In this document: positions 1 through 64,000 of the stretch, one piece after another
How the letters are laid out: the number at the start of each line of letters is the position of its first letter
Numbering within the stretch: the first letter of the stretch is position 1
Assembly: GCF_013113735.1 (NCBI RefSeq)
Contig: NZ_CP053346.1
Span: forward strand, 2,308,001 to 2,372,000
Source: Sphingomonas sp. AP4-R1
Lineage (GTDB): Bacteria > Pseudomonadota > Alphaproteobacteria > Sphingomonadales > Sphingomonadaceae
Length of the DNA stretch: 64,000 bases
Direction of reading: 5' to 3'
Notes under the pieces: model-generated
The model's input: only the letters and a program-made list of their open reading frames with translations
Database searches by the model: none
What the model was told of the DNA's origin: nothing
Made by a program: the position numbers and the translations under genes

Positions 1-9
1 TGGATGTCA

Positions 10-591
10 TCACTCCCACCCCTCGAGCTGGTGAAACCGCTCCGCACAATAGGACAGGGCACGCAGCACGTATTTTCGCACCATGCTTTCAGAAATGCCG
101 TGCCGGATGGCGATCTCACCGTAGCTCCGGCCCTCGAATTTGTATTCCACGAATGCCCTTCGACATTTTTCGGGAAGCTCCAGGGCGATCTTGCGTACCA
201 AAGCCAGGTCCTGTTGTGCAGCCAAGACTCTTTCGACGGAGGGAGCCTCGTCAGCGAGCGCCGCCGCGACAGTCTCGAGCGGGAAGGTTCCCGAGTGGCC
301 GGCTCGCTGTTTCGCGCGAAGCAGATCTGTTGCCAGGTTCCGCGCCGTGACGAAGATCAGGGCCGTGAGGTTGCTGTCGCAACCATCTTCCGGCCGCTGC
401 CATAGCCGGAGAAACGTCGATTGGGCGACGTCAGCAGCCTCCGTGTGTGAGCCTAGCCTCAGGGCGAGGAAGCGGAGCAATCGCCCCTCGCTCTCGCGAT
501 AGGTCCTTTCGAACTGTTCCCGGCGTGGATGATAGTCGTGCAACCGCACGACGACCGGAGTTACTGCGTTCTGTGACTCGGCATCGCTCAT
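10..591 (-). CDS. ECF RNA polymerase sigma factor, FecI-like
   Basis: Sigma-70 family protein of about 193 residues that would direct RNA polymerase to a small regulon, classically iron or TonB-receptor genes. Region 2 is visible around LRLGSHTEAADVAQSTFLRL and region 4 ends in a helix-turn-helix around SYGEIAIRHGISESMVRKYV. The frame stays open upstream to 807, but that extension has no sigma similarity, so I place the start at the ATG at 591 (MSDAESQN). The stop codon overlaps another minus-strand ATG at position 10 (TGATG). A translationally coupled downstream gene, typically a FecR anti-sigma, therefore probably begins there and leaves the window. The FecI assignment rests on family resemblance only. 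Confidence 0.85.
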   Translation of the reverse strand: MSDAESQNAVTPVVVRLHDYHPRREQFERTYRESEGRLLRFLALRLGSHTEAADVAQSTFLRLWQRPEDGCDSNLTALIFVTARNLATDLLRAKQRAGHSGTFPLETVAAALADEAPSVERVLAAQQDLALVRKIALELPEKCRRAFVEYKFEGRSYGEIAIRHGISESMVRKYVLRALSYCAERFHQLEGWE

Positions 592-924
592 CTTGTCGAT
601 CACCCTCGCACTATAACGCTCGAGCTGAAGATTTTGAGAATGGCCATCGCATGATGGCGAGCATTCGCAGATAGCGCTGGAGGGCATCCGGCCGAAGCCA
701 AGCGCCGCATGATGGCCCGCTTTGCCGACTGCGGGACGTGCTATCGCCCTCCGACAAATCTGCCTTGAAAGCAGACGCTGTCGCACGGCGGGTCTGATCA
801 CCGACAACCCATTTGAACGTCGGCAGCCGGGGCGAAGAATGACTATAGGCTTCGCTCATCGCGTGGGTATGATGGGACTGAGCCAAGTTACGAGCGACGA
901 TCGCTGCCTGCGGTCGTAGTGTGC
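592..924. other. Intergenic stretch, no gene recognised
   Basis: About 330 bases between the sigma factor start and the probable left end of the IS256-type element. Open frames here give low-complexity, unrecognisable translations. The promoter of the sigma gene must lie here, but I see no convincing boxes. Confidence 0.5.
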
Positions 925-1013
925 GGGGGTGTCTGCAAAATCGCTCGAGGTGCGAGGCGGCCATGGCAGGCTGGTGATGTTCGAAGTCACCGACCCTGTG
1001 AGGAGCCGCTGCC

Positions 1014-1812
1014 ATGACCAAGACCGAGGTTAGTCCTGCTGTTGCTGCCGTCCAAGAACTTCTGATCGGGCACCGGAGGGGCTGCGCAAGATCCGTTCGC
1101 AGCGTGATGCAAGAGATGCTGGAAGCGGAGATGGCCGACGCGGTTGGTGCCGGGAAGAGCGAGCGCATCGCAGCGCGGCTGGAGTATCGCTCTGGCTATT
1201 ACAGCCGGACGCTGGTGGCGCGGGTAGGCAAGCTTGAGCTGCGCGTACCGCAGGACCGCGACGGGTGGTTCCCGACCGAGCTGTTCGGGCGCTATCAGCG
1301 TTCGGAGCAGGCGCTCGTCGCCACGCTGGCCGAGATGTCCGTGCAGGGTATATCGACCCGCAAGGTCAGGGCGATCACCGAAGAGCTGTGCGGGCACAGC
1401 TTCTCGGGGTCGGCGATCTCGGCGATCAACAAGCGGCTCGATGCGAGCCTGGCCGCGTTCGCCGGCCGTTGGCTGGCCGAGCCGTTCGCTTATCTGATCC
1501 TGGATGCACGCTACGAGAAGGTTCGCGAAGGCGGCATCGTCGCCAGCCAGGCGGTGCCGATCGCGGTCGGCATCGACTGGGACGGCCGGCGCCAGATCCT
1601 CGCCGTCGACATGGCCAACCGCGAGAGCCGCTCGTCGTGGAAGGACTTCCTGCTCGACCTGCGCAAGCGCGGGCTGCACGGCGTCGAGTTCGTCGTCGCC
1701 AACGATCATGCCGGCCTGCGCGCTGCGATCCGCGAGGTGCTGCCCGAAACCGCCTTCCAGCGCTGCTATGTCCACTTCCTCAGAAACGCGGTCGATCATC
1801 TGCCGCGCAAGG
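1014..1812 (+). pseudogene. IS256-family transposase, 3'-truncated
   Basis: Mutator/IS256-type DDE transposase. About 266 residues are recognisable, from MTKTEVSPAVAAVQELL to the CYVHFLRNAVDHLPRK block. The family includes the segments YLILDARYEKVREGG (first catalytic Asp) and FVVANDHAGLRAAI (second Asp). Full-length members are about 400 residues; here the catalytic Glu region is missing. The frame stays open to 2237, but the residues after about 1812 come from reading through IS66 DNA on the wrong strand and are not transposase. The gene is inactive as it stands. Confidence 0.85.
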
Positions 1813-1873
1813 AATCACAGAAAACAGCGCATTTGAAGCGCAAAGTGCCCCTGTGCGCGAAGAATGTGTGTGC

Positions 1874-2219
1874 CTATCCGGCGCTGGTCGGCCGCCAGGT
1901 GTACTGCGGATTACGCCAGTCGACCCCCTCGAGCAAACAGGCCAATTGCGAGCTCGTCAGCGACACCGTTCCATCCTTTGCCGGTGGCCAGATGAAACGG
2001 CCTTTCTCGAGGCGCTTGGCCATCAGGCACAGTCCCGCCGTCCCACCATACCAGCTTGATCCGGTCACTGCGCTTGGCGCGGAACACATAGATCACCCCC
2101 GAATACGGGTCACCTCCGTACTCGACACCGACCAGCGCAGCCAGCGCATCCGGGCCTTTGCGGAAATCCACCGGACGCGTTGCTACCATCACCCTGGTAC
2201 CCGGGCCGATCCCAAGCAT
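1874..2219 (-). pseudogene. tnpB: IS66 family accessory protein TnpB, frameshifted
   Basis: IS66 Orf2 of about 115 residues split over two frames. The N-terminal half (VATRPVDFRKGPDALAALV, then VFRAKRSDRIKLVWWDGG) is in one frame. The C-terminal half (LMAKRLEKGRFIWPPAKDG, then QLACLLEGVDWRNPQYTW) is in another, with the shift near 2040. Together they cover the whole family domain, so a single indel inactivated the gene. It follows tnpA with a short overlap, the normal IS66 order, while tnpC is missing downstream. Confidence 0.85.
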
Positions 2220-2644
2220 CCCGCGGCAGTCTCTTGAAGAGCTTGAATGATGGCCACGACCAAGTCAGTCCGGGCTGCCTGTCCGATCCGGACCACTGCT
2301 CCACCGACTTCAACCTCAATGCCATCGTGAGAGCACGGCTGCGACGACCCGCCCACAACTGGAACAAACATGGGCTCGTCGCGCGGGGGCAGTTTGGCGG
2401 CTTCCATGGCGTAACGCAGCTCCCTGCGCCATGTGTAAAGCAGCGCTGTGCTGACCTCCCGCTCCCGAGCAAAGGCCGCGATATTATCGCAGCGCTCCAT
2501 CTCCGAGACCAACGCGAGCTTCTGGTCCAGTGTCCAGACGCGGCGGCGACCTGCCATCCCCGCGAGAACCTCAATCCGCCGGACAGGCTTCAGAGGCACT
2601 CCAATGTCGGTGTCCAATGCGGTCGTAAGGCGGGTCTCGTCCAT
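2189..2644 (-). CDS. tnpA: IS66 family transposase accessory protein TnpA
   Basis: IS66 Orf1, 151 residues. A helix-turn-helix of the IS3/IS911 OrfA type is visible around residues 34-75 (WTLDQKLALVSEMERCDN, then REREVSTALLYTWRREL). The C-terminal part contains the GIEVEVGGAVVRIG and DLVVAIIQAL segments typical of IS66 TnpA. The frame is intact, but the partner genes tnpB and tnpC are broken or absent, so the element cannot transpose by itself. Confidence 0.85.
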   Translation of the reverse strand: MDETRLTTALDTDIGVPLKPVRRIEVLAGMAGRRRVWTLDQKLALVSEMERCDNIAAFAREREVSTALLYTWRRELRYAMEAAKLPPRDEPMFVPVVGGSSQPCSHDGIEVEVGGAVVRIGQAARTDLVVAIIQALQETAAGCLGSARVPG

Positions 2645-2845
2645 CCCCGCACTTCAGCTACAGACCCCGTGCATGGCAAGGTGGAGCCGGGACACCGCTT
2701 GCCCCTATCCGGGCGGCAATCGACCTTCATAGCGCCTCCACGCAAGGCGGCCTGAGCGCCACGGTTACAGGAGGTGGCGGGAAGCCGAGCAGCTATCTGG
2801 CTAGCTATGTGAGGGGCGGTGCGCATCGCTCTTCGCACCTCAACA

Positions 2846-3754
2846 TTATAAACCAAGCGGGCGTAGCTCGCGTATGAGATCGATCAAAAGACGTAACCCG
2901 GTCGGCACTTGGCGTCGGCTGGAATAGTAGATCTGATAGCCAGGTCCAGTGGTCGCCCAATCCTCAAGGACCAGGCGAAGTTCGCCTCGAGAAATGTGCC
3001 CCTGGAATGTCGGTTCGGCACCATACATCAATCCAGTACCAGCTACCGCCAGCGCAAGCATTGCTCGTCCTTCATCAACTGTAATCTTGCTCGGCACGCT
3101 CAATGCGAACTCGCCCTCTGGGCCCAAAAACTCCCAACGGTAAATGCGATCATCGCCAAGTCGCACAGCCAGACAGTGATGATTGCAAAGGTCTTCGGGC
3201 GTTTTCGGTGTGCCGTATCGTTCCAAGTACGCCGGGGATGCGGCAACAACCCAGCGGAGATCAGCCGACAGGCGTTGCGTAATCATGTCTTCTGGTACGG
3301 TTCCTCCGTGACGGATGCCGGCATCGAAGCCGCCGTCCGTCACGTCAACCAGGCGATCCCTGGCTGCCACATCAATTTCAATCTCAGGATAGCGCTCGGC
3401 AAATACCGGCAAAACGGGTGCCAGGAGGAGAGCTGCAGCATCAACGACAACGTTCAGTCGAACACGGCCAGTCGGTGCGTCTCGGTAGCGATTCAGGTTC
3501 TCAATTGCCTGATCGATGACCTCGAAGGGGTCCGATATCTGGTCGCGCAACTCCTCGCCAGCCGCGGTCAACGTGACGCTGCGGTTGGTGCGGTTGAGCA
3601 GGCGAACCCCCATCCGAGCTTCCAATCCCTTGAGGGCGTGGCTGAGGGCGGAAGCACTGACGCCTAGCTCAAGGCCGGCGAGGCGAAAGCTGCGGTGACG
3701 CGCGATCGACACAAAGTAGGTCAGGTCGGCAAGATCGGATCGTTTGGATGGCAT
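2846..3754 (-). CDS. LysR-family transcriptional regulator
   Basis: 302-residue LysR-type regulator. The N-terminal winged helix-turn-helix (residues 6-65) includes SFRLAGLELGVSASALSHAL and LLNRTNRSVTLTAAG. Residues from about 90 form the periplasmic-binding-protein-like effector domain, with GGFDAGIRHGG and the late CLAVR segment characteristic of this subgroup. It lies downstream of the glucose dehydrogenase gene on the same strand, separated by a stem-loop, so it is probably transcribed independently. Effector and targets cannot be read from the sequence. Confidence 0.92.
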   Translation of the reverse strand: MPSKRSDLADLTYFVSIARHRSFRLAGLELGVSASALSHALKGLEARMGVRLLNRTNRSVTLTAAGEELRDQISDPFEVIDQAIENLNRYRDAPTGRVRLNVVVDAAALLLAPVLPVFAERYPEIEIDVAARDRLVDVTDGGFDAGIRHGGTVPEDMITQRLSADLRWVVAASPAYLERYGTPKTPEDLCNHHCLAVRLGDDRIYRWEFLGPEGEFALSVPSKITVDEGRAMLALAVAGTGLMYGAEPTFQGHISRGELRLVLEDWATTGPGYQIYYSSRRQVPTGLRLLIDLIRELRPLGL

Positions 3755-3772
3755 ACGTCACCCTGCGCGTAA

Positions 3773-3800
3773 CCACCGCTTCTCGCAAGAAAAGCGGTGG
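3773..3800. terminator. Stem-loop between the glucose dehydrogenase and LysR genes
   Basis: Perfect 9-bp inverted repeat, CCACCGCTT at 3773-3781 and AAGCGGTGG at 3792-3800, with a 10-base loop. It sits just past the stop codon of the minus-strand glucose dehydrogenase gene. No strong T-run follows, so it may be a weak or Rho-assisted terminator, or an operator for the LysR gene. Confidence 0.5.
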
Positions 3801-3806
3801 CCGAAT

Positions 3807-6203
3807 TTATGTTCGGGGCAATGCGAACGCGACGATCTTGTTGGCGAGCGTAGTTTTCAGCGCCTTGTTGCCGCCAGCGGCGATGACGACAAATTGGCGT
3901 CCGCTACGCGGACTGATGTAGGTGATCGGCGTCGCGTTGGCGCCGCCCGGCAAGCGCGCCTGCCACAGCTCACGGCCGGTGCGGACGTCGAGCGCGCGCA
4001 GCGTGTTCTCGGCCGCAGCGCCGACGAAAACGAGACCGGATCGCGTCGTTATCGATCCGCCAGTGAGCGGCGTGCCGATAGTGATCGGCAGCATCGAAGG
4101 GATGCCGAGCGGGCCGGTATCTCGGGCGGACCCGAGCGGCTTCGACCAGATCAGCTTGCCGGTGGTAAGATCGACGGCACCGATAAAGCCCCACGGCGGC
4201 GTGGTGCAGGGTACGCCGAGCGGCGACAGGAACGGCGTGCCGTATGCGCCAAATGGCGTGTTGAGCATCGGTCGCTGCGCATCGCCGCCCGGCGTCTTGC
4301 CGTTATTGAGCTTAAAGTCGCGCTTGGTCGCCTCTTGGCGGGAGACTACGGTGACACGATCGGCGGTGCGCATCCAGGTCACGACCATGATGCCGTGGTC
4401 GACGTCAAGCGACACACCACCCCAATTGACCCCGCCCGATGAGCCGGGATCGAAGATGGTAGGCTTGTCGAGCATTGAGGGGGTCAGGTGGCCCTCGTAG
4501 CGCGAACGGCGGAACTGGATGCGGCAGAGCATCTGGTCGATCGGTGTCGCGCCCCACATGTCCTTTTCGCGGAACGCGCCGCCACGGAACGCTGGCAGCC
4601 CAGTCGAGAAGGGTTGGGTCGAAGTAAGCCGCTCGCCCGGTGTGACCCGGTTTTGCGGCACAGCCATTTCGACGACGGGGAAGATGGGCCGCCCGGTGGT
4701 GCGGTCGAGCACGAAGACCTCGCCCCGCTTGGTTGCCTGGATCAGCCCCTGACGGATGCCGTTCGGGGTCGGCAGGTCCGCCAATGTCGGCTGTGCGGGA
4801 ACGTCATAATCCCAGATATCGTGGTGTGTGGTCTGGAAGCGCCAGCGCAGCCGACCGGTCTCGGCATCGAGCGCGATCACTGCGTCGCCCAGCGCCTCGT
4901 CGGAGGGTCGCCGCTGCGCGCCGTAATTGTCGGGTGTCGCGCCTCCCATCGGCAGATAGACGAGGCCGAGCGTCTCGTCGGCGCTGATCGGCGCCCAGCT
5001 GTTGGGGGAAGAGGGCGTATACGTCTGCCCGGCCGGCGGGGCGCCGATCCGGTCGGGATGGCCGGGATCATAAGCCCAGGCGAGCGTCCCCGTCACCGCG
5101 TCGTAGGCGCGTATGACGCCAGACGGCCCGTGCCAGAATTGGTTATCGGGGATGCCGCCACCCACGACGACCTTCCCGCGGACGATCTGCGGCGCCGAGC
5201 TGACGTAGAACTGGCCTTTGGGATAGCGGCTGATGTTGGCGTTGAGTTCGATGGCACCGGCGGTGCCGAAACCGGGGCAGGGCCGCCCGGTTCGGGCATC
5301 GACGGCGACGAGCGTCGGCACCTGGCTCGCACCGAAGATGCGTTCGGCGCAAAGGCCGGTAGCACCCGGCACACGGTAGTAGGAAACACCACGACAGGGC
5401 TTGCCGAGCGCTTCCCGGCCGGGCGCCATGTCATGCGTCCAACGAGTTTGGCCGGTCTCGGCATCGTAGGCGAGGATGCGATTGTATCCGCTGCATGCAT
5501 AGAGCGTGTCGCCGATCATGATCGGCACCGTCTCGAGGCCGTTCTTGGGGCCGGGGCCGGCGGGGCCGGCATCCACCGTCCAGGCGACCTTGAGCTCGGC
5601 GACGTTGCCCGGCGCGATCTGAGTGAGCGGACTGAAGCGGGTGCCTCCCTGATCGTTGCCGAACGCCGACCAGTCGGAACGGTCGGCAACCGCGAGCGGC
5701 TTCGCGAGCCAGCCCGGCGCGGCTGTCTGCGTGCCACGACGAAGCCATGCAGGCACGGGATCCGCGTCGGTGGTGCGGTGAAGGAGGAAGCCGGCCGCGA
5801 CCGACAAGGCGAACAGAGCGATCGTCGCGGAAACGCGACGTATTCTGTGGGCTGATGTCAGCGCGCTCGTGTCGAGCGGTATGACCAACAGCAAAAGGCC
5901 AAGACCAGCAGGGGCAAGAAGGCGCGGCACCAGCGGCCATCCGGCGAAGCCTACCTCCCACAGACTCCATATGAGCGTCACCGCGAACATAACCACGTAG
6001 AGGAGGCGAGCGCGGCGGTCGTCGCGCCAGAGAAGGAGCGCGGTCGTAATCAGTGCCAGGCCGGCGGCAAGATAGTAAAGCGATCCTCCATCGGCGACGA
6101 GTAGCGTCCCGCCCATGGCTAAGGTCAGACCGAGCAGACCAACAAGCGCGGCTGCGCCAAGGCGAGTCCATCGTCCCGCGGTCTGCGCGCTATTCATAGC
6201 CAT
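3807..6203 (-). CDS. gcd: Membrane-bound PQQ-dependent glucose dehydrogenase
   Basis: Oxidises glucose to glucono-1,5-lactone in the periplasm and passes electrons to ubiquinone. At 798 residues it has the usual length for the membrane-bound family. About five transmembrane helices occupy residues 13-150, followed by the eight-bladed quinoprotein propeller. Several tryptophan-docking blades are clear (AYDAETGQTRW, ALDAETGRLRWRFQTTHHD, AVDLTTGKLIW, ALDVRTGRELW), as is the HHDIWDYDVPAQP segment near the active site. PQQ biosynthesis genes are not in the window. A gluconolactonase-like gene lies about 1.2 kb upstream on the same strand, which fits lactone hydrolysis to gluconate. Confidence 0.95.
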   Translation of the reverse strand: MAMNSAQTAGRWTRLGAAALVGLLGLTLAMGGTLLVADGGSLYYLAAGLALITTALLLWRDDRRARLLYVVMFAVTLIWSLWEVGFAGWPLVPRLLAPAGLGLLLLVIPLDTSALTSAHRIRRVSATIALFALSVAAGFLLHRTTDADPVPAWLRRGTQTAAPGWLAKPLAVADRSDWSAFGNDQGGTRFSPLTQIAPGNVAELKVAWTVDAGPAGPGPKNGLETVPIMIGDTLYACSGYNRILAYDAETGQTRWTHDMAPGREALGKPCRGVSYYRVPGATGLCAERIFGASQVPTLVAVDARTGRPCPGFGTAGAIELNANISRYPKGQFYVSSAPQIVRGKVVVGGGIPDNQFWHGPSGVIRAYDAVTGTLAWAYDPGHPDRIGAPPAGQTYTPSSPNSWAPISADETLGLVYLPMGGATPDNYGAQRRPSDEALGDAVIALDAETGRLRWRFQTTHHDIWDYDVPAQPTLADLPTPNGIRQGLIQATKRGEVFVLDRTTGRPIFPVVEMAVPQNRVTPGERLTSTQPFSTGLPAFRGGAFREKDMWGATPIDQMLCRIQFRRSRYEGHLTPSMLDKPTIFDPGSSGGVNWGGVSLDVDHGIMVVTWMRTADRVTVVSRQEATKRDFKLNNGKTPGGDAQRPMLNTPFGAYGTPFLSPLGVPCTTPPWGFIGAVDLTTGKLIWSKPLGSARDTGPLGIPSMLPITIGTPLTGGSITTRSGLVFVGAAAENTLRALDVRTGRELWQARLPGGANATPITYISPRSGRQFVVIAAGGNKALKTTLANKIVAFALPRT

Positions 6204-6273
6204 TCACCAGTCTCAACATTGCAGCGATGGTAACGTCGTCCGACCGCACCATTCTCATGAGCGTCGTGCGATG

Positions 6274-6298
6274 AGGTGATGAAGGTTGCTCATCACCT
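6274..6298. promoter_or_regulatory. Inverted repeat upstream of glucose dehydrogenase
   Basis: Perfect 9-bp inverted repeat, AGGTGATGA at 6274-6282 and TCATCACCT at 6290-6298, with a 7-base spacer. It begins at the stop codon of the upstream hydrolase gene and lies about 70 bases before the glucose dehydrogenase start. No T-run follows, so an operator is as likely as a terminator. Confidence 0.35.
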
Positions 6299-7320
6299 TA
6301 GCCTGAAGGAGGCATCGTAAGCGACAATCTGTCGAAAACGTCACGCGCTTCCGGTGTGAATGTCGCGCCTACGAAGACATGGAATGCGCCGGGATATTCG
6401 CGATAATCGCACTCGACGCGCGCGGTCACACATCTCGCCGCGAACGTGCGGGCATCGATTACGAAGATATCCGCATCGCCCTGGAAGATCGCGATCGGCG
6501 GCAGTCCGGTCAGCTCAGCGTAAAGTGGGCTTAGCTGCGCGCATGCGGGGTTCGCGTCCCCGGCCCACCATGCTCCGGCCTGACGCAGTCCGTCGACGGC
6601 CAGAATAACGTCGCGAGCTTCCAATGCCCTGATGCGTGGATCCCGCAGTTCCAAATCGAGCCACGGCGAGAAGAGCAGCAGACGTTGGGGCAGAGACTGC
6701 CCCATGTCGCGACGACGTAGCGTGAAATTGAGAGCGAGGTTGCCGCCGGCGCTGTCGCCGGCGAGAGCGATACTCGCTCCAGGAGCCTGCTTCTGCACGG
6801 TATCATAGACGCTGTGCATCAGCGCTGTTGCACGCCTGTAGTCGTTCTCCGGCGCGAGCGCGTAGAGCGGCACGGTTACGCTCGCACCGGTGGCAGCGAT
6901 GATCGCGCCGATGATGCCCCAGTGCGGACGCGCGAGCGGATGGATATAGGCACCCCCATGCAGGTATATGACATGCCACCCGCTGCCGTCCCTATGGGGC
7001 GTAAGGGTGATGACCTTCTGACCGTCAAGATGCCATTCATGCACCAAACATGTGCGGCTCAGCCTCCTCGGCAATGGCGCATCGGCCGGACAGGGTCGAT
7101 GCTTCGTGCTGGCGCGTAGCCGAGCTACATCGCGAAACCCGTTCGGCAAAAGCCGCAAGGCGGATCGCGCCACGAGCATCGACGGACTTACTCCCTGCCG
7201 GCGAGCACGCACGGACAAGACGCCGCTACCAAGGGCGCCCGCGCTTACAATCCCGCTCAGGATCCAGGCAAAAATTCTTGCCCGGCGTCGCTCGTGCTTT
7301 ATCGTCTGTCCGGTCCGCAT
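6298..7320 (-). CDS. Alpha/beta hydrolase, hormone-sensitive-lipase type
   Basis: 340-residue esterase/lipase-like protein. The oxyanion-hole motif is HGGAY at residues 121-125, and the nucleophile elbow is GDSAGG with Ser190. An Asp in IFQGDADIFV and a His in GAFHVFVG complete the triad, in the order expected for the HSL/steryl-acetyl-hydrolase family. One hydrophobic stretch near residues 16-36 may be a signal anchor. It lies between the gluconolactonase-like and glucose dehydrogenase genes on the same strand. The substrate is unknown. Confidence 0.85.
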   Translation of the reverse strand: MRTGQTIKHERRRARIFAWILSGIVSAGALGSGVLSVRARRQGVSPSMLVARSALRLLPNGFRDVARLRASTKHRPCPADAPLPRRLSRTCLVHEWHLDGQKVITLTPHRDGSGWHVIYLHGGAYIHPLARPHWGIIGAIIAATGASVTVPLYALAPENDYRRATALMHSVYDTVQKQAPGASIALAGDSAGGNLALNFTLRRRDMGQSLPQRLLLFSPWLDLELRDPRIRALEARDVILAVDGLRQAGAWWAGDANPACAQLSPLYAELTGLPPIAIFQGDADIFVIDARTFAARCVTARVECDYREYPGAFHVFVGATFTPEARDVFDRLSLTMPPSG

Positions 7321-7417
7321 CGATCAGTTATTGTCCGAGTGCTCATCGAACGCAAAACGCACGACATGGCTAGGGTAGCCATCCGAGAGCGGCGTTTTGT
7401 GACGGGGCATCGCCACA

Positions 7418-8374
7418 TCAGGGGACATGAGCGCGAAAGATCATACCGGCATTTTCTTCCGCGCCGTCACTCGAGACAATCTCGATCTCACCGGTAGCAG
7501 GTTGGATAGCGAGACTGGTCAGGTGCAGGTTCTGCCCGGCGTCGCGATCCGGCAGCACGATTTGTGCGACGGGCAGGCCTGTCGGCGAGAAGATGAGGAT
7601 TCGGCCCTGCCCGTAGAGGCAGACATACACGCGGCCCTGCGTGTCGACGCGCATCGAGTACGGCGCCGGCCCGGTGAAGTGGTAGGCGGTAACGGCGCCG
7701 AACGGCGCGGGGGTCGTCGCGTCCTTGAGATCGATGCGATATAGGCGGCCAAGCGCGAATTCGCCGATCCAGAGTCGCTTGCCATCGGGGCTGAGGGCAA
7801 TGCCGTTGGCGACCGCCAGATGGCGTACCACGGGCACTGGGGCGCTCCCTGGCGCGACATACCAGACGCCGCCGGTCGCCTCGCCGATGCTGCCGCGAGC
7901 GTCGGTGAAGTAGAAGCCACCGCGCGCGACGAACACGATGTCGTTGGGTGTCAGCCCGGCGCTCTCGGCAACGATCATCGTCTGCTGCGTGCCGTCGATC
8001 GCCATGGCGACAATGGCCCCGCCACCTTTGTCGTTGGCCGCAGCCACGAAGACGCGGCCGTCTGGACCAAGAGCCATACCACCCGGCATCAGCCCAGGCA
8101 GCTTGACTACGGGAGTGACCCGGCCGCGGCGATCCAGGCGGAGCACTCGGCCGCCCTGCACGTCGGGAAACAACAGATCTCCGTTCGGCAGGAACACCGG
8201 ACCTTCCAGGTCCATCGTCACGCCGGGCACAACGATAGGGCGATCAGCGATCGTCGTTGGCAATGCCTTTTCGGCCGGCGGTATCGGCACGATGCTGTAA
8301 GGCGGCTGGGTCGCCGCTCCGGCAGCGCACGCCAAGAGGAGGGCGGTCGCGAGGGCTCGCCGGGCCATCCTCAC
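7418..8374 (-). CDS. SMP-30/gluconolactonase-like secreted protein
   Basis: About 318 residues with a signal peptide (RRALATALLLACAAGAA). It is a six-bladed SMP-30/LRE-type propeller with repeated blades such as GMALGPDGRVFVAA, TPNDIVFVARGGFYFTD and NGIALSPDGKRLWIGE. The family hydrolyses sugar lactones or related esters. Beside a periplasmic glucose dehydrogenase, hydrolysis of gluconolactone is the natural inference, though not proven. The GTG at 8374 overlaps the stop of the upstream xanthine-dehydrogenase remnant (GTGA); an ATG at 8368 is an alternative start. Confidence 0.8.
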   Translation of the reverse strand: MRMARRALATALLLACAAGAATQPPYSIVPIPPAEKALPTTIADRPIVVPGVTMDLEGPVFLPNGDLLFPDVQGGRVLRLDRRGRVTPVVKLPGLMPGGMALGPDGRVFVAAANDKGGGAIVAMAIDGTQQTMIVAESAGLTPNDIVFVARGGFYFTDARGSIGEATGGVWYVAPGSAPVPVVRHLAVANGIALSPDGKRLWIGEFALGRLYRIDLKDATTPAPFGAVTAYHFTGPAPYSMRVDTQGRVYVCLYGQGRILIFSPTGLPVAQIVLPDRDAGQNLHLTSLAIQPATGEIEIVSSDGAEENAGMIFRAHVP

Positions 8375-8806
8375 GCGACCGTCGGTAGCTGGGCGAGATG
8401 CTTGTCGAGCGTCATCGGATAGTCGCGCACGCGCACTCCCGCTGCGTTGTAGACCGCGTTGGCGATGGCAGAGGCAACGCCGGATAAACCAAGCTCGCCA
8501 CGCCCTTGGCCTTGACAGGCGTTATCGTGGGATCGACCTCATCGATGAAATGGGACGTCGAGATGTGGCACGTCGGCGTGGACGGGTACCCCGTAGCCGA
8601 CGAGGTCGTGGTTCACGAAGAAGCCGAAGCGCATGGCCACCGCCAGTTCCTCCGTCAGCGCCGCACCGATACCCATCGTCATGCCGCCGATCACCTGACT
8701 GCGCACGGTCAGCGGGTTGATAATGCGTCCCGCGGCGCACACCGCCAGCTTCCGCCGCACGCGCACCACGCCGGTATCGGCATCCACTCCCACTTTGAGA
8801 TAGCCC
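8371..8806 (-). pseudogene. Aldehyde oxidase/xanthine dehydrogenase Mo-binding subunit, C-terminal remnant
   Basis: Translates in three frames as the C-terminus of a molybdopterin-binding subunit. The first piece includes VDADTGVVRVRRKLAVCAAG, RIINPLTVRSQVIGGMTMG and VNHDLVGYGVPVHADVP. The second has IDEVDPTITPVKAKGV. The third has SAIANAVYNAAGVRVRDYPM followed by TLDKHLAQLP. At least two frameshifts (near 8540 and 8490) separate them, and everything upstream is lost at an IS3-type junction near 8806. The missing part should be roughly 600 residues. The gene once preceded the SMP-30-like gene with a GTGA overlap. Confidence 0.85.
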
Positions 8807-8811
8807 CCTAA

Positions 8812-9150
8812 TTGACCTGACAGGTCTCGCTTTGAGCATACGACTAGGCGTTACAGCGACAACGGCGAGAAGGTCCGCGACCTGATGATCGCTATTGTCG
8901 AGCATCGGTCTCGTCCCACGCACCACCCCGGTCAGCAGCCCGCAGTCTACAGCATGGCAGAGGTCTTCGTCCGTACGCTCAAGTGCGACCATGTCCGGTT
9001 GAACCACACGCCTGATGCCCGCGCCGTCACCGAGCAGCCGCCCGCCTGGCTGACTCCTTACAACCAGGTCCGCCCGCACAAGACGCTAGGCTACCGCTCG
9101 CCCCGCGAGTACATCATGCAAACCCTTGAGGCCCCGTCAGGCATTTTGGG
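8812..9150 (+). pseudogene. IS3-family transposase OrfB remnant
   Basis: C-terminal fragment of an IS3-type integrase-core transposase. Recognisable pieces are RYSDNGEKVRDLM, SMAEVFVRTLKCDHVRL and YNQVRPHKTLGYRSPREYI, the last being the standard OrfB end with the NxxRPHxxLGYRSP signature. The N-terminal half, including the first catalytic Asp, is missing. This element truncates the molybdopterin subunit gene on its left. The frame stays open to 9298 but is not transposase beyond about 9130. Confidence 0.75.
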
Positions 9151-9352
9151 GGCAACGTCACACTTCCCGCATCAGCGATACGAGCTTGTCGGCGCTGGCG
9201 ACTATCGGTCTGGGACCATCGAGAGATGCGCTCCCGGCCAGTGCGAGGGCGGCACGGTAGAAGCTTCCGTGATCGGCAGCGGCTACCGCCAAACTTAGCT
9301 GTTTAAAAACTAAAAGGCACCGGTCCTATCCATGCGTCAATATCGTTTGGCG

Positions 9353-9970
9353 CTATTCCGCCAGCGGGATCACTGAGGATCGATCCATGTTGGAAATCTT
9401 TTCTTGCCGGAGGATCCTGCTGAGTTGCCAGACCGAGATCATGTACGAGACCGCCACCGCAGCCGCGACCGCGCCCATTCGATTGCCAGGAACAAGAAGC
9501 CACGCGGCGACTACTAGCGTGCAGCGGAGGCCAAGGTGAATCAGACCCAGAGGGTGGTCGATGGTCCACGAGAAGACCGCCCAATGGAGGCCGAACGCCA
9601 CTCCTATTGTGAGGGGGAACAGCGTTGGGGCATATATCCAAACCGGAACATGGATTGCCCATGTGGCAAGGACCATCATGCGTGCGAGATTGGCCAGCCG
9701 GAACAGGGGATTGTCGGAACTCTCCCGCATCTGCTCTCCGCGCAGCCACCCGATCAGAGCCGCGACCGGCATGATCGCCCAGAAGCAGATCGCGAGAGCG
9801 AGGTTGGCGTGCTCGGGCGCTACAAAGAGGCTCGCGAGAGCGGCGATCGAGTAATTTATACAGCCCGTGATTGGCAATGACGGAACGCCTTTACGCCGAC
9901 AAAGGAAGTCGGCTCGCATCTCGTCAAGCGTCATCGAGCGTCTCGCACCAGCTACGGCTTGATCGGTCAT
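9353..9970 (-). CDS. Multi-pass membrane protein, DUF7010-like
   Basis: 205 residues with about six hydrophobic segments, starting after an N-terminal MTLDEMRADFLCRRKGVPSL stretch that resembles DUF7010-type proteins. Its start codon overlaps the stop of the upstream alpha/beta hydrolase gene by four bases, so the two are probably translationally coupled. No catalytic motif is visible. Family assignment is tentative. Confidence 0.65.
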   Translation of the reverse strand: MTDQAVAGARRSMTLDEMRADFLCRRKGVPSLPITGCINYSIAALASLFVAPEHANLALAICFWAIMPVAALIGWLRGEQMRESSDNPLFRLANLARMMVLATWAIHVPVWIYAPTLFPLTIGVAFGLHWAVFSWTIDHPLGLIHLGLRCTLVVAAWLLVPGNRMGAVAAAVAVSYMISVWQLSRILRQEKISNMDRSSVIPLAE

Positions 9971-11475
9971 CGCCTCACCTCCGGCAGAGCAAAGGCAACG
10001 GGATCGAGCGAGACCTCCACTGGAAGATCCGCCGCGCTCCCGTTCCGTAGGAATTCGTAGACCTTGGCTGCAATGTCGGGTCTGCTGCGAAGAAGGGCGA
10101 ACGTACCGTTATGTTGACCCCGGTGAAGTAAGATCGTGCGGCTATTCGGGAAGTAGGTCTGAATCGCGAGTGTATTTTCGACCGGCGTGGAAACGTCCCA
10201 GTCGCCTTGGACGAACAGTATCGGAGTAAGGTCCAGTACCGGACGGCGATATTCATCACCCGCATCCTTGGTCGCCCATTCGCCCTTGGTGGCCAGATAA
10301 GAGGCTGAGTCCCATCGGCCAACGAGCGGCAAGGCGGGGTCGTTCTCGAGCAGCGCCTTCCGATCCGACGTCATGTCGAGCCCGATGTTTATGAGGGGGT
10401 TGATGAGGGCGCGAGTTTCAGGAGCGCGCCAGTCGATTACCTCCTGCGCCCAGTTCTTATAGTTCTGTTGATATACCGAGAGCACGAAAGCCGGGAACGT
10501 CGCCGCATCTGCGGCGTGGGCGATCAACGCGTATTGATAGTCCTCGACGCCCATGACGACGCGTTTCGGCGATCCGCCATGCTTAACCACTGCGCTAACA
10601 GGGCGTGCCGCTAAGCGATTGCGGGTCGCTTGGATCGCCGCAACGAGGCCCCCGGGCGGAAGGTAGGGCTTCAAACGCGCATCAACGTCGGCTTCGCAAA
10701 CGATGCGGCGGATTGCAGCGAAGACGTCCGACGGCATGTCGTAGCCGTAATTCAGTGGTTCGGCCGAGGAGATGACCGCACGTGTCACGAGGCCTGGATG
10801 CGACTTCATCACAGCGAAAGCCCACTGGGAACCGAAACTGGCAGCCACCAGACTGATACGATCATAACCGAGCGCCGATCGCAGGTCGTCGACATCGTCC
10901 GCCAGCGCCGAGATCGAATAACCCGACAGGTCGGCTTTTGGGTAGGCCGCTTGGGCACGGCGAGCCATGTCACGAACGGCCGCAATATCCTGGGCCGTCG
11001 TCATCGGCCGGTCCAGGGGGAGCGCCTTTATTTCGCTCACCATGAGATCGCCTCGGAGCGTATAACCGCGTTGCTCGATCACGATCAGGTCCGCGACGTT
11101 CGCATAGGCCTGCCACGCCTTTACGCGCCGCCTCGCGACATCATTTTTATCGAGCACGATGTCGAGCATCGTGACGCCGGGTCCGCCTACTAGAAGAAAG
11201 ACGGGAGGCGCTCCAGTCGGGTGTGCAGCCCTGACCCGCGCAAATCCGACCCCTATCATGCGGCTACCGGAAACCGCCCGGTTTTCAGGCACAAAGACAG
11301 TCCCGATCTCGTAGGACATCGGCGAACCGTCGATTGCCGTGGCGACCCCAGCCTCGATGATCACTCTTCGTGAGGTCGCAGCCGAAACAGAGCTAGTCAG
11401 CAACATCTGGGAGAACAGAATTACCAAGGCGCTGAGTAAGGAAGTGTGTGGGAGTAAGGAACTGCGTGGTTTCAC
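9967..11475 (-). CDS. Secreted alpha/beta hydrolase, S33/TAP-like
   Basis: 502 residues beginning with a signal peptide (LLSALVILFSQMLLTSSVSA). The fold markers are an early FLLVGGPG oxyanion segment, the nucleophile elbow VAASFGSQWAF, an Asp in LFVQGDWDVSTP and a late His in HRGQHNGTF. This order matches tripeptidyl/proline-iminopeptidase-type hydrolases of MEROPS S33. The elbow is A-S-F-G-S rather than the canonical G-x-S-x-G, so activity should not be assumed. A membrane protein gene overlaps its stop. Confidence 0.8.
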   Translation of the reverse strand: MKPRSSLLPHTSLLSALVILFSQMLLTSSVSAATSRRVIIEAGVATAIDGSPMSYEIGTVFVPENRAVSGSRMIGVGFARVRAAHPTGAPPVFLLVGGPGVTMLDIVLDKNDVARRRVKAWQAYANVADLIVIEQRGYTLRGDLMVSEIKALPLDRPMTTAQDIAAVRDMARRAQAAYPKADLSGYSISALADDVDDLRSALGYDRISLVAASFGSQWAFAVMKSHPGLVTRAVISSAEPLNYGYDMPSDVFAAIRRIVCEADVDARLKPYLPPGGLVAAIQATRNRLAARPVSAVVKHGGSPKRVVMGVEDYQYALIAHAADAATFPAFVLSVYQQNYKNWAQEVIDWRAPETRALINPLINIGLDMTSDRKALLENDPALPLVGRWDSASYLATKGEWATKDAGDEYRRPVLDLTPILFVQGDWDVSTPVENTLAIQTYFPNSRTILLHRGQHNGTFALLRSRPDIAAKVYEFLRNGSAADLPVEVSLDPVAFALPEVRR

Positions 11476-11649
11476 TCAGCGTCTCCGGCAAAGACTCGTC
11501 GGCATGATGAGAACACATTGTTTGGCAAGCGGCGTCGGCGACGTGCAGCCGTAACCCGGCAGCATCATCATGCAGTGTCTTATGAGATCTGGTCCACTTG
11601 CGGGGGAGCAATCGGTTAGCGGCGTCGCAGCGTCGGTGAGCGGTAAGAC

Positions 11650-13365
11650 TTGATCGAAATTCGCATTATAAGACCACCCATGAGCCGGCTGGCACTGATC
11701 TTTCTCGCCCTTCTCTTCGCGCTACCCGGTCGGGCCGCCGCGATGCCGGAGGTGCGCGAGGTAGTCTCGTGCAGCAACATTTCGAATGTTCCCCCAGACT
11801 TCACAGGAGCCACATGCCGTCGCATCCCGGTGGGCTCGATCGATCCCCAGAGACGGCAGGTCTGGGTCAAGGCGATCATTGATTTACCTTCGGCTTCGGA
11901 CGAGCCGCTCGCAGTGAGGGTGGCGGCGATGGCCGCCAGCGAAGTGTGGTGGAATGGCACGCGATTGGGCGCGAACGGCCGGCCGGGCGCGAGGGCCTCG
12001 ACGGAGATTCCCGGCCGACTGGATGCCGTATGGCCTATCCCTCCGGCTCTGCTGCGACCTGGACAGAACATCCTCGTTTTGCGTCTGTCCTCTTGGCATC
12101 AGCCTTGGCGCGTGGACCGACCGATCCTGCAAATCGACACCGAGGATTATGCGGGCTCGCTAGCGCCTCTTCTGCTCTATTACCTTCCCGCGATACCAAC
12201 CGCAGGAACATTCGTCATCGCCGCGATCTTCTTCGGCGCTGCTTGGCTGACGGATCGGCGCGACAAAGGGTCGCTTGCTCTAGCGGCGTTGTCCCTGTTC
12301 ACGCTGTTGCAACTGACGGCTGAGATATCTCGCGGCATTTTACCGCTGCCCTATCCGTGGCAGGCGCCTCGTCTCGCCTTGATCATGCTTTGCGCTAGCG
12401 GGGTCGGGCTTTCAATGCTGGCCTACGCAGTGTGGCACTATCGCCGAAAAGCGATGCGCTGGTGGATGGTCGGCGGGACCGCTGTTCTGCTCGGCGTGTG
12501 CGCCCTTTCGATCCCTGCAGACCAGCGATCACAGTTAGTCCTCGCTCTTGGTGCGCTCGGTTCAATGCTGGCGACCGGCGCCACAATCCTGCGCCGTGGA
12601 GATGAAGGGCGAAGAGCCCGAATACTGCTGGCGGCATTGGCAATCTTTATCATCTTGCTCGCCATCCAGCCCGACTTTCTCGATGCAACGCTCTACCTGA
12701 CACTCGCGGCGCTGTCCGCCATCCTGTTCGCCAATCAGATACTTCTCCTGCGGAGGATTCAGCGCGAAGCCACTGCAGAAGCGGCTCGAGCGGCAGGCCT
12801 GGAGATGGCTCTTCTCAGGCAGAGCATCGCGCCGCATTTCCTGCTCAACACGCTCAACAGCATGATCGAGTGGGTGGAAAGCAATCCGCGCGCCGGCGTG
12901 CGGATGATCGAGCTACTCGGCGATGAGTTTCGCACCCTGTCCAGGATCGCAGGGCAGCCGTTGATAGCTCTCCAGGAGGAAATCGACTTATGTCGGTCCC
13001 ATCTTCAGTTGATGGCATTTCGAACCGACGCACGGCTCAGTTTCGCCGTCGAGGGCGAGGTTTCGGCTCTCCGTGTTCCGCCGGGCGTCATTCTTACACT
13101 CGTTGAAAACGCGTTGGTTCACGGCCGGTACGTCGATGGAGATTCCTTTTTGCTTAAGGTCGTTCGCTTTGACGACGTCCTCGTAACCCTTGAGCTAACC
13201 ACACCGCCCAGCCTGCACGAAGGTGCCGGATCGCTGGGGACAGGCACCGGCCTAACCTATGTCGGCACGCAGATAGCCGCAGCGTTCGGCAACGCCGCAA
13301 CAGTCAATGCGGAAGCAACAGCCGGCAACGGCTGGTGTACGACCATCGTCACAGGTGCTGTTTGA
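11650..13365 (+). CDS. LytS/AlgZ-type membrane sensor histidine kinase
   Basis: 571 residues (561 if the ATG at 11680, which starts a clear signal peptide, is used). An N-terminal secreted domain of about 150 residues, possibly jelly-roll-like, precedes about seven transmembrane helices (residues 170-375). Next comes the His_kinase domain, with IAPHFLLNTLNSMIEW carrying the phospho-acceptor His396, and a short ATPase domain with PPGVILTLVENALVHG and GTGLTYVGTQI. Its stop overlaps the start of a LytTR response regulator (TGATG), so the two form a coupled pair. The signal is unknown. Confidence 0.88.
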   Translation: MIEIRIIRPPMSRLALIFLALLFALPGRAAAMPEVREVVSCSNISNVPPDFTGATCRRIPVGSIDPQRRQVWVKAIIDLPSASDEPLAVRVAAMAASEVWWNGTRLGANGRPGARASTEIPGRLDAVWPIPPALLRPGQNILVLRLSSWHQPWRVDRPILQIDTEDYAGSLAPLLLYYLPAIPTAGTFVIAAIFFGAAWLTDRRDKGSLALAALSLFTLLQLTAEISRGILPLPYPWQAPRLALIMLCASGVGLSMLAYAVWHYRRKAMRWWMVGGTAVLLGVCALSIPADQRSQLVLALGALGSMLATGATILRRGDEGRRARILLAALAIFIILLAIQPDFLDATLYLTLAALSAILFANQILLLRRIQREATAEAARAAGLEMALLRQSIAPHFLLNTLNSMIEWVESNPRAGVRMIELLGDEFRTLSRIAGQPLIALQEEIDLCRSHLQLMAFRTDARLSFAVEGEVSALRVPPGVILTLVENALVHGRYVDGDSFLLKVVRFDDVLVTLELTTPPSLHEGAGSLGTGTGLTYVGTQIAAAFGNAATVNAEATAGNGWCTTIVTGAV

Positions 13366-14069
13366 TGCGGTTGCTGCTGGTGGAGGACGAGGCGTCCGCG
13401 ATGCGCCGATTGATGCGGCTGGTTCGCGAGCATCTGGGCGGCGGCGCTCTGTTGACCTGTGTCAACGACGTCGCAACTGCCATAGAGCAACTAGGCACCA
13501 CATCCTTTGACGGTGTGCTCCTCGACCTCAATTTGAGCGGCAACAACGGCTTCGACGTCATGCGCGCGGTTGGCGAAACGCCGTGCGTGGTCGTATCGGC
13601 GTATGCCGACCGGTCGCTTGAGGCCTTCGATCACGCGGTGCTGGATTTCGTGCCCAAGCCGATCGTGCCTGCGAGACTCGCGCAAGCGCTCGATCGGCTT
13701 GCAACGACACGTGACGGGCCGAGGCGCCCGTCTCTCATCGTGCGGAGCGCTGGTCGCGCGGAAATAGTCGATTGCGAACATGTAGTCCGCATCCAGGGCG
13801 CAGATGATTATGCCGAACTCGTAACCATCGACGATAGACATCTGCTTCATGATGGTAGCCTGACTTTCTTGGAGCAGCGGCTTCCGCCGCATTTCGTGCG
13901 AACGCATCGTTCGCACATCGTCAACGTGATCCACGCCTCGGCGATCGTTCGCGAGGAAGCTGGGGCGTCGATCAAGTTAGTGTCGGGTCACCTCGTACCG
14001 GTCAGCCGGCGTCGACTCCATGATGTCGAGCGCCGGCTGCTGATGGAGCGACGCATAAGTCAGTTCTAG
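13365..14069 (+). CDS. LytTR-family response regulator
   Basis: 234 residues. The receiver domain shows acidic residues in LLLVEDE, the phosphorylation site Asp54 in GVLLDLNLSG and Lys98 in FVPKPI. The C-terminal LytTR DNA-binding domain (residues 130-230) contains VVRIQGADDYAELVT and FVRTHRSHIVNVIHA. I start at the ATG at 13365, overlapping the kinase stop, because the receiver begins there. Targets may include the adjacent peptidase and serine hydrolase genes, which is an inference from position. Confidence 0.92.
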   Translation: MRLLLVEDEASAMRRLMRLVREHLGGGALLTCVNDVATAIEQLGTTSFDGVLLDLNLSGNNGFDVMRAVGETPCVVVSAYADRSLEAFDHAVLDFVPKPIVPARLAQALDRLATTRDGPRRPSLIVRSAGRAEIVDCEHVVRIQGADDYAELVTIDDRHLLHDGSLTFLEQRLPPHFVRTHRSHIVNVIHASAIVREEAGASIKLVSGHLVPVSRRRLHDVERRLLMERRISQF

Positions 14070-14113
14070 AAGGTCCACCCGGACGGCGGTGATGCCGAGC
14101 CGACAGGAGAAGA

Positions 14114-14239
14114 ATGAGGATGTGCATGCTCAACATAGTGGCAGCATTAGTCGCTGTGCCCGCATATGCCCAAGGTACCGATGCCGCATTCACCAAGCGT
14201 TTGCATCGACTAGCTGCCCAACTCGACCTGCCCGTGTTC
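14114..14239 (+). repeat. Duplicated 5' segment of a serine hydrolase gene (copy 1)
   Basis: Encodes AFTKRLHRLAAQLDLP preceded by a signal peptide. It matches the first 44 codons of the gene at 15658 closely at the DNA level, with long identical runs such as GATGCCGCATTCACCAAGCG. It is fused in frame to the S41 peptidase gene. Confidence 0.85.
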
Positions 14240-15592
14240 GCGGCCATGCTTGTGCGCTCGGTCGTCTTACTTTCCGTACTTGCCGCTTCTCCCGCCTGGG
14301 CCCAACGCCCCGCGCCGGTGACGGTGGCGCCGAGCGCAGCACCGGCGGACTTGACGCCCGGTCAGCGGTCCGCTGCGATCGACGATATCATACAGAAGGT
14401 GTCCGCGCGTTACGTGTTTCCCGATCGCGTGCCGACGATAGTCGCGCGGCTGAACCAGGCTCGGGCCTCCGGCCGCTACGCGACCGGCAGCCCCGCTGAC
14501 TTTGCCGCCCGCGTCAGCGAAGACCTGCGTGAGGCGAGCAACGACCGCCACATGTATCTGACCTATGCGCCCGAGCAGTTCGCAGCCGCAAGCGCCGGCA
14601 AGGGCGGCGGCGAGGACAGTCCACAGCTTCAGGCGTTCTGGGAGCGCGAGGCGCATCGCGACAATCACGGGCTGACGGAGATGAAGATCCTGTCAGGCAA
14701 TGTGCGGTATCTGCGCGTCGCTGGCTTCGAATGGGTCGAGGATCAGACCGGTGCGGCCTATGACGCGGCGATGCGCTTCCTGCGCAGCGGCGACGCCGTG
14801 ATCATTGATCTGCGCGGCAATGGCGGCGGATCACACGCCGCGGTGCGCTATCTGCTCAGCCATTTCATGGATGGTGACAAGCTCGACATCACCTTCCTCG
14901 AAGCAGGCAAGGACCCAATCCAGTCGCGTACGTTGGAATATCTTCCGGCCGGCCGGCTGAAGGGCAAGCCGCTATATGTGCTGATCAGTAACCGGGTCGG
15001 CTCTGGCGCCGAGGCCTTCGCCTATGACGTCCAGCAATTTCATCTCGGCACGCTGGTCGGTGCCACCACCTCGGGTGCTGCGAACAACAACGAACTGTCC
15101 CCGATCGCGCCGGGCTTCATGCTGAGCTGTTCCTATGGTCGGCCAGTGCATCCGGTGTCGCAATCGAACTGGGAGGGTTTCGGCGTAGCGCCCGACGTGG
15201 CCACAGAGCCAGAACAGGCGCTGGATGTCGCGCACTCGCTAGCGCTTGCCGAACTCCTCAAGCGGACGGACGCGAACCCCGCCGATCGTGCCGAATGGAT
15301 ATGGGCAAGCCCCGCAGTCGAGGCGCGGCTTCACCCGCCTGTGTTGTCGCAGTCCAGGATGCGGGCGTTGGCCGGCCAATATGGCGACCAGCGCGTGTTG
15401 TGGCGAGATGGCGCGCTACACTATGTCAGGCGCAACGGTCAGGCGGCCCGCCTCATTCCGCTCACCGACGACGCGCTGTTCACGGTCGAGGGTTTGGATG
15501 ACCGGCTCCATATCCGTCTGAGCGCCGATGCAATGGAACTGCAGTGGAACGACGATCCCGCGCCTGCGCGTCTGCCAAAAACGAGGAATTGA
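14114..15592 (+). CDS. S41-family peptidase with a duplicated, chimeric N-terminus
   Basis: C-terminal-processing-protease-like serine peptidase. The core domain includes VIIDLRGNGGGSHAAVRYLL and the catalytic segment SNRVGSGAEAFAYD (Ser297 in this numbering). Residues 45-64 form a complete signal peptide (MLVRSVVLLSVLAASPAWA), so the ancestral start is the ATG at 14246. The preceding 42 codons nearly copy the beginning of the serine hydrolase gene at 15658, including its own signal peptide. Read from 14114 the protein carries two tandem signal peptides. The start actually used is uncertain. Confidence 0.85.
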   Translation: MRMCMLNIVAALVAVPAYAQGTDAAFTKRLHRLAAQLDLPVFAAMLVRSVVLLSVLAASPAWAQRPAPVTVAPSAAPADLTPGQRSAAIDDIIQKVSARYVFPDRVPTIVARLNQARASGRYATGSPADFAARVSEDLREASNDRHMYLTYAPEQFAAASAGKGGGEDSPQLQAFWEREAHRDNHGLTEMKILSGNVRYLRVAGFEWVEDQTGAAYDAAMRFLRSGDAVIIDLRGNGGGSHAAVRYLLSHFMDGDKLDITFLEAGKDPIQSRTLEYLPAGRLKGKPLYVLISNRVGSGAEAFAYDVQQFHLGTLVGATTSGAANNNELSPIAPGFMLSCSYGRPVHPVSQSNWEGFGVAPDVATEPEQALDVAHSLALAELLKRTDANPADRAEWIWASPAVEARLHPPVLSQSRMRALAGQYGDQRVLWRDGALHYVRRNGQAARLIPLTDDALFTVEGLDDRLHIRLSADAMELQWNDDPAPARLPKTRN

Positions 15593-15657
15593 TCGAGGTG
15601 TCGCGCTGCCGGACAATTGCTGCCAGCGCCGATGTCGCGGCGAAAAAAGGAACAAGC

Positions 15658-15789
15658 ATGCGGATGCCCAAAATAACGGTGGCATCAGCCGCTGCGCTCA
15701 TCGCGGTGCCTGCTCATGCCCAAGGTGCCGATGCCGCATTCACCAAGCGTCTGCACCGAATAGCCGCCCAACTCGACCTGCCCGGGTTC
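15658..15789 (+). repeat. Duplicated 5' segment of a serine hydrolase gene (copy 2, in its native gene)
   Basis: Partner of the repeat at 14114-14239, encoding AFTKRLHRIAAQLDLP. Here it continues into the beta-lactamase-type domain it belongs to. Confidence 0.85.
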
Positions 15790-16677
15790 AGTGTCGCCGT
15801 CATACGCGACGGCAAAATAATCTATCGTCACGAAGAAGGCGTCGCCGATCGCGCGACGGGAGCGCCGATCCGGTCCAACTCGCTGTTCGGCATCGCATCG
15901 GTCACCAAGTCGATGACCGGCATAATCCTTGCGCAGCTTGAGGCGGAGGGAAAGATTCGGCTGGACGATCCGCTGCTCGCCTATCCGCTCAACACCGGTT
16001 GGCATCCGCCCGAGGGCATCGGCGATCCCAATATCACGATCGGAGACGTGCTCAGCATGAGCGCCGGCGGGCTGCCCGGCGAGACTTATGTATATAATGG
16101 CGCGCGGTTCAATCTGCTCTCGGGACTGTTCGACAAGATCAGCGGGGTCACGTCGCCGCAAAGCTATGTCGTGCAAAATCGCCAGCGCCTCCTCGGCCCG
16201 CTCGGCATGATCGACACAATGACCGGATATCAGAAAGACAGCCCGCTCTCGGCCCGCGCGGTCAAACGATATGAGGCTCAACCGTCCGCGTCGGGCTGGA
16301 ACTATGTCGAGCGGCACTATGATTGGGATGCTGCCTATCCAGCCTCGGGCCTGATCTCGACGATCGATGATATGGCAAAATATGCTGCCGCGCTCGACCG
16401 CAACGCGCTGATTGATGAAGCAGCCTATGATCGCCTGACCACGCCACGAAATGGTCATCCCTATGGTTTCGGCTGGTTCACTCAAATGGGCGCGGGCACG
16501 CGGCTTCATTGGGTCTTCGGCTATGGCCAAGCCGAATCCGCCCTTTTCCTGCGAGTGCCCGACAAGAAGCTTACCTTCATCTTTTTAGCCAATGCCGACA
16601 CGCCTTCCGCGTTGGGACAGCTCGATTATGCGGACGTGTTGCGACAGCCGTTCGGTCTGGCATTCGTCGATAGTTGA
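15658..16677 (+). CDS. Beta-lactamase-family (class C type) serine hydrolase
   Basis: 339 residues with a signal peptide (ITVASAAALIAVPAHA). The SxxK motif is SVTK at residues 81-84 after NSLFGIA, and a Tyr/Asn pair at about 146-147 (VYNGARFNLL) fills the second motif. Length and layout fit penicillin-binding-protein-like esterases or peptidases rather than a resistance enzyme. I use the ATG at 15658, where the signal peptide starts, although the frame is open to 15544. A hypothetical gene follows with no gap (GTG directly after the TGA). Confidence 0.85.
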   Translation: MRMPKITVASAAALIAVPAHAQGADAAFTKRLHRIAAQLDLPGFSVAVIRDGKIIYRHEEGVADRATGAPIRSNSLFGIASVTKSMTGIILAQLEAEGKIRLDDPLLAYPLNTGWHPPEGIGDPNITIGDVLSMSAGGLPGETYVYNGARFNLLSGLFDKISGVTSPQSYVVQNRQRLLGPLGMIDTMTGYQKDSPLSARAVKRYEAQPSASGWNYVERHYDWDAAYPASGLISTIDDMAKYAAALDRNALIDEAAYDRLTTPRNGHPYGFGWFTQMGAGTRLHWVFGYGQAESALFLRVPDKKLTFIFLANADTPSALGQLDYADVLRQPFGLAFVDS

Positions 16678-17265
16678 GTGAGCGGCGGCAAGGCGATCGA
16701 TTTCGATGCGCCAATCACCGGGATCTCCCGCGCCATCGGCGCGAAGCCAACACCGATGGCGATAGAGCAATTGTTGGATGAAGCGCTGCTCCAGGCATAT
16801 CGCGCTCGCACGAGCGGAGCTGATCGCGACCGGGCAGTGGCACTGGCCGAGCTTCTGTTGGAGCGTGCACCGGAAAGGTTCGAGGGGCCTGATGTTTATA
16901 TGTTGCGGCTATTATCCGACGTGACCTCGCCGCGATTAGCGCCGGCCGCGCGCCGCTTGCTCGCGACCTTCGATCTCGACCAGGATCGCCGGCCTGTCTC
17001 CGCTGTTTGGAGCGGTAATGTGCTGGAAAAGCTTGGGGATGTCGCCGCTGCGGTGAAGCTCTATGCGCTGTTGTGCGATCGGTCCGGTTTCGAGGACGAG
17101 GCGATGAAGGCGCAAGCCTGCGAGCGTGTGGGCGCTCAGGAAATCGCCAACGGACAGATCACGGCAGGTCGCCAACATCTTTGGCATTCGGCGCGCATCT
17201 CGCGCAATGCCAACGACCGTGGAGAATTCGAGCGCAAGGTCGCGCTGCTTGGCCAAGTAAGGTGA
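16678..17265 (+). CDS. Hypothetical alpha-helical, TPR-like protein
   Basis: 195 residues, not recognised. It begins with GTG immediately after the stop of the serine hydrolase gene, so translation is probably coupled. The sequence is rich in Ala, Leu and Arg and looks helical, with repeat-like pieces such as RAVALAELLLERAPERF and GDVAAAVKLYALLCDRSGFE that suggest degenerate tetratricopeptide repeats. No signal peptide is seen. It may have been the C-terminal domain of a longer hydrolase split by the TGA. Confidence 0.6.
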   Translation: MSGGKAIDFDAPITGISRAIGAKPTPMAIEQLLDEALLQAYRARTSGADRDRAVALAELLLERAPERFEGPDVYMLRLLSDVTSPRLAPAARRLLATFDLDQDRRPVSAVWSGNVLEKLGDVAAAVKLYALLCDRSGFEDEAMKAQACERVGAQEIANGQITAGRQHLWHSARISRNANDRGEFERKVALLGQVR

Positions 17266-17270
17266 GCGAG

Positions 17271-17660
17271 ATGCATGCAAACTTCTCCCTCTCCCGTCGT
17301 CGGCTGATCTCGTATCTTTCGGTTGTCGCCGTTGGCGGTCTGGCCCGACCCGTCGTCGCAGGCGAGCGTCAGACGGCGCTCGCGAATTTGGCGTCGGCTG
17401 CCATCTCGCCCGGTATCCCTTCTGCCATCGGCCTCATTCAAATCACAGGGGAAAGGATAGGCGAGCCGCTCGTTCTCGGCGTTAAAGCCGTTGGCAGCAC
17501 TGAGCGCGCGCGCGTTGGCGATCGCTGGCATATCGGTTCCAACGCCAAATCGATAACGGCGACGATGATCGCGCGTCTGGTCGAGGGACAGCCAGCCTCA
17601 CAGTGGCGCAAAGCTAGACGCAGTCGCAAGGTACATCAGTGCTTGTTTAGATTGGAATAG
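17271..17660 (+). pseudogene. Truncated beta-lactamase-family serine hydrolase
   Basis: Begins like a secreted class C-type hydrolase: a signal peptide (RRRLISYLSVVAVGGLARPV) and then the SxxK region WHIGSNAKSITATMIARLVE. Similarity stops after about 105 residues, and the last 25 residues are unrelated. A full gene would be about 350-400 residues. It sits just before the convergent alcohol dehydrogenase gene, so the 3' part was probably lost by deletion. Confidence 0.75.
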
Positions 17661-17690
17661 AAACTCTGGAGGGCGAGCCGGAATGGAGAG

Positions 17691-18734
17691 TCAGCCCCCG
17701 ACCTCGCTCTTGGCTCGAATGACCACTTTCCCGAATGGCCCGCGTTCGAGGTGATCGAAGGCCGCCGGTGCATCTGCAAAGGTGTAAATTCTATCGATCA
17801 CCGGCTTTATGGCATTCTCGTCGATGGCGCGGTTCAAGTCCTCAAAAGATCGTCTATGGCCGACCGACACACCCTGAATGATGGCCCTTTTGAGCATCAT
17901 AGGAACTGCCGACAGCACGATCTCCGATCCCTTCATAAAGCCGATCTGGGCGATACGCCCGCCGCTCGTGAGGGCGGCTGCCGAATGGCTGATATTGTCG
18001 CCACCGATCAGTTCGAGCACATGATCGACGCCGTGCCCGTCGGTCAGGTCCAGTGCTGCGACGGACCAGTCCGGGTTCGCGCGAGTATCTATCACGCCAA
18101 CGGCGCCGAGCGCCTTTGCGCGTTCAAGCTTCTCCGCGCTCCGCGAAGTGACGATCACGCGGGCTCCGAAAGCCTGGGCAATTTGAAGCCCGAACAGGGC
18201 GACGCCGCCGGTGCCCTGCACCAGAACCGTCTGGCCAGGTTTCAGGTGACCTGCTTCGATCAGCGCAAACCATGCCGTCAGCGCCGCAACCGGTAAGGTG
18301 GAGGCTTCCTCGTCCGTCAGCGATGCGGGCGCCATGACGGCCACGTCCTCGTGAAGCGTCACATATTCGGCCAGCGCACCAGGAAGCGGTCCGCCCAGCG
18401 ACAGGCCATGCCGGGCCATCTCGCGTGGCGGCTCGCCGTCGATCCATTGCGTCCAGAAGTTTCCGAGTATCCGGTCGCCGACCCTGAAACGTGTCACGCC
18501 TTTGCCGGTCGCCACGACCTCGCCGCTCATGTCCGAAACCGGAACGAATGGCATGGTCGGCCTGTCGGGCAACAACGCGCCTTCGACCACCAGTTTGTCA
18601 CGATAGTTGAGGGAAACCGCGGAAACCCGGATCAGCACCTCGTTGCTGGCCGGCGCGGGCACTGGCACCTCGGTCAGCTCCAGGTTCTTCAATCCGAATG
18701 CCGGCAACTGCCATCGTTTCATTGTCTCGCTCAT
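17691..18734 (-). CDS. NAD(P)-dependent medium-chain alcohol dehydrogenase / quinone oxidoreductase
   Basis: 347 residues of the MDR superfamily. The GroES-like domain (residues 20-130) contains [12 protein letters not shown] and [17 protein letters not shown]. The Rossmann fold shows [20 protein letters not shown]. The structural and catalytic zinc ligands of classical alcohol dehydrogenases are not evident, pointing to the zinc-independent subgroup. A LysR gene is transcribed divergently about 100 bases away and probably controls it. Confidence 0.9.
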
Positions 18735-18834
18735 GGTCGACGCTCTCCGATGTTGAGCGCCGATCCTATTGACAATCGCATGGACTATGTTGCGACGTAT
18801 TTTGCGAACAGTTCCTCCACTTGGTATCCAATCA

Positions 18835-19785
18835 GTGAGTCTTAACCTTCATTCCCACCTCCAAGGCATTTCCGCCTTCGTTCATTCGGTAGAGACGGGA
18901 AGCTTCACGGCGGCGGCAGCACGCATGGGCGTGTCGAAATCCGCGACAGGCAAGAGCGTGGCGCGTCTCGAAGAGCGTCTCGGCATACGGCTGCTTGACC
19001 GCACGACCCGCAGCCTGAACCTGACGGCCGAAGGGCAGACCTATTATCAAAGCTGCCTGAAGGTCTTGGAAGAGCTGAATGCGGCGGAGGCGCTGCTGGC
19101 CTCGCGAAAGCGCGTCGTATCGGGAACCTTGCGCATCAACCTGCCGATCTCGTTTGGCAGGTTGTGCGTCATGCCGGTACTGGAGGAGGTCGCGGACCGG
19201 AACCCTGATCTGAACCTCGATGTCTCGTTCACGGACCGACAGGTCGATCTCGTCGAGGAAGGTATCGACCTTGTAGTGCGGCTTGGTGACCCTGGAGATC
19301 ACGCGAGCCTGATCGGACGCCGCATTGGTACGCAGCGCTCAATCATCTGCGCTGCGCCATCCTATCTGGAGCGTCACGGGCGTCCGAGCGCCGTCGAAGA
19401 GCTCGCTCGACATGACTGCCTCGCTTTTGCCAAAGATGGCCGCCCGCTGCCATGGGCGGTTTGCGGCCCGGATGGGCTGGTCAGGTCGTTCGTCATCCAA
19501 CCGCGCCATACGGTCAGCCACGGTGAGGCTCTGCGGGACGCGACCGTGAACGGACTGGGGCTCGCTTATCTTTCGACCTGGCTCGCAGCAGACGATCTCC
19601 ACAGCGGGCGGCTCGAGGTGGTGCCGATTGCCACACCCACGGAAGACGGCCCCATCACCGCGCTTTGGCCGCGCTCGCGCGATATGGCCCCCAAGGTTCG
19701 TGTCGTGGTGGATGCGCTCGTCGAGGCGTTCATTCGAAGCTCGCCACCGGCTCGGGAGCAAGAGCAGCATGAGAGCGCTATGTAG
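18835..19785 (+). CDS. LysR-family transcriptional regulator
   Basis: About 316 residues from the GTG at 18835. A TTG at 18769 would add 22 residues with no family similarity. The winged HTH is in [20 protein letters not shown] with [20 protein letters not shown], and the effector domain carries [12 protein letters not shown]. It belongs to the LysR subgroup that usually controls a divergent oxidoreductase. The about 100-bp region shared with the alcohol dehydrogenase gene is the expected binding site. Confidence 0.9.
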
Positions 19786-19837
19786 GGGTAGGTGCAGCGC
19801 TCACTTCCATAACGCGTGGTCAACTCTACGTACAAGG

Positions 19838-20131
19838 TTGATCGCCGTTATCGAACTGATGAGGATCCGACACGTTTTAGTCCGCTAGAGCGCCGGACGG
19901 ACGGCATCACAAAGAAGGCGCTCACGGATGCGCTCAGGACGCTTTAGCGCCAGGGCATCGTAACGCGGCGAGTCATCGCCCGATCGCTGGATGCCGTGGA
20001 AAACTTCGTGACGCCGCTTGGCCGGACAGTCAGCGGGCCGCTCACCGCGCTATATCGCTGGACGGTTGATCATCATCAGGACGTTGAGCGAGCTCGCGCA
20101 TCATTCGACCTCCAGCGGGGCAGCGAGTAGG
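19838..20131 (+). pseudogene. HxlR-family regulator, decayed
   Basis: Translation shows RFSPLERRTDGITKKALTDA, then LRTL, an in-frame TAG at the place of a family Glu, then RQGIVTRRV and FVTPLGRTVSGPLTALYRW. These follow the HxlR winged-helix pattern closely. Upstream the frame shifts (IAVIELMRIRH in another frame). There is at least one nonsense mutation and one frameshift, so it is non-functional. The GAG-to-TAG change at about 19945 is a single base. Confidence 0.7.
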
Positions 20132-20277
20132 AACAAGCTATCGGATGCATGGGAGCGCAGATCAGCGGCGCCTGCTTATCCGGGCCGAGTTGAGGTGATA
20201 TTGCTACCGATCCGAAGCAGGCGGCACGCAGCCGGTCAGATGATCCGATCGACCTCGTGGTCTCGTACGGATGCCGA

Positions 20278-21219
20278 TCAAAAACGAGGTGAGCAGGATA
20301 GGAAAAAATTCGCGATAATCTGACTGGCGTCGAACTGGCGGCTCGCCAAACCGATCATCCTCGGCAGAGCGTATTGGGGGCCGCCAGGCCAAGCATGCCC
20401 ACCACCAATGACGGTCAATAACGTGACGGAACCATGCGCGCGGCAATCCTCATGACGGGTACGGGCGACTTTGGTTCGATCAAACGGGGCGGTTTGAGCG
20501 AGCATCTCGGGCGGGCCACTCCGTTTGCAGCCGTTCGATCTTGACCACAGGCGGATGGTCTCCACGACCGACAGGACCTCTCCTCCTTCGCCCTTGCCGC
20601 CGAAGTCGGCTACAGCGCCGCCCCGGTACGGCATGATCGGGTCCGCTGTGCCGGCGATCTGCAGGACAGAGACAGGCCGGGCCGGCCGGCAGTGCGGCGC
20701 CAGATCGCTCGGCATCGTGCCGGCGACCGGCGCGATCGCCGAGATCCGCTGCGAGAGATCGCAACCAAGCCGCTCGGCGAACACCGCACCGTTCGAGAGT
20801 CCGGTGGCGAAGATGCGTCGATCGTTCGCGGGATATTTCCGCCCGATCTCGTCAAGCAAGATCGAGACGAAGCCTACGTCGTTCTGCGGATTGCGGATCG
20901 TCGAACGGCCGTCGTTCCAATGTTTATCGATGCCATCGGGGTAGACGACGATCAGCCCGCGCTGATCGGCAATCGTATCAAAATGCGTGAGCCGCCGCAT
21001 GCCCGCCCCTTGCATGCCGCCGCCATGGAATACGAGCACGACGGGAAACCCGCCCGCAGGCGGTCGGCCATCTGGAACATGGACGGAGTAAGTGCGCGTG
21101 ACACCGCCCACCCGAAGCTGTCCGGATTGATCGGCGGCGAATGCCGGAGAGGCGAGTATGCTGGCCAGGACCATGAGCGCGACGCCAAGTTGTGCCACGT
21201 AGGTCTTCATCGATGCCAT
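20278..21219 (-). CDS. LpqC/PHB-depolymerase-like secreted esterase
   Basis: 313 residues with a signal peptide (VALMVLASILASPAFA). It has the carbohydrate esterase 1 / LpqC fold: VVLVFHGGGMQGAGM oxyanion region, nucleophile in IFATGLSNGAVFAERL, Asp in IAGTADPIMPYRGG and His in GGGHAWPGG. The family hydrolyses feruloyl esters or polyhydroxybutyrate oligomers. The PHA synthase at 61 kb makes the latter attractive but does not prove it. The C-terminal 15 residues after about position 300 look atypical. Confidence 0.85.
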   Translation of the reverse strand: MASMKTYVAQLGVALMVLASILASPAFAADQSGQLRVGGVTRTYSVHVPDGRPPAGGFPVVLVFHGGGMQGAGMRRLTHFDTIADQRGLIVVYPDGIDKHWNDGRSTIRNPQNDVGFVSILLDEIGRKYPANDRRIFATGLSNGAVFAERLGCDLSQRISAIAPVAGTMPSDLAPHCRPARPVSVLQIAGTADPIMPYRGGAVADFGGKGEGGEVLSVVETIRLWSRSNGCKRSGPPEMLAQTAPFDRTKVARTRHEDCRAHGSVTLLTVIGGGHAWPGGPQYALPRMIGLASRQFDASQIIANFFLSCSPRF

Positions 21220-21332
21220 ATTTTAAAGTCCTTAAGTTTGAAGCAGAGGACACGAGTCTGGGCGAGCGGCTGGTCGTCATTGAGAACATCCGAAGGTGCG
21301 TCGGCTAGGACCCAGAGGCCAGCCGGCAAGGC

Positions 21333-21851
21333 TCACCAGCCGCCGACGACCGCTTGAACGATCATTCCTGTCGCCAAGGAAGCGAGCACGAAACTATTGC
21401 CGGCGTAGAACTAGCCGTAGCCGCCAGACGCCGGTCGCAGGCCATAGACGGTGGGTTCGATCACCACGTAGCTGCGCATCGGCATCGGCAGAACGACGCC
21501 CGCGACAAGCGCCCGATCCGCATAACCGTAGAGTACGGGGTAGTAGCCATAACCCGGGGCGAAGTAATATCCGGCCCTGACGCCGCGGTAGGCTCGGAAT
21601 CATGGATCCGTCCGCCACCATCCTCCATGGCTGCGATCGATCACGATAATCCCTTGGTCATGGTAGGGTGACGGAGGATAGCCATGGCCGTGATGATCGC
21701 CGTCATAATGATGGTCACGGCCGCCTCGATGACCATGATCGCCCGAGTGGCCGTGCGAATGGCGCTGGGCGTGTGCAGCCGTGGCGCCCAGTCCGAAGCC
21801 CAACAGCACCGTCGCTGCCAGTGCTTTATTGTGTGCAGATAATCGTTTCAT
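21333..21851 (-). pseudogene. RcnB-like periplasmic protein with two in-frame stops
   Basis: Starts with a signal peptide and a His/Gly-rich region (GHSGDHGHRGGRDHHYDGDH). The same frame then continues through a TGA at 21600-21602 and a TAG at 21411-21413 to a TGA at 21333. The downstream parts carry an RcnB-like C-terminus (VVLPMPMRSYVVIEPTVYGL and FVLASLATGMIVQAVVGGW). RcnB proteins assist nickel/cobalt homeostasis. Both stops fall where family members would have Trp, so each is one G-to-A change from TGG. As written only an 83-residue His-rich fragment can be made. Confidence 0.7.
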
Positions 21852-21915
21852 CTCGAACTCCTTGGAGTCCGATCATCACTTAACCTTGCAACAGGCGGTT
21901 GCGACCATTGTGACG

Positions 21916-23289
21916 CTATGTGTCGGCCGCCGCCGGGTCTGCATGACCGTACAGCCGCAGACGCGCGCGCAAACCGCCCTCTTGACGGTTCTGCAATTCC
22001 AGATCTCCTCCGAACCGGTGCGCGAGCGCCTGGACGATGGACAAACCGAGTCCGACCCCACCCGTGTGTCGGGCGCGCGATGTCTCGAGTCGCCGGAACG
22101 GCTCCATCAGGGCTGTGAGTTGTTCGTCAGGCACACCGGGCCCCTGATCGTCGATGCAGACGATCACCTCCTTTTCGTGCGCGTTCACCGTTATGCGCGC
22201 CGCACCGTTGCCGTAGCGAAGCGCATTGTCGATGAGATTGGCGATCATGCGCTTGAACGCCACCTCCGTGACCTGCGCCCGGCATGTCTCTCGAGGGAGG
22301 GATAGGATCAGGTCCTCCCCGAGTTCGCGACGGATCCTAACGATCTGTTCTAGCTCCTTGCCGACGTCGATGGCGACGTCATGACTGCCGTCCCTTTCAC
22401 CAGGCTCTGCAAAAGTCAGCGCATCGTCCATGAGCTGCCGCATCTCTTCGAGATCGCGAACGGCCAGCGCTCTTTGCCGCTCATCGCCGATGAAATCGCT
22501 GCGCAGCTCCAGTCGGGTTAGATACGTTCGGAAATCGTGCGCGACCGCACCGATGATGCGTGTCCGTTCTTCCATGGAGGCATGCAGCCGCGTGCGCATC
22601 TCACGAAAGGCTTCGCCCAACTCGACGAACTCGCGCGCTCCGCCATGCTTGAGAAGGGACAAGTCGTCGTGCCGCACCGCGCGCGCGAGCCGCTCGACCG
22701 GCGCCGTGGATTGCGCTGCGAGCCAGAGGATCACGATCAGGTCGAGGATGACGATTGTAAGCCCGAACCACCGGAACCGCGTAATGAAGCGGGTGACGGG
22801 TGCGATCGTGTAGCGGGTCACCTCGACGGCGCGGCCATTCGGAAGCGCCACTATCACGCGAACGGGTTCGCGTGAGAAATAGGGTTGCCGGTCCAGGGCT
22901 AGGAGCACGTCGTGTCCTTGCGCGTCGATGCGAAAAAGGCGTCCCGCGAGCGCCCGCCGGTATGGGATAGCGGCACGGTTCGCCTCTTGGCTTTCGCTGC
23001 TATCGACCGCCATTGGCGAGGGCAGTGACGTCAAGAGCCGCACACCTTGCCTTTCATCCTCGAATGCTCGGGTCAGATCGCCGTAAGTGTCGGGCGGCGC
23101 ACGCTCGAAGGCCAAGACGATCGCTGCCACCTTGTCCGGTGGCGGGAGGATGTAGAGCCTATCGTTCTCGAGTTGGCCGCTCCGGGTGATCAGCAAGAAG
23201 GTCGCATAGACCAATAGAGCGTGAATGATGACGATCGCGCCGATCCGCGCGCGCAGGCTGCTCAATGATCGGGACAGCGTCCTTAGCAT
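21916..23289 (-). CDS. Membrane sensor histidine kinase, EnvZ/OmpB-type
   Basis: 457 residues. TM1 (18-36) and TM2 (174-192) enclose a periplasmic domain of about 135 residues. Then come HAMP, a HisKA box with His251 in GAVAHDFRTYLTRLELR (the usual HDLRTPL is HDFRTYL here) and a HATPase domain with NLIDNALRYGNGA, DDQGPGVP and GVGLGLSIVQAL. It overlaps the response regulator gene by seven bases, so they are one operon. The adjacent RcnB-like remnant and EF-hand gene hint at a metal or cation signal, which is speculative. Confidence 0.92.
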   Translation of the reverse strand: MLRTLSRSLSSLRARIGAIVIIHALLVYATFLLITRSGQLENDRLYILPPPDKVAAIVLAFERAPPDTYGDLTRAFEDERQGVRLLTSLPSPMAVDSSESQEANRAAIPYRRALAGRLFRIDAQGHDVLLALDRQPYFSREPVRVIVALPNGRAVEVTRYTIAPVTRFITRFRWFGLTIVILDLIVILWLAAQSTAPVERLARAVRHDDLSLLKHGGAREFVELGEAFREMRTRLHASMEERTRIIGAVAHDFRTYLTRLELRSDFIGDERQRALAVRDLEEMRQLMDDALTFAEPGERDGSHDVAIDVGKELEQIVRIRRELGEDLILSLPRETCRAQVTEVAFKRMIANLIDNALRYGNGAARITVNAHEKEVIVCIDDQGPGVPDEQLTALMEPFRRLETSRARHTGGVGLGLSIVQALAHRFGGDLELQNRQEGGLRARLRLYGHADPAAADT

Positions 23290-24038
23290 CGCACCACCGT
23301 CGGCGAGAAAAGATATCCGTCGCCGCGCACGGTGCGGATCAGCAATGGCTCACGCGGGTCATCGCCCAACTTGCGCCGGAGCCTGCCGATCTGGACGTCT
23401 ATCGCCCGATCGATCAGATCGGCGCCCCGCCCGCGAGTGGCATCGATGAGAAATTCGCGGGACAAAATCCGCTGGGCATGCAGCACGAGCACTTGGAGCA
23501 GGTCGAACTCGCTTGTGGTGAGTGTCACCGGCCGCCCCTCCGGATTTAAAAGGGCTCGCGCGCTACCTCTCAGGAGCCAGCCGTTGAAGCGGAAGTTTTC
23601 TTCACCCTGATCGTTCGCTGAGGTTGCAAGCTCCCTCGTGCGACGGATGACGGAGCGTAAGCGCGCCAGCAGCTCCCGGGAATTAAAAGGCTTGGCAAGA
23701 TAATCGTCGGCGCCGAGCTCCAGACCGATCACGCGATCAATGGAATCACTTCTGGCGGTGACGATCAGGATGGGTAGGCGAGGATATCTCGCCCGCAGGG
23801 CCCGGCAGATATCGAGGCCGTCTTCCCCGGGCAGCATCAGATCGAGGATAAGACAGTCGAGCCGCTCGAACTCGACCGCGGCGAACAAGCCGGCCGAGCC
23901 CTCAAACGCAAGCACCTCGAAGCCTTCCCGCCGCAGCAGCATCGTGACAAGGTCCCGGATCTCCGGGTCGTCTTCCACGATAGCGATGGTGCCTGTCCCC
24001 CGTAGGACCGGTTTCGGGTGATCTCGCGCCTGCATCAT
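23283..24038 (-). CDS. OmpR-family response regulator
   Basis: 251 residues. The receiver has Glu22-Asp23-Asp24, phosphorylated Asp66 (LILDLMLPGEDG) and Lys in DDYLAKPF. The C-terminal winged helix includes LTTSEFDLLQVLVLHAQRIL and RAIDVQIGRLRRKLGDD. It pairs with the histidine kinase immediately downstream. A start at either Met of the initial MM is possible. Confidence 0.94.
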   Translation of the reverse strand: MMQARDHPKPVLRGTGTIAIVEDDPEIRDLVTMLLRREGFEVLAFEGSAGLFAAVEFERLDCLILDLMLPGEDGLDICRALRARYPRLPILIVTARSDSIDRVIGLELGADDYLAKPFNSRELLARLRSVIRRTRELATSANDQGEENFRFNGWLLRGSARALLNPEGRPVTLTTSEFDLLQVLVLHAQRILSREFLIDATRGRGADLIDRAIDVQIGRLRRKLGDDPREPLLIRTVRGDGYLFSPTVVRC

Positions 24039-24122
24039 TCCTCAATCGTATCAAACTCGCCCGATCGCGGTTCGATCAGTTCGAGGCGCCGGATGGTGAA
24101 AGGCTTACGACCGGGGCGCTCG

Positions 24123-24401
24123 TCACCTGCTTTGCCTGTATGCCGCGACCGCTGCCCTGATCTCGGCGGGCGTGACCTTGCCGTTCTTGTCGGCGTCGAT
24201 GAACTTGAAACCTTCCTCGCGGCGCCCAATTGCCTTCCATTCGGAAAGGCTGAGGGTGCCATCCTTATCCTGGTCGGCCCTTGCGAACATTTGCCGCGCT
24301 CGCTCGGCATTGTCACCGGAGGACTCTGCGTTTTGCGCATAGACGCTTGTGGCCGAAAGGCTGGCAATGGCTAGGCCAATTTGCAAAATTTGCCGTAACA
24401 T
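24123..24401 (-). CDS. Small secreted EF-hand protein
   Basis: 92 residues with a signal peptide (ILQIGLAIASLSATSVYA). Two EF-hand loops are intact: DQDKDGTLSLSE (about 44-55) and DADKNGKVTPAE (about 69-80), each with the 1, 3, 5 and 12 acidic or Asn ligands. It should bind calcium in the periplasm. It lies on the same strand just upstream of the two-component operon. Confidence 0.88.
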   Translation of the reverse strand: MLRQILQIGLAIASLSATSVYAQNAESSGDNAERARQMFARADQDKDGTLSLSEWKAIGRREEGFKFIDADKNGKVTPAEIRAAVAAYRQSR

Positions 24402-24685
24402 AGAAGCTCCAGATGAAGTTGGCTAGCACCGGCATAGAGTTCGGGCTCAATCAGGATGCGCGAGATATATGGCGCTTTGTGTCGGATTGTAACAGTAGTT
24501 CCATTTAGCGCTGGCGAGTAACGCCCGCTGCCTTATCGCGGCGGAAGCAGCCTCTGTGCTGCCTAACCGTCGCTTAAGTAGCTTTTTGTGGAAGCTGTGC
24601 GGATGACACCCGATCGCACACTGCACATCCAGTATTGTACTTCACCGGGCAGCTACCGCGATTAGTGACCGCAATCGGAGGAATG

Positions 24686-25582
24686 CTACGGCCGGCTTTT
24701 CAGAAACGCGACAAATGCGCGTAGTGCAGCGGATTGGTGACGGCGACTTGGAAAATAAATGTAAAGCGCTTCAATCGGGCAGGACCAAGAAGGCAGAACA
24801 TGCATTAGTTCTCCGCGATCGACGAGGTCGGTCACCATTGCACTCGGGACGCTGACGATCCCAAGTCCGCGCACTGCGAGATCGATCTGCGAGACGAGGT
24901 CGTGGACGATCGTCGTGTCAGAGGGCAAGATCTGTATCGTCTCATCGCCGCTCGCAAGCGTCCAGGGAATGATCGTTCCAGTGATCTGGCTACGGCAAAC
25001 AACGGCGCGATGTTGCAGCAAAGCGCTCGGGCTGTCGGGCACCGGACGTCTCGCCAGATAGGAAGGTGCGGCAACCAGGATCGCCGTCGAGCGAGGTGCG
25101 ATCTGGACAGCAACCATGTCCTTCTCGAGGTGGTTGCCGAAGCGCAAACCGGCATCGTAGCCTTGCTTGACGATGTCGACCAGGCGCGCTTCGACGGCAA
25201 TCTCCAGTTCGATCTCTGGAAAAGCATCCTTAAAGTCGACCAACGCGCTGGCCATGATCAGATCGAAGGGCGCCCGTGGCATGGTGAGGCGCAAGGCGCC
25301 GGTCGGACGACCACCTCGGCCAGTTGCGTTCTCAGCAGCCTGCCTGAGTTGTTCGACTGCTGGAGCGGCCGCACGCAGATAGTCGCTGCCGACGTCCGTC
25401 AGGCTGATGCTGCGCGTAGAGCGGCGAAAGAGAGGCGTGCCGAGGCGTTCCTCAAGGCTTCGGATCGCCTGACTGACCGCGGACGGGGAAACGCCCAGGC
25501 GCCTGGCCGCTTCAGAGAAGCTGCCTGCTTCAGCCACTGTGACGAACATGGCCACGCCATCAAGAGTGTCTCTGTGTCGCAA
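24686..25582 (-). CDS. LysR-family transcriptional regulator
   Basis: 298 residues. The HTH is in SFSEAARRLGVSPSAVSQAI, followed by LFRRSTRSISLTDVG; the effector domain has VKQGYDAGLRFGNHLEKDMV. It is divergent from the epoxide-hydrolase-like gene at 25666, so that gene and its followers are likely targets. The ligand is unknown. Confidence 0.92.
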   Translation of the reverse strand: MRHRDTLDGVAMFVTVAEAGSFSEAARRLGVSPSAVSQAIRSLEERLGTPLFRRSTRSISLTDVGSDYLRAAAPAVEQLRQAAENATGRGGRPTGALRLTMPRAPFDLIMASALVDFKDAFPEIELEIAVEARLVDIVKQGYDAGLRFGNHLEKDMVAVQIAPRSTAILVAAPSYLARRPVPDSPSALLQHRAVVCRSQITGTIIPWTLASGDETIQILPSDTTIVHDLVSQIDLAVRGLGIVSVPSAMVTDLVDRGELMHVLPSWSCPIEALYIYFPSRRHQSAALRAFVAFLKSRP

Positions 25583-25665
25583 GCTCGTACCTTGAAGTTC
25601 TGCTTACAGCCTCATGCGGGATTACCGCGCTTATCGCGAGTAACTGCTAACCCTATTTGTAGGGC

Positions 25666-26829
25666 ATGCGCAAGAACGAGAGCCCAAGCCGTACGAAATC
25701 GCCGACGTCCAATGTCGGCGGCGGACCTGCACTGGATCGAAGGATGATCCTGATGGGACTGGGGGCGGCAGCGACTTTTCCGAAGGGAACATGGGCAGCA
25801 TCTTCCGCTGCCGTTGTCTCGCGGACGTTCGGCACTGCCCGCCATAAGACCCATTATCTGGAATGCGGGCCGGCCGACGGGCCTTTGATGATCTTTCTCC
25901 ACGGCTGGCCTGAACTCAGTCTGATCTGGCGTGCGCAGATGGAGTCTTTCGCCGCCGAGGGATGGCGATGCGTTGCACCCGACATGCGGGGCTATGGCGG
26001 CTCGTCAGCGCCCGCCTCCAGCGAAGCCTATGCGAACGAGCAGGTCGTCAGCGATATGGCGGAGCTGCACGACCATCTTGGTGGCAAGCCTGCCATCTGG
26101 GTGGGCCATGATTGGGGTAGCGTCATCGCCGCATCATTGGCCGCGCACGAGCCGGCTCGCAGCCGCGGCGTTGTGCTGATCTCGGTTCCCTATTTTCCCG
26201 ACGCGAACGCCCTGCCGACTTTGGTGCCGCTGGTCGATCGCCGGATCTACCCGGCGGATCAATATCCGGACGGACAGTGGGATTATTACCGCTACTACAC
26301 CACGCACTTTGACGCAGCGGTCTCGGACCTGGACGCGGACAAGGCAGCATCGCTTGCATCGATCTACCGCTCTGGCGATCCCTCAAGCATCGGCAAGCCT
26401 TCGGCAAATTCGCTGGTCACCCGCAAGGGCGGCCGCTTCGGTGACGCGCATCGCGCCCCGCCGACCACGCCTGATCCAGCGCTTTGGCCAGCGACAGATT
26501 TCGCCGCTCTGGTTGAGGCCTTCGACGACCACGGCTTTCGCTCGCCATGCGCGTGGTATCTGAACGACACGGCCAACATTGCTTATGCCCGCCGCGCGCC
26601 GAACGGTGGCCGGATTTCGCTGCCCGTCCTGTTCGTGAATGGCGAGTACGACCAGATCAACAGTATCAAAGGTAATCGCTACGGCGATCCGATGCGAGCG
26701 GCCTGCGCCGACCTCACGACGGCAAACCTGCTCGGAGCGCATTGGCTGCCGCTCGAGTGTAAACAGGAGTTGGTTCAGGCGATCCGAGCATGGGTTCAGA
26801 CCAAAGGCCTGTCTGCGGCGCGGCTTTGA
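25666..26829 (+). CDS. Exported epoxide-hydrolase-like alpha/beta hydrolase
   Basis: 387 residues. A twin-arginine-like leader is visible (DRRMILMGLGAAATFPKG). The hydrolase core has HGWPE (79-83), the nucleophile segment GHDWGS with Asp149, an acid near VNGEYDQINS and a His in LGAHWLPLE. Asp as nucleophile and HGWP are hallmarks of epoxide hydrolases and related dehalogenases. It is the first gene of a plus-strand run of metabolic genes that reaches 31.7 kb. Confidence 0.82.
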   Translation: MRKNESPSRTKSPTSNVGGGPALDRRMILMGLGAAATFPKGTWAASSAAVVSRTFGTARHKTHYLECGPADGPLMIFLHGWPELSLIWRAQMESFAAEGWRCVAPDMRGYGGSSAPASSEAYANEQVVSDMAELHDHLGGKPAIWVGHDWGSVIAASLAAHEPARSRGVVLISVPYFPDANALPTLVPLVDRRIYPADQYPDGQWDYYRYYTTHFDAAVSDLDADKAASLASIYRSGDPSSIGKPSANSLVTRKGGRFGDAHRAPPTTPDPALWPATDFAALVEAFDDHGFRSPCAWYLNDTANIAYARRAPNGGRISLPVLFVNGEYDQINSIKGNRYGDPMRAACADLTTANLLGAHWLPLECKQELVQAIRAWVQTKGLSAARL

Positions 26830-26839
26830 GGATGCAGGC

Positions 26840-27796
26840 GTGGGTTTGCCGAATCAAGAGATCGGGGGTTTGAAGGCGCGCGGGGGTTGGGCGCAAAGCC
26901 GCGTGCTCGTCCTTCTGGCGGTCGGATATCAATGGTTCTACAACGGCGCGAACTTCGTCGCCTTCAAGGTCGGCGGCGATGCGGTTAATCCGCTTCTTCT
27001 CGCCGCTCTGCGCTTTGCCATCGCCGCGCTGATCATCCTGCCCTTCGGACTCTGGCGCTGGCATCGGCGGCCAGCCGAACTGTCGGAACTGGCGAATGCA
27101 GCGGGGCTGGGTGTGGCGATGCTGGTGGGTAGCCAGTCGGTTGCCATCATCGGAACCCACCTGTTGCCGGCGGGCGTGGCGTCAGTGTTTGGGTCGGCGG
27201 CACCCATCTTCCTTGCGCTATTCGCCGGGGTCGCATTGCGCGAGCCGCTTGGCGTCAGGCAGGTTTATGGAATCGGGCTTGGCTTCTTCGGCCTCGTGCT
27301 CATGGCCTGGTTCGCCTCGGACAACGGCGGGTTTTCCCTACTGGGCGCTGGGCTGACGCTGGCTGCTTCGGCATGCTGGGCCGCCGGATCTCTGTGGGCA
27401 CGACGACTGCGCCTCCCGGCTGACCCGGTGGTGGCGCTGACGACGCAACTGGTGGCTGCGGCCGGAGTCCTTGTGCTGGGAGTGGGAGCAAGCGGTATCG
27501 CCGGCCGGACCGGCATGACCATTCTGCCGGCTACCGCGTTGTTAGCGCTGGCGTTTCTGATCATCGCCAGCACGCTTGTCGGCTATGCGGTGTTTCTCGC
27601 CGTGAACGCCGACGTTTCACCAACGATTGCCAACACTTTCAACTACGCCTCGCCGGTGGTCGCGCTGCTGCTATCGGCCGTTCTGCTGGGGGAATATCTG
27701 AACTTATCGAAGCTGTTTGCCGCCGGGGTAGCACTATCCGGCGTGGCGCTCATGGTCCGTGGCTCTCCTTCCCGGCAAGAGGGCCACTCCCAGTGA
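26840..27796 (+). CDS. EamA/DMT-family transporter
   Basis: About 318 residues from the GTG at 26840, just after the hydrolase stop. The frame is open upstream, but that part only shadows the hydrolase gene. Ten hydrophobic helices form two EamA repeats, with ANFVAFKVGGDAVNPLLLAA in repeat 1 and TIANTFNYASPVVALLLSAV in repeat 2. Such proteins usually export metabolites. The substrate is not predictable. Confidence 0.87.
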   Translation: MGLPNQEIGGLKARGGWAQSRVLVLLAVGYQWFYNGANFVAFKVGGDAVNPLLLAALRFAIAALIILPFGLWRWHRRPAELSELANAAGLGVAMLVGSQSVAIIGTHLLPAGVASVFGSAAPIFLALFAGVALREPLGVRQVYGIGLGFFGLVLMAWFASDNGGFSLLGAGLTLAASACWAAGSLWARRLRLPADPVVALTTQLVAAAGVLVLGVGASGIAGRTGMTILPATALLALAFLIIASTLVGYAVFLAVNADVSPTIANTFNYASPVVALLLSAVLLGEYLNLSKLFAAGVALSGVALMVRGSPSRQEGHSQ

Positions 27797-27874
27797 AAGT
27801 GAACATATGGTCGGTGAGCCTTTTCCCGTTGGTCCGACCGATTTCTTGCCCGCGAAATATTGAGTAGGAGCGAC

Positions 27875-28291
27875 ATGAAAAACGAGGACACAACTACTCC
27901 CAGCGCCGTCGTCAATGCCCTGTATGACGGATTTGAGCGGGCCGACGCTACGGCGATCATGGAACTGCTCGCTGATGAACTCGACTGGCGCGAGTCCGAT
28001 AATTTTATGCTGGCGGATCGCAATCCGTACCGCACGCCGCAGGCAGTTGCCGACGGTGTATTCGGTCGGCTCGCGGGGCAGTTTCGCGACTACGAGGCCG
28101 CCCCCACCGAGATCTTTCCGGTTGGCGAGGTCGTGATCGCAATCGGTCGCTCGAAGGGTGTGGTCGCCGCGACAGGAAAGACGTTCGACGCGCAATACGC
28201 CCATGTCTGGCGGGTGCGCGAAGGCAAGATCGTGGGCTTTCGGCAAATCATCGATACGCTGGAGATCTTTCGCGCGCAGCAGGCCGGATGA
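27875..28291 (+). CDS. SnoaL/NTF2-like protein
   Basis: 138 residues, a single cone-shaped NTF2 fold: AVVNALYDGFERADATAIME at the start and YAHVWRVREGKIVGFRQIID at the end. Members are isomerases, hydrolases or ligand binders. I start at the ATG at 27875, preceded by AGGAG. It lies between a transporter and an epoxide hydrolase, which suggests a role in the same catabolic or detoxification route. Confidence 0.82.
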   Translation: MKNEDTTTPSAVVNALYDGFERADATAIMELLADELDWRESDNFMLADRNPYRTPQAVADGVFGRLAGQFRDYEAAPTEIFPVGEVVIAIGRSKGVVAATGKTFDAQYAHVWRVREGKIVGFRQIIDTLEIFRAQQAG

Positions 28292-28367
28292 CCAATCGAG
28301 AGGCGCTACCGTCGTGGCAGAGCTCGCCACGCAAGAAACGTGAACGAAAGCAATAATGGAGGCGAAG

Positions 28368-29507
28368 ATGGCGTCACCCTATAAGATCAGCATCTCCGAC
28401 TGCCGGCTATCGATCATCATGGCCAAGGTCGAGGCATATGACTGGAGCCTGCTTCCCGATGCGGGAGGATGGACGGCGGGCGTCGGGATCGAGGACCTGA
28501 AGCGCCTCGTCGCTTACTGGAGCGACCGTTTCGACTGGCGCGCCGTCGAGCGCCGCCTGAATGAATTGCCGCACTTCATTTACGATGTGGAAGGCGAGCG
28601 ACTTCACTTCCTGCACGTTGCCGGCAACGGCGCCAAGCCGCCCGTCCTTCTGCTGCACGGTTGGCCAGGTTCGTTCATCGAGTTCGAAAGACTGATGGCC
28701 CCGCTGGCAGCCGACGGACATGACGTCGTCGTACCGTCACTTCCCGGGTTCGGCTTTTCCAGCCCCATAACGCGGCCGATCGGTCCCCGGCGTGCCGCCG
28801 ACCTGATGCAGGAGCTGATGGGCCAACTCTTTGGAGACGCTCGTTACGTCGTTCAGGGCGGCGACTGGGGACATGGGATAGCGGCGTGGATGGCGAACGA
28901 CTATCCGAACGCGCTGCTCGGCATTCATCTCAACATGGTCGACCTTCTCGCCAAGGATATTCAACCCAGCACCGAGGAGGAGAAGGCGTTCATCGCCGAG
29001 CGGGCCGTGATCCGCGACTGGGAGACTGGTTATAATCACCAACAGGAAACGCGCCCTCAGACGTTGGGCGTGGCGATGGCCGATAGCCCGGTCGGAGCTG
29101 CCGCATGGATCCTCGAGAAGTTCGGCAAGTGGGCCGATCTCCCTTCGCGTGCCGATGGCAGCCCCGATCTCTGGAGCAAGTTCAGCGAGGAGCAGCTTCT
29201 CACGAACATCATGCTCTACCTTGCGCCGGCCTCATTCGTGACCTCGACCTGGATGTATCACGGCAAAAGGCTCGAGGGCTCACAGGAATTCCCTGCCGGT
29301 ACACGTATTCACGCGCCGACCGGCGTTGCCGCCTTTCCCGATCCGGTGTTCGTCCCGCCGCCCCGCTCTTACGTCGAGAAAACGTACAACATCGTGCATT
29401 GGACGGACATGCCCAGGGGTGGTCACTTCGCGGCGCTTGAAGAGCCAGACCTGATGCTGGCCGACCTGCGGGCTTTTATCGCGAAGGTGTCTGGAGAGGC
29501 GTCCTGA
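28368..29507 (+). CDS. Epoxide hydrolase with EHN domain
   Basis: 379 residues. The N-terminal epoxide-hydrolase lid domain (about 5-105) includes KRLVAYWSDRFDWRAVERRL and LNELPHF. The alpha/beta core shows LLLHGWPGSFIEF, GGDWGHG with nucleophile Asp166, and a late His in PRGGHFAALEEP. Two Tyr-rich lid segments fit the microsomal-type family. I prefer the ATG at 28368, which has GGAGG seven bases upstream, over the one at 28356. Confidence 0.9.
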   Translation: MASPYKISISDCRLSIIMAKVEAYDWSLLPDAGGWTAGVGIEDLKRLVAYWSDRFDWRAVERRLNELPHFIYDVEGERLHFLHVAGNGAKPPVLLLHGWPGSFIEFERLMAPLAADGHDVVVPSLPGFGFSSPITRPIGPRRAADLMQELMGQLFGDARYVVQGGDWGHGIAAWMANDYPNALLGIHLNMVDLLAKDIQPSTEEEKAFIAERAVIRDWETGYNHQQETRPQTLGVAMADSPVGAAAWILEKFGKWADLPSRADGSPDLWSKFSEEQLLTNIMLYLAPASFVTSTWMYHGKRLEGSQEFPAGTRIHAPTGVAAFPDPVFVPPPRSYVEKTYNIVHWTDMPRGGHFAALEEPDLMLADLRAFIAKVSGEAS

Positions 29508-29545
29508 GAGCCGAGCTTTCCTTATCCGAGGCGACCCGCATCGCC

Positions 29546-30766
29546 TTGACCGCACAGGGCTTCAACAGGATGCGTCGGGATGGCGATGTCACACCCTCCC
29601 AGCTGAAGAGCGCGCTCCTACGACTTGGGGTCCTCCAGATCGACAGCGTCAACGTCCTTGTGCGGGCGCATTACATGCCCCACTTTTCGCGGCTCGGGAA
29701 ATATGACTCCCGTTATCTCGATGCCTTGATAGGCCGGCAGCCACAGCGTTTCTTTGAATATTGGGGCCACGAGGCCTCGATACTCCCGATCGAGCTGCAG
29801 CCGCTGCTTCGCTGGCGCATGGCCCGGGCACGTCGCGGCGTGGGAATCTGGAAGCAGCTTGAGCGATTTGCGGGCGAGAGCCGCCCGGAAGCGGATGCGA
29901 TGCTGAGGCGCATCAGGGAGGAAGGTCCTTTATCGGCCTCCAGCGTCTCGGGCAGCAGAGCTGCGAAGGGCATGTGGGTTTGGAGCGAGGCGAAGCATGC
30001 GCTCGAATGGTTGTTCTGGGCAGGTCTCGTCGCGGCGGTGGGCCGGCGCGGCAACTTCGAGCGCCTATACGATCTGCCTGAGCGGGTTCTGCCGAAAGAC
30101 GTCCTCGATGCCCCTACACCAAGCGGGGTCGATGCGCGGCGCTCGCTTCTGTCGCGGGCGGCTAAAGCGCTCGGAGTTGCGACGGCGGATGACCTGCGCG
30201 ACTATTACCGGATCCCCGCCTCGGACGTACGAGAGCCGCTCAAGCAGCTGGTCGAGGACGGGACCGTCATTCCCGTGCGCGTGCGGGGATGGCGTCAGCA
30301 GGCGTATCTTCAAGCGGATGCCAGCGCCGGCCGCAGGCTCGAAGGGGCAGCGCTGCTCTCCCCGTTCGATCCGCTCATCTTCCACCGGCCTCGGACGGAG
30401 CGGCTGTTCGGTTTCCGCTATCGTCTCGAAATCTACACGCCGGCGCACAAGAGAGAGCATGGCTATTATGTGCTTCCCTTCTTGATGGACGGCGCGATCG
30501 TTGCTCGCGTCGACCTCAAGGCCGATCGCAAGGCGCTGTCGTTGATCGTTCAGCGTCTGCACGTGCAAGCCGGGGCGCCGACAAACTGGGTGGAAAGGCT
30601 GCTCTGCGAACTGCGCCTCACGGCTTCATGGCTTGGCATGTCCCGCCTCATGATCGCGCCGGAAGCTGCGGCCGGCGCGTTGCTGGCCATTCTGCCCGGC
30701 GGTCGAGAGGAACTCGACGTCGTCGAGCCAGCATCTTCCTTATTCATTCTTAAGGGGGGGACGTAA
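29546..30766 (+). CDS. YcaQ-like winged-helix DNA glycosylase family protein
   Basis: 406 residues from a TTG. Members are related to the interstrand-crosslink DNA glycosylase YcaQ/AlkX. The catalytic-type QxD motif is present in LGVLQIDSVNVLVRAHYMPH, and winged-helix repeats follow with a typical end (SLFILKGGT). The residues just upstream in frame (LSLSEATRIALTAQGF) also resemble the family N-terminus, so translation may really start at a CTG overlapping the previous stop (29504). It is an odd companion for metabolic hydrolases. Confidence 0.8.
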   Translation: MTAQGFNRMRRDGDVTPSQLKSALLRLGVLQIDSVNVLVRAHYMPHFSRLGKYDSRYLDALIGRQPQRFFEYWGHEASILPIELQPLLRWRMARARRGVGIWKQLERFAGESRPEADAMLRRIREEGPLSASSVSGSRAAKGMWVWSEAKHALEWLFWAGLVAAVGRRGNFERLYDLPERVLPKDVLDAPTPSGVDARRSLLSRAAKALGVATADDLRDYYRIPASDVREPLKQLVEDGTVIPVRVRGWRQQAYLQADASAGRRLEGAALLSPFDPLIFHRPRTERLFGFRYRLEIYTPAHKREHGYYVLPFLMDGAIVARVDLKADRKALSLIVQRLHVQAGAPTNWVERLLCELRLTASWLGMSRLMIAPEAAAGALLAILPGGREELDVVEPASSLFILKGGT

Positions 30767-31666
30767 ATGGCTGAGACCACGGTTAAGTATGCCGAGACGT
30801 CCGACCTTCGCATCGCCTACGTCGATCGAGGGCCGAGAAATGGCACGCCGGTGATCCTCTCGCACGGCTTCCCTTACGACATCCATGCCTATGACGAGGT
30901 GACGCCGATCCTCGTGGAGGCGGGTTTGAGAGTAATCGTGCCCTATGCCCGAGGGTTCGGCCCGACACGCTTCCTGTCGAACGACGCCAAGCGGACCGGC
31001 CAGCAGGCGGCTCGCGGCTTGGACATCATTCAGTTCGCTGATGCTTTGGGATTGCAGCGGCCCATACTCGGCGGGTTCGACTGGGGTGGGAATGCGTCCT
31101 GCGTCGCGGCGGCACTTTGGCCTGAACGTGTCAGCGGCCTCGTGTCTTACGCAGGCTACGATATCATCGACGTGGCGGCGCAGCGAAGACCTGCCGAACC
31201 GGCGTTGGAACGGGTGTGCTGGTATCAGCATCTGTTCCAGAGCGCGCGCGGTCGCGATTGCCTGGACCGGGCCCGTGATGACCTCTGCCGCATGCTATGG
31301 CAGGAATGGTCGCCCGGTGGGGCGTTCGACGAACGCATATTTGCACGCTCGGCGGCCGCCTTCGCGAACCCTGACTTCGTCAACGTCGTGATCCATTGCT
31401 ATCGTTGGATGTCCGGGTTGGAGCCAGGCGATCCTTCTCTTGCGCCGCTCGAAGATCGTCTGGCGCAGCGGCCCAGGATCGCGGTGCCAGCGGTGACGCT
31501 GGATGGAGCGCGAGACCCGCTCAAGCCGGGCGGGACCGCAGACCATGCCGCCATGTTCATCGGCCGGCACGAGCATCAGCTGTTCGATACCGGCCACAAT
31601 CTGCCGCAGGAGCGTCCAGACGCATTCGCCGGAGCCGTGCTGAATGTCTGCGCATGGTCGCAATAA
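30767..31666 (+). CDS. Alpha/beta hydrolase, haloalkane-dehalogenase/epoxide-hydrolase type
   Basis: 299 residues starting directly after the TAA of the YcaQ-like gene. It shows LSHGFPYDIHAYDEV, the nucleophile segment GGFDWGGNAS with Asp105, an acid in TLDGARDPLKPGG and His in FDTGHNLPQE. Asp instead of Ser as nucleophile suggests C-X or epoxide hydrolysis. It is the third hydrolase of this run. Confidence 0.82.
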   Translation: MAETTVKYAETSDLRIAYVDRGPRNGTPVILSHGFPYDIHAYDEVTPILVEAGLRVIVPYARGFGPTRFLSNDAKRTGQQAARGLDIIQFADALGLQRPILGGFDWGGNASCVAAALWPERVSGLVSYAGYDIIDVAAQRRPAEPALERVCWYQHLFQSARGRDCLDRARDDLCRMLWQEWSPGGAFDERIFARSAAAFANPDFVNVVIHCYRWMSGLEPGDPSLAPLEDRLAQRPRIAVPAVTLDGARDPLKPGGTADHAAMFIGRHEHQLFDTGHNLPQERPDAFAGAVLNVCAWSQ

Positions 31667-31799
31667 ACGACTGACGGCCGACCTTGGCGTCCGATGATGG
31701 AAATTACCTGATCTTAAGCCACGAACCGGCCTGGCCCGGGAACTGCGGCAGCGCGGTTGGAGAGTCGGCGGCGCTCTCTATGGACTTCGTTAGCCGTGC

Positions 31800-31942
31800 A
31801 CGATGTGCGGCCGTTCTCGCCGGCGGAAAGTATCGTCGCGACGACAAACAGCATGACCGGATAGTCGATACCGCGGTCTCGTCAGGTGCCGCCACGGCTG
31901 CGCGCTTTTCTTGACTGGGTCACTCCACTGTTCCGTACATGA
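31800..31942 (+). pseudogene. Possible LysR regulator C-terminal remnant
   Basis: One frame reads SRQVPPRLRAFLDWVTPLF before a TGA, which resembles the usual end of LysR proteins. An in-frame TAG lies upstream, and nothing else of a regulator is preserved. The rest of the interval 31667-32142 shows no recognisable gene. Confidence 0.4.
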
Positions 31943-32142
31943 ACCGGTTCGATCACTCTGCATCGAAGTCACTGTTGCCGACGGATTTGCCGCTCGACCG
32001 GCGAGTAGAAATAACGAACCGGCAACGGCATTCCGGACGCCGTGGGCGATGCGCTCTGCGGTTGCGTAGGCGAGCCTTAAGTCCGCGCCATGACTTCGCG
32101 GCAGACCCGTCGCCCAACCGTCTAGCACGGCGGGGGCTTATC

Positions 32143-32529
32143 CTACCCTAAGTCATTTTTGTGCCAGCCGGTCCGCTCGGCTAAAACCCGCGCGACCTCT
32201 TCCATGTTTTCGTTCCCCCAGTCACATAACGGTATAAGTGCTTGTGCAAGGGTTTGCCCTCTTGGCGACAATGCATATTCGACGCGTGGAGGTATTTCCT
32301 TGAAGTCTTCGCGTGATACGATCCCATCACTCTGCAACTCCTTGAGCTGCTGGATAAGGACCTTTTCGCTGACGCCTTGGACCGCTCGTTTGAGTTCACC
32401 GTAGCGGACAGCTCCACGCTGATACAGACCGTAGAGGATAAGCGGCTTCCATTTACCCGCCAGCACACGGAGCGTGGCATCCAGTCCGCAGGAAAAGCTC
32501 TTGCTGGGCGGAAAATGCTGAGACCTCAT
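32143..32529 (-). CDS. HxlR-family transcriptional regulator
   Basis: 128 residues, one winged-helix domain: LRVLAGKWKPLILYGL, YGELKRAVQGVSEKVLIQQL and VEYALSPRGQTL. Cys14 (SFSCGLDATL) is in the position used for redox or electrophile sensing in HypR/YodB-type members. It is divergent from an SDR gene, which is the usual target arrangement. Confidence 0.9.
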   Translation of the reverse strand: MRSQHFPPSKSFSCGLDATLRVLAGKWKPLILYGLYQRGAVRYGELKRAVQGVSEKVLIQQLKELQSDGIVSREDFKEIPPRVEYALSPRGQTLAQALIPLCDWGNENMEEVARVLAERTGWHKNDLG

Positions 32530-32616
32530 TAGGTTCCTACTTACAAATTAGTGGGTACTTGTCATTAGGTATGGACCGGTGCGAGAAAAAGCACAATCTT
32601 TTGAGGAGATGTGCGG

Positions 32617-33366
32617 ATGTCGGACAAGCTAGTTGCGCTCGTCACCGGTGCGAACAAGGGTATCGGACACCAGATCGGAAAGGATCTGGCGGCCAAGGGT
32701 TACAAGGTGCTGGTCGGGTCCCGAGACTTGGCAGCGGGGGAAGAAGCCGCCAGCGCTATTGGCGGCGATGCCGAGGCAATTCAGATCGATGTCGCCGATC
32801 GGGCATCGATCGCAGCGGCGGCGGCTTCGATTGCTGATCGGATCGGACGGCTCGACGTCCTGGTGAACAATGCAGGCATCGCTCAAGCAGGACCGTCCGA
32901 TCGTCGGCGAGAAGATGTATTGCCCAAAACACGTATCTCGGCGGTCGACCTTGATGAGCTGCGCCGGGTGTTCGACACGAACGCGTTCGGAACTCTCTCT
33001 GTAACGCAAGCTATGCTGCCGCTTCTTCGTGCGGCACCCGCCGGCAGGATCGTCAACATCTCGTCGGGCAACGCGTCGCTTACCTGGAATGCTCACCCGT
33101 CAAGTCCGCACCGGGCTTATGTCGGTGCCTACACCGTCTCGAAGGTTGCCTTAAATGCCATGACCCAGGCGCTCGCGTTCGATTTGAAGGATACGGCCAT
33201 CAAGGTGAACGCTGTTTGCCCAGGATTCACTGCAACCGCGATAAACGGGTTTGCCGGGACCGGGACCGTCGAAGAGGCAGCACGAGAACCGGTGCGACTT
33301 GCCACGCTAGGCCCTGATGGCCCGTCCGGCGGGTTCACGAATTCCGACGGCACCATCCCTTGGTAA
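32617..33366 (+). CDS. SDR-family oxidoreductase
   Basis: 249 residues, classical short-chain dehydrogenase. The cofactor motif is TGANKGIG (10-17), NNAG lies at 84-87, the catalytic Ser is in IVNISSGNAS and YTVSK is at 172-176. Substrate is unknown. I start at the ATG at 32617 after a GAGGAG; an in-frame ATG two codons earlier is possible. The divergent HxlR gene probably controls it. Confidence 0.92.
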   Translation: MSDKLVALVTGANKGIGHQIGKDLAAKGYKVLVGSRDLAAGEEAASAIGGDAEAIQIDVADRASIAAAAASIADRIGRLDVLVNNAGIAQAGPSDRRREDVLPKTRISAVDLDELRRVFDTNAFGTLSVTQAMLPLLRAAPAGRIVNISSGNASLTWNAHPSSPHRAYVGAYTVSKVALNAMTQALAFDLKDTAIKVNAVCPGFTATAINGFAGTGTVEEAAREPVRLATLGPDGPSGGFTNSDGTIPW

Positions 33367-34086
33367 CCGACTCTCCGACGACGGTTGCGGCAGAGGTGGC
33401 GGCGGCTGAATGCGATCGCGCCGTTCAACCCCGGGCATCCGGCCGGCGTGTCATGCACGACATCGCATTGGCGCTAGAGTGACTTCAACCACTTGGATGC
33501 CGAGCGTTCAGTGGTCGTAGGCACGAGTCCGATAGGGAGGTTTGAGGTTAACGCGGTAGTGGTCACCGCCGCCGCAGCGGCATTGGCAGTTACCGCCAAG
33601 AGGTTCGCCGCAACCGAGATGATGGCCTCTCGTGCCGTCTCGACCTCGACCGAGAGCAGCTTCGTCACCAGCAGCGAATTGTATTTCGATGACGGTGGCG
33701 CGCAGGTCCGACCGGGCTTCGCTTGATCGCCATGCTGGCAATCGGCGTCATCCGGCTCGCGACAGATGCGTTCAGTCGCGGTGATGGTCAGGACTCCCTC
33801 GCGCTGCTGCTTGATGAGGGCTTCGATGCACTCAGGAAAGAGTTCTCGGCGTCGCCATAACCGGGTCGCTCATGGAGGTCTGGCGTAGTTGTGTCTCGTT
33901 GCACAGTGGCAGGCACATTCTGGCCGCTGAGCCGACGCATCCCGCAGAACCAAATTCGGCGCAGCGAGGGGCTGCGACCTCTACGTATATTGAGGCGGGA
34001 CCTTGGACCTTACTCCGGCACCTGAAGAGAGACTCTTCCCCTCGGTTCCCGAGCGGTGGTGCAGACATTTCGTCAAGGAGGAGTAT
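33367..34086. other. Gene-poor stretch with possible regulator remnant
   Basis: About 720 bases without a convincing gene. A plus-strand segment ending at a TAA near 33861 reads RLATDAFSRGDGQDSLALLL and then DEGFDALRKEFSAS, which resembles a TetR-type C-terminus; a stop lies upstream in frame. A small Ala/Val-rich frame at 33474-33668 on the minus strand is unrecognised. This stretch separates the hydrolase region from the metal-resistance island. Confidence 0.35.
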
Positions 34087-34446
34087 ATGATCAAGAAGTC
34101 CCTGTTCGCCGCGATTGCCGGCATCTCGATGTTCGCCGCTTCTGTGCCTACGATGGCCCAGGGCATCGGGCACAGCTTTTTCATGCGCGGCTCGATCGTC
34201 GATACGGGCAGCACCGGCACCGTGGTCTGCATCGGCAAGGCCGATGGCGCCGAGGTCGGCCAGAAGCTCGAAGTCTATCGCGTCGTCACCCATCCCGGGC
34301 CGTCGAAGGGCGTGGCGCCGACCTTCCATCGCCAGCTCATCGGCCATGTGACGATCGACCACATCTTCGATGACCATTTCGCGCATGTGACGATCACCGA
34401 CGGCACCCCTACCAAACACGATCTCGTCGAGCTTCGCAAGAATTGA
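34087..34446 (+). CDS. Small secreted protein, metal-island paralogue 1
   Basis: 119 residues: a signal peptide (LFAAIAGISMFAASVPTMA) followed by a compact, probably beta-rich domain. The pattern G-x-V-C-I-G-K-A-D-G-A-E-V-G-Q, LEVYR, IGHVTIDHIFDDHFAHVTI and DGTP resembles FlgT-C-like small barrels. An AAGGAGGAG ribosome site precedes the ATG at 34087. A clear paralogue lies at 41128, so the two copies bracket the redox/copper module. Function is unknown. Confidence 0.72.
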   Translation: MIKKSLFAAIAGISMFAASVPTMAQGIGHSFFMRGSIVDTGSTGTVVCIGKADGAEVGQKLEVYRVVTHPGPSKGVAPTFHRQLIGHVTIDHIFDDHFAHVTITDGTPTKHDLVELRKN

Positions 34447-34565
34447 CCGTGCTCCCGGCACTGGACCGGCAAAGACTGCCCTGACGGCAAGGACGTCGGG
34501 GCAGCAGCCGGCCGGTGCGGCGCTTGCGGCGTGACCAGGATCGTTCGGGATCGCAGCAAAACCGC

Positions 34566-34597
34566 TTGACCCGGGATCATGGTCCAACCGGCATGAT
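34566..34597 (+). promoter_or_regulatory. MerR-type promoter upstream of the metal regulator
   Basis: TTGACC at 34566-34571 is followed by about a 19-20-base spacer and CATGAT at 34592-34597. The spacer carries a partial dyad (GACC near the -35 and GGTC at 34581-34584). The long spacer is the MerR hallmark, and the MerR gene starts 13 bases downstream. Confidence 0.5.
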
Positions 34598-34609
34598 CGA
34601 GTGGATGTC

Positions 34610-35089
34610 ATGGGCAATTTCAAGATCGGCGAACTGGCAGCAGCCGCGGGCGTGGGCCGCGACACAATCCGTTATTATGAGCGGATGGGGCTGCTCCGCG
34701 CGCCTGAGCGCACGGCAGCAGGCTACCGGATCTACGACCAGACGGATCTCGAGCGCGTCAACTTCATCCGCTCGGCACAGGATCTCGGCTTTACGCTGGA
34801 ACAGGCCAGGCAGCTGCTGGAACTCAGAGCCTCCGACACCGCCAATGCGCAGGCGGTGCTCGACATCACACGGGCCAAGATCGCCGACGCTGAGGCGCGT
34901 CTCCAGCGCTTGTCCGACATTCGCGACATGCTTCGGATGCTTGCGGACGAATGCCCGGGCGAGGTGCCGGTGTCCGACTGCCCGATCCTCGCTTTCCTGA
35001 GCGCCAGGCGGTCGGCGCGAAGGCGACAACCAGAAAACGAGCAGACGCAGGAAGAACGACCACAGGAAAAGAAAGGGGTCTTATCATGA
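34610..35089 (+). CDS. MerR-family heavy-metal regulator
   Basis: 159 residues from the ATG at 34610 (an in-frame GTG lies at 34601). The MerR winged helix is FKIGELAAAAGVGRDTIRYY. A dimerisation helix follows, then a metal loop with Cys115 and Cys124 (ECPGEVPVSDCPI). CueR-type Cu/Ag sensors have two Cys spaced by seven residues plus a Ser at position 77; here the spacing is eight and no such Ser is obvious. A Lys/Glu/Gln-rich tail of about 25 residues follows. It is coupled (ATGA) to a lipoprotein gene. Confidence 0.88.
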   Translation: MGNFKIGELAAAAGVGRDTIRYYERMGLLRAPERTAAGYRIYDQTDLERVNFIRSAQDLGFTLEQARQLLELRASDTANAQAVLDITRAKIADAEARLQRLSDIRDMLRMLADECPGEVPVSDCPILAFLSARRSARRRQPENEQTQEERPQEKKGVLS

Positions 35090-35307
35090 AGAAATTCGGT
35101 TTCGTGACCGCAGTCATTCCGACGCTGCTCTTGACGGCCTGCGTCACGACGCGGCCCACGGCTGCGCAGATCGAAAGCTGCCGGGCCATGGAAGACAATA
35201 TGGGTCTTCAGACGCCGCACGATCACGGCGAGATGAAGGGGCAGGGGCGCAATCCAATGAGTCTCTCGCACGACCGGTGCCTCCAGATTTTGCGCAACGC
35301 GCAATAA
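35086..35307 (+). CDS. Small lipoprotein
   Basis: 73 residues with a lipoprotein signal (VIPTLLLTAC lipobox). The mature part has CRAMEDNMGLQTPHDHGEMK with clustered Met, His and Asp, and a second Cys near the end. The start overlaps the MerR stop by four bases, so expression is coupled to the regulator. Location in a copper-type island suggests periplasmic metal binding, which is an inference. Confidence 0.7.
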   Translation: MKKFGFVTAVIPTLLLTACVTTRPTAAQIESCRAMEDNMGLQTPHDHGEMKGQGRNPMSLSHDRCLQILRNAQ

Positions 35308-35362
35308 TCCCATCCGGACGGTGTCATGCCGTCTGGACACCTTCAAAAAGAGGGAAGAAGCC

Positions 35363-35683
35363 ATGTTCGAACATGCGAAAAAGACCCTCCCGCTTGTCGG
35401 GGGAAGCCTGTTGCTGGCGCTCACGTTTTCCGGCTGCGACCGCAAGAGCGACCAGACGGTGCCGCCCGCGGCGAACAGCGTCGCGGTCACGCCCGTCGCG
35501 ACCGCCACGGCGGGTGACGCCGATGCGAACGCCATGGATGCGATGAGCAACCAAGCGGCGATGGAGCAGCATCATCGCCAGGCCATGGATCACGACGCCA
35601 TGCGCGCGGGCGCTGGCAACCAGAGCGCTCCCGCGCCGGATCCGGCACCGTCCAATTCGGCGATGCCGATGACGGACATGTAG
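35363..35683 (+). CDS. Met/His-rich lipoprotein
   Basis: 106 residues. The lipobox is FSGC after LVGGSLLLALT. The mature protein is low-complexity, Ala/Pro-rich, with Met and His clusters (AAMEQHHRQAMDHDAMRAG). Such clusters bind Cu(I)/Ag(I) in periplasmic proteins. It lies directly before the redox operon and has no recognisable fold. Confidence 0.7.
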   Translation: MFEHAKKTLPLVGGSLLLALTFSGCDRKSDQTVPPAANSVAVTPVATATAGDADANAMDAMSNQAAMEQHHRQAMDHDAMRAGAGNQSAPAPDPAPSNSAMPMTDM

Positions 35684-35703
35684 GAGCTCAAGGGGAAACG
35701 GGG

Positions 35704-37611
35704 ATGCGGAGCGGGACAGGCCTTGGTCGCTACAGCCTGTTGATAATGCTCGCACTGGGCCTCGCCACGAGTGTGCGGGCACAGGAGGGTGAGGATCATG
35801 CGGCTCATCATGGCGGCGGTAGCAGCGCCGCGATGCCGGCGGATGGGAGTATGATCGCCTCGTCGACGCCGAGCGCGTCCGAAATGGCCAAGATGATGAA
35901 GCCCATGATGGACCGCATGATCAATGGTGCGGGCGAGAATGAACATGGCCACGATTCACGGCGCGCTGCCTTTTATGCGCAGCTCCTTGCCTTCCCGAGC
36001 CTCGACGAGGCGGCCCGGCGACGCGTGGCATCACAAGCCAGCGAGCGGGTTGCCAGCGGTCTCGCGATGGTCGACGCCGCGTCGGCCGAAGGTGCACGCG
36101 CGACCACGATCGCGGCTCGCCTGGACGCTGCTCGTCGCCTGCGCGAAGGTACCGACCTGTTTCGCGCGGGTTCCGCCGCGCAGGGCGCGCTCGGTGGGCT
36201 GCAGCCGCCCCGCGACGTGGGTCTCACCTGGTTCCGGGACCAGATGGATATCGACGAGGCAGCGTCCGGGCATGCCGGCCATTGGTTCGGCATCTCGCCT
36301 TCGCATCTTCTCCTCATGGTGTTCCTGGCGCTCGTCAGCGCCACGCTGATCGCGCTGCAGATGCTGCGCCTGCGGCGGATCGGCGCCATCGTCGCAGGGG
36401 TCAAACCGGCGGTTCCGGCGGCGCCTGTTGCGGTCCCGGCAAGCGCTAAAGTGGCGACGCCGCCCGGGCCCGACGTTGACACGCTCGCGCCCAGTGGCAC
36501 TGCCGCTCCGGCGGGCGCGTCGCTGCGCAAACCGAAAAGCTGGGCGGGACAGCTGCGGGTCGTCCAGATCGTCCGTGAAACGCCGACAGCCCTGACCTTC
36601 CGCCTCGCCGATCCCGCCGCCGATCGGCTGCCGTTTGACTTCCTGCCGGGCCAGTTCCTGCAGGTCGAAGTAGGACCCGAGGAAGGGAAGACCGCGCGCC
36701 GATCCTACACGATCGCCTCCTCGCCGACCCAGCGCGCGTATGTCGAGCTGACGGTCAAGCGCGAGGAGCAGGGTGTCGTCTCGCGCCATCTGCACGACAA
36801 GGTCGCCGCCGGTGATCTGCTGAAAGTGAGCGGACCGTTTGGAGCGTTCACCTTTACGGGTACTGACGCGGAAAGCATCGTGCTCATCGCCGGCGGGGTC
36901 GGCATCACGCCGATGATGTCGGTGCTGCGCTACCTGACCGACACCGCCTGGAAGGGCGAAATCTTCTTCCTTTACGGCGCCCGATCGACCGATGAGTTCA
37001 TTTTCCGCGAAGAGATCGAGCGGCTGGAGCGGCGTTTCGCCAACCTCCACGTCATCGCAACCATGGGGCGCTCGCCCGGGACGGTCTGGATGGGACCGGA
37101 AGGGCCGATCACCAAGGAAATGATCCTTGTCGCAGTGCCCGATATCGCGAGCAGGCGAATCCATATGTGCGGGCCGCCGGCGATGATGGGGGCGATGCGG
37201 GCCGAGCTTGCCGCGCTCGGCGTTCCCGAGGCACAGCTGCATACCGAAGCCTTCGGCCCGGCCTCACTGCCGGCGCATCCCGAAGACCTCGAAGTGGTGC
37301 CTACATCCTCTCCGGCGAAGCCGCACGCTGCGGCACCAGCCGTTGCGCCAGGGACCGTGACCTTTTCAGTGTCCGGCGTGTCCGCGGCATTGCCGGCAGA
37401 CCAGACCGTGCTTGATGCGGCCGAGGGAGCGGGCGTCGAAATCCCTTATGCCTGCCGGTCGGGTCAGTGTGGTGTCTGCGTCGTCAAGTTACTCAAGGGG
37501 GAGGTGACGATGGAGGTCGAGACCGGCCTCGCGCCCGCCGACAAGGCGCAAGGGTATGTCCTCGCCTGTCAGGCCAAGGGAACGGGTACGCCGCTCGTCG
37601 TCGAAGCCTGA
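35704..37611 (+). CDS. Membrane-anchored FAD/NAD(P)/2Fe-2S reductase with Met/His-rich periplasmic domain
   Basis: 635 residues in an unusual domain order. It begins with a signal sequence (10-26), a His/Met-rich stretch (31-83, with MAKMMKPMMDRM) and a helical periplasmic segment to about 195. A transmembrane helix (202-222) is followed by an Ala/Pro linker. A ferredoxin-NADP-reductase module has the FAD motif RRSYTIASSP (333-342), the NAD(P) motif GGVGITPMMS (397-406) and HMCGPPAMM. A C-terminal plant-type 2Fe-2S ferredoxin has Cys584, 589, 592 and 622. The catalytic domains should be cytosolic and draw electrons from NAD(P)H. Its stop overlaps the next gene (TGATG), a cytochrome-b-like protein. 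Confidence 0.85.
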   Translation: MRSGTGLGRYSLLIMLALGLATSVRAQEGEDHAAHHGGGSSAAMPADGSMIASSTPSASEMAKMMKPMMDRMINGAGENEHGHDSRRAAFYAQLLAFPSLDEAARRRVASQASERVASGLAMVDAASAEGARATTIAARLDAARRLREGTDLFRAGSAAQGALGGLQPPRDVGLTWFRDQMDIDEAASGHAGHWFGISPSHLLLMVFLALVSATLIALQMLRLRRIGAIVAGVKPAVPAAPVAVPASAKVATPPGPDVDTLAPSGTAAPAGASLRKPKSWAGQLRVVQIVRETPTALTFRLADPAADRLPFDFLPGQFLQVEVGPEEGKTARRSYTIASSPTQRAYVELTVKREEQGVVSRHLHDKVAAGDLLKVSGPFGAFTFTGTDAESIVLIAGGVGITPMMSVLRYLTDTAWKGEIFFLYGARSTDEFIFREEIERLERRFANLHVIATMGRSPGTVWMGPEGPITKEMILVAVPDIASRRIHMCGPPAMMGAMRAELAALGVPEAQLHTEAFGPASLPAHPEDLEVVPTSSPAKPHAAAPAVAPGTVTFSVSGVSAALPADQTVLDAAEGAGVEIPYACRSGQCGVCVVKLLKGEVTMEVETGLAPADKAQGYVLACQAKGTGTPLVVEA

Positions 37612-38339
37612 TGCGCGAGCGCGGCGATCTCATCGTCGGACTGCTGGTCGCGTTTCTGCTGCTGTTCCCGCTCGGCTATCTCGTTCATGTGTCGCCGCGG
37701 TTTCCCGGTAGCCTTGCGGGCGGGATCATCGGGATCACCGCTCTGGTGCTGATGCTGCTGACGCTCCCCTATGTCGCAGCCAAGCAAATTCCATGGGTCG
37801 ACAAGAGACTTTCACGGTTTGTCAGCAAGCCGACCCTGCTCGCCATCCATATCTATGCCGGCGTGCTGGCGCCAATCCTCGGGCTGCTCCACGCCGCGCA
37901 TACGTTCGAAAGCCCGGTCGGGCTGCTCCTCACCGTAATCCTCCTGATGACGGTCATCACCGGCTTCGTCGGCCGCTATCTCCTGGCACAGATCGCAAGA
38001 GCGCTGAGGGGGCGCACGTCGGAACTGGCCTCGCTTCGCTCCGCCTTCCTCGACGAGCCGGCCACGGCGGTTGCTCCGGCGGCGCCGAGAGCACCGCTCT
38101 CCAACTGGAGGCGTTTTCTGTTTGTCACAGCTGATGCGCCGGGCGGCGATCTACCGGCCGACAAGGATATGTTGGCCGCCGCGCTTGCCGACACCGAATT
38201 CGCGGTCCGCGCCGAAGAGGCAACCAACGCGCTGTTCGCCAAATGGAGGCTGCTGCACATCCTGTCGACTTGCCTCATCTTTGCGCTGCTCGCGCTTCAC
38301 ATCGGTGCGGCGATCTATTTCGGGCTGCGCTGGCTATGA
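37611..38339 (+). CDS. Four-helix membrane protein with bis-His helices (cytochrome-b / NOX-like)
   Basis: 242 residues with about four transmembrane helices. His80 and His94 lie 14 apart on one helix, and His216 and His230 lie 14 apart on another. That spacing is used by ferric reductases, NADPH oxidases and b-type cytochromes to hold two stacked haems across the membrane. Coupled translation with the upstream flavin/ferredoxin reductase and downstream seven-haem cytochrome suggests it is the transmembrane electron wire. No standard family name is certain. Haem binding is inferred from His spacing only. Confidence 0.75.
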   Translation: MRERGDLIVGLLVAFLLLFPLGYLVHVSPRFPGSLAGGIIGITALVLMLLTLPYVAAKQIPWVDKRLSRFVSKPTLLAIHIYAGVLAPILGLLHAAHTFESPVGLLLTVILLMTVITGFVGRYLLAQIARALRGRTSELASLRSAFLDEPATAVAPAAPRAPLSNWRRFLFVTADAPGGDLPADKDMLAAALADTEFAVRAEEATNALFAKWRLLHILSTCLIFALLALHIGAAIYFGLRWL

Positions 38340-39058
38340 GGTGGCAACGCCTTTCCTATGCGATCTTCATCGCGGCCTTGCTGATCATGGTCGCTGCGGT
38401 AGCGGTGCGAATGCGATCGGACGCGTCGTGGGATGCCGGGATGGTCGCGCAGCTCGTCGTGCCGGGTCCGCTTTCGAGCGCGCACCAGGCGTTCGCCAGC
38501 GAATGCACGGCCTGTCACACACCGGGCAAGGGTGTCGAGACGAAGACGTGTCTGACCTGCCATGCCGGGACGGACTTCGGATTCAAGCAGTCGACGCAGT
38601 TCCATGCCCGGGTGACGCAATGCACCTCCTGCCATGTCGAGCATGAAGGCGATCGCGGCATTATCCGCATGGATCATGCGGCGCTTCTCGACCCCATGAT
38701 ATTCCGACAGCCGGCCGATGCCAGCGTCGTCGACCCACATCGCCTCAAACCCGAAGCCGGATTGAATTGCGCCAGCTGCCATTCGTACCGCGATCCCCAT
38801 CAGGGACTGTTCGGCACCGATTGCGCGAGCTGCCACCAGACCGGCAGCTGGGCGATCGCCAACTACCGGCATCCATCGGTCAATTCGACCGAATGCTCCG
38901 AATGCCACAAGGCGCCGCCCAGCCACTTCATGGAGCATTTCAGCATGGTGTCGCAGCGCGCGGCCGGCTCCAAGGCGCGTGTCGACCAATGCTATGCCTG
39001 TCACACGACCGACAGCTTCAATAATATCCGCCGCCGAGGCTGGTATGATCACCATTGA
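38336..39058 (+). CDS. Seven-haem c-type cytochrome, membrane-anchored
   Basis: 240 residues with one N-terminal helix (6-24) as uncleaved anchor or signal. Seven CXXCH haem motifs lie at residues 57, 72, 96, 145, 163, 187 and 219 (CTACH, CLTCH, CTSCH, CASCH, CASCH, CSECH, CYACH), and many extra His residues could be distal ligands. It should face the periplasm. ATGA overlap with the cytochrome-b-like gene indicates one complex. The terminal acceptor is unknown; periplasmic copper or another metal is possible given the neighbours. Confidence 0.9.
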   Translation: MRWQRLSYAIFIAALLIMVAAVAVRMRSDASWDAGMVAQLVVPGPLSSAHQAFASECTACHTPGKGVETKTCLTCHAGTDFGFKQSTQFHARVTQCTSCHVEHEGDRGIIRMDHAALLDPMIFRQPADASVVDPHRLKPEAGLNCASCHSYRDPHQGLFGTDCASCHQTGSWAIANYRHPSVNSTECSECHKAPPSHFMEHFSMVSQRAAGSKARVDQCYACHTTDSFNNIRRRGWYDHH

Positions 39059-39368
39059 CGCCAATTGGCTGGGCGGCTTCTTCCGGGCCGCCGTCATCGG
39101 CCTCGAGCTCGCGGGGACGCTGACTATCCTGGTCGGCGCGCCGCAAGCAGCTTTCCAGTTCGCAAGGCGACCCAGGGCCAGCGATCAGACGGAAGCCTAT
39201 AGCGCGTTCCGTTTGGAACTGGGCCGCAGCATCTCGCTCGGGGTCGAGATCAACGGCTACCGGCCCTGGGAGAAAACCGGATGGCGCGGGAGAAAGCGCG
39301 CGTGGCCACCAATGGCTCGCCGCCAGGAGGCGACCGGACAATCCGAGCTGAAGCGCGGGTTTAGATGA
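39045..39368 (+). CDS. DUF1622-like membrane protein, internally deleted
   Basis: 107 residues. The first half (FFRAAVIGLELAGTLTILVG, then FRLELGRSI) matches the beginning of DUF1622 proteins. It then jumps to GVEINGYRPWEK, which resembles their far C-terminal end (LEVEIEGRWPWQ). About 35-45 residues holding two helices are missing, without loss of frame. Probably non-functional. It overlaps the end of the cytochrome gene by 14 bases. Confidence 0.6.
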   Translation: MITIDANWLGGFFRAAVIGLELAGTLTILVGAPQAAFQFARRPRASDQTEAYSAFRLELGRSISLGVEINGYRPWEKTGWRGRKRAWPPMARRQEATGQSELKRGFR

Positions 39369-39381
39369 CGGGAGTGGCAAG

Positions 39382-39819
39382 ATGATCGAGAGACGCGAAT
39401 TGCTGACGGCGGGTGCCGGGCTGGTAGTGGCGGCCACGCTGGCCGCACCGGCAGCGGCGCAGCACCATCGGATGGAGGGGATGGTGATGTCCCTGGCGGA
39501 GTGCGTAGACGAATGTGTCGCATCGCACCGTATGTGCTTGGAGACGGCCGCCTATGTCACAAGGCGGGGCGGCGCGCTGGCCATCGCGCCGCTGATCGCC
39601 ATGCTGACAGACTGTGCGGAACTGTGCCAGACGACGGCAAATTCCATGCTGCGAGAATCTGCCCTCCACCGCATCATCTGCGGTGCCTGCGCGGAGGCTT
39701 GCGAGCGATGCGCGCAAGAATGTCTTGCTCGCGGCAAGGACGAGCAGATCGAGCGTTGCTCGGCGACCTGCAGGCGTTGCGCGGCAGGCTGCCGGATGAT
39801 GGCAGACACGGCGAGCTGA
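39382..39819 (+). CDS. Csp-type four-helix-bundle copper storage protein
   Basis: 145 residues with a twin-arginine leader (ERRELLTAGAGLVVAATLAA), so it is exported folded. The mature domain has 14 Cys (41, 45, 52, 78, 82, 100, 103, 107, 110, 114, 126, 130, 133, 137), arranged as CxxxC and CxxC along helices. This is the pattern of the copper storage protein Csp1, which holds many Cu(I) ions inside a helical bundle. It follows the redox genes closely and probably belongs to the same transcript. Confidence 0.88.
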   Translation: MIERRELLTAGAGLVVAATLAAPAAAQHHRMEGMVMSLAECVDECVASHRMCLETAAYVTRRGGALAIAPLIAMLTDCAELCQTTANSMLRESALHRIICGACAEACERCAQECLARGKDEQIERCSATCRRCAAGCRMMADTAS

Positions 39820-39957
39820 ACGCGCCCCTCTTCGCACATTACGTATTCGCCTGGTTCAAAGGCGACACCATCTCATGGGCAAGCTTCGTGAGGAGCGACA
39901 ATCGATCGGGCCTTCGCGCGGTCGAAAGGAAAACCTCACACCATAAGGATTGGATAT

Positions 39958-40167
39958 TTGCGTAATAAGACGGCAATTATCGCGTCGCTCTCGGCCCTCG
40001 GCATCCTTGCCGTCAGCGCCGCGCCTGTTCTCGCCGACGGGATGCCGCCGGGCATGCCGGATCTCGAGGAGCCTCTCAAGGCACGGCCCGCGCCTGCCCC
40101 GTTGAACACCGCGCACATGGAGGGCATGCGGCACGGAAAGGAGCAGATGCATAGCCAGATGGTGTAG
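39958..40167 (+). CDS. Small secreted Met/His-containing protein
   Basis: 69 residues from a TTG preceded by AAGG about ten bases upstream. A signal peptide (AIIASLSALGILAVSAAPVLA) is followed by a short Pro/Met-rich peptide ending in HMEGMRHGKEQMHSQMV. No fold is recognised. It looks like another small periplasmic metal ligand of this island. Confidence 0.6.
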   Translation: MRNKTAIIASLSALGILAVSAAPVLADGMPPGMPDLEEPLKARPAPAPLNTAHMEGMRHGKEQMHSQMV

Positions 40168-40383
40168 GGTCATCGGAGGGGAATGCGAGTTTCGGACGGC
40201 AGGTCGCGCATGGCGGCTGCCGACTGCTGACCGAACACGTTCCGAAACGCGACGAGTGTTCGACCGATCGGCTCATGGCCGCCGTTGAATGAGCTGACCA
40301 ATCGAACCGGGCGTTGGCCCGCCGTCCCTACGGCGGGCCGACTGTATTCTACGGGAAGCGAAGACCACCCTTGTGAATTTCGC

Positions 40384-40415
40384 TTGACCCTGGACCGCGG
40401 TCCATCCCGCAGGAT
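40384..40415 (+). promoter_or_regulatory. MerR-type operator/promoter with perfect dyad
   Basis: TTGACC at 40384-40389 is followed by the perfect palindrome TGGACCGCGGTCCA at 40391-40404. A poor -10 (CAGGAT, 40410-40415) lies about 20 bases from the -35. Long spacer plus dyad is typical of MerR-controlled promoters. It reads toward the Met/His-rich gene at 40555. Confidence 0.6.
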
Positions 40416-40554
40416 CACCTGCGAGCCGGTGCGGAAACACCGGAGATTCGTAACTTACGTATTCAGACCAGAGGCCGAGAGCAGCATGCAGGTGTCGGAA
40501 ATGCCGGGTTCGAAGCACACGATCCGGCAAGAATTCAATGTTCGGAGATCTTCG

Positions 40555-40971
40555 ATGCCAAAGACGCCTTTTCTGACCGCTACTGTCAGCTGCCTGGCGG
40601 CGTTGGCTTTCGCCAGCGCCAGTTTGGCGCAGTCGACGCCAGCAAGCCCGCAATCGACACCCGCACCCGCGCAGCCGGCCCCGACGGACGGTCACGCCCA
40701 TCAGATGGGCATGGATCATGGCGGGCAACAGATGCACGACCAGATGATGCAGGATCATCAGGCCGGCATGCAGAAGCAGCAGGGTCAACCGGACCAGCAG
40801 GGCATGTCGGGAATGGCCGGTATGTCCGGTGGTGCGGCCGCATCGAACGGATCCGGCATGGCCGACAAGCCGATGAGCGGCTGCTGCAAGATGCCGATGA
40901 AGAAGGCGAAGCCGGCTCCCAAGAAGAAAGCCGCCAAGCCCATGGCCGACAAGCCGATGAGCGACATGTGA
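40555..40971 (+). CDS. Secreted Met/His/Lys-rich protein
   Basis: 138 residues. Signal peptide (TATVSCLAALAFASASLA), then a low-complexity chain of His/Met/Gln (GHAHQMGMDHGGQQMHDQMM), a Gly/Met segment, a CCKMPMKKAK cluster and two MADKPMS repeats near the C-terminus. It is likely an unstructured Cu/Ag-binding periplasmic protein. The start at 40555 is chosen because the signal peptide begins there. A perfect-dyad MerR-type promoter lies about 140 bases upstream. Confidence 0.7.
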   Translation: MPKTPFLTATVSCLAALAFASASLAQSTPASPQSTPAPAQPAPTDGHAHQMGMDHGGQQMHDQMMQDHQAGMQKQQGQPDQQGMSGMAGMSGGAAASNGSGMADKPMSGCCKMPMKKAKPAPKKKAAKPMADKPMSDM

Positions 40972-41007
40972 AGTTTCCAGCCCCGAGAACAAACCGCCGG
41001 GGCCGAG

Positions 41008-41048
41008 GGCCCGCCGCCGCCCCCCCCCCGCGGCGGGCCAGTTTTTTT
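41008..41048 (+). terminator. Rho-independent terminator
   Basis: A perfect 10-bp GC stem, GGCCCGCCGC at 41008-41017 with GCGGCGGGCC at 41030-41039, encloses a C-rich loop and is followed by seven Ts (41042-41048). It ends the transcript of the Met/His-rich gene. Confidence 0.85.
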
Positions 41049-41127
41049 GACGATGAAGCTCGGCCGCCGGGCTCCCCCGGTAACGATTGCCGGGAAACGG
41101 GCGCCCGGCGCGAGGTAGGAGACGGTG

Positions 41128-41457
41128 ATGCGGAGATATCCGGGTTTCGGCGCCACGATAGGCCTTTTGCTGTTTGGAAGCACGCCGCTCCTCGCGCAGG
41201 GCATCGGTCATACGTTCTTCATGCGAGGCAAAATCGTCCGCATGGATGCGGGCGGATCGGTCGCCTGTCTCGGCAAGGCCGATGGCGCGCAGGTCGGCCA
41301 GATCCTCGAAGTCTACCATGCCACGCCGCGCCATCGCCGACTGGTTGGCCGTGTCCAGGTCGACCAGATCTTCGATGACCATTTCGCGCATTTTCAGGTC
41401 ACGGATGGCACGCCGCAGAAGGGCGACTGGGTCCGGCTGAAGCGGAGCCACTCATAG
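41128..41457 (+). CDS. Small secreted protein, metal-island paralogue 2
   Basis: 109 residues from the ATG at 41128 (TAGGAG upstream). Signal peptide, then GIGHTFFMRGKIV, CLGKADGAQVGQILEVYH, VDQIFDDHFAHFQVTDGTP and a GDWVRL end. It aligns along its whole length with the protein at 34087, about half the residues being identical by eye. It is not recognised beyond that. It follows a strong terminator and precedes the dehydrogenase/copAB genes. Confidence 0.72.
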   Translation: MRRYPGFGATIGLLLFGSTPLLAQGIGHTFFMRGKIVRMDAGGSVACLGKADGAQVGQILEVYHATPRHRRLVGRVQVDQIFDDHFAHFQVTDGTPQKGDWVRLKRSHS

Positions 41458-41724
41458 CGAGCGGGACGACCTCCGTGCGCGGTCGGCTCGAACCGGCAAG
41501 AACCCCGACCGCAGCGTGGGCGCGGCGCCAAGTCGTTTGTCTGCGCGGTAGAATATCTTTCCGCGTCCGCCAATGAAAATCCATCCGCTCTTCGACCGCA
41601 ATGGGTCGCTCATCTTGTGAAGAAGATCTGTTCGACTGGGGAAGCCGGCTGCTGCGGAAGTTACTTATAGGCCCACACCGCACAGAGTTTACCCGTCAAG
41701 CGCCAGTGGAGATGGAGTCAGGCT

Positions 41725-43245
41725 ATGTTCGAGAAAGCAATCGGGACCATCAACGCCGCACCGGCTTTCCGGCACCGCTATGACAATTTCATCGGTGGCC
41801 GCTGGAGCGCTCCCGCCGGCGGCGAATATTTCACCGACACCAGCCCGATCAACGGCGCCCCGATCGCCGAGTTCGCCTTGTCGACGCCGGAAGATGTCGA
41901 GCGCGCGCTCGATGCGGCCCACGCCGCCAGGGATCAATGGGCGAGGGTCTCGCCGGCCGAACGCGCCCGACTGCTCAACCGGATCGCCGATCGGCTCGAG
42001 GATAATCTGGAGCTGCTGGCGCTCGCCGAGACGATCGACAATGGCAAGCCGATCCGCGAGACGCGCGCCGCCGACGTGCCGCTCGCGATCGATCATTTCC
42101 GCTATTTCGCCGGCTGCATCCGCGCCGAGGAAGGCGCGATCTCGACGATCGACGCCAATACCATCGCCTATCATTTCCGCGAGCCGCTGGGTGTGGTCGG
42201 CCAGATCATCCCGTGGAATTTCCCGCTGCTGATGGCGGCCTGGAAGATCGCTCCCGCGCTGGCCGCCGGCAACTGCACCGTCATCAAGCCCGCGTCGCAG
42301 ACGCCGCTCACGCTGATGATGCTTGCCGAGCTCACCGCCGATATCCTCCCGCCGGGCGTGCTCAACGTCGTGACCGGCCCCGGGCGGACGGTTGGCCAGG
42401 CGATCGCCGCCAATCCCCGCATCGCCAAGGTCTCCTTCACCGGCGAGACCGTCACCGGCAAGCAGATCATGCACGCCGCCGCCGACCATCTCATCCCCCA
42501 GACGATGGAGCTGGGCGGCAAGTCGCCCAACATCTTCATGGCGGACGTGCTCGACGAGGACGACGCCTTCTTCGACAAGGCGCTCGAGGGCTTCACGCTG
42601 TTCGCCTTCAACAAGGGCGAGGTCTGCACCTGTCCTTCGCGCGCGCTGATCCATGACTCGATCTTCGACCGCTTCATGGAGCGCGCCGTGGCGCGGGTCG
42701 CGGCGATCCGTCAGGGCGACCCGCTCGATCCCTCGGTCCAGGTCGGTGCCCAGGCGTCCGAGGACCAACTTCACAAGATCCTCGGCTATATCGAGATCGG
42801 CAAGGCCGAAGGCGCGCAGTGCCTGGCCGGTGGCGCCCGCGCGCTTCCCGGCGGCGAACTCGACCAGGGCTATTTCGTGCAGCCGACCGTGTTCGTCGGC
42901 GAGAACCGCATGCGGATCTTCCAGGAGGAGATCTTCGGGCCGGTCCTGTCGGTGACGCGGTTCAAGACGGTCGAGGAGGCGATCGGACTCGCCAACGATA
43001 CGGCCTATGGCCTCGGCGCGGGCGTCTGGACCCGGAACGGCAACACCGCCTACCGCCTCGGCCGCGCGATCCAGGCCGGCCGGGTCTGGACGAACTGCTA
43101 TCATCAATATCCCGCCCATGCCGCGTTCGGCGGCTACAAGGCGTCGGGGTTCGGGCGCGAGAACCACAAGATGATGCTCGACCATTACCAGCAGACCAAG
43201 AACCTGCTTGTCTCCTATGACGAGCACGCGCTCGGCCTGTTCTGA
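41725..43245 (+). CDS. NAD-dependent aldehyde dehydrogenase
   Basis: 506 residues, ExaC/AldA-type. The NAD-binding and catalytic segments are clear: [31 protein letters not shown], catalytic Glu in MELGGKSPN and catalytic Cys in [11 protein letters not shown], with [10 protein letters not shown] and [13 protein letters not shown] near the end. It oxidises aldehydes to acids. It is followed by a zinc alcohol dehydrogenase gene 25 bases later and then copAB, so the four are probably one operon. A role inside a metal island is not obvious. Confidence 0.94.
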
Positions 43246-43270
43246 CACTCTCATAGAAGGAGAAGCAGAC

Positions 43271-44296
43271 ATGGCGAAAACCATGAAGGCGGCCGTCGTC
43301 CGCGAGTTCGGCAAGCCGCTCGTGATCGAGGAGGCGCCGGTCCCGGAGGTCGGCCCCGGCCAGATCCTAGTCAAGATCGCGGCGACCGGCGTCTGCCACA
43401 CCGACCTGCACGCGGCCGAGGGCGATTGGCCGGTGAAGCCGAACCCGCCGTTCATTCCGGGCCACGAAGGCGTCGGCCATGTCGCCGCGGTCGGGTCCGG
43501 GGTCACCCAGGTCAAGGAAGGCGACCGGGTCGGCGTGCCCTGGCTCTACACCGCCTGCGGTCATTGCGTGCACTGCCTGGGCGGCTGGGAGACCCTCTGC
43601 GACCTCCAGCAGAACACCGGCTATTCGGTGAATGGCAGCTTCGCCGACTATGTCCTCGCCGATCCCAACTATGTCGGCCATCTGCCCGACAATGTCGGCT
43701 TCATCGACATCGCGCCGATCCTCTGCGCGGGCGTCACGGTCTATAAGGGGCTGAAGGCCACCGCGACGAAGCCGGGCGACTGGGTGGTGGTCTCCGGGAT
43801 CGGCGGGCTCGGGCACATGGCGGTGCAATATGCCCGCGCCATGGGCCTCAACGTCGCCGCGGTCGACATCGACGATCGCAAACTCGATCTTGCGACACGC
43901 CTTGGCGCGGCGCTGACGATCAATGCGCGCAAGGAGGATCCGTCGGCCGCGATCAAGAAGGCCATCGATGGGGCGCAGGGCGTGCTTGTGACGGCGGTCT
44001 CGCCCAAGGCGTTCCAGCAGGCGCTCGGCATGGTGCGGCGCGGCGGTACTGTCGCGCTCAACGGTCTGCCGCCCGGCGACTTCCCGCTGTCGATCTTCGA
44101 CACCGTCCTCAACGGCATCACCGTGCGCGGCTCGATCGTCGGCACGCGGCTCGACCTGGTCGAGGCGCTTGCCTTCGCCGGCGAAGGCAAGGTCCACGCG
44201 ACGGTGCACACCGAGAAGCTCGAAGCCATCAACGATGTCTTCGCGCGCATGCACCATGGCGACATCGAGGGACGGATCGTCCTCGATCTGGCCTGA
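43271..44296 (+). CDS. adhP: Zinc-dependent alcohol dehydrogenase, AdhP-type
   Basis: 341 residues. Catalytic zinc ligands are visible in [15 protein letters not shown] and PGHEGVGH. The structural zinc is bound by the Cys quartet in [15 protein letters not shown]. The Rossmann motif is [13 protein letters not shown]. It interconverts primary alcohols and aldehydes with NAD. Paired with the upstream aldehyde dehydrogenase, it would take ethanol or a similar alcohol to the acid. The symbol is by family resemblance. Confidence 0.93.
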
Positions 44297-44302
44297 CCAT
44301 CC

Positions 44303-46021
44303 ATGGCGAAAGCACCGGTCATGCCTCCGTTTCACAGCCTGCCGGTCGCGCGGCGCCGCTTCGTCCAGGGTCTGGCGATCGGCGGAACCGTTGCCGGCTT
44401 CGCTCCCGCGCTATTCGCCAAATCGTTTTCCGTGCCGGCCGCCGAGCTGCGCGGAACCGAGTTCGACCTCGAGATCGCCGAGCTGCCGGTCAACTACACC
44501 GGCAAGCGCCGCGTCGCGACGGCGGTGAACGGTGCCGTGCCCGCGCCGGTCCTGCGCCTGCGCGAGGGCGACACCGTCACGCTGCGGGTTCGCAACAACC
44601 TCAAGGAGATGTCGAGCATCCACTGGCACGGGATCATTTTGCCGGCCGAAATGGACGGCGTGCCCGGCATCAGCTTCGCCGGCATCGCGCCCGGCGAGAC
44701 CTTCACCTATCGCTTCGAGGTGCGCCAGGTCGGCACCTACTGGTATCACGCCCACACGCTCGCCGAGCAGACCGGGCTCTACGGCGCGATCATCGTCGAG
44801 CCCAAGGCGCCGACAGGGCCGGTTCCCGACCGCGACTACACCATCATGCTGAGCGACTGGTCGGATGAGCCGCCGCTCCAGATCTTCATGAACCTCAAGA
44901 AGTCGAGCAGTTATTATAATTTCGCGCAGCCGACCGCCGGCGACTTTCTCAACGATGTCGGCGCGATGGGGCTCGGCAAGGCCCTCAAGCGGCGGCGGAT
45001 GTGGAACACGTCGCGGATGAATCCGACCGACTACAGCGATATTTCCGCGGCGACCTACACCTATCTCATGAATGGCACGACGCCGGCGGGCAACTGGACC
45101 GCGATCGCCGCGCCGGGCGAGCATGTTCGTCTGCGCTTCGTGGGCGCCGGGACGGCGACCTTCTTCGACGTGCGGATTCCCGGCGTCGCGCTCACCATCG
45201 TCTCGACCGACGGCCAGCCGGTGGTGCCGGTGACGGTCGACGAATTCCGGATCGGGCCGGGTGAGACCTATGACGTCGAATTGACCATGCCCGAAGGCGG
45301 TGCGCGCACGATCTTCGCCCAATCAATGGATCGAACCGGTTTTGCCCGCGGCACGATCGCGCCCCTGCCTGGCATGTCGGCGCCGGTGCCGGCCCTCGAC
45401 GCGCGGCCCTGGCTCGAGCCGGTCGACATGATGGGTGCGATGACGACCATGGGCAGCATGGGCGGCGAACATGCCGGGCACGGCATGACCGAGATGCCGC
45501 CCAAGTCGCGCCATGCCCGCACCGAATATGGCGCTAACACTGACATGCGCGTCGACTATCCCCGCACCAATCTCGACGATCCCGGCGCCGGCCTGCGCGG
45601 CCGCTCGTGGCGCGTCCTGACCATGGCGAACCTGCGCACGCCGGACGGCGACCCCGACCCGCGCGAACCCGAACGCGACATAGAGTTGCATCTGACCGGC
45701 AATATGGAGAGGTTCATCTGGTCTCTCGATGGGATCAAGCTCAACGATTCCCGGCCGCTGCACTTCAGGCCGAACGAGCGGCTGCGCATCGCCTTCGTCA
45801 ACGACACGATGATGTCTCATCCGATGCATCTTCACGGGATGTGGAGTGACGTCGAAGGGCCTGACGGTGCCTTCCAGGTCCGCAAACATACCGTGGTCGT
45901 ACAGCCCGCCCAGCGGGTCAGTTTCCGTGTCACGGCCGATGCGATGGGCCGGTGGGTGTTTCACTGCCATCTGCTCTATCACATGGCGGCCGGTATGTTC
46001 CGGGAGGTGGTGGTCGCATGA
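44303..46021 (+). CDS. copA: Copper-resistance multicopper oxidase CopA (set 1)
   Basis: 572 residues with a twin-arginine leader (ARRRFVQGLAIGGTVAGF). Three cupredoxin domains carry the copper motifs HWHG, YWYHAHT, HPMHLHG and HCHLLYHMAAGM, so type 1 and trinuclear sites are complete. A Met/His insert (MMGAMTTMGSMGGEHAGHGM) lies near residues 375-395. It oxidises Cu(I) in the periplasm. Its stop overlaps copB by four bases. It is shorter than the second CopA at 52769, mainly in the Met-rich region. Confidence 0.95.
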   Translation: MAKAPVMPPFHSLPVARRRFVQGLAIGGTVAGFAPALFAKSFSVPAAELRGTEFDLEIAELPVNYTGKRRVATAVNGAVPAPVLRLREGDTVTLRVRNNLKEMSSIHWHGIILPAEMDGVPGISFAGIAPGETFTYRFEVRQVGTYWYHAHTLAEQTGLYGAIIVEPKAPTGPVPDRDYTIMLSDWSDEPPLQIFMNLKKSSSYYNFAQPTAGDFLNDVGAMGLGKALKRRRMWNTSRMNPTDYSDISAATYTYLMNGTTPAGNWTAIAAPGEHVRLRFVGAGTATFFDVRIPGVALTIVSTDGQPVVPVTVDEFRIGPGETYDVELTMPEGGARTIFAQSMDRTGFARGTIAPLPGMSAPVPALDARPWLEPVDMMGAMTTMGSMGGEHAGHGMTEMPPKSRHARTEYGANTDMRVDYPRTNLDDPGAGLRGRSWRVLTMANLRTPDGDPDPREPERDIELHLTGNMERFIWSLDGIKLNDSRPLHFRPNERLRIAFVNDTMMSHPMHLHGMWSDVEGPDGAFQVRKHTVVVQPAQRVSFRVTADAMGRWVFHCHLLYHMAAGMFREVVVA

Positions 46022-47007
46022 TCCGGCTCGCTTCCCCGCGCACCGCTACGCTCGCCCTCGCCATGCTCGCCTCGACCGAGATGGCGGCACCGGCCCTTGC
46101 CCAGGAGCCATCGCCCCAGCAGGCCTCGCCGCCTCCCCAAGCCTCACAGAACACCCCGCCAGAACAACACGTCCATCCCGCGCAACAAGCCGAGGATCAT
46201 GGAGCGATGAACATGCCCGGCATGGATATGCCCGGCATGGACATGTCGGGCGGGAGCGCGAAGATGGACATGGGCCGCATGCAGGGCGGCAAGGCTCCCC
46301 CGGACGCGCGCGACTCCAACAACTATTCGGACGGCTACCGCAATTCGACGCTGCCGGGCTACGAAATGGCCGACAAGCTCTCGATCCCCAGGATCCTGGT
46401 CGACGAACTGGAATTCGTCACCGGCAATGAGGGGCAGGGCTTCGGCTGGACGGTGCAGGCCACGAGCGGCCAGGACAATGACAAGCTCTGGTTGCGCAGC
46501 CAGGGGCTGAAGAACTCGCGCGACCGGCTCGATCCCGAGAGCAGCGTCGAGGCGCTCTGGTGGCACAGCAAAAGCCCGTTCTGGGGAACATCGCTGGGCG
46601 TTCGGCAGGATCTGGGCAAGGGTGCGACGACCTGGCTCGCAGCGGGCATCAAGGGACTGGCGCCCTATTGGTTCGACGTCCAGTTGACCGGCTATGTGGG
46701 TGACGATGGCCGCGTTGCGGCGCGCGCGAAGGCGTCTTACGATGTCCTCTTCACCAATTGGCTGATCCTGACGCCGCAGGTCGAGACCAACATTTACAGC
46801 AAGCGCTCGACCGACCGCGAGCTTGGCGGTGGCTTCAGCAACGTCGAGCTGAGCGGACGCCTGCGCTACGAATTCTCGCGCAAGTTCGCGCCCTATGTCG
46901 GCTTCGTCTGGGAGCGCGCGCTGGGCGGCACCGCCGATTTTCGGCGTGCCGATCGCGAGCTGATCACCGAGCATCGCGTGGTGGTCGGCCTGCGCTTGTG
47001 GTGGTGA
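46018..47007 (+). CDS. copB: Outer-membrane copper-resistance protein CopB (set 1)
   Basis: 329 residues. Signal peptide, then a Gln/Pro-rich and Met-rich segment (NMPGMDMPGMDMSGGSAKMD). A beta-barrel domain follows with WTVQATSGQDNDKLWLRSQG, FFRKFAPY-like FSRKFAPYVGFVWERALG and the terminal VVVGLRLWW, ending in aromatic residues as usual for outer-membrane barrels. It is coupled to CopA by ATGA and probably releases or binds copper at the outer membrane. Confidence 0.93.
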   Translation: MIRLASPRTATLALAMLASTEMAAPALAQEPSPQQASPPPQASQNTPPEQHVHPAQQAEDHGAMNMPGMDMPGMDMSGGSAKMDMGRMQGGKAPPDARDSNNYSDGYRNSTLPGYEMADKLSIPRILVDELEFVTGNEGQGFGWTVQATSGQDNDKLWLRSQGLKNSRDRLDPESSVEALWWHSKSPFWGTSLGVRQDLGKGATTWLAAGIKGLAPYWFDVQLTGYVGDDGRVAARAKASYDVLFTNWLILTPQVETNIYSKRSTDRELGGGFSNVELSGRLRYEFSRKFAPYVGFVWERALGGTADFRRADRELITEHRVVVGLRLWW

Positions 47008-47096
47008 ACCGCGATGTGGCATCGGCACGATCACGGAATGAACCCAAGCCTCGCAAGGAAGGGGCCAACCAGCGGGAGAGGCCGTCCCGCTCGTCC

Positions 47097-47745
47097 ATGA
47101 TGCTGCTTTTCGCGGTCGCCGCTGCGTCCGCGGGCCAGACCGCCATCCTTGCCTTCCTGCCATCGCTTGTTGACGACGGACAGGTTCCTCTTTCGCTGCG
47201 CGCCCATGACTCCCATGTCGCGAGCCTGAGCGTGGCGCATCCCCTCGCGGCGTTGCTCTTCGCACCGCTCTGGGGCTGGCTCGCGGCCAGACGGACTATC
47301 GGATCATTTTGCGCGCCGCACTCATCGTTCTCGCGCTGGCGCCGGTCGGGGTCGTAGCGCTACCGACGCGTCGATGATCGCGATCGCCGGCCTCATCGTC
47401 GTGGCCGGCTGGAGTTCGGCGAGCCTTCGTCTCGTCACCAGCTTCTGGATCAGCGGCCCCGCGCTCCCGTCTGGCTGGAAGCTCGGGCTGCAGCATGCGG
47501 CGGCCAGCATCGGTCAGGCTCTTGCCCCGATGGCGATCGCCGTTGCCGCGCCGGGCGAACAATCGGTCATATTCGTCGGCATCGGCTGGGCTTCGATCCT
47601 TCTGCTTGCGGCGCTGCCGCTCCTCTGCCGACCAGATCGGGCACGACAAAAGCCGCTGCCTGATGAGGGGGAGCGGCCGCCGGTGCGTATTGAACGATGT
47701 GGGCAAGCGCCTGCCGCTATTCGTCACTGTTTCAGGAACCGGACC
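47097..47745 (+). pseudogene. Major facilitator superfamily transporter, frameshifted and deleted
   Basis: Pieces of an MFS transporter in three frames: MMLLFAVAAASAGQTAILAF with AHPLAALLFAPLWGWLAAR, then YRIILRAALIVLALAPVGVV, then MIAIAGLIVVAGWSSASLRL with GLQHAAASIGQALAPMAIAV. Only about 200 residues of an expected 400 remain. The last frame has no stop before the DUF411 gene and runs into it. In related clusters such transporters may move copper or siderophores, but this copy is dead. Confidence 0.75.
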
Positions 47746-48183
47746 ATGAAGACCCACCTGCCTGCCGTCTTGCTGTTGCTCGCCGTGCCGGCCGTCGCCT
47801 TTGCAGCGAGTGACGTGGTCGTGCACCGGGATCCGGGATGCGGATGCTGTGAGAAGTGGGCACAGGCCGTCCAGGCCAGGCTGGCCCGGAAAGTGGTCAT
47901 CACCGACGATCCGTCGCGGGCTGGGTTCCAACGTCGAGCCGGCGTTCCGCCCAGTCTTTCCTCCTGTCACACTGCGGTCGTCGACGGCTATGTATTCGAA
48001 CGGCATGTGCCGGTCGCCGACATGAAGCGACTGCTGGCAACCCATCCGGCCGGCATCAAAGGCCTGGCGGTCGCAGGCATGCCGCTTGGTTCGGAAGGCA
48101 TGGAGGTGCCCGGCGCGACGCCCCATCCTTATGAGGTGATCGCGTTCGGCAGCGCCGGCCAGCGCGTTTTTGCGCGCCACTGA
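47746..48183 (+). CDS. DUF411 metal-binding protein
   Basis: 145 residues with a signal peptide (AVLLLLAVPAVAFA). The conserved DUF411 start is VVHRDPGCGCCEKWAQAV with its Cys cluster, followed by GVPPSLSSCHTAVVDGYVFE and GHVPVADMK-like HVPVADMKRLLA. DUF411 proteins accompany copper-resistance operons and are thought to be periplasmic copper chaperones. The frame is continuous with the broken MFS gene upstream, but the ATG at 47746 starts the signal peptide. Confidence 0.88.
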   Translation: MKTHLPAVLLLLAVPAVAFAASDVVVHRDPGCGCCEKWAQAVQARLARKVVITDDPSRAGFQRRAGVPPSLSSCHTAVVDGYVFERHVPVADMKRLLATHPAGIKGLAVAGMPLGSEGMEVPGATPHPYEVIAFGSAGQRVFARH

Positions 48184-48221
48184 TACGAATATCCTGCCGG
48201 GGGCCGTCGCGACAGCGTGAC

Positions 48222-48710
48222 CTAGCCCTCGAAGCCGATCTGCGCACGGTGTCGCCGGATCACATCGAGCAAGGCCCGGCCGATGAGCGGCTTGGCGAGG
48301 ACGTGATCGAAGCCGGCCTCCCGCGCGCGCTGCGCGAGCGCGAGATCATGAAAGCCGGAGATCATGATCGCGCTTCCCGTCCAGCCCTTTTCGCGGAGCT
48401 GCCCCAGAATGGCGAACCCGTCAATGTCGGGCATGCGATAATCGACGATCACGCAATTGGCAGCGAGCGCCTCCGGGTCTGAGACGAGCGCCCGGCCCGT
48501 CGTATAGCCGCTCACGTGGTAACCACGCGAGCGCAGCATGAGGTGAAGGCCGCGACGTATCGCGGGATCGTCATCGGAAATCAGAACCCTGTAGAGCCGG
48601 TTGCGCGATCGGGAACTGGGGAAAGACATTTCGCGTGACGCACTGCCGAGAAAAAATGGACTGCTCCTTAGCGTCTCACTCCAGCGGCAACCCGTCGCTA
48701 CGTAGTTCAC
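48222..48710 (-). CDS. Single-domain response regulator
   Basis: 162 residues from a GTG preceded by AGGAG; a Met at 48629 would give 135 residues. Receiver domain only: SDDD acidic pocket (46-48), phosphorylated Asp90 in CVIVDYRMPDIDGF and Lys in VLAKPL. No output domain is present. It follows fixJ within a few bases and may act as a phosphate sink or relay for FixL. Confidence 0.87.
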   Translation of the reverse strand: MNYVATGCRWSETLRSSPFFLGSASREMSFPSSRSRNRLYRVLISDDDPAIRRGLHLMLRSRGYHVSGYTTGRALVSDPEALAANCVIVDYRMPDIDGFAILGQLREKGWTGSAIMISGFHDLALAQRAREAGFDHVLAKPLIGRALLDVIRRHRAQIGFEG

Positions 48711-48713
48711 GCA

Positions 48714-49337
48714 TCATTTGCTCCTGCGGCCCAACCCGGCGGCGAAGGCGATCCGCAGGGCCTCGGAGAGATTGCGGACTTCGAGCTTCGTCATGACGTT
48801 TGCGCGATGGACCTCCACGGTTCGCGACGAGCAGCCGAGATCATAGGCGATCGTCTTGTTCGGGAGGCCGTTGGCCATTCCTTCCAACACCTCCTGCTCG
48901 CGCGGCGTCAGTGCGGAGATCCTCACCAGGGCTTCGGATTCTTCCAGCGCGCGGATATCGACGTCATTGATGCGCGCGAAGGCGCGATTGATGGCGTCGA
49001 GAAGGGCGGCCTTCTCGAACGGCTTCTCTAGGAAATCGACCGCGCCGCCCTTCATGGCCTGGACTGCGACCGACACGTCGCCATGCCCGGTGAGGACGAT
49101 GACGGGCATGTTGATGCCGCGCTCCGCCATCGCCGCCTGGACGTCGAGGCCGTCCATTTCGGGCATCCGCACGTCGAGCAGCACGCAGCCGGTTTCGGCC
49201 GTCCTCGCCGTTTTCAGGAACTCGATCCCGGATGAAAAGGTAGTGACCGCAAAGCCGGCTGTCTTGAGCGTGAAGCTCGCCGCCTTCCGGATCGCCTCTT
49301 CATCGTCGACCAGATAGATGATGCGCCTATCCCCCAT
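48714..49337 (-). CDS. fixJ: FixJ-type response regulator
   Basis: 207 residues. Receiver with Asp11-Asp12, phosphorylated Asp55 (CVLLDVRMPEMDG) and DFLEKPF. LuxR-type HTH at the C-terminus: LTPREQEVLEGMANGLPNKTIA and SSRTVEVHRANVMTKL. It overlaps the fixL gene by 11 bases. FixJ activates micro-oxic genes such as fixK or cytochrome oxidase genes; none is in the window. Confidence 0.92.
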   Translation of the reverse strand: MGDRRIIYLVDDEEAIRKAASFTLKTAGFAVTTFSSGIEFLKTARTAETGCVLLDVRMPEMDGLDVQAAMAERGINMPVIVLTGHGDVSVAVQAMKGGAVDFLEKPFEKAALLDAINRAFARINDVDIRALEESEALVRISALTPREQEVLEGMANGLPNKTIAYDLGCSSRTVEVHRANVMTKLEVRNLSEALRIAFAAGLGRRSK

Positions 49338-50862
49338 GATTATCCTCCGCCCGCGCATGGATCAGCGTGAAATGAAATCGCGTGCCGCCCCCGGCAGGAT
49401 CTTCAACCCAGATCCGGCCACCATGGGCCTCGACGATCGTCCGGCAGATCGAGAGCCCGAGGCCCATGCCGCCTGCCTTGGTGGAGACGAAGGCCTCGAA
49501 CAGCCTGGCGCGAACCTCTTCCAAAATGCCGGGGCCGCTATCCTCGATGGTCACCTCGATGAAGCCGTCGGGGCACAGATGCGTGGCCACCCTGAGATCG
49601 CGGATCGGCGATGACGCCATCGCCTCGACGGCGTTCCGGATGAGGTTGACGAGCACCTGCTGGATCTGGACGCGGTCGACGAGAACGGGCGTCGCGGCCG
49701 GATCATAGGTGAAGAAGCTGCGGACACCCCGTTCCCGCGCGCCGACCAACGCGAGCTGGCCCGCTTCCTCGATAAGGCCGGGCACCGCCACCAGGTTCTT
49801 GTCGACCTCGCCCCGGGCCACGAAATCGCGAAGCCGTCGCACGATATGACCTGCGCGCAGCGTTTCCTGCGCCGCATCGTTCATGACGGCGCGAAGATCG
49901 GCAAATCGCTCGTCCTCCAATTCCTCGAACAAATCCCGGACGGTCTCGAGATAGAGCGCGACGGCCGCGAGAGGCTGGTTCAGCTCATGGGCCAGCGTCG
50001 AGGCCATGGTGCCCATCGCGCTCAGGCGCGAGACATGGACGAGTTCGGCCTGCAGCTCCTTGAGCTTGAGTTCGTCCTCCTCCTTGGCGGTCAGGTCGCG
50101 GATGAAACCGGTGAACACCCGGTGGCCGTCCTCGCCGGCTTCGCCGACCGACAGCTCCATGGGGAAAGTGGTGCCGTCCTTGCGCTCTCCGACGACAACG
50201 CGACCGATGCCGATGATTCGGCGCTCGCCCGTGTGCAGGTAGTGGCTGATATATTCGTCGTGCCGGTCGCGATCGGGCTGCGGCATCAGGCACGAGACGT
50301 TGCGCCCGATCAGCTCCGCTTCCCGATAGCCGAACAGGCGCTCGGCGGCCGCGCTGAACGAGGTGATGCTCCCCACCTCGTCGATGATGATCATCGCGTC
50401 CGGCACGGTCGCAAGGATGGACTGCAGGTGCTGTTCGCGCGTCTCGATCGAAGCGCGGACCGCGGCGTCATCGGTGATGTCGCGCGTGATGCAGGCGAAG
50501 CCGCAGTGCATGTCGCCATCGAGCAGCGCCGTGATGGTCAGGCGCGCCAGATATTCGGAGCCGTTCTCGCAAACGCGCCAGGCTTCCCGCTCGAATGTCC
50601 CGTCGTGCAAGGCTGCCGACAGGTCGGCCTGTGGTCGACCTGCCGTGATTTCGTCCGGCGGGTAGAAGAGATCGTGGGCGTTTCCGAGCACGCGGTCGAG
50701 CGGCCAGCATTCGATCCGCTCGCCCTCCTCATTGTAGCTCAGCACCCGGCCCGCAGGATCGAGCAACAAGAGGACATAGCCACCGACCTGTCGCAGGAGG
50801 AGCGGAGCGAGCCGCTTGACCTCAGCGGCGACGTCCGGGGCGCTTGAATCCTTTTTGTCCAT
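49327..50862 (-). CDS. fixL: FixL-type haem oxygen-sensing histidine kinase
   Basis: 511 residues, soluble. An N-terminal PAS-like domain (about 20-130) precedes the FixL haem-PAS (145-260). The haem ligand His201 is in RHDEYISHYLH, and the oxygen-sensing Arg221 is in RIIGIGRVV; these match the proximal His and distal Arg of rhizobial FixL with the same 20-residue spacing. The kinase has His292 in TLAHELNQPLAAVALYLETV, NLIRNAVEAM and GMGLGLSICRTIVEAHGG. Oxygen binding would switch off kinase activity. Confidence 0.94.
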   Translation of the reverse strand: MDKKDSSAPDVAAEVKRLAPLLLRQVGGYVLLLLDPAGRVLSYNEEGERIECWPLDRVLGNAHDLFYPPDEITAGRPQADLSAALHDGTFEREAWRVCENGSEYLARLTITALLDGDMHCGFACITRDITDDAAVRASIETREQHLQSILATVPDAMIIIDEVGSITSFSAAAERLFGYREAELIGRNVSCLMPQPDRDRHDEYISHYLHTGERRIIGIGRVVVGERKDGTTFPMELSVGEAGEDGHRVFTGFIRDLTAKEEDELKLKELQAELVHVSRLSAMGTMASTLAHELNQPLAAVALYLETVRDLFEELEDERFADLRAVMNDAAQETLRAGHIVRRLRDFVARGEVDKNLVAVPGLIEEAGQLALVGARERGVRSFFTYDPAATPVLVDRVQIQQVLVNLIRNAVEAMASSPIRDLRVATHLCPDGFIEVTIEDSGPGILEEVRARLFEAFVSTKAGGMGLGLSICRTIVEAHGGRIWVEDPAGGGTRFHFTLIHARAEDNHGG

Positions 50863-50920
50863 GACGTCCCTCAGCCTAGGAACCGGGGCCGCCGGCGGAC
50901 CCGCGGTTCAGACGACGCAT

Positions 50921-51325
50921 TCAGCGGCGCGCGAGAATGGCCTTCATCTCGTCGATCTCCTGACGCTGCGACTGCTCGATCGCTTTGCAGAGCCGGATCA
51001 CCTCCGGATCGCTCAGCCGGGCCTCGCGACACATCAGGATCGCGCCGGAGTGATGCGGGATCATCGAGCGCAGGAATTCCGTGTCGCCGATCGTGGTCTG
51101 CGTGCGGATCAGGGCGAAGCCGCCGAAGAAGGCGATCAGCGATGCCGCGATGAGCGCGATATTGGCGGCTTTCGACGGGAACATGTGCCGCATTGCGAGG
51201 ATCATCAGCACCACCACCGGCGCGACCATCATCAGCGTCATGTAGAACATGTTCAGGTTGTTGTAGACGCTGTCGAGGCCGCCGATCATGACGAACATCA
51301 CCAGATACATGATGACGCCGCCCAC
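50921..51325 (-). CDS. DUF305 protein, 5' end interrupted by a nonsense codon
   Basis: 134 residues from a GTG. Two or three hydrophobic helices precede the DUF305 ferritin-like segment FLRSMIPHHSGAILMCREAR with a conserved HH pair, common in copper islands. The same frame continues upstream through one TAG (51347-51349) to an ATG at 51394 (MDHLGRHASQQKAAY). This is the usual start of such proteins and has a Shine-Dalgarno AGGAG before it. The TAG replaces what is probably a Trp codon. The gene may still be translated from the GTG in shortened form. Confidence 0.78.
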   Translation of the reverse strand: MGGVIMYLVMFVMIGGLDSVYNNLNMFYMTLMMVAPVVVLMILAMRHMFPSKAANIALIAASLIAFFGGFALIRTQTTIGDTEFLRSMIPHHSGAILMCREARLSDPEVIRLCKAIEQSQRQEIDEMKAILARR

Positions 51326-51575
51326 GACCGTCTGGAGCCCGAGGCTCTAATAGGCGGCTTTCTGTTGGCTCGCGTGTCTGCCCAAATGGTCCATCGATCG
51401 TCTCCTTCCGACAGGGAGAATGCGCTGCCCGGAGAGGATCGCGGTGCCGTCCCGCACGCGGCCGATGAGGGCGGGGGCGCACAGCGCGCGCTCCGCCTTC
51501 GCCCTCGGAACCGGCCTGCCGCCTTCCTGACAACCATGCCCTTTTCTCTCGCCCCGCCACCGGCCGTCTCCCGCG

Positions 51576-52772
51576 CTAGAACCAGAAGCGGACGCCAGCG
51601 ACGAAGCTCGTGGCATGGACGTCCTCGCCGGCAAGGCGGGAAAGGCGAGCCGTGTCGCCGGTCTTGCGCAGGTAGGAGACGCCGGCATAGGGCGCGAACT
51701 GGCGGCTGAACTCGTAGCGCAGCCGGGCACCGAGCTCGACGTCGACCAAGCCCGATCCGATGTCGTTCCTCGGCACATCCTGCGCGGCGAGGTTCAGCTC
51801 GACGCGTGGCTGGAGGATCAACCGCTGGGTGATGCGCTGGTCGTAATAGCCCTCGACGCGCCCGAGGAGATCGCCCTTGTCGGAGAGGAAGAGCGCGCCT
51901 TCCACCTCGAACATACCAGGCGCCAGGCCCTCGAAGGCGACCGTCGCATAGGTGCGGTCAGGACCGCGCCCGAAGTCCTGCCGGACGCCAGCCTGCAGAT
52001 TGAAATAGGGATCGATCGCATGGCTGAAGAGTGCCTGCACCTCGGCCGTGTCGATGCCGCGGCTGAACTCGCCTTCGCCTTCGCTCTTGAGCCAGAGCCG
52101 GTTGATGTCGCCGCCGTAAAAGGCTTCGCCGTCCCAGCGATAGCCGTCGCGGCCGCTATGCGCCTGATACTCGAAGATGTTGAGGATTGCCTGGGCGAAC
52201 CGGCCATCGCCATTCTCCTTCATCATCGCCTTGCGAGCGCGCGCCATCTCGGCGCCCGGAAAATCGCGATCGGCATAATGATCGTGCGGAACGGGCGGGG
52301 GCGGGGCGTTGCCGGCGGGTAGGGCCGTCCCGGTCATCTCCATGCCCGGCATCGCTCCCTGGCTGTGCTGCGCGTGGTCCGTGCCCGGCGTATCGGGCAT
52401 CGCGGCGTCCTGATGCTGCGAATGGTCCATCCCCGGCATATCCGGCATCGTATCGGACGACGGTTGCGATGGGTTCGCGTCGGGCATGCCCGGCATGGCC
52501 CCCGCCTGATGCCGGGAATGATCCATACTCGGCATGTCGTCCGCCGCGGGCGCCTGGACCGGCAGGCGCGATCGCGGCTGCGCCGCGGACGGCTTGGCCG
52601 GCGGTTTCTGCTGTGCGCGTTGCGGACGCGGTTTCACCGGCTTCCTCGCAGGCTTGCTCTGGGCCGGCTGCGCCATGCCAGGCATGTCGTGCATCGAGTG
52701 ATCCTGGGCGAACGCGGGCTCGGCAGCTATGAGGGCGATGCCGCTCACCAGCGGCGCGAGGGAGCGGATCAT
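51576..52772 (-). CDS. copB: Outer-membrane copper-resistance protein CopB (set 2)
   Basis: 398 residues. Signal peptide, a Lys/Pro/Gln-rich region, then repeated Met/His blocks (MPGMDHSQHQDAAMPDTPG). The barrel domain includes AYQAHSGRDGYRW-like EYQAHSGRDGYRWDGEA, NRLWLKSEGEGEF and FSRQFAPYAGVSYLRKTGD, ending in AGVRFWF. It overlaps copA by four bases. It is longer than the set 1 CopB, largely because of the Met/His region. Confidence 0.94.
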   Translation of the reverse strand: MIRSLAPLVSGIALIAAEPAFAQDHSMHDMPGMAQPAQSKPARKPVKPRPQRAQQKPPAKPSAAQPRSRLPVQAPAADDMPSMDHSRHQAGAMPGMPDANPSQPSSDTMPDMPGMDHSQHQDAAMPDTPGTDHAQHSQGAMPGMEMTGTALPAGNAPPPPVPHDHYADRDFPGAEMARARKAMMKENGDGRFAQAILNIFEYQAHSGRDGYRWDGEAFYGGDINRLWLKSEGEGEFSRGIDTAEVQALFSHAIDPYFNLQAGVRQDFGRGPDRTYATVAFEGLAPGMFEVEGALFLSDKGDLLGRVEGYYDQRITQRLILQPRVELNLAAQDVPRNDIGSGLVDVELGARLRYEFSRQFAPYAGVSYLRKTGDTARLSRLAGEDVHATSFVAGVRFWF

Positions 52773-54721
52773 GCCGCGTCTTCCTTCGAACGAACGCTCA
52801 CGACCCGCATCATGCCGGCATGCATGTGGTAGAGGAGATGGCAGTGGAACGCCCAGTCGCCGATGGCATCGGCGGTGAAGTCCCAGCTCACCTTGCCGCC
52901 GGGCTGGACGATGACCGTGTGTTTGCGCGGAGAATGATCACCGTGCCCGGTCACCAGCTCGAAGAAATGGCCATGGATGTGGATCGGATGGCCCATCATC
53001 GTGTCGTTGATGAGGTTGATCCGTATCCGCTCGCCTTCGGTGAACGGAATCGGCTCGTGATGGTCCGACATCTTCTCGCCGTCGAACGACCACATGAAGC
53101 GCTCCATGTTGCCGGTCAGGTGAATATCAATGCTGCGGCTCGGCGCCCGGACGTCGGGATTGCGCTCCAGCGCCATCAGATCCTTGTAGACGAGCACCTT
53201 GTGCCCGGCATCCTCCAGACCCTGGCCGGGCTCCCCCGTGCGGTCGACCGGCATTGGCGAGATCGTCTGGACACCGGGATCGCGCTTGACCTGGGGCGCG
53301 TTCGAGAAGTCGCGCATCTTCATCGAGCCCATCGCCATGTCGCTTCCGCCATGGTCCATGCCCGCCATTTGGCCGCCGGCTCCCGCCGCCATCGCCGAAT
53401 GGTCCATCCCGGTCATGGAGCTGTGGTCCATTCCGGCCATGGCCGAGTGATCCATTCCTGCCATCACACCGGGGTCCATGCCGGGCATCGTCGCTGCCGT
53501 TGCCGCGCTGCCGAGACGCGCTGAGGCATTTTTCTCGGCGCTGGGATCGATAGCGCGAGCGGGACCGCCCGACATATCCATTCCCTCCATGCCGGGCATC
53601 GAGGACATGTCCATGCCCATGTCCTTCATGGTGGCGAGCGGGCGCTTGCGTAAGCGTGGCACCTCGGCCGCCATGCCGGCGCGCGGCGCGAGCGTGGCGC
53701 GGGCCATGCCTGAACGGTCGACCGCCTCGCCGACGATCGTGAAGGCCTTGTCCTCGCTCGGGTCGACGATGACGTCGTAGGTCTCAGCGACGCCGATCTG
53801 GAATTCGTCGACCGTCACCGGCATTACATTCTGACCGTCGGCCTGGACGATGGAGAGCGGCAGGCCCGGAATGCGGACGTTGAAGGTGGTCATCGCCGAG
53901 GCGTTGATGAAGCGCAGCCGCACGCGCTGTCCGGGCGTGAACAGCGCCGTCCAGTTGTCGAACGGACCATGGCCATTGACGAGATAGGTGTAGGCGGAGC
54001 CGGTGACGTCGGAGATGTCGGCGGGATCCATCCGCATCTTGCCCCAGTCGAGCCGGTCCTTCGCCTTCTGGTCGCGGCCTCCGATCAGCCCGGCCAGGGT
54101 CTGGCGCTGGAAATTGAAGTGACCCGGATTGACCTTGAGACGGCGGAAGATCGCTTCCGGCGATAGCGGGCTGTGGTCGGCCAGCACGATGACATGCTCG
54201 CGGTCATAGGCGATCGGATCGGCGCCGGCCGGATCGATGATGATCGGACCGTAATGGCCTTCCTGCTCCTGCAGACCTGAGTGGCTGTGATACCAATAGG
54301 TGCCGCTCTGGATGACCGGAAACTCGTAGAGATAGCTGCCGCCCGGCGAGATGCCCGGAAACGAGACGCCGGGCACGCCGTCGTGCTTCGCCGGGACCAG
54401 CACGCCATGCCAGTGGATCGAGCTGCCCTCCTCGAGCTGGTTGATGACGTTGAGGCGAACCCTTTGCCCCTCGCGCAGCCGGATCAGCGGCGCGGGGACG
54501 GTGCCGTTGACGCCGATCGCCTTGAAACGCCGGCCGTCGATCGTCATCGACTGCCGCGCAATGGTCAACGCGATGTCCTCGCCCGAAACGGTAGGAAGCG
54601 CGGGCTGCAGCCCTTGCGAAACCGTCTGCGCCCAGGCCGGCAGCCACGCGGACAGCGCTGCGCCGCCGCCTACGATCGCGGCGGCGCGCAGGAACTGGCG
54701 GCGGTCGAGCACTGAGTTCAT
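52769..54721 (-). CDS. copA: Copper-resistance multicopper oxidase CopA (set 2)
   Basis: 650 residues with a twin-arginine leader (DRRQFLRAAAIVGGGAALSA). Copper motifs HWHGVLVPAK, YWYHSHSGLQEQ, HPIHIHGHFFEL and HCHLLYHMHAGMM are intact. A long insert near residues 375-470 carries tandem MAGMDHSA-type repeats and accounts for the extra length over set 1. This is the PcoA/CopA long form. It is transcribed from a promoter overlapping the end of the ECF sigma gene and continues into copB. Confidence 0.96.
   Translation of the reverse strand: MNSVLDRRQFLRAAAIVGGGAALSAWLPAWAQTVSQGLQPALPTVSGEDIALTIARQSMTIDGRRFKAIGVNGTVPAPLIRLREGQRVRLNVINQLEEGSSIHWHGVLVPAKHDGVPGVSFPGISPGGSYLYEFPVIQSGTYWYHSHSGLQEQEGHYGPIIIDPAGADPIAYDREHVIVLADHSPLSPEAIFRRLKVNPGHFNFQRQTLAGLIGGRDQKAKDRLDWGKMRMDPADISDVTGSAYTYLVNGHGPFDNWTALFTPGQRVRLRFINASAMTTFNVRIPGLPLSIVQADGQNVMPVTVDEFQIGVAETYDVIVDPSEDKAFTIVGEAVDRSGMARATLAPRAGMAAEVPRLRKRPLATMKDMGMDMSSMPGMEGMDMSGGPARAIDPSAEKNASARLGSAATAATMPGMDPGVMAGMDHSAMAGMDHSSMTGMDHSAMAAGAGGQMAGMDHGGSDMAMGSMKMRDFSNAPQVKRDPGVQTISPMPVDRTGEPGQGLEDAGHKVLVYKDLMALERNPDVRAPSRSIDIHLTGNMERFMWSFDGEKMSDHHEPIPFTEGERIRINLINDTMMGHPIHIHGHFFELVTGHGDHSPRKHTVIVQPGGKVSWDFTADAIGDWAFHCHLLYHMHAGMMRVVSVRSKEDAA
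53350..53483 (-). repeat. Tandem Met/His repeats inside CopA
   Basis: Encodes about four consecutive eight-residue units of the form GMDHS(A/S)M(A/T), plus flanking GMD units. These are presumed Cu(I) ligands. Repeats of this kind vary in number by slippage. Confidence 0.8.
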
Positions 54722-54760
54722 GAAGCGCTTCTCTGCTCACATCCAAAAAGGCGTTACTGG

Positions 54761-54788
54761 GATTACGCAGCGCGGGCGCTTACCCCTC
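54761..54788 (-). promoter_or_regulatory. ECF-type promoter of copA (set 2)
   Basis: Minus strand: GAGGGG at 54788-54783, 13 bases, TGCGTAATC at 54769-54761. The same boxes with the same spacing occur at 56111-56084 and 56136-56163. The first box overlaps the TGA stop codon of the sigma gene. Confidence 0.75.
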
Positions 54789-55353
54789 AGGATTTTTGCA
54801 AGATTTCCGAAAGTCGTGTGCGGGCGCGATAAAGTCTTGTTTCCACCGCCTTCTGGCTGATGCCGAGGATCCGGGCCGTCTCCGCTTCGGAGCTGCCCTC
54901 GATCGTCCGCAGGATCAGCACCTCCTTGAGCGCGGCGGGAAGCGTGGCGATCGCCGTCATCGTGCGCTCCAGCTCGGCTTCGCCGGAGACGGTCCTGTCC
55001 ACGTCTGGCGTGTCGTCCGCCACGTCACGGGCCTCGCCGAGCGGCAGGGCGAAGGCGAGCAGCCTGCGAACGGCGCGCCGGCGGCGCCAGTCGGTGCATT
55101 TGTTGAGCGCGATACGCGATAGCCACGCCCGGAAAGATCGTTTGTTGTCATAACGGCCGAGCGCGCCAAACGCCGAGACGAAGCAGGCCTGTGTAAGATC
55201 GAGCGCTTCTTCGCTGTTGCCGATATGGCTGCGCACGAGCCGATAGACCCAGCCCTGGTGGCGCCGCACCAGCTCGCCGAACGCCGCCTGCCGGCCGCCA
55301 CGCGCCAGAGCCGCAAGCTCGCCGTCCGAGCAGTCGGCGAGGTTAAGCGTCAT
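54787..55353 (-). CDS. CnrH-like ECF sigma factor
   Basis: 188 residues. Region 2: GWVYRLVRSHIGNSEEALDL with TQACFVSAFGALGRYD and FRAWLSRIALNKCTDWRRRR. Region 4: LPAALKEVLILRTIEGSSEA, then ILGISQKAVETRLYRARTRL. Its start overlaps the sensor gene by ATGA, and the order anti-sigma, sensor, sigma is that of cnrYXH/nccYXH. It should direct transcription from the three GAGGGG-N13-TGCGTA promoters here. The frame is open far upstream but only through the neighbouring gene. Confidence 0.9.
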   Translation of the reverse strand: MTLNLADCSDGELAALARGGRQAAFGELVRRHQGWVYRLVRSHIGNSEEALDLTQACFVSAFGALGRYDNKRSFRAWLSRIALNKCTDWRRRRAVRRLLAFALPLGEARDVADDTPDVDRTVSGEAELERTMTAIATLPAALKEVLILRTIEGSSEAETARILGISQKAVETRLYRARTRLSEILQKS

Positions 55354-55793
55354 TTTTTCTGGGCCGTGAGCGCCTTTACCACGGCATCGTCGAACTTGCC
55401 CGTCTGGTCCGGCCTGAGCACCGCGCGCATCGCGAAGATGTGCTCCAGTGTTTCCTTCTGCAGCGCGCCCATCGCCTGGTGCGAACGGTCTACGGCCGCC
55501 GCCACCTGCGGTCCATAGCCGTGCTCGGACCGGATGGCCTGGGCAAGCCACGCATTGTCGGCACGCAGTTCTGTCTCGAGCGCTTGGCGGCGGATCGCGT
55601 AGCGCGCCTCGATGGCTTCTAGACGCGCGTGCTGCCCGGCATCCAGCTTGAGATCGCGGTGGAGCAGCTCGTGGAGCTCGTTTTCGACCGGCCGATCGGG
55701 CACCAAATAGAGCCTCCCGATCACGACGCCGGCGATCGCCGCGGCGAAGGTCAGCACGACGAGAAGGACCAGCCGGCGAGGATCGCGCATCAT
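55350..55793 (-). CDS. CnrX-like periplasmic metal sensor
   Basis: 147 residues: an N-terminal anchor helix (8-30), then a helical hairpin domain. The residues corresponding to the CnrX Ni/Co site are all present at one lower number: His41, His45, Glu62, His118 and Met122 (CnrX 42, 46, 63, 119, 123). Flanking sequence such as QKETLEHIFAMRAVLRPDQT is highly similar. It senses metal in the periplasm and releases the sigma factor through the anti-sigma. Translationally coupled on both sides. Confidence 0.88.
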   Translation of the reverse strand: MMRDPRRLVLLVVLTFAAAIAGVVIGRLYLVPDRPVENELHELLHRDLKLDAGQHARLEAIEARYAIRRQALETELRADNAWLAQAIRSEHGYGPQVAAAVDRSHQAMGALQKETLEHIFAMRAVLRPDQTGKFDDAVVKALTAQKK

Positions 55794-56062
55794 CGCGGTC
55801 CAAGCAACGTAGATGGCGCCAGCGCCAACCGCGCATCGAATGGCGTGATGGTGCTTGCGCCAGCGGATGCCGCCGGCAGCGCGGAACCCCCGATTCCGAT
55901 GAACAGCGCCACGACCGCCGCAATGCCGAACGTAGTGTTGCCGACGCTCGGACTTGCCTGGATGCGCGCGATCTGCGCCATCACGCGATCGTCGAGACCG
56001 TGTAGCCGCGCATCGAGCGGTGCGTCGCGCAAGCGCGCGAGAAGTGTGTCGAGATCCGTCAT
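55790..56062 (-). CDS. CnrY-like anti-sigma factor
   Basis: 90 residues. A cytosolic N-terminus of about 40 residues (LLARLRDAPLDARLHGLDDR) would bind the sigma factor, one transmembrane helix (about 46-64) follows, and a short periplasmic tail ends the protein. Size and position match CnrY, the anti-sigma of the cobalt-nickel system, though sequence is poorly conserved in this family. It is the first gene of the Y-X-H operon and overlaps the sensor gene by ATGA. Confidence 0.8.
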   Translation of the reverse strand: MTDLDTLLARLRDAPLDARLHGLDDRVMAQIARIQASPSVGNTTFGIAAVVALFIGIGGSALPAASAGASTITPFDARLALAPSTLLGPR

Positions 56063-56083
56063 CTGAATTCTCCTTCAATCCTA

Positions 56084-56111
56084 GAATACGCAATAACCCA
56101 TCATTCCCCTC
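56084..56111 (-). promoter_or_regulatory. ECF-type promoter of the Y-X-H operon
   Basis: Minus strand: GAGGGG at 56111-56106, 13 bases, TGCGTATTC at 56092-56084. It lies 22 bases before the anti-sigma start and would make the sigma factor autoregulated. Confidence 0.75.
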
Positions 56112-56135
56112 ACGCGAGACGCTCGCGAATATTTC

Positions 56136-56163
56136 GAGGGGTCGGCCGCAGCGCTGCGTATTC
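56136..56163 (+). promoter_or_regulatory. ECF-type promoter of copCD
   Basis: GAGGGG at 56136-56141, 13 bases, TGCGTATTC at 56155-56163, pointing to the gene at 56196. Together with the site at 56084-56111 it forms a divergent pair. Confidence 0.75.
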
Positions 56164-56195
56164 AGTAATACGTTCTTCAAGATGGAGTTGCTTTC

Positions 56196-56579
56196 ATGCC
56201 TGCACCGCACCGCTTTGCGCTGGACGCGCTCGCCGCCAGCGTGCTCGTCGCCTCGCCCGCCTTCGCCCATCCCAAGCTCCTGTCCTCGACGCCGGTGGCC
56301 AATGCGAGCGTCGCGGCGCCGTCGAAGATCACGCTCACCTTCAGCGAGGGCCTGATGCCCAAGCTGTCCGGCGCGAATATCGTCATGACCGGCATGCCGG
56401 GCATGCCCAACCATCGCATGGCGGTCACCGGGTTCGAGACCGCGACCGATGCCGACGGCAAGACGCTCGTTCTGACCCTCGCCAAGCCGCTTTCGGCCGG
56501 AAGCTATCAGGTCGCCTGGCATGTCGTCTCGACCGATACCCACCGCGTCCAGGGCAATCTCGCCTTCGCCGTGAAGTGA
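56196..56579 (+). CDS. copC: Periplasmic copper-binding protein CopC
   Basis: 127 residues. After a signal peptide (ending SPAFA) the mature chain starts with His (HPKLLSSTPVANASV), the N-terminal Cu(II) ligand of CopC proteins; the second His is in STDTHRVQGN. The Met-rich GMPGMPNHRM segment could hold Cu(I). Immunoglobulin-like CopC/YobA fold. Followed four bases later by copD. Confidence 0.93.
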   Translation: MPAPHRFALDALAASVLVASPAFAHPKLLSSTPVANASVAAPSKITLTFSEGLMPKLSGANIVMTGMPGMPNHRMAVTGFETATDADGKTLVLTLAKPLSAGSYQVAWHVVSTDTHRVQGNLAFAVK

Positions 56580-56583
56580 CCTC

Positions 56584-57513
56584 GTGAGCGACGTGGCTCT
56601 CATCTGGGTCCGCTGGGCGCTCTACGTCGATCTCGGGCTGCTGTTCGGCCTGCCGCTGTTCGCGCTATACGCGCTGGGAGGTGGGCGGGCAGGGCAGCGA
56701 CATCTGCCGCTTGCCGTTCCGCTCATCGGCCTCGCCGTGCTGGGCCTCATCCTGTCCGCGGTGGGGTTCGTGATCCAGGGGGCGGCCATGGCCGGTGTGC
56801 CGCTCACCCGGGCGGACATGTCGATCCTCAGCGATCTGTTGGGCACGACGGCGCTGGGCCTCGCGCTCAAGATACGGGTGCTGGCGCATCTTGTCGTCCT
56901 GATCGGCTCCGCGCTGCTGGGCCGATGGCCGCGTGCAGCGACCGTGGTGGCGACGCTTGCAGGCGCGGTCGCGCTGGCGACGCTTGCCTGGGGCGGCCAC
57001 GGCGCAGCGGGCGAAGGCAACGCCGGCTGGCTGCAGCTTGCCGCCGACCTCATCCATCTCTTCGCCGCAGGTGCGTGGGTAGGGGCGATCGCTGCCTTCC
57101 TCATCCTGGCGCTTCCGCCGATCGCTTTCGGCGATATGGAGCGCCCGACGCTGGCCGAGCGCGCGTTGCGCGGCTTCGCAGGCGTCGGCACGCTAATCGT
57201 CGCTTTGCTCATTCTGACCGGCGCCATCAACGGCTTCTTCCTGGTCGGTCCAAATCGCGTCGCGGCCCTCGGGCAATCGACCTACGGCCTGCTCCTGATC
57301 GCCAAACTGCTCCTTTTTGCCGCGATGCTCGCCCTGGCCGGGCTCAACCGCTTCCGCCTGACCCCCGCGCTCGGTCTTGCGATCGAGCAGAATGATGCGC
57401 CGCGCGCCATGGCGCTGCTGCGCAGGAGCCTCTTCGTCGAGGGAAGCCTGGCGATCGTCATCTTCGCGCTCGTCGCATGGCTGGGGACACTGTCTCCACC
57501 CGTGTCGGCCTAG
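56584..57513 (+). CDS. copD: Inner-membrane copper protein CopD
   Basis: 309 residues from a GTG, with about eight transmembrane helices. CopD-family pieces are DLIHLFAAGAWVGAIAAFLI and LILTGAINGFFLVG. CopD works with CopC in copper uptake across the inner membrane. The gene belongs to the copC transcript. Confidence 0.92.
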   Translation: MSDVALIWVRWALYVDLGLLFGLPLFALYALGGGRAGQRHLPLAVPLIGLAVLGLILSAVGFVIQGAAMAGVPLTRADMSILSDLLGTTALGLALKIRVLAHLVVLIGSALLGRWPRAATVVATLAGAVALATLAWGGHGAAGEGNAGWLQLAADLIHLFAAGAWVGAIAAFLILALPPIAFGDMERPTLAERALRGFAGVGTLIVALLILTGAINGFFLVGPNRVAALGQSTYGLLLIAKLLLFAAMLALAGLNRFRLTPALGLAIEQNDAPRAMALLRRSLFVEGSLAIVIFALVAWLGTLSPPVSA

Positions 57514-57541
57514 CGCAATTCCGTCCGCCCTGAGCGGAGCG

Positions 57542-58176
57542 CGTCATGCAGCCTACACGCCGCCCCTGGGAACCGGATCCACCCAAGGCTATGATCGGGC
57601 CATCCGCCTGTGGACCCGCGAGCGTCGTTGGCGGGGAGCGATGCTGGAGGCACTCGCACCCCGGACCGGAGAGACGGTGGTCGACATCGGTTGGGGCACC
57701 GGCAGCTTCGCGCTGATGCTCAAGCGCGCCCGGCCGGACCTCGCGGTGGTCAGCATCGATCCCGATGCAGAGGCGCGCGCCAAGGGCGCAGCGGCGCATC
57801 TGGACATCGAATGGCGCCAAGGCTTTGCTGAGGATCTCGTCAACCAGACGGCCGACGCGGTCGTGTCGAGCCTGGTACTGCATCAGGTGCCACTCGCCGG
57901 AAACGCCGCAACCCTTTGCGCCATGTACCGGATTCTGCGCCCGGGCGACCGTCTGCTCATCGCCGATTACGGTCGGCAACGCGGGCTGATGAGATTGCTC
58001 TTTCGCCTCACCGTCCAGCATCTCGATGGCGTCAGCGATACGCACCCAATGCCGATGGCTGCTTCCCCGGCCCATATCGACAGCAGGTTTCGAAGACGTC
58101 GCCGAGCCCTTCGCGGTGCCGACGGTAACAGGGACGATCCGCCTGATGACGGCGCGGCGTTCGCGCTCAGCTTGAG
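57542..58176 (+). pseudogene. Class I SAM-dependent methyltransferase, frameshifted
   Basis: The middle reads well: TRERRWRGAMLEALAPRTGE, motif I VVDIGWGTGSFALM (Cys of the usual DIGCGTG replaced by Trp) and MYRILRPGDRLLIADYGRQR. No ordinary start codon fits the N-terminal frame (HAAYTPPLG). Near 58085 the frame shifts: the proper end GFEDVAEPFAVPTVTGTIRL is in the next frame and stops at 58176. In the first frame an open but unrelated tail reaches 58243. At least one indel, so probably inactive. Confidence 0.65.
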
Positions 58177-58254
58177 GCATATCCCGGCCGCGAGCTGCCG
58201 GGTGTCGAGCGTGGTGGCGTCGAGCGCCAGCGTGGCCGCTTAGGAGAATACGTA

Positions 58255-58285
58255 TTGACCCTGACACGGTGTCAGACCCTACATC
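58255..58285 (+). promoter_or_regulatory. CueR/MerR-type promoter of the copper ATPase operon
   Basis: TTGACC at 58255-58260, exactly 19 bases, TACATC at 58280-58285. The spacer holds the perfect dyad CTGACAC-G-GTGTCAG (58261-58275). This is the MerR-family architecture in which the activator untwists the long spacer. The regulator is probably the CueR-like gene at 60665. Confidence 0.85.
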
Positions 58286-58310
58286 GTCAGGCGTCGAAAG
58301 GAGCAAGGCG

Positions 58311-60668
58311 ATGAATGAGACACACTCAGCGGCGCATGGCGGTGTTTGCTGCGGCGGCCATGGGCCTGCGAAACCGGCAACGGGCGTCAAGGATCCGGTC
58401 TGCGGCATGACCGTCGATCCGGCGAAAACCGAGCATCATGCAGAGCATGACGGCAAGACCTGGCATTTCTGCAGCGCGGGTTGCCGCGCCAAGTTCATCG
58501 CCGACCCCGCACGCTACCTCAGCCCACCCGCGCCGCCGGTAGCAGCGCCCGAAGGGACGATCTGGACCTGCCCGATGCACCCGGAGATCCGGCAGGACCA
58601 TCCCGGCGCCTGCCCGATCTGCGGCATGGCGCTCGAGCCGGCGACGGTGACGGCCGACAGCGGCCCCAGCCATGAGCTGGTCGACATGACCAGGCGCTTC
58701 TGGATCGGTCTCGTTCTCGCCATTCCGGTCCTGATCCTCGAAATGGGCGGGCATATCTTACCAACGCTTCATCACATCGTGCCCATGTCGGTCTCGATCT
58801 GGGTCCAGTTCGCTCTTGCGACCCCTGTGGTGCTCTGGGCCGGCTGGCCCTTCTTCGAGCGGGGCTGGGCCTCACTCAAGACGCGTAACCTCAACATGTT
58901 CACGCTCATCGCGATGGGCACCGGTGTCGCCTGGATCTACAGCGTCGTCGCCACGCTTGCGCCACAGATATTCCCGCCCGCGTTCCGCAACGCCGACGGC
59001 GCGGTCGCGGTCTATTTCGAGGCGGCTGCGGTCATCACCGTGCTGGTGCTGCTGGGCCAGGTGCTCGAACTGCGAGCGCGTGAGCGCACGTCGGGCGCGA
59101 TCAAGGCGCTGCTCAATCTCGCGCCCAAGACGGCGCGGCGCATCGGGGCCGACGGAAATGAAGAGGAGGTGAGCCTCGATCTCATCGCCGTTGGCGATCG
59201 GCTGCGGGTGCGTCCCGGCGAGAAGGTGCCGGTCGACGGCGTCGTCGAGGATGGCCGCTCCTCGCTCGACGAATCGATGGTGACCGGCGAATCCATGCCC
59301 GTCACCAAGTCCAGGCAAGACAAGGTCATCGGCGGCACACTCAACCAGACCGGCGCGCTCGTAATCGTCGCCGACAAGGTCGGGCGCGACACCATGCTCG
59401 CGCGCATCGTCCAGATGGTCGCCGAGGCGCAACGTTCGCGCGCGCCGATCCAGCGCATGGCCGACCAAGTCGCGGGATGGTTCGTGCCTGCGGTGATCCT
59501 GGTGGCGGCGCTCGCCTTCATCCCGTGGAGCATTTGGGGGCCCGAGCCGCGCTTTGCCTATGGGCTCGTCGCCGCGGTCGCCGTGCTGATCATCGCCTGT
59601 CCCTGCGCGCTGGGTCTCGCGACGCCGATGTCGATCATGGTGGGGGTCGGCCGGGGCGCAGGGCTCGGCGTCCTCATCAAGAATGCCGAGGCGCTCGAGC
59701 ATATGGAGAAGGTCGATACACTTGTGGTCGACAAGACCGGGACGCTGACCGAGGGACGGCCCGCTGTCACGCAGATCGTGCCGGCTCCCGGCTTCGACGA
59801 TGCCGAGTTGCTGCGTCTGGCTGCGTCGGTGGAACGCGCGTCGGAGCACCCGCTGGCGCTGGCGATCGTCGAAGCGGCGAAAGGCCGTGGCATCGCTACG
59901 AGCGATGTGAGCGACTTCGACTCCCCGACCGGACGCGGCGCGCTCGGCACCGTCGATGGCCGCAGGATCGTGCTCGGCAATGCCCGCTTCCTCTCGGAGG
60001 AGGGGATCGCGACCGAGGCGCTGGCCGAGCAGGCTGACGCGCTTCGCCGCGATGGCGCCACCGCGATCTTCATCGGCATCGACGGCAAGGTCGGCGGCGC
60101 CTTCGCGATCGCCGACCCGGTCAAGCAGACGACACCGGAGGCCCTGGCTGCGCTCAAGGCCGAGGGTATCCGCGTGGTCATGCTGACCGGTGACAACCGC
60201 ACGACCGCCGAGGCGGTCGCGAGGCGTCTCGGGATAGACGATGTCGAGGCCGAGGTGCTGCCCGACCAGAAGAGCGCCGTGGTCGCGCGCCTCAAGAGCG
60301 AGGGCCGCGTGGTCGCGATGGCCGGCGACGGTGTCAACGACGCGCCGGCACTGGCTGCCGCCGATGTCGGCATCGCCATGGGCTCGGGGACGGACGTTGC
60401 CATCGAGAGCGCCGGCGTGACGCTGCTCAAGGGCGATCTCATGGGCATCGTGCGGGCACGGCGGCTCAGCCAGGCGACCATGTCCAACATCCGCCAGAAT
60501 CTGGTTTTCGCCTTCATCTACAATGTTGCCGGCGTCCCCGTCGCGGCGGGCGTCCTCTATCCGCTGTTCGGCATCCTCCTCTCGCCGATCATTGCCGCGC
60601 TGGCGATGGCATTGTCCTCGGTGAGCGTCGTCACCAATGCGCTCAGACTCAACCGGAGGGCGCTGTGA
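58311..60668 (+). CDS. copA: Copper-exporting P1B-type ATPase
   Basis: 785 residues from the ATG at 58311, which has AAAGGAG before it. N-terminus: a Cys/His segment, a YHS domain ([10 protein letters not shown] with WHFCSAGC) and a heavy-metal-binding domain ([20 protein letters not shown]). Then eight helices with the CPC motif in [13 protein letters not shown], the TGES loop, DKTGTLTEG with the phosphorylated Asp, an HP motif (SEHPLALA) and [12 protein letters not shown]. It exports Cu(I)/Ag(I) from the cytosol. Its stop overlaps the regulator start (GTGA). Confidence 0.96.
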
Positions 60669-61063
60669 ATATCGGCGAGGCGTCGAAGCAAACCGGCGTC
60701 TCGGAGCGGATGATCCGCCACTATGAGAAGATCGGCCTCATCCCGCCGCCACCGCGCCGGGGTGCGGGCTATCGCGACTATGGTGAGCGCGACCTTCATC
60801 GTCTGCGGTTCATCGCCAATGCCCGCGATCTCGGCTTTCCGATCGACGAAATCCGGACCCTGCTTGGCCTGTGGGCCGACACGGGCCGCAGCAGCGCTGA
60901 TGTGAAGCGGGTAGCGTTGGCGCGGGCGTCGGAACTTCAGCGCAAGGCGCAAGCCCTGACGACGTTGCGCGAGACCCTCGTTGATCTTGCCGAGCGGTGT
61001 CACGGCGATGAGCGGCCGGATTGTCCGATCATCGCCGAGCTGACTCTTGATAGAAAATGTTAA
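60665..61063 (+). CDS. cueR: CueR-like Cu(I)/Ag(I)-responsive MerR regulator
   Basis: 132 residues from a GTG overlapping the ATPase stop. [23 protein letters not shown]. The metal site matches CueR numbering exactly, with Cys112 and Cys120 ([10 protein letters not shown]) and Ser77, the signature of monovalent-metal sensors. It probably activates the 58255 promoter. A C-terminal Cys ends the chain. Confidence 0.93.
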
Positions 61064-63318
61064 GGCAGGCGGCCTCTCGGAGCAGACCCGTTCAGGCGGC
61101 CGGGGTGCTGATCGCACTTGGCATTCTCACGATAGGGCTTGCGATATATTTTCTCGCAGTACGCCCGCCGCTGTTGCCCGAGGATCTTCTATATCGGCGG
61201 CAATCCGCAGGCCCTGTCGCCAGCCTTGCAGGACTGCTCGGCATCGTCTTGCACACCTGGGGAGGTTTTATCGCGGGCTACGGCATCATGTTGACAGGCG
61301 CCGGCCTTTTCATGCTGACCGGGCGGAATAGCTGGCTCGGCAGGGCGACCGCATTGAGCGTCGTGATCGTGTTTGGCCGCTTTCTGTACAGCAATGTCGT
61401 GCTGGGCTCCGACTTCTTGTGGGCTGTTGTCGGCTTCTTCGCATTGGCACTGACTGCCCTTTGCCTTCTGGGGCCGGCATATGGGAGCAATTCCTCCGTA
61501 GGACTACGGAGTGCGCGGACGCTTCCCAAGCTTCAGGGCTTGTTGCACCGCAGCAGGAGCGTGAGTGTGGAGAGTCGAAGTAATATCCCTGACCCGTTGG
61601 ACGGTCTGGCCACGACGCTGGATCGATCGAGCTTCGCCGCCATCGCGCAGCTGACGTCCGGCCAGTCGCCCGCCACGCTGGCGCAATCCTATTCCGACTG
61701 GTGGGGGCATCTTCTCTGCTCGCCCGGCAAGCAGCTGCAGCTCGCCGCCAAAAGCGGGCGCAAGCTGGTGCGGCTCGCCGACTATGTCATGCGCAGTGCA
61801 TCCGGCAGCGATCCCGAGCCGGCGATCGATCCGCTGCCCCACGACCGGCGCTTCGCCGACGCCGCCTGGAAGCGCCACCCGTTCGACCTGATCGAACAAG
61901 CCTTCCTGCTCCAGCAGCAATGGTGGCATGCCGCCACCACCGGAGTGAGTGGCGTCACCGGACACCACGAGGCAATTGTCGAGTTCGCGACCCGCCAAAT
62001 GCTCGACATGGTGTCCCCGACCAATTTCATCTTGACCAACCCCGTGCTCCAGCAGCGCATCCTCGAAACCGGAGGACAATGCCTTGTCGAGGGCGCGCGC
62101 TATTTCCTCGAGGATCTCGAACGCATGGTGCGCGGGCAGCCTGCAGCGGGCGCCGAGGCCTATCCGGTGGGCGAAAAGGTCGCCGCCACGCCTGGCAAGG
62201 TCGTGGTTCGCAACAGGGTCATGGAACTGATCCAATATGCGCCGACCACCGAGACGGTGCGTCCCGAGCCGATATTGATCGTGCCGGCATGGATCATGAA
62301 ATATTACATCCTCGACCTGTCCCCGGAAAATTCGCTCATCCGCTGGCTGGTGGGGCAGGGGTACTCCGTCTTCTGCATCTCCTGGCACAATCCCGACAGC
62401 GCCGACCGCGATCTCGACATGGAGGATTATCGCCTGCTCGGACCGATGGGCGCCGTGGATGCCATCCAGGCGATCACCGGCAGCGACAAGATCCACGCGG
62501 CCGGCTATTGTATCGGCGGCACGCTGCTTGCCATCACCGCGGCGGCGATGGCGCGCGATGAGGATCAGCGTCTGGCGAGTGTTACGCTGTTCGCCGCCCA
62601 GACCGAGTTCAGCGAGCCGGGCGAGCTTGGCCTGTTCATCGACGAGGCGGAGATCAACCTGATCGACGCGATGATGTGGGCGCGCGGCTTTCTCGACAGC
62701 AGCCAGATGGGCGGCGCCTTCCAGATGCTGCGATCGAACGATCTGGTCTGGTCGCGCATCCTCTCGACCTATCTCATGGGCGAGCGTGAGCCGATGATGG
62801 ATCTCATGGCATGGAACGCCGACGGCACCCGCATGCCCTACGCCATGCACGCGCAATATCTGCGTCGCCTGTTCCTCGACAACGATCTCGCCGAAGGGCG
62901 CTACGAGGCCGGCGGCCACCCGGTCTCGCTCTCGGCGCTGCGCATGCCGATCTTCATGGTGGGCACGGAGACCGACCATGTCGCGCCGTGGCGCTCAACC
63001 CACAAGCTCCACATGCTGACCAGCGCCGAGATCCGCTTCGTGCTGACGAGCGGCGGCCACAATGCCGGCATAGTCTCCGAGCCCGGGCATCCGCATCGTC
63101 ACTATCGCATCGCGACACGGACGCAGGATGGCCCGGCGCCAAGTCCCGATGCTTGGGTGGAGCGGGCCGAGCAGCACGAAGGGTCGTGGTGGCCCGAATG
63201 GAGTGCATGGCTTGAAGCGCACTCCGGCGAGGCGGCGCCGCCGCCGGCGATGGGTGCGCCCGAGCGGAGCTATCCGCCGCTCGGTGATGCCCCCGGGCGC
63301 TACGTGCTGGAGCGCTGA
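61057..63318 (+). CDS. phaC: PHA synthase (PhaC) with four-TM N-terminal extension
   Basis: 753 residues. Residues 1-145 contain about four transmembrane helices and resemble a DUF4345-type membrane protein. From about 175 (NIPDPLDGLATTLDRSSF) the chain is a class I/II polyhydroxyalkanoate synthase: PAWIMKYYILDLSPENSLIR, the Cys lipase box AGYCIGGT, a late Asp in GTETDHVAPW and His in SGGHNAGIV. A GTG at 61561 would give the ordinary synthase alone. It polymerises hydroxyacyl-CoA. It overlaps the CueR-like gene by seven bases. Confidence 0.87.
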   Translation: MLRQAASRSRPVQAAGVLIALGILTIGLAIYFLAVRPPLLPEDLLYRRQSAGPVASLAGLLGIVLHTWGGFIAGYGIMLTGAGLFMLTGRNSWLGRATALSVVIVFGRFLYSNVVLGSDFLWAVVGFFALALTALCLLGPAYGSNSSVGLRSARTLPKLQGLLHRSRSVSVESRSNIPDPLDGLATTLDRSSFAAIAQLTSGQSPATLAQSYSDWWGHLLCSPGKQLQLAAKSGRKLVRLADYVMRSASGSDPEPAIDPLPHDRRFADAAWKRHPFDLIEQAFLLQQQWWHAATTGVSGVTGHHEAIVEFATRQMLDMVSPTNFILTNPVLQQRILETGGQCLVEGARYFLEDLERMVRGQPAAGAEAYPVGEKVAATPGKVVVRNRVMELIQYAPTTETVRPEPILIVPAWIMKYYILDLSPENSLIRWLVGQGYSVFCISWHNPDSADRDLDMEDYRLLGPMGAVDAIQAITGSDKIHAAGYCIGGTLLAITAAAMARDEDQRLASVTLFAAQTEFSEPGELGLFIDEAEINLIDAMMWARGFLDSSQMGGAFQMLRSNDLVWSRILSTYLMGEREPMMDLMAWNADGTRMPYAMHAQYLRRLFLDNDLAEGRYEAGGHPVSLSALRMPIFMVGTETDHVAPWRSTHKLHMLTSAEIRFVLTSGGHNAGIVSEPGHPHRHYRIATRTQDGPAPSPDAWVERAEQHEGSWWPEWSAWLEAHSGEAAPPPAMGAPERSYPPLGDAPGRYVLER

Positions 63319-63321
63319 GCG

Positions 63322-64000
63322 ATGGCCGCCGCCAACCTCATCGAAAACCGCACGTTTGACGAGATCGCCGTCAGCGACACGGCCAGCCTCACCCGCACGC
63401 TAACAGCAGAGGATATCCAGCTCTTCGCGGCGGTGTCAGGTGACGTCAATCCGGCGCATCTGGACCCTGCCTATGCCGAAACGGACATGTTCCACAGGGT
63501 CATCGCCCATGGCATGTGGGGCGCGGGGCTCATCTCGGCGATCCTGGGGACCGAGCTGCCCGGGCCCGGCGCAATCTATCTCGGCCAATCGCTTCGCTTC
63601 ACCCGCCCGGTCGGACTCGGTGACACCATCACGGCCTGCGTCACCGTGACGGAAAAGCGTGCCGAGCATCATGTCATCGTCCTCGACTGCACCTGCGTGA
63701 ACCAGAAGGGCGAGACCGTCATCAGCGGCCAGGCCGAGGTCAAGGCGCCCACCGGGAAAGTCAGCCGGCCGCGCATGCCGCTTCCCGACGTGCGGATCGC
63801 CAGCCACGACCGGTTTCGCCAGCTGATGGAGCGCGCGAAGGAAGGGGCCGCGTGCGTCACGGCCGTGGTCCACCCCTGCAGCGCCGACGCCATGCGCGCC
63901 GTGGTCGAGGCTGCCGACGCCGGCATCATCGTTCCGATCCTCATCGGCCCTGTCGCGCGGATGGCGAATGCGGCGAAGGACGCCGGCGTCGATATTGCCG
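63322..64000 (+). CDS. Bifunctional MaoC-like hydratase / phosphate acyltransferase, partial
   Basis: 226 residues before the window ends. The MaoC hot-dog domain (about 10-145) shows DIQLFAAVSGDVNPAHLDPA and HGMWGAGLISAILG. A Pta/Ptb-type acyltransferase domain begins around 165 (AACVTAVVHPCSADAMRAVV, ILIGPVARM) and is cut off. Such fusions commonly sit beside phaC with acetate kinase and enoyl reductase genes. Start three bases after the phaC stop. Confidence 0.9.
   Translation, partial: MAAANLIENRTFDEIAVSDTASLTRTLTAEDIQLFAAVSGDVNPAHLDPAYAETDMFHRVIAHGMWGAGLISAILGTELPGPGAIYLGQSLRFTRPVGLGDTITACVTVTEKRAEHHVIVLDCTCVNQKGETVISGQAEVKAPTGKVSRPRMPLPDVRIASHDRFRQLMERAKEGAACVTAVVHPCSADAMRAVVEAADAGIIVPILIGPVARMANAAKDAGVDIA

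Follow-up and report, generated by a model that had tools for sequence, protein, structure and literature searches.

The closest described counterpart of the locus analysed here is the CnrYXH circuit of Cupriavidus metallidurans plasmid pMOL28, whose sigma factor CnrH we take to belong to group ECF20. The sequences AAGGGG...CGTATAAG and GAGGGG...CGTATAGA stand before cnrY and cnrC, respectively, each with 17 bases between RAGGG and CGTA. A scan of 49 kb of pMOL28 gave one further match, which lies downstream within the cnr region, outside both promoters (26860 in L112), and both sites are present in a related Cupriavidus plasmid, again with N17. By primer extension, transcription of cnrY begins 24 bases upstream of the gene and that of cnrC 25 bases upstream, and cnrYp is tied to CnrH in the part of that report consulted (PMC9045368). 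Placed on the sequence, both published starts fall 9 bases after the A of CGTA (PMC9045368). The same base upstream of cnrY is listed as TSS_53286 and labelled RpoD-type in the portion of a second source that we consulted (PMC11647585). This label counts against the simple reading of cnrYp; a sigma-70 promoter could overlap it.

The window, by which we mean the whole stretch of 64 000 nucleotides of Sphingomonas sp. AP4-R1 DNA that was analysed, contains the following features:

47665..47692, plus strand: P4, putative promoter before the DUF411 gene, GAGGGG-N13-TGCGTATTG, predicted start ~47698; from scans of the window and of this genome
47746..48183, plus strand: DUF411 protein (Pfam-checked), with a signal-peptide-like beginning by reading
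51576..52772, minus strand: copB (PF05275)
52769..54721, minus strand: copA, multicopper oxidase (TIGR01480), ATG at 54721
54761..54788, minus strand: P2, putative copA promoter, GAGGGG-N13-TGCGTAATC, predicted start ~54755
54787..55353, minus strand: CnrH-like ECF sigma factor, 188 aa (Sigma-70 regions 2 and 4)
55350..55793, minus strand: CnrX-like periplasmic metal sensor, 147 aa (PF13801, 2.7e-22)
55790..56062, minus strand: putative anti-sigma gene, 90 aa, ATG at 56062; by reading, a short N-terminal part, one hydrophobic stretch and a short tail
56084..56111, minus strand: P1, putative promoter of the anti-sigma/sensor/sigma operon, GAGGGG-N13-TGCGTATTC, predicted start ~56078
56136..56163, plus strand: P3, putative copC promoter, GAGGGG-N13-TGCGTATTC, divergent from P1, predicted start ~56169
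56196..56579, plus strand: copC (NF033814), ATG at 56196
56584..57513, plus strand: copD (NF033808)

The predicted starts of P1 to P4 carry over the cnr offset, and at 9 bases past CGTA they fall within the 5–10 bases after the TGCGTA box where the first-pass annotation had expected 5′ ends.

From comparison of the sequences we put at about 90% the probability that the boxes are −35 and −10 elements read by RNA polymerase with the CnrH-type ECF sigma factor whose gene they flank, in a CnrYXH-like circuit driving the cop genes. The reading as ECF promoters is supported by the ECF geometry of the boxes, their fixed spacing, their recurrence at CnrX/CnrH-like operons outside the family and their match to the CnrH promoters, apart from one base of the spacer. 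Since the three copper promoters share a conserved sequence that closely matches that of a nickel-sensing circuit, copper defence in this organism is probably run by a circuit of the CnrH kind.

The operon on the minus strand runs in the order 90-aa protein, sensor, sigma factor, and then copA and copB; copC and copD run in the opposite direction. With starts chosen from homology, there are 4-base overlaps at both joints of the first three genes. The sigma factor had been called CnrH-like from its sequence, and this is borne out by a comparison with solved structures, in which CnrH 4cxf scores best (E 2.3e-31) and the runner-up reaches E 2e-18. Its region 4 matches to residue 181 of 188, and it thus carries no cysteine-rich C-terminal extension of the CorE type. 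The best solved relatives of the sensor are CnrX structures (E ~1e-19), and it aligns with CnrX at the positions H, H, E, H and M, which we take to be the CnrX metal ligands. The 90-aa protein resembles CnrY in its place, size and single hydrophobic stretch, but not in sequence. It has no match in Pfam and none above cut-off in NCBIfam, and the family model NF033790, which finds CnrY (1.9e-40), misses it. Nor did profile comparison link it to CnrY, hhalign returning a probability of 0.3%. We regard the protein as a putative anti-sigma factor.

The circuit may operate as follows. At rest, the sigma factor would be tethered to the membrane by the small membrane-bound anti-sigma, and the CnrX-like sensor in the periplasm would keep it there. 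Arrival of a metal ion at the sensor, most likely copper, would free the sigma factor. We infer that the freed protein binds the boxes, driving its own operon from P1, which would give positive feedback together with more inhibitor. Through P2 and P3 it would activate copAB and copCD, respectively, and P4 would probably place the DUF411 gene under its control as well.

The first-pass annotation had described three sites of the form GAGGGG-N13-TGCGTAWTC with identical boxes and spacing. There are exactly three matches in the 64 kb, with the neighbours and orientations that it gave: copA (−), the anti-sigma gene (−) and copC (+). Its view that three such matches would seldom arise by chance agrees with their appearance in 0 of 100 dinucleotide shuffles of the window. 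When the terminal WTC is dropped a fourth exact site emerges at 47665–47689 (+), which it had missed. This is P4, which adjoins a second copB gene and lies 56 bases upstream of the DUF411 start. Allowing up to two mismatches still gives four window sites in all, with 5.4 expected in shuffles. The −35 box of P2 shares bases with the stop codon of the sigma gene, whose TGA forms the beginning of TGAGGG; in relatives, 64 of the 80 sites that follow the sigma gene show the same overlap.

The genome scan that had been proposed as a check was run with the 25-base pattern GAGGGG-N13-TGCGTA. It gave five matches in the 5.27 Mb genome, each of which belongs to a copper cluster or precedes a sensor/sigma operon: P1–P3 and P4 in the copper cluster of the window, and one before a second anti-sigma-like/sensor/sigma operon. 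As the backwards pattern occurs twice, the count is only modestly above chance, and the placement of the sites rather than their number is the strong point. Looser patterns behave similarly. RAGGG-N14-YGCGTA has 10 genome matches, seven in copper or sensor/sigma loci (reversed control 8), while GAGGG-N16-CGTAT has eight, five in such loci (control 3). The remaining three of each (L107, L110 and L111; L141, L144 and L145) were treated as chance on reading, no metal gene being seen at any of these six. L107 is 46 bases before an unnamed frame, L110 is 56 bases before a frame that reads as transporter-like, L111 lies inside a longer frame, L144 is 92 bases before a possible start, and for L141 and L145 there is no frame of at least 70 aa starting 8–120 bases downstream.

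How well is this arrangement preserved in related bacteria? A scan with the sigma factor provided 80 loci, the best 80 of 142 confirmed relatives, nearly all titled as sphingomonads. Across these best 80 of 142 the gene order is conserved, including inhibitor, sensor and sigma factor, and copA and copC are each matched in 77 of the 80. Of the 80 loci, four have the strict boxes of the first-pass annotation at three places, 41 at two, six at one and 29 at none, and the reversed pattern never occurs. In the 29 loci the sites are present, differing in spelling. Alignment of the upstream regions reveals a core of GAGGG or AAGGG, 16 bases and CGTA; the boxes of the original consensus are narrower than this conserved RAGGG-N16-CGTA.

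The core is found in 36 of 38 distinct 150-base upstream sequences for the anti-sigma gene (79 sequences including the window), in all 36 for copA (77 sequences) and in all 39 for copC (78 sequences). From the starting 81 sequences, two, four and three, respectively, were dropped because the gene match was missing or, for the anti-sigma gene and copA, did not begin at residue 1; the copC starts in relatives are extrapolated. Reversed controls gave 0 in each case, and the shuffles gave means of 0.14, 0.05 and 0.02 with largest values of 2, 1 and 1. The spacing is 16 in every core match although 17 was allowed, and it is fixed while the intervening bases vary. A G precedes CGTA in 76 of 76 distinct sphingomonad sites, and CGTA ends 17–48 bases before the start codons of copA, the anti-sigma gene and copC in the relatives. 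Of the two anti-sigma misses, L044 differs at a single base of the second box, and in L076 the divergent side is without copC or copD. L049 and L050 retain the site that follows the sigma gene, but copA was not matched in either. Two records titled Arthrobacter (L056) and Tolypothrix (L062) carry the sphingomonad locus, and are probably misnamed or contaminant contigs.

The count in relatives is partly circular, because the core was chosen after viewing their alignment, and a sample of sensors from across the phylum is a fairer test. A search of 398 phylum genomes gave 24 sensor matches in 17 genomes, of which 11 are from the family of the window, two of them from this genome. For 21 of the 24, the core, with a spacing of 16 or 17, lies no more than 500 bases ahead of the sensor gene, in the place expected for the promoter of the inhibitor (reversed 0; shuffle mean 0.09, largest 2). 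Outside the family it is present for 10 of 13 sensors, all three misses being in one genome (G634). Within the family, 16 of 298 genomes contain the 28-base GAGGGG-N13-TGCGTATTC (reversed 0) and 90 contain the sigma factor at E 1e-30. The sigma factor is found in 14 of the 16 genomes with the motif against 76 of the other 282 (Fisher p 1.7e-6, uncorrected for relatedness), and one of these 14, G290, has a sigma match of only 39%. At L086 in G206 the motif match has no convincing gene at promoter distance. The identical strict motif also occurs in three genera at L089, L090 and L092 (base 1501–1528); at L089 another ECF-like sigma gene, one for which no CnrX neighbour was matched, begins 32 bases downstream of it.

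The first-pass annotation had concluded that three promoters define the regulon of the sigma factor. Their interpretation as ECF promoters has held; the limit to three has not, given the further sites, nor has the attribution to one sigma factor, because the genome encodes a paralogue, 54% identical to that of the window, with the same motif. The regulon is thus larger than three promoters. The second locus (L113; G000:C1:2795.5–2800.2 kb) comprises anti-sigma-like, sensor and sigma genes, copA, copB and a divergent copC. Its GAGGGG-N13-TGCGTA site is at G000:C1:2796004, before the anti-sigma-like/sensor/sigma operon; the divergent CopC-domain gene has GAGGGC-N13-CGCGTA and the downstream copA GAGGGC-N13-TGCGTA. 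The second circuit has the same three-promoter layout with nearly the same boxes, and therefore the two regulons probably overlap. Could the promoters be true ECF promoters that both sigma factors read interchangeably, so that there is a single merged regulon? The shared GAGGGG-N13-TGCGTA site accompanying the two GAGGGC-type sites, and the similarity of the region 4.2 helices, where KAVExR is common to the window sigma, the paralogue and CnrH, would be consistent with this. Against it, the preferences of the two proteins may differ, since the paralogue's copA and copC sites have GAGGGC in place of GAGGGG and the proteins are only 54% identical. We place full interchangeability a little below an even chance.

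The promoters might be of the CnrH type but the natural inducer nickel or cobalt, or several metals, the cop genes then being induced by a metal that they do not handle. The sensor keeps the aligned CnrX ligand positions, so the case for copper rests on gene context. In Sphingobium sp. ba1 nickel induced copC and a cluster encoding ALDH, ADH, CopA, CopB, MFS and metal-binding proteins, thus including genes annotated copA, copB and copC, in the part of the report consulted (PMC5557971). The window has a counterpart at 41725–48183, with ALDH-, ADH-, second CopA-, second CopB-, MFS- and DUF411-like genes in the order of IL54_0078–0083 of ba1, as given in the portion of that source seen (PMC5557971); these genes were named by reading, except for the Pfam-checked CopB and DUF411. 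However, the copA and copB of ba1 belong to this ALDH-type cluster, and in the window's version of the cluster no site marks the start, the one site present being that before the last gene, DUF411. Moreover copA is matched in 77 of 80 related loci (best 80 of 142), and genes for DUF305 and DUF326-like proteins also follow such sites. We consider nickel, cobalt or several metals in place of copper unlikely as the natural inducer, and copper the most likely metal. Within the cluster, at 46758–48183, the MFS-like gene is split over two frames (to 47357 and from 47374). No stop codon separates the second frame from the DUF411 gene, and a separate start for the latter lies at 47746.

The repeated sequence could in principle be bound by a transcription factor as its operator, for example by a response regulator of the CopR type, instead of being a sigma-factor promoter. 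Genes resembling a response regulator and a histidine kinase are nearby (48222–50862, named by reading), and cop genes elsewhere can be under CopRS, according to the part consulted of PMC12428095. Yet the short distance to the start codons and the fixed spacing of two boxes speak against an operator, as do the match of the boxes to CnrH promoters with mapped starts and the fact that in other classes they accompany the sigma operon itself, and we find this explanation highly improbable. A chance origin of the three sites, in a genome that is GC-rich and where even the reversed pattern occurs twice, is scarcely credible given 0 of 100 shuffles and their conservation in related loci. The genes at 48222–50862, the kinase being of PAS type, adjoin the copper cluster and may provide a second layer of control. 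On the other side of copD, at 58269–61063, a gene reading as a metal P-type ATPase (DKTGT) is followed by one for a MerR-like regulator.

In a more distant Sphingomonas group (L051–L085) further core sites occur at fixed places, before genes for a Cys-rich protein and DUF305 proteins. Relative to the start of the anti-sigma gene, one set of extra cores is ~1.85 kb before it (19 matches by position), and two sets follow it at 5.2 kb and 5.9 kb (25 matches each). By reading the Cys-rich protein is of the copper-storage type, DUF326 falling below cut-off (six of the proteins at the extra sites were scanned). A strict site also lies ~125 bases before genes resembling TonB-dependent receptors in two genera (L098 and L100, base 1501–1528). 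In G042 this is beside copB at the sigma factor's own locus, and in G139 on a different contig from the sigma factor; a Plug domain was found for the G042 receptor, L100 being the only receptor locus scanned.

A broader proposal is that a large CnrH-type regulon with one rigid promoter code is the standing copper switch of the sphingomonads, with up to six units per locus, an anti-sigma factor of an undescribed family and a response to several metals. We advance this tentatively, at slightly less than even odds. If it were true, the six units would be the Cys-rich copper-storage-like protein, copCD, the circuit itself, copAB and two DUF305 proteins, and a TonB-dependent receptor would join the regulon in two sampled genomes. 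The copper genes would then respond to several metals, because the sensor retains the nickel/cobalt ligand positions of CnrX.

No paper among the matches listed in our literature search indicates that sphingomonad cop genes are under a CnrH-like circuit, and by title none of the papers containing both 'ECF sigma factor' and 'GAGGGG' is about CnrH. The consensus was not found in the literature searched, and it may have been printed earlier. Promoter logos are named for 29 ECF subgroups in the legend to Figure 2 of PMC3817407, the part of that source consulted. The analysis provides a checkable promoter rule, TGAGGG-N15-GCGTA with a start 9 bases on, for the copper genes of widespread soil and water bacteria. 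It would tie to copper an ECF branch known from nickel resistance, and offers one possible reason for the induction of copC by nickel in a Sphingobium. The conserved small protein is a candidate for a new anti-sigma family.

Several metal-responsive ECF systems share some of these features; each is described here from the parts of the reports consulted. The SigAb–AabA–AabB system of Acinetobacter likewise has an ECF sigma factor, a small membrane anti-sigma modelled as binding like CnrY, and a response to copper. Unlike the window, its sigma gene comes first and its promoter is GTCAAC/CGTT; its direct targets are given as three (sigAb, relA and sabS), with no cop genes among them (PMC12153292). 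SigF–NrsF of Caulobacter is also an alphaproteobacterial metal-responsive ECF system with a promoter common to its own operon and its targets, but with GTAACC-N16-CGAA, a six-helix membrane anti-sigma and a response to chromium and cadmium (PMC3511200). CorE of Myxococcus is an ECF sigma factor controlling a multicopper oxidase and other copper genes, as in the window, but is regulated by its own cysteine-rich C-terminal extension and not by an anti-sigma (PMC10141476).

The comparison with CnrYXH is closer. Both systems have the order inhibitor, sensor, sigma, with homologous sensors and sigma factors, and both have one promoter before the operon and another that directly follows the sigma gene and precedes the effector operon. 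The same GAGGG/AAGGG and CGTA boxes occur at cnrYp and cnrCp, with 17 bases between them compared with 16 in the window. The effectors are CopABCD in the window and the CnrCBAT efflux system in CnrYXH; the window has an additional divergent promoter for copCD, and its inhibitor has no detectable sequence similarity to CnrY. The circuit type is that of CnrH, and the promoter code very probably so, in a variant distinguished by its copper output, a third divergent promoter, a spacer one base shorter and an unrelated inhibitor.
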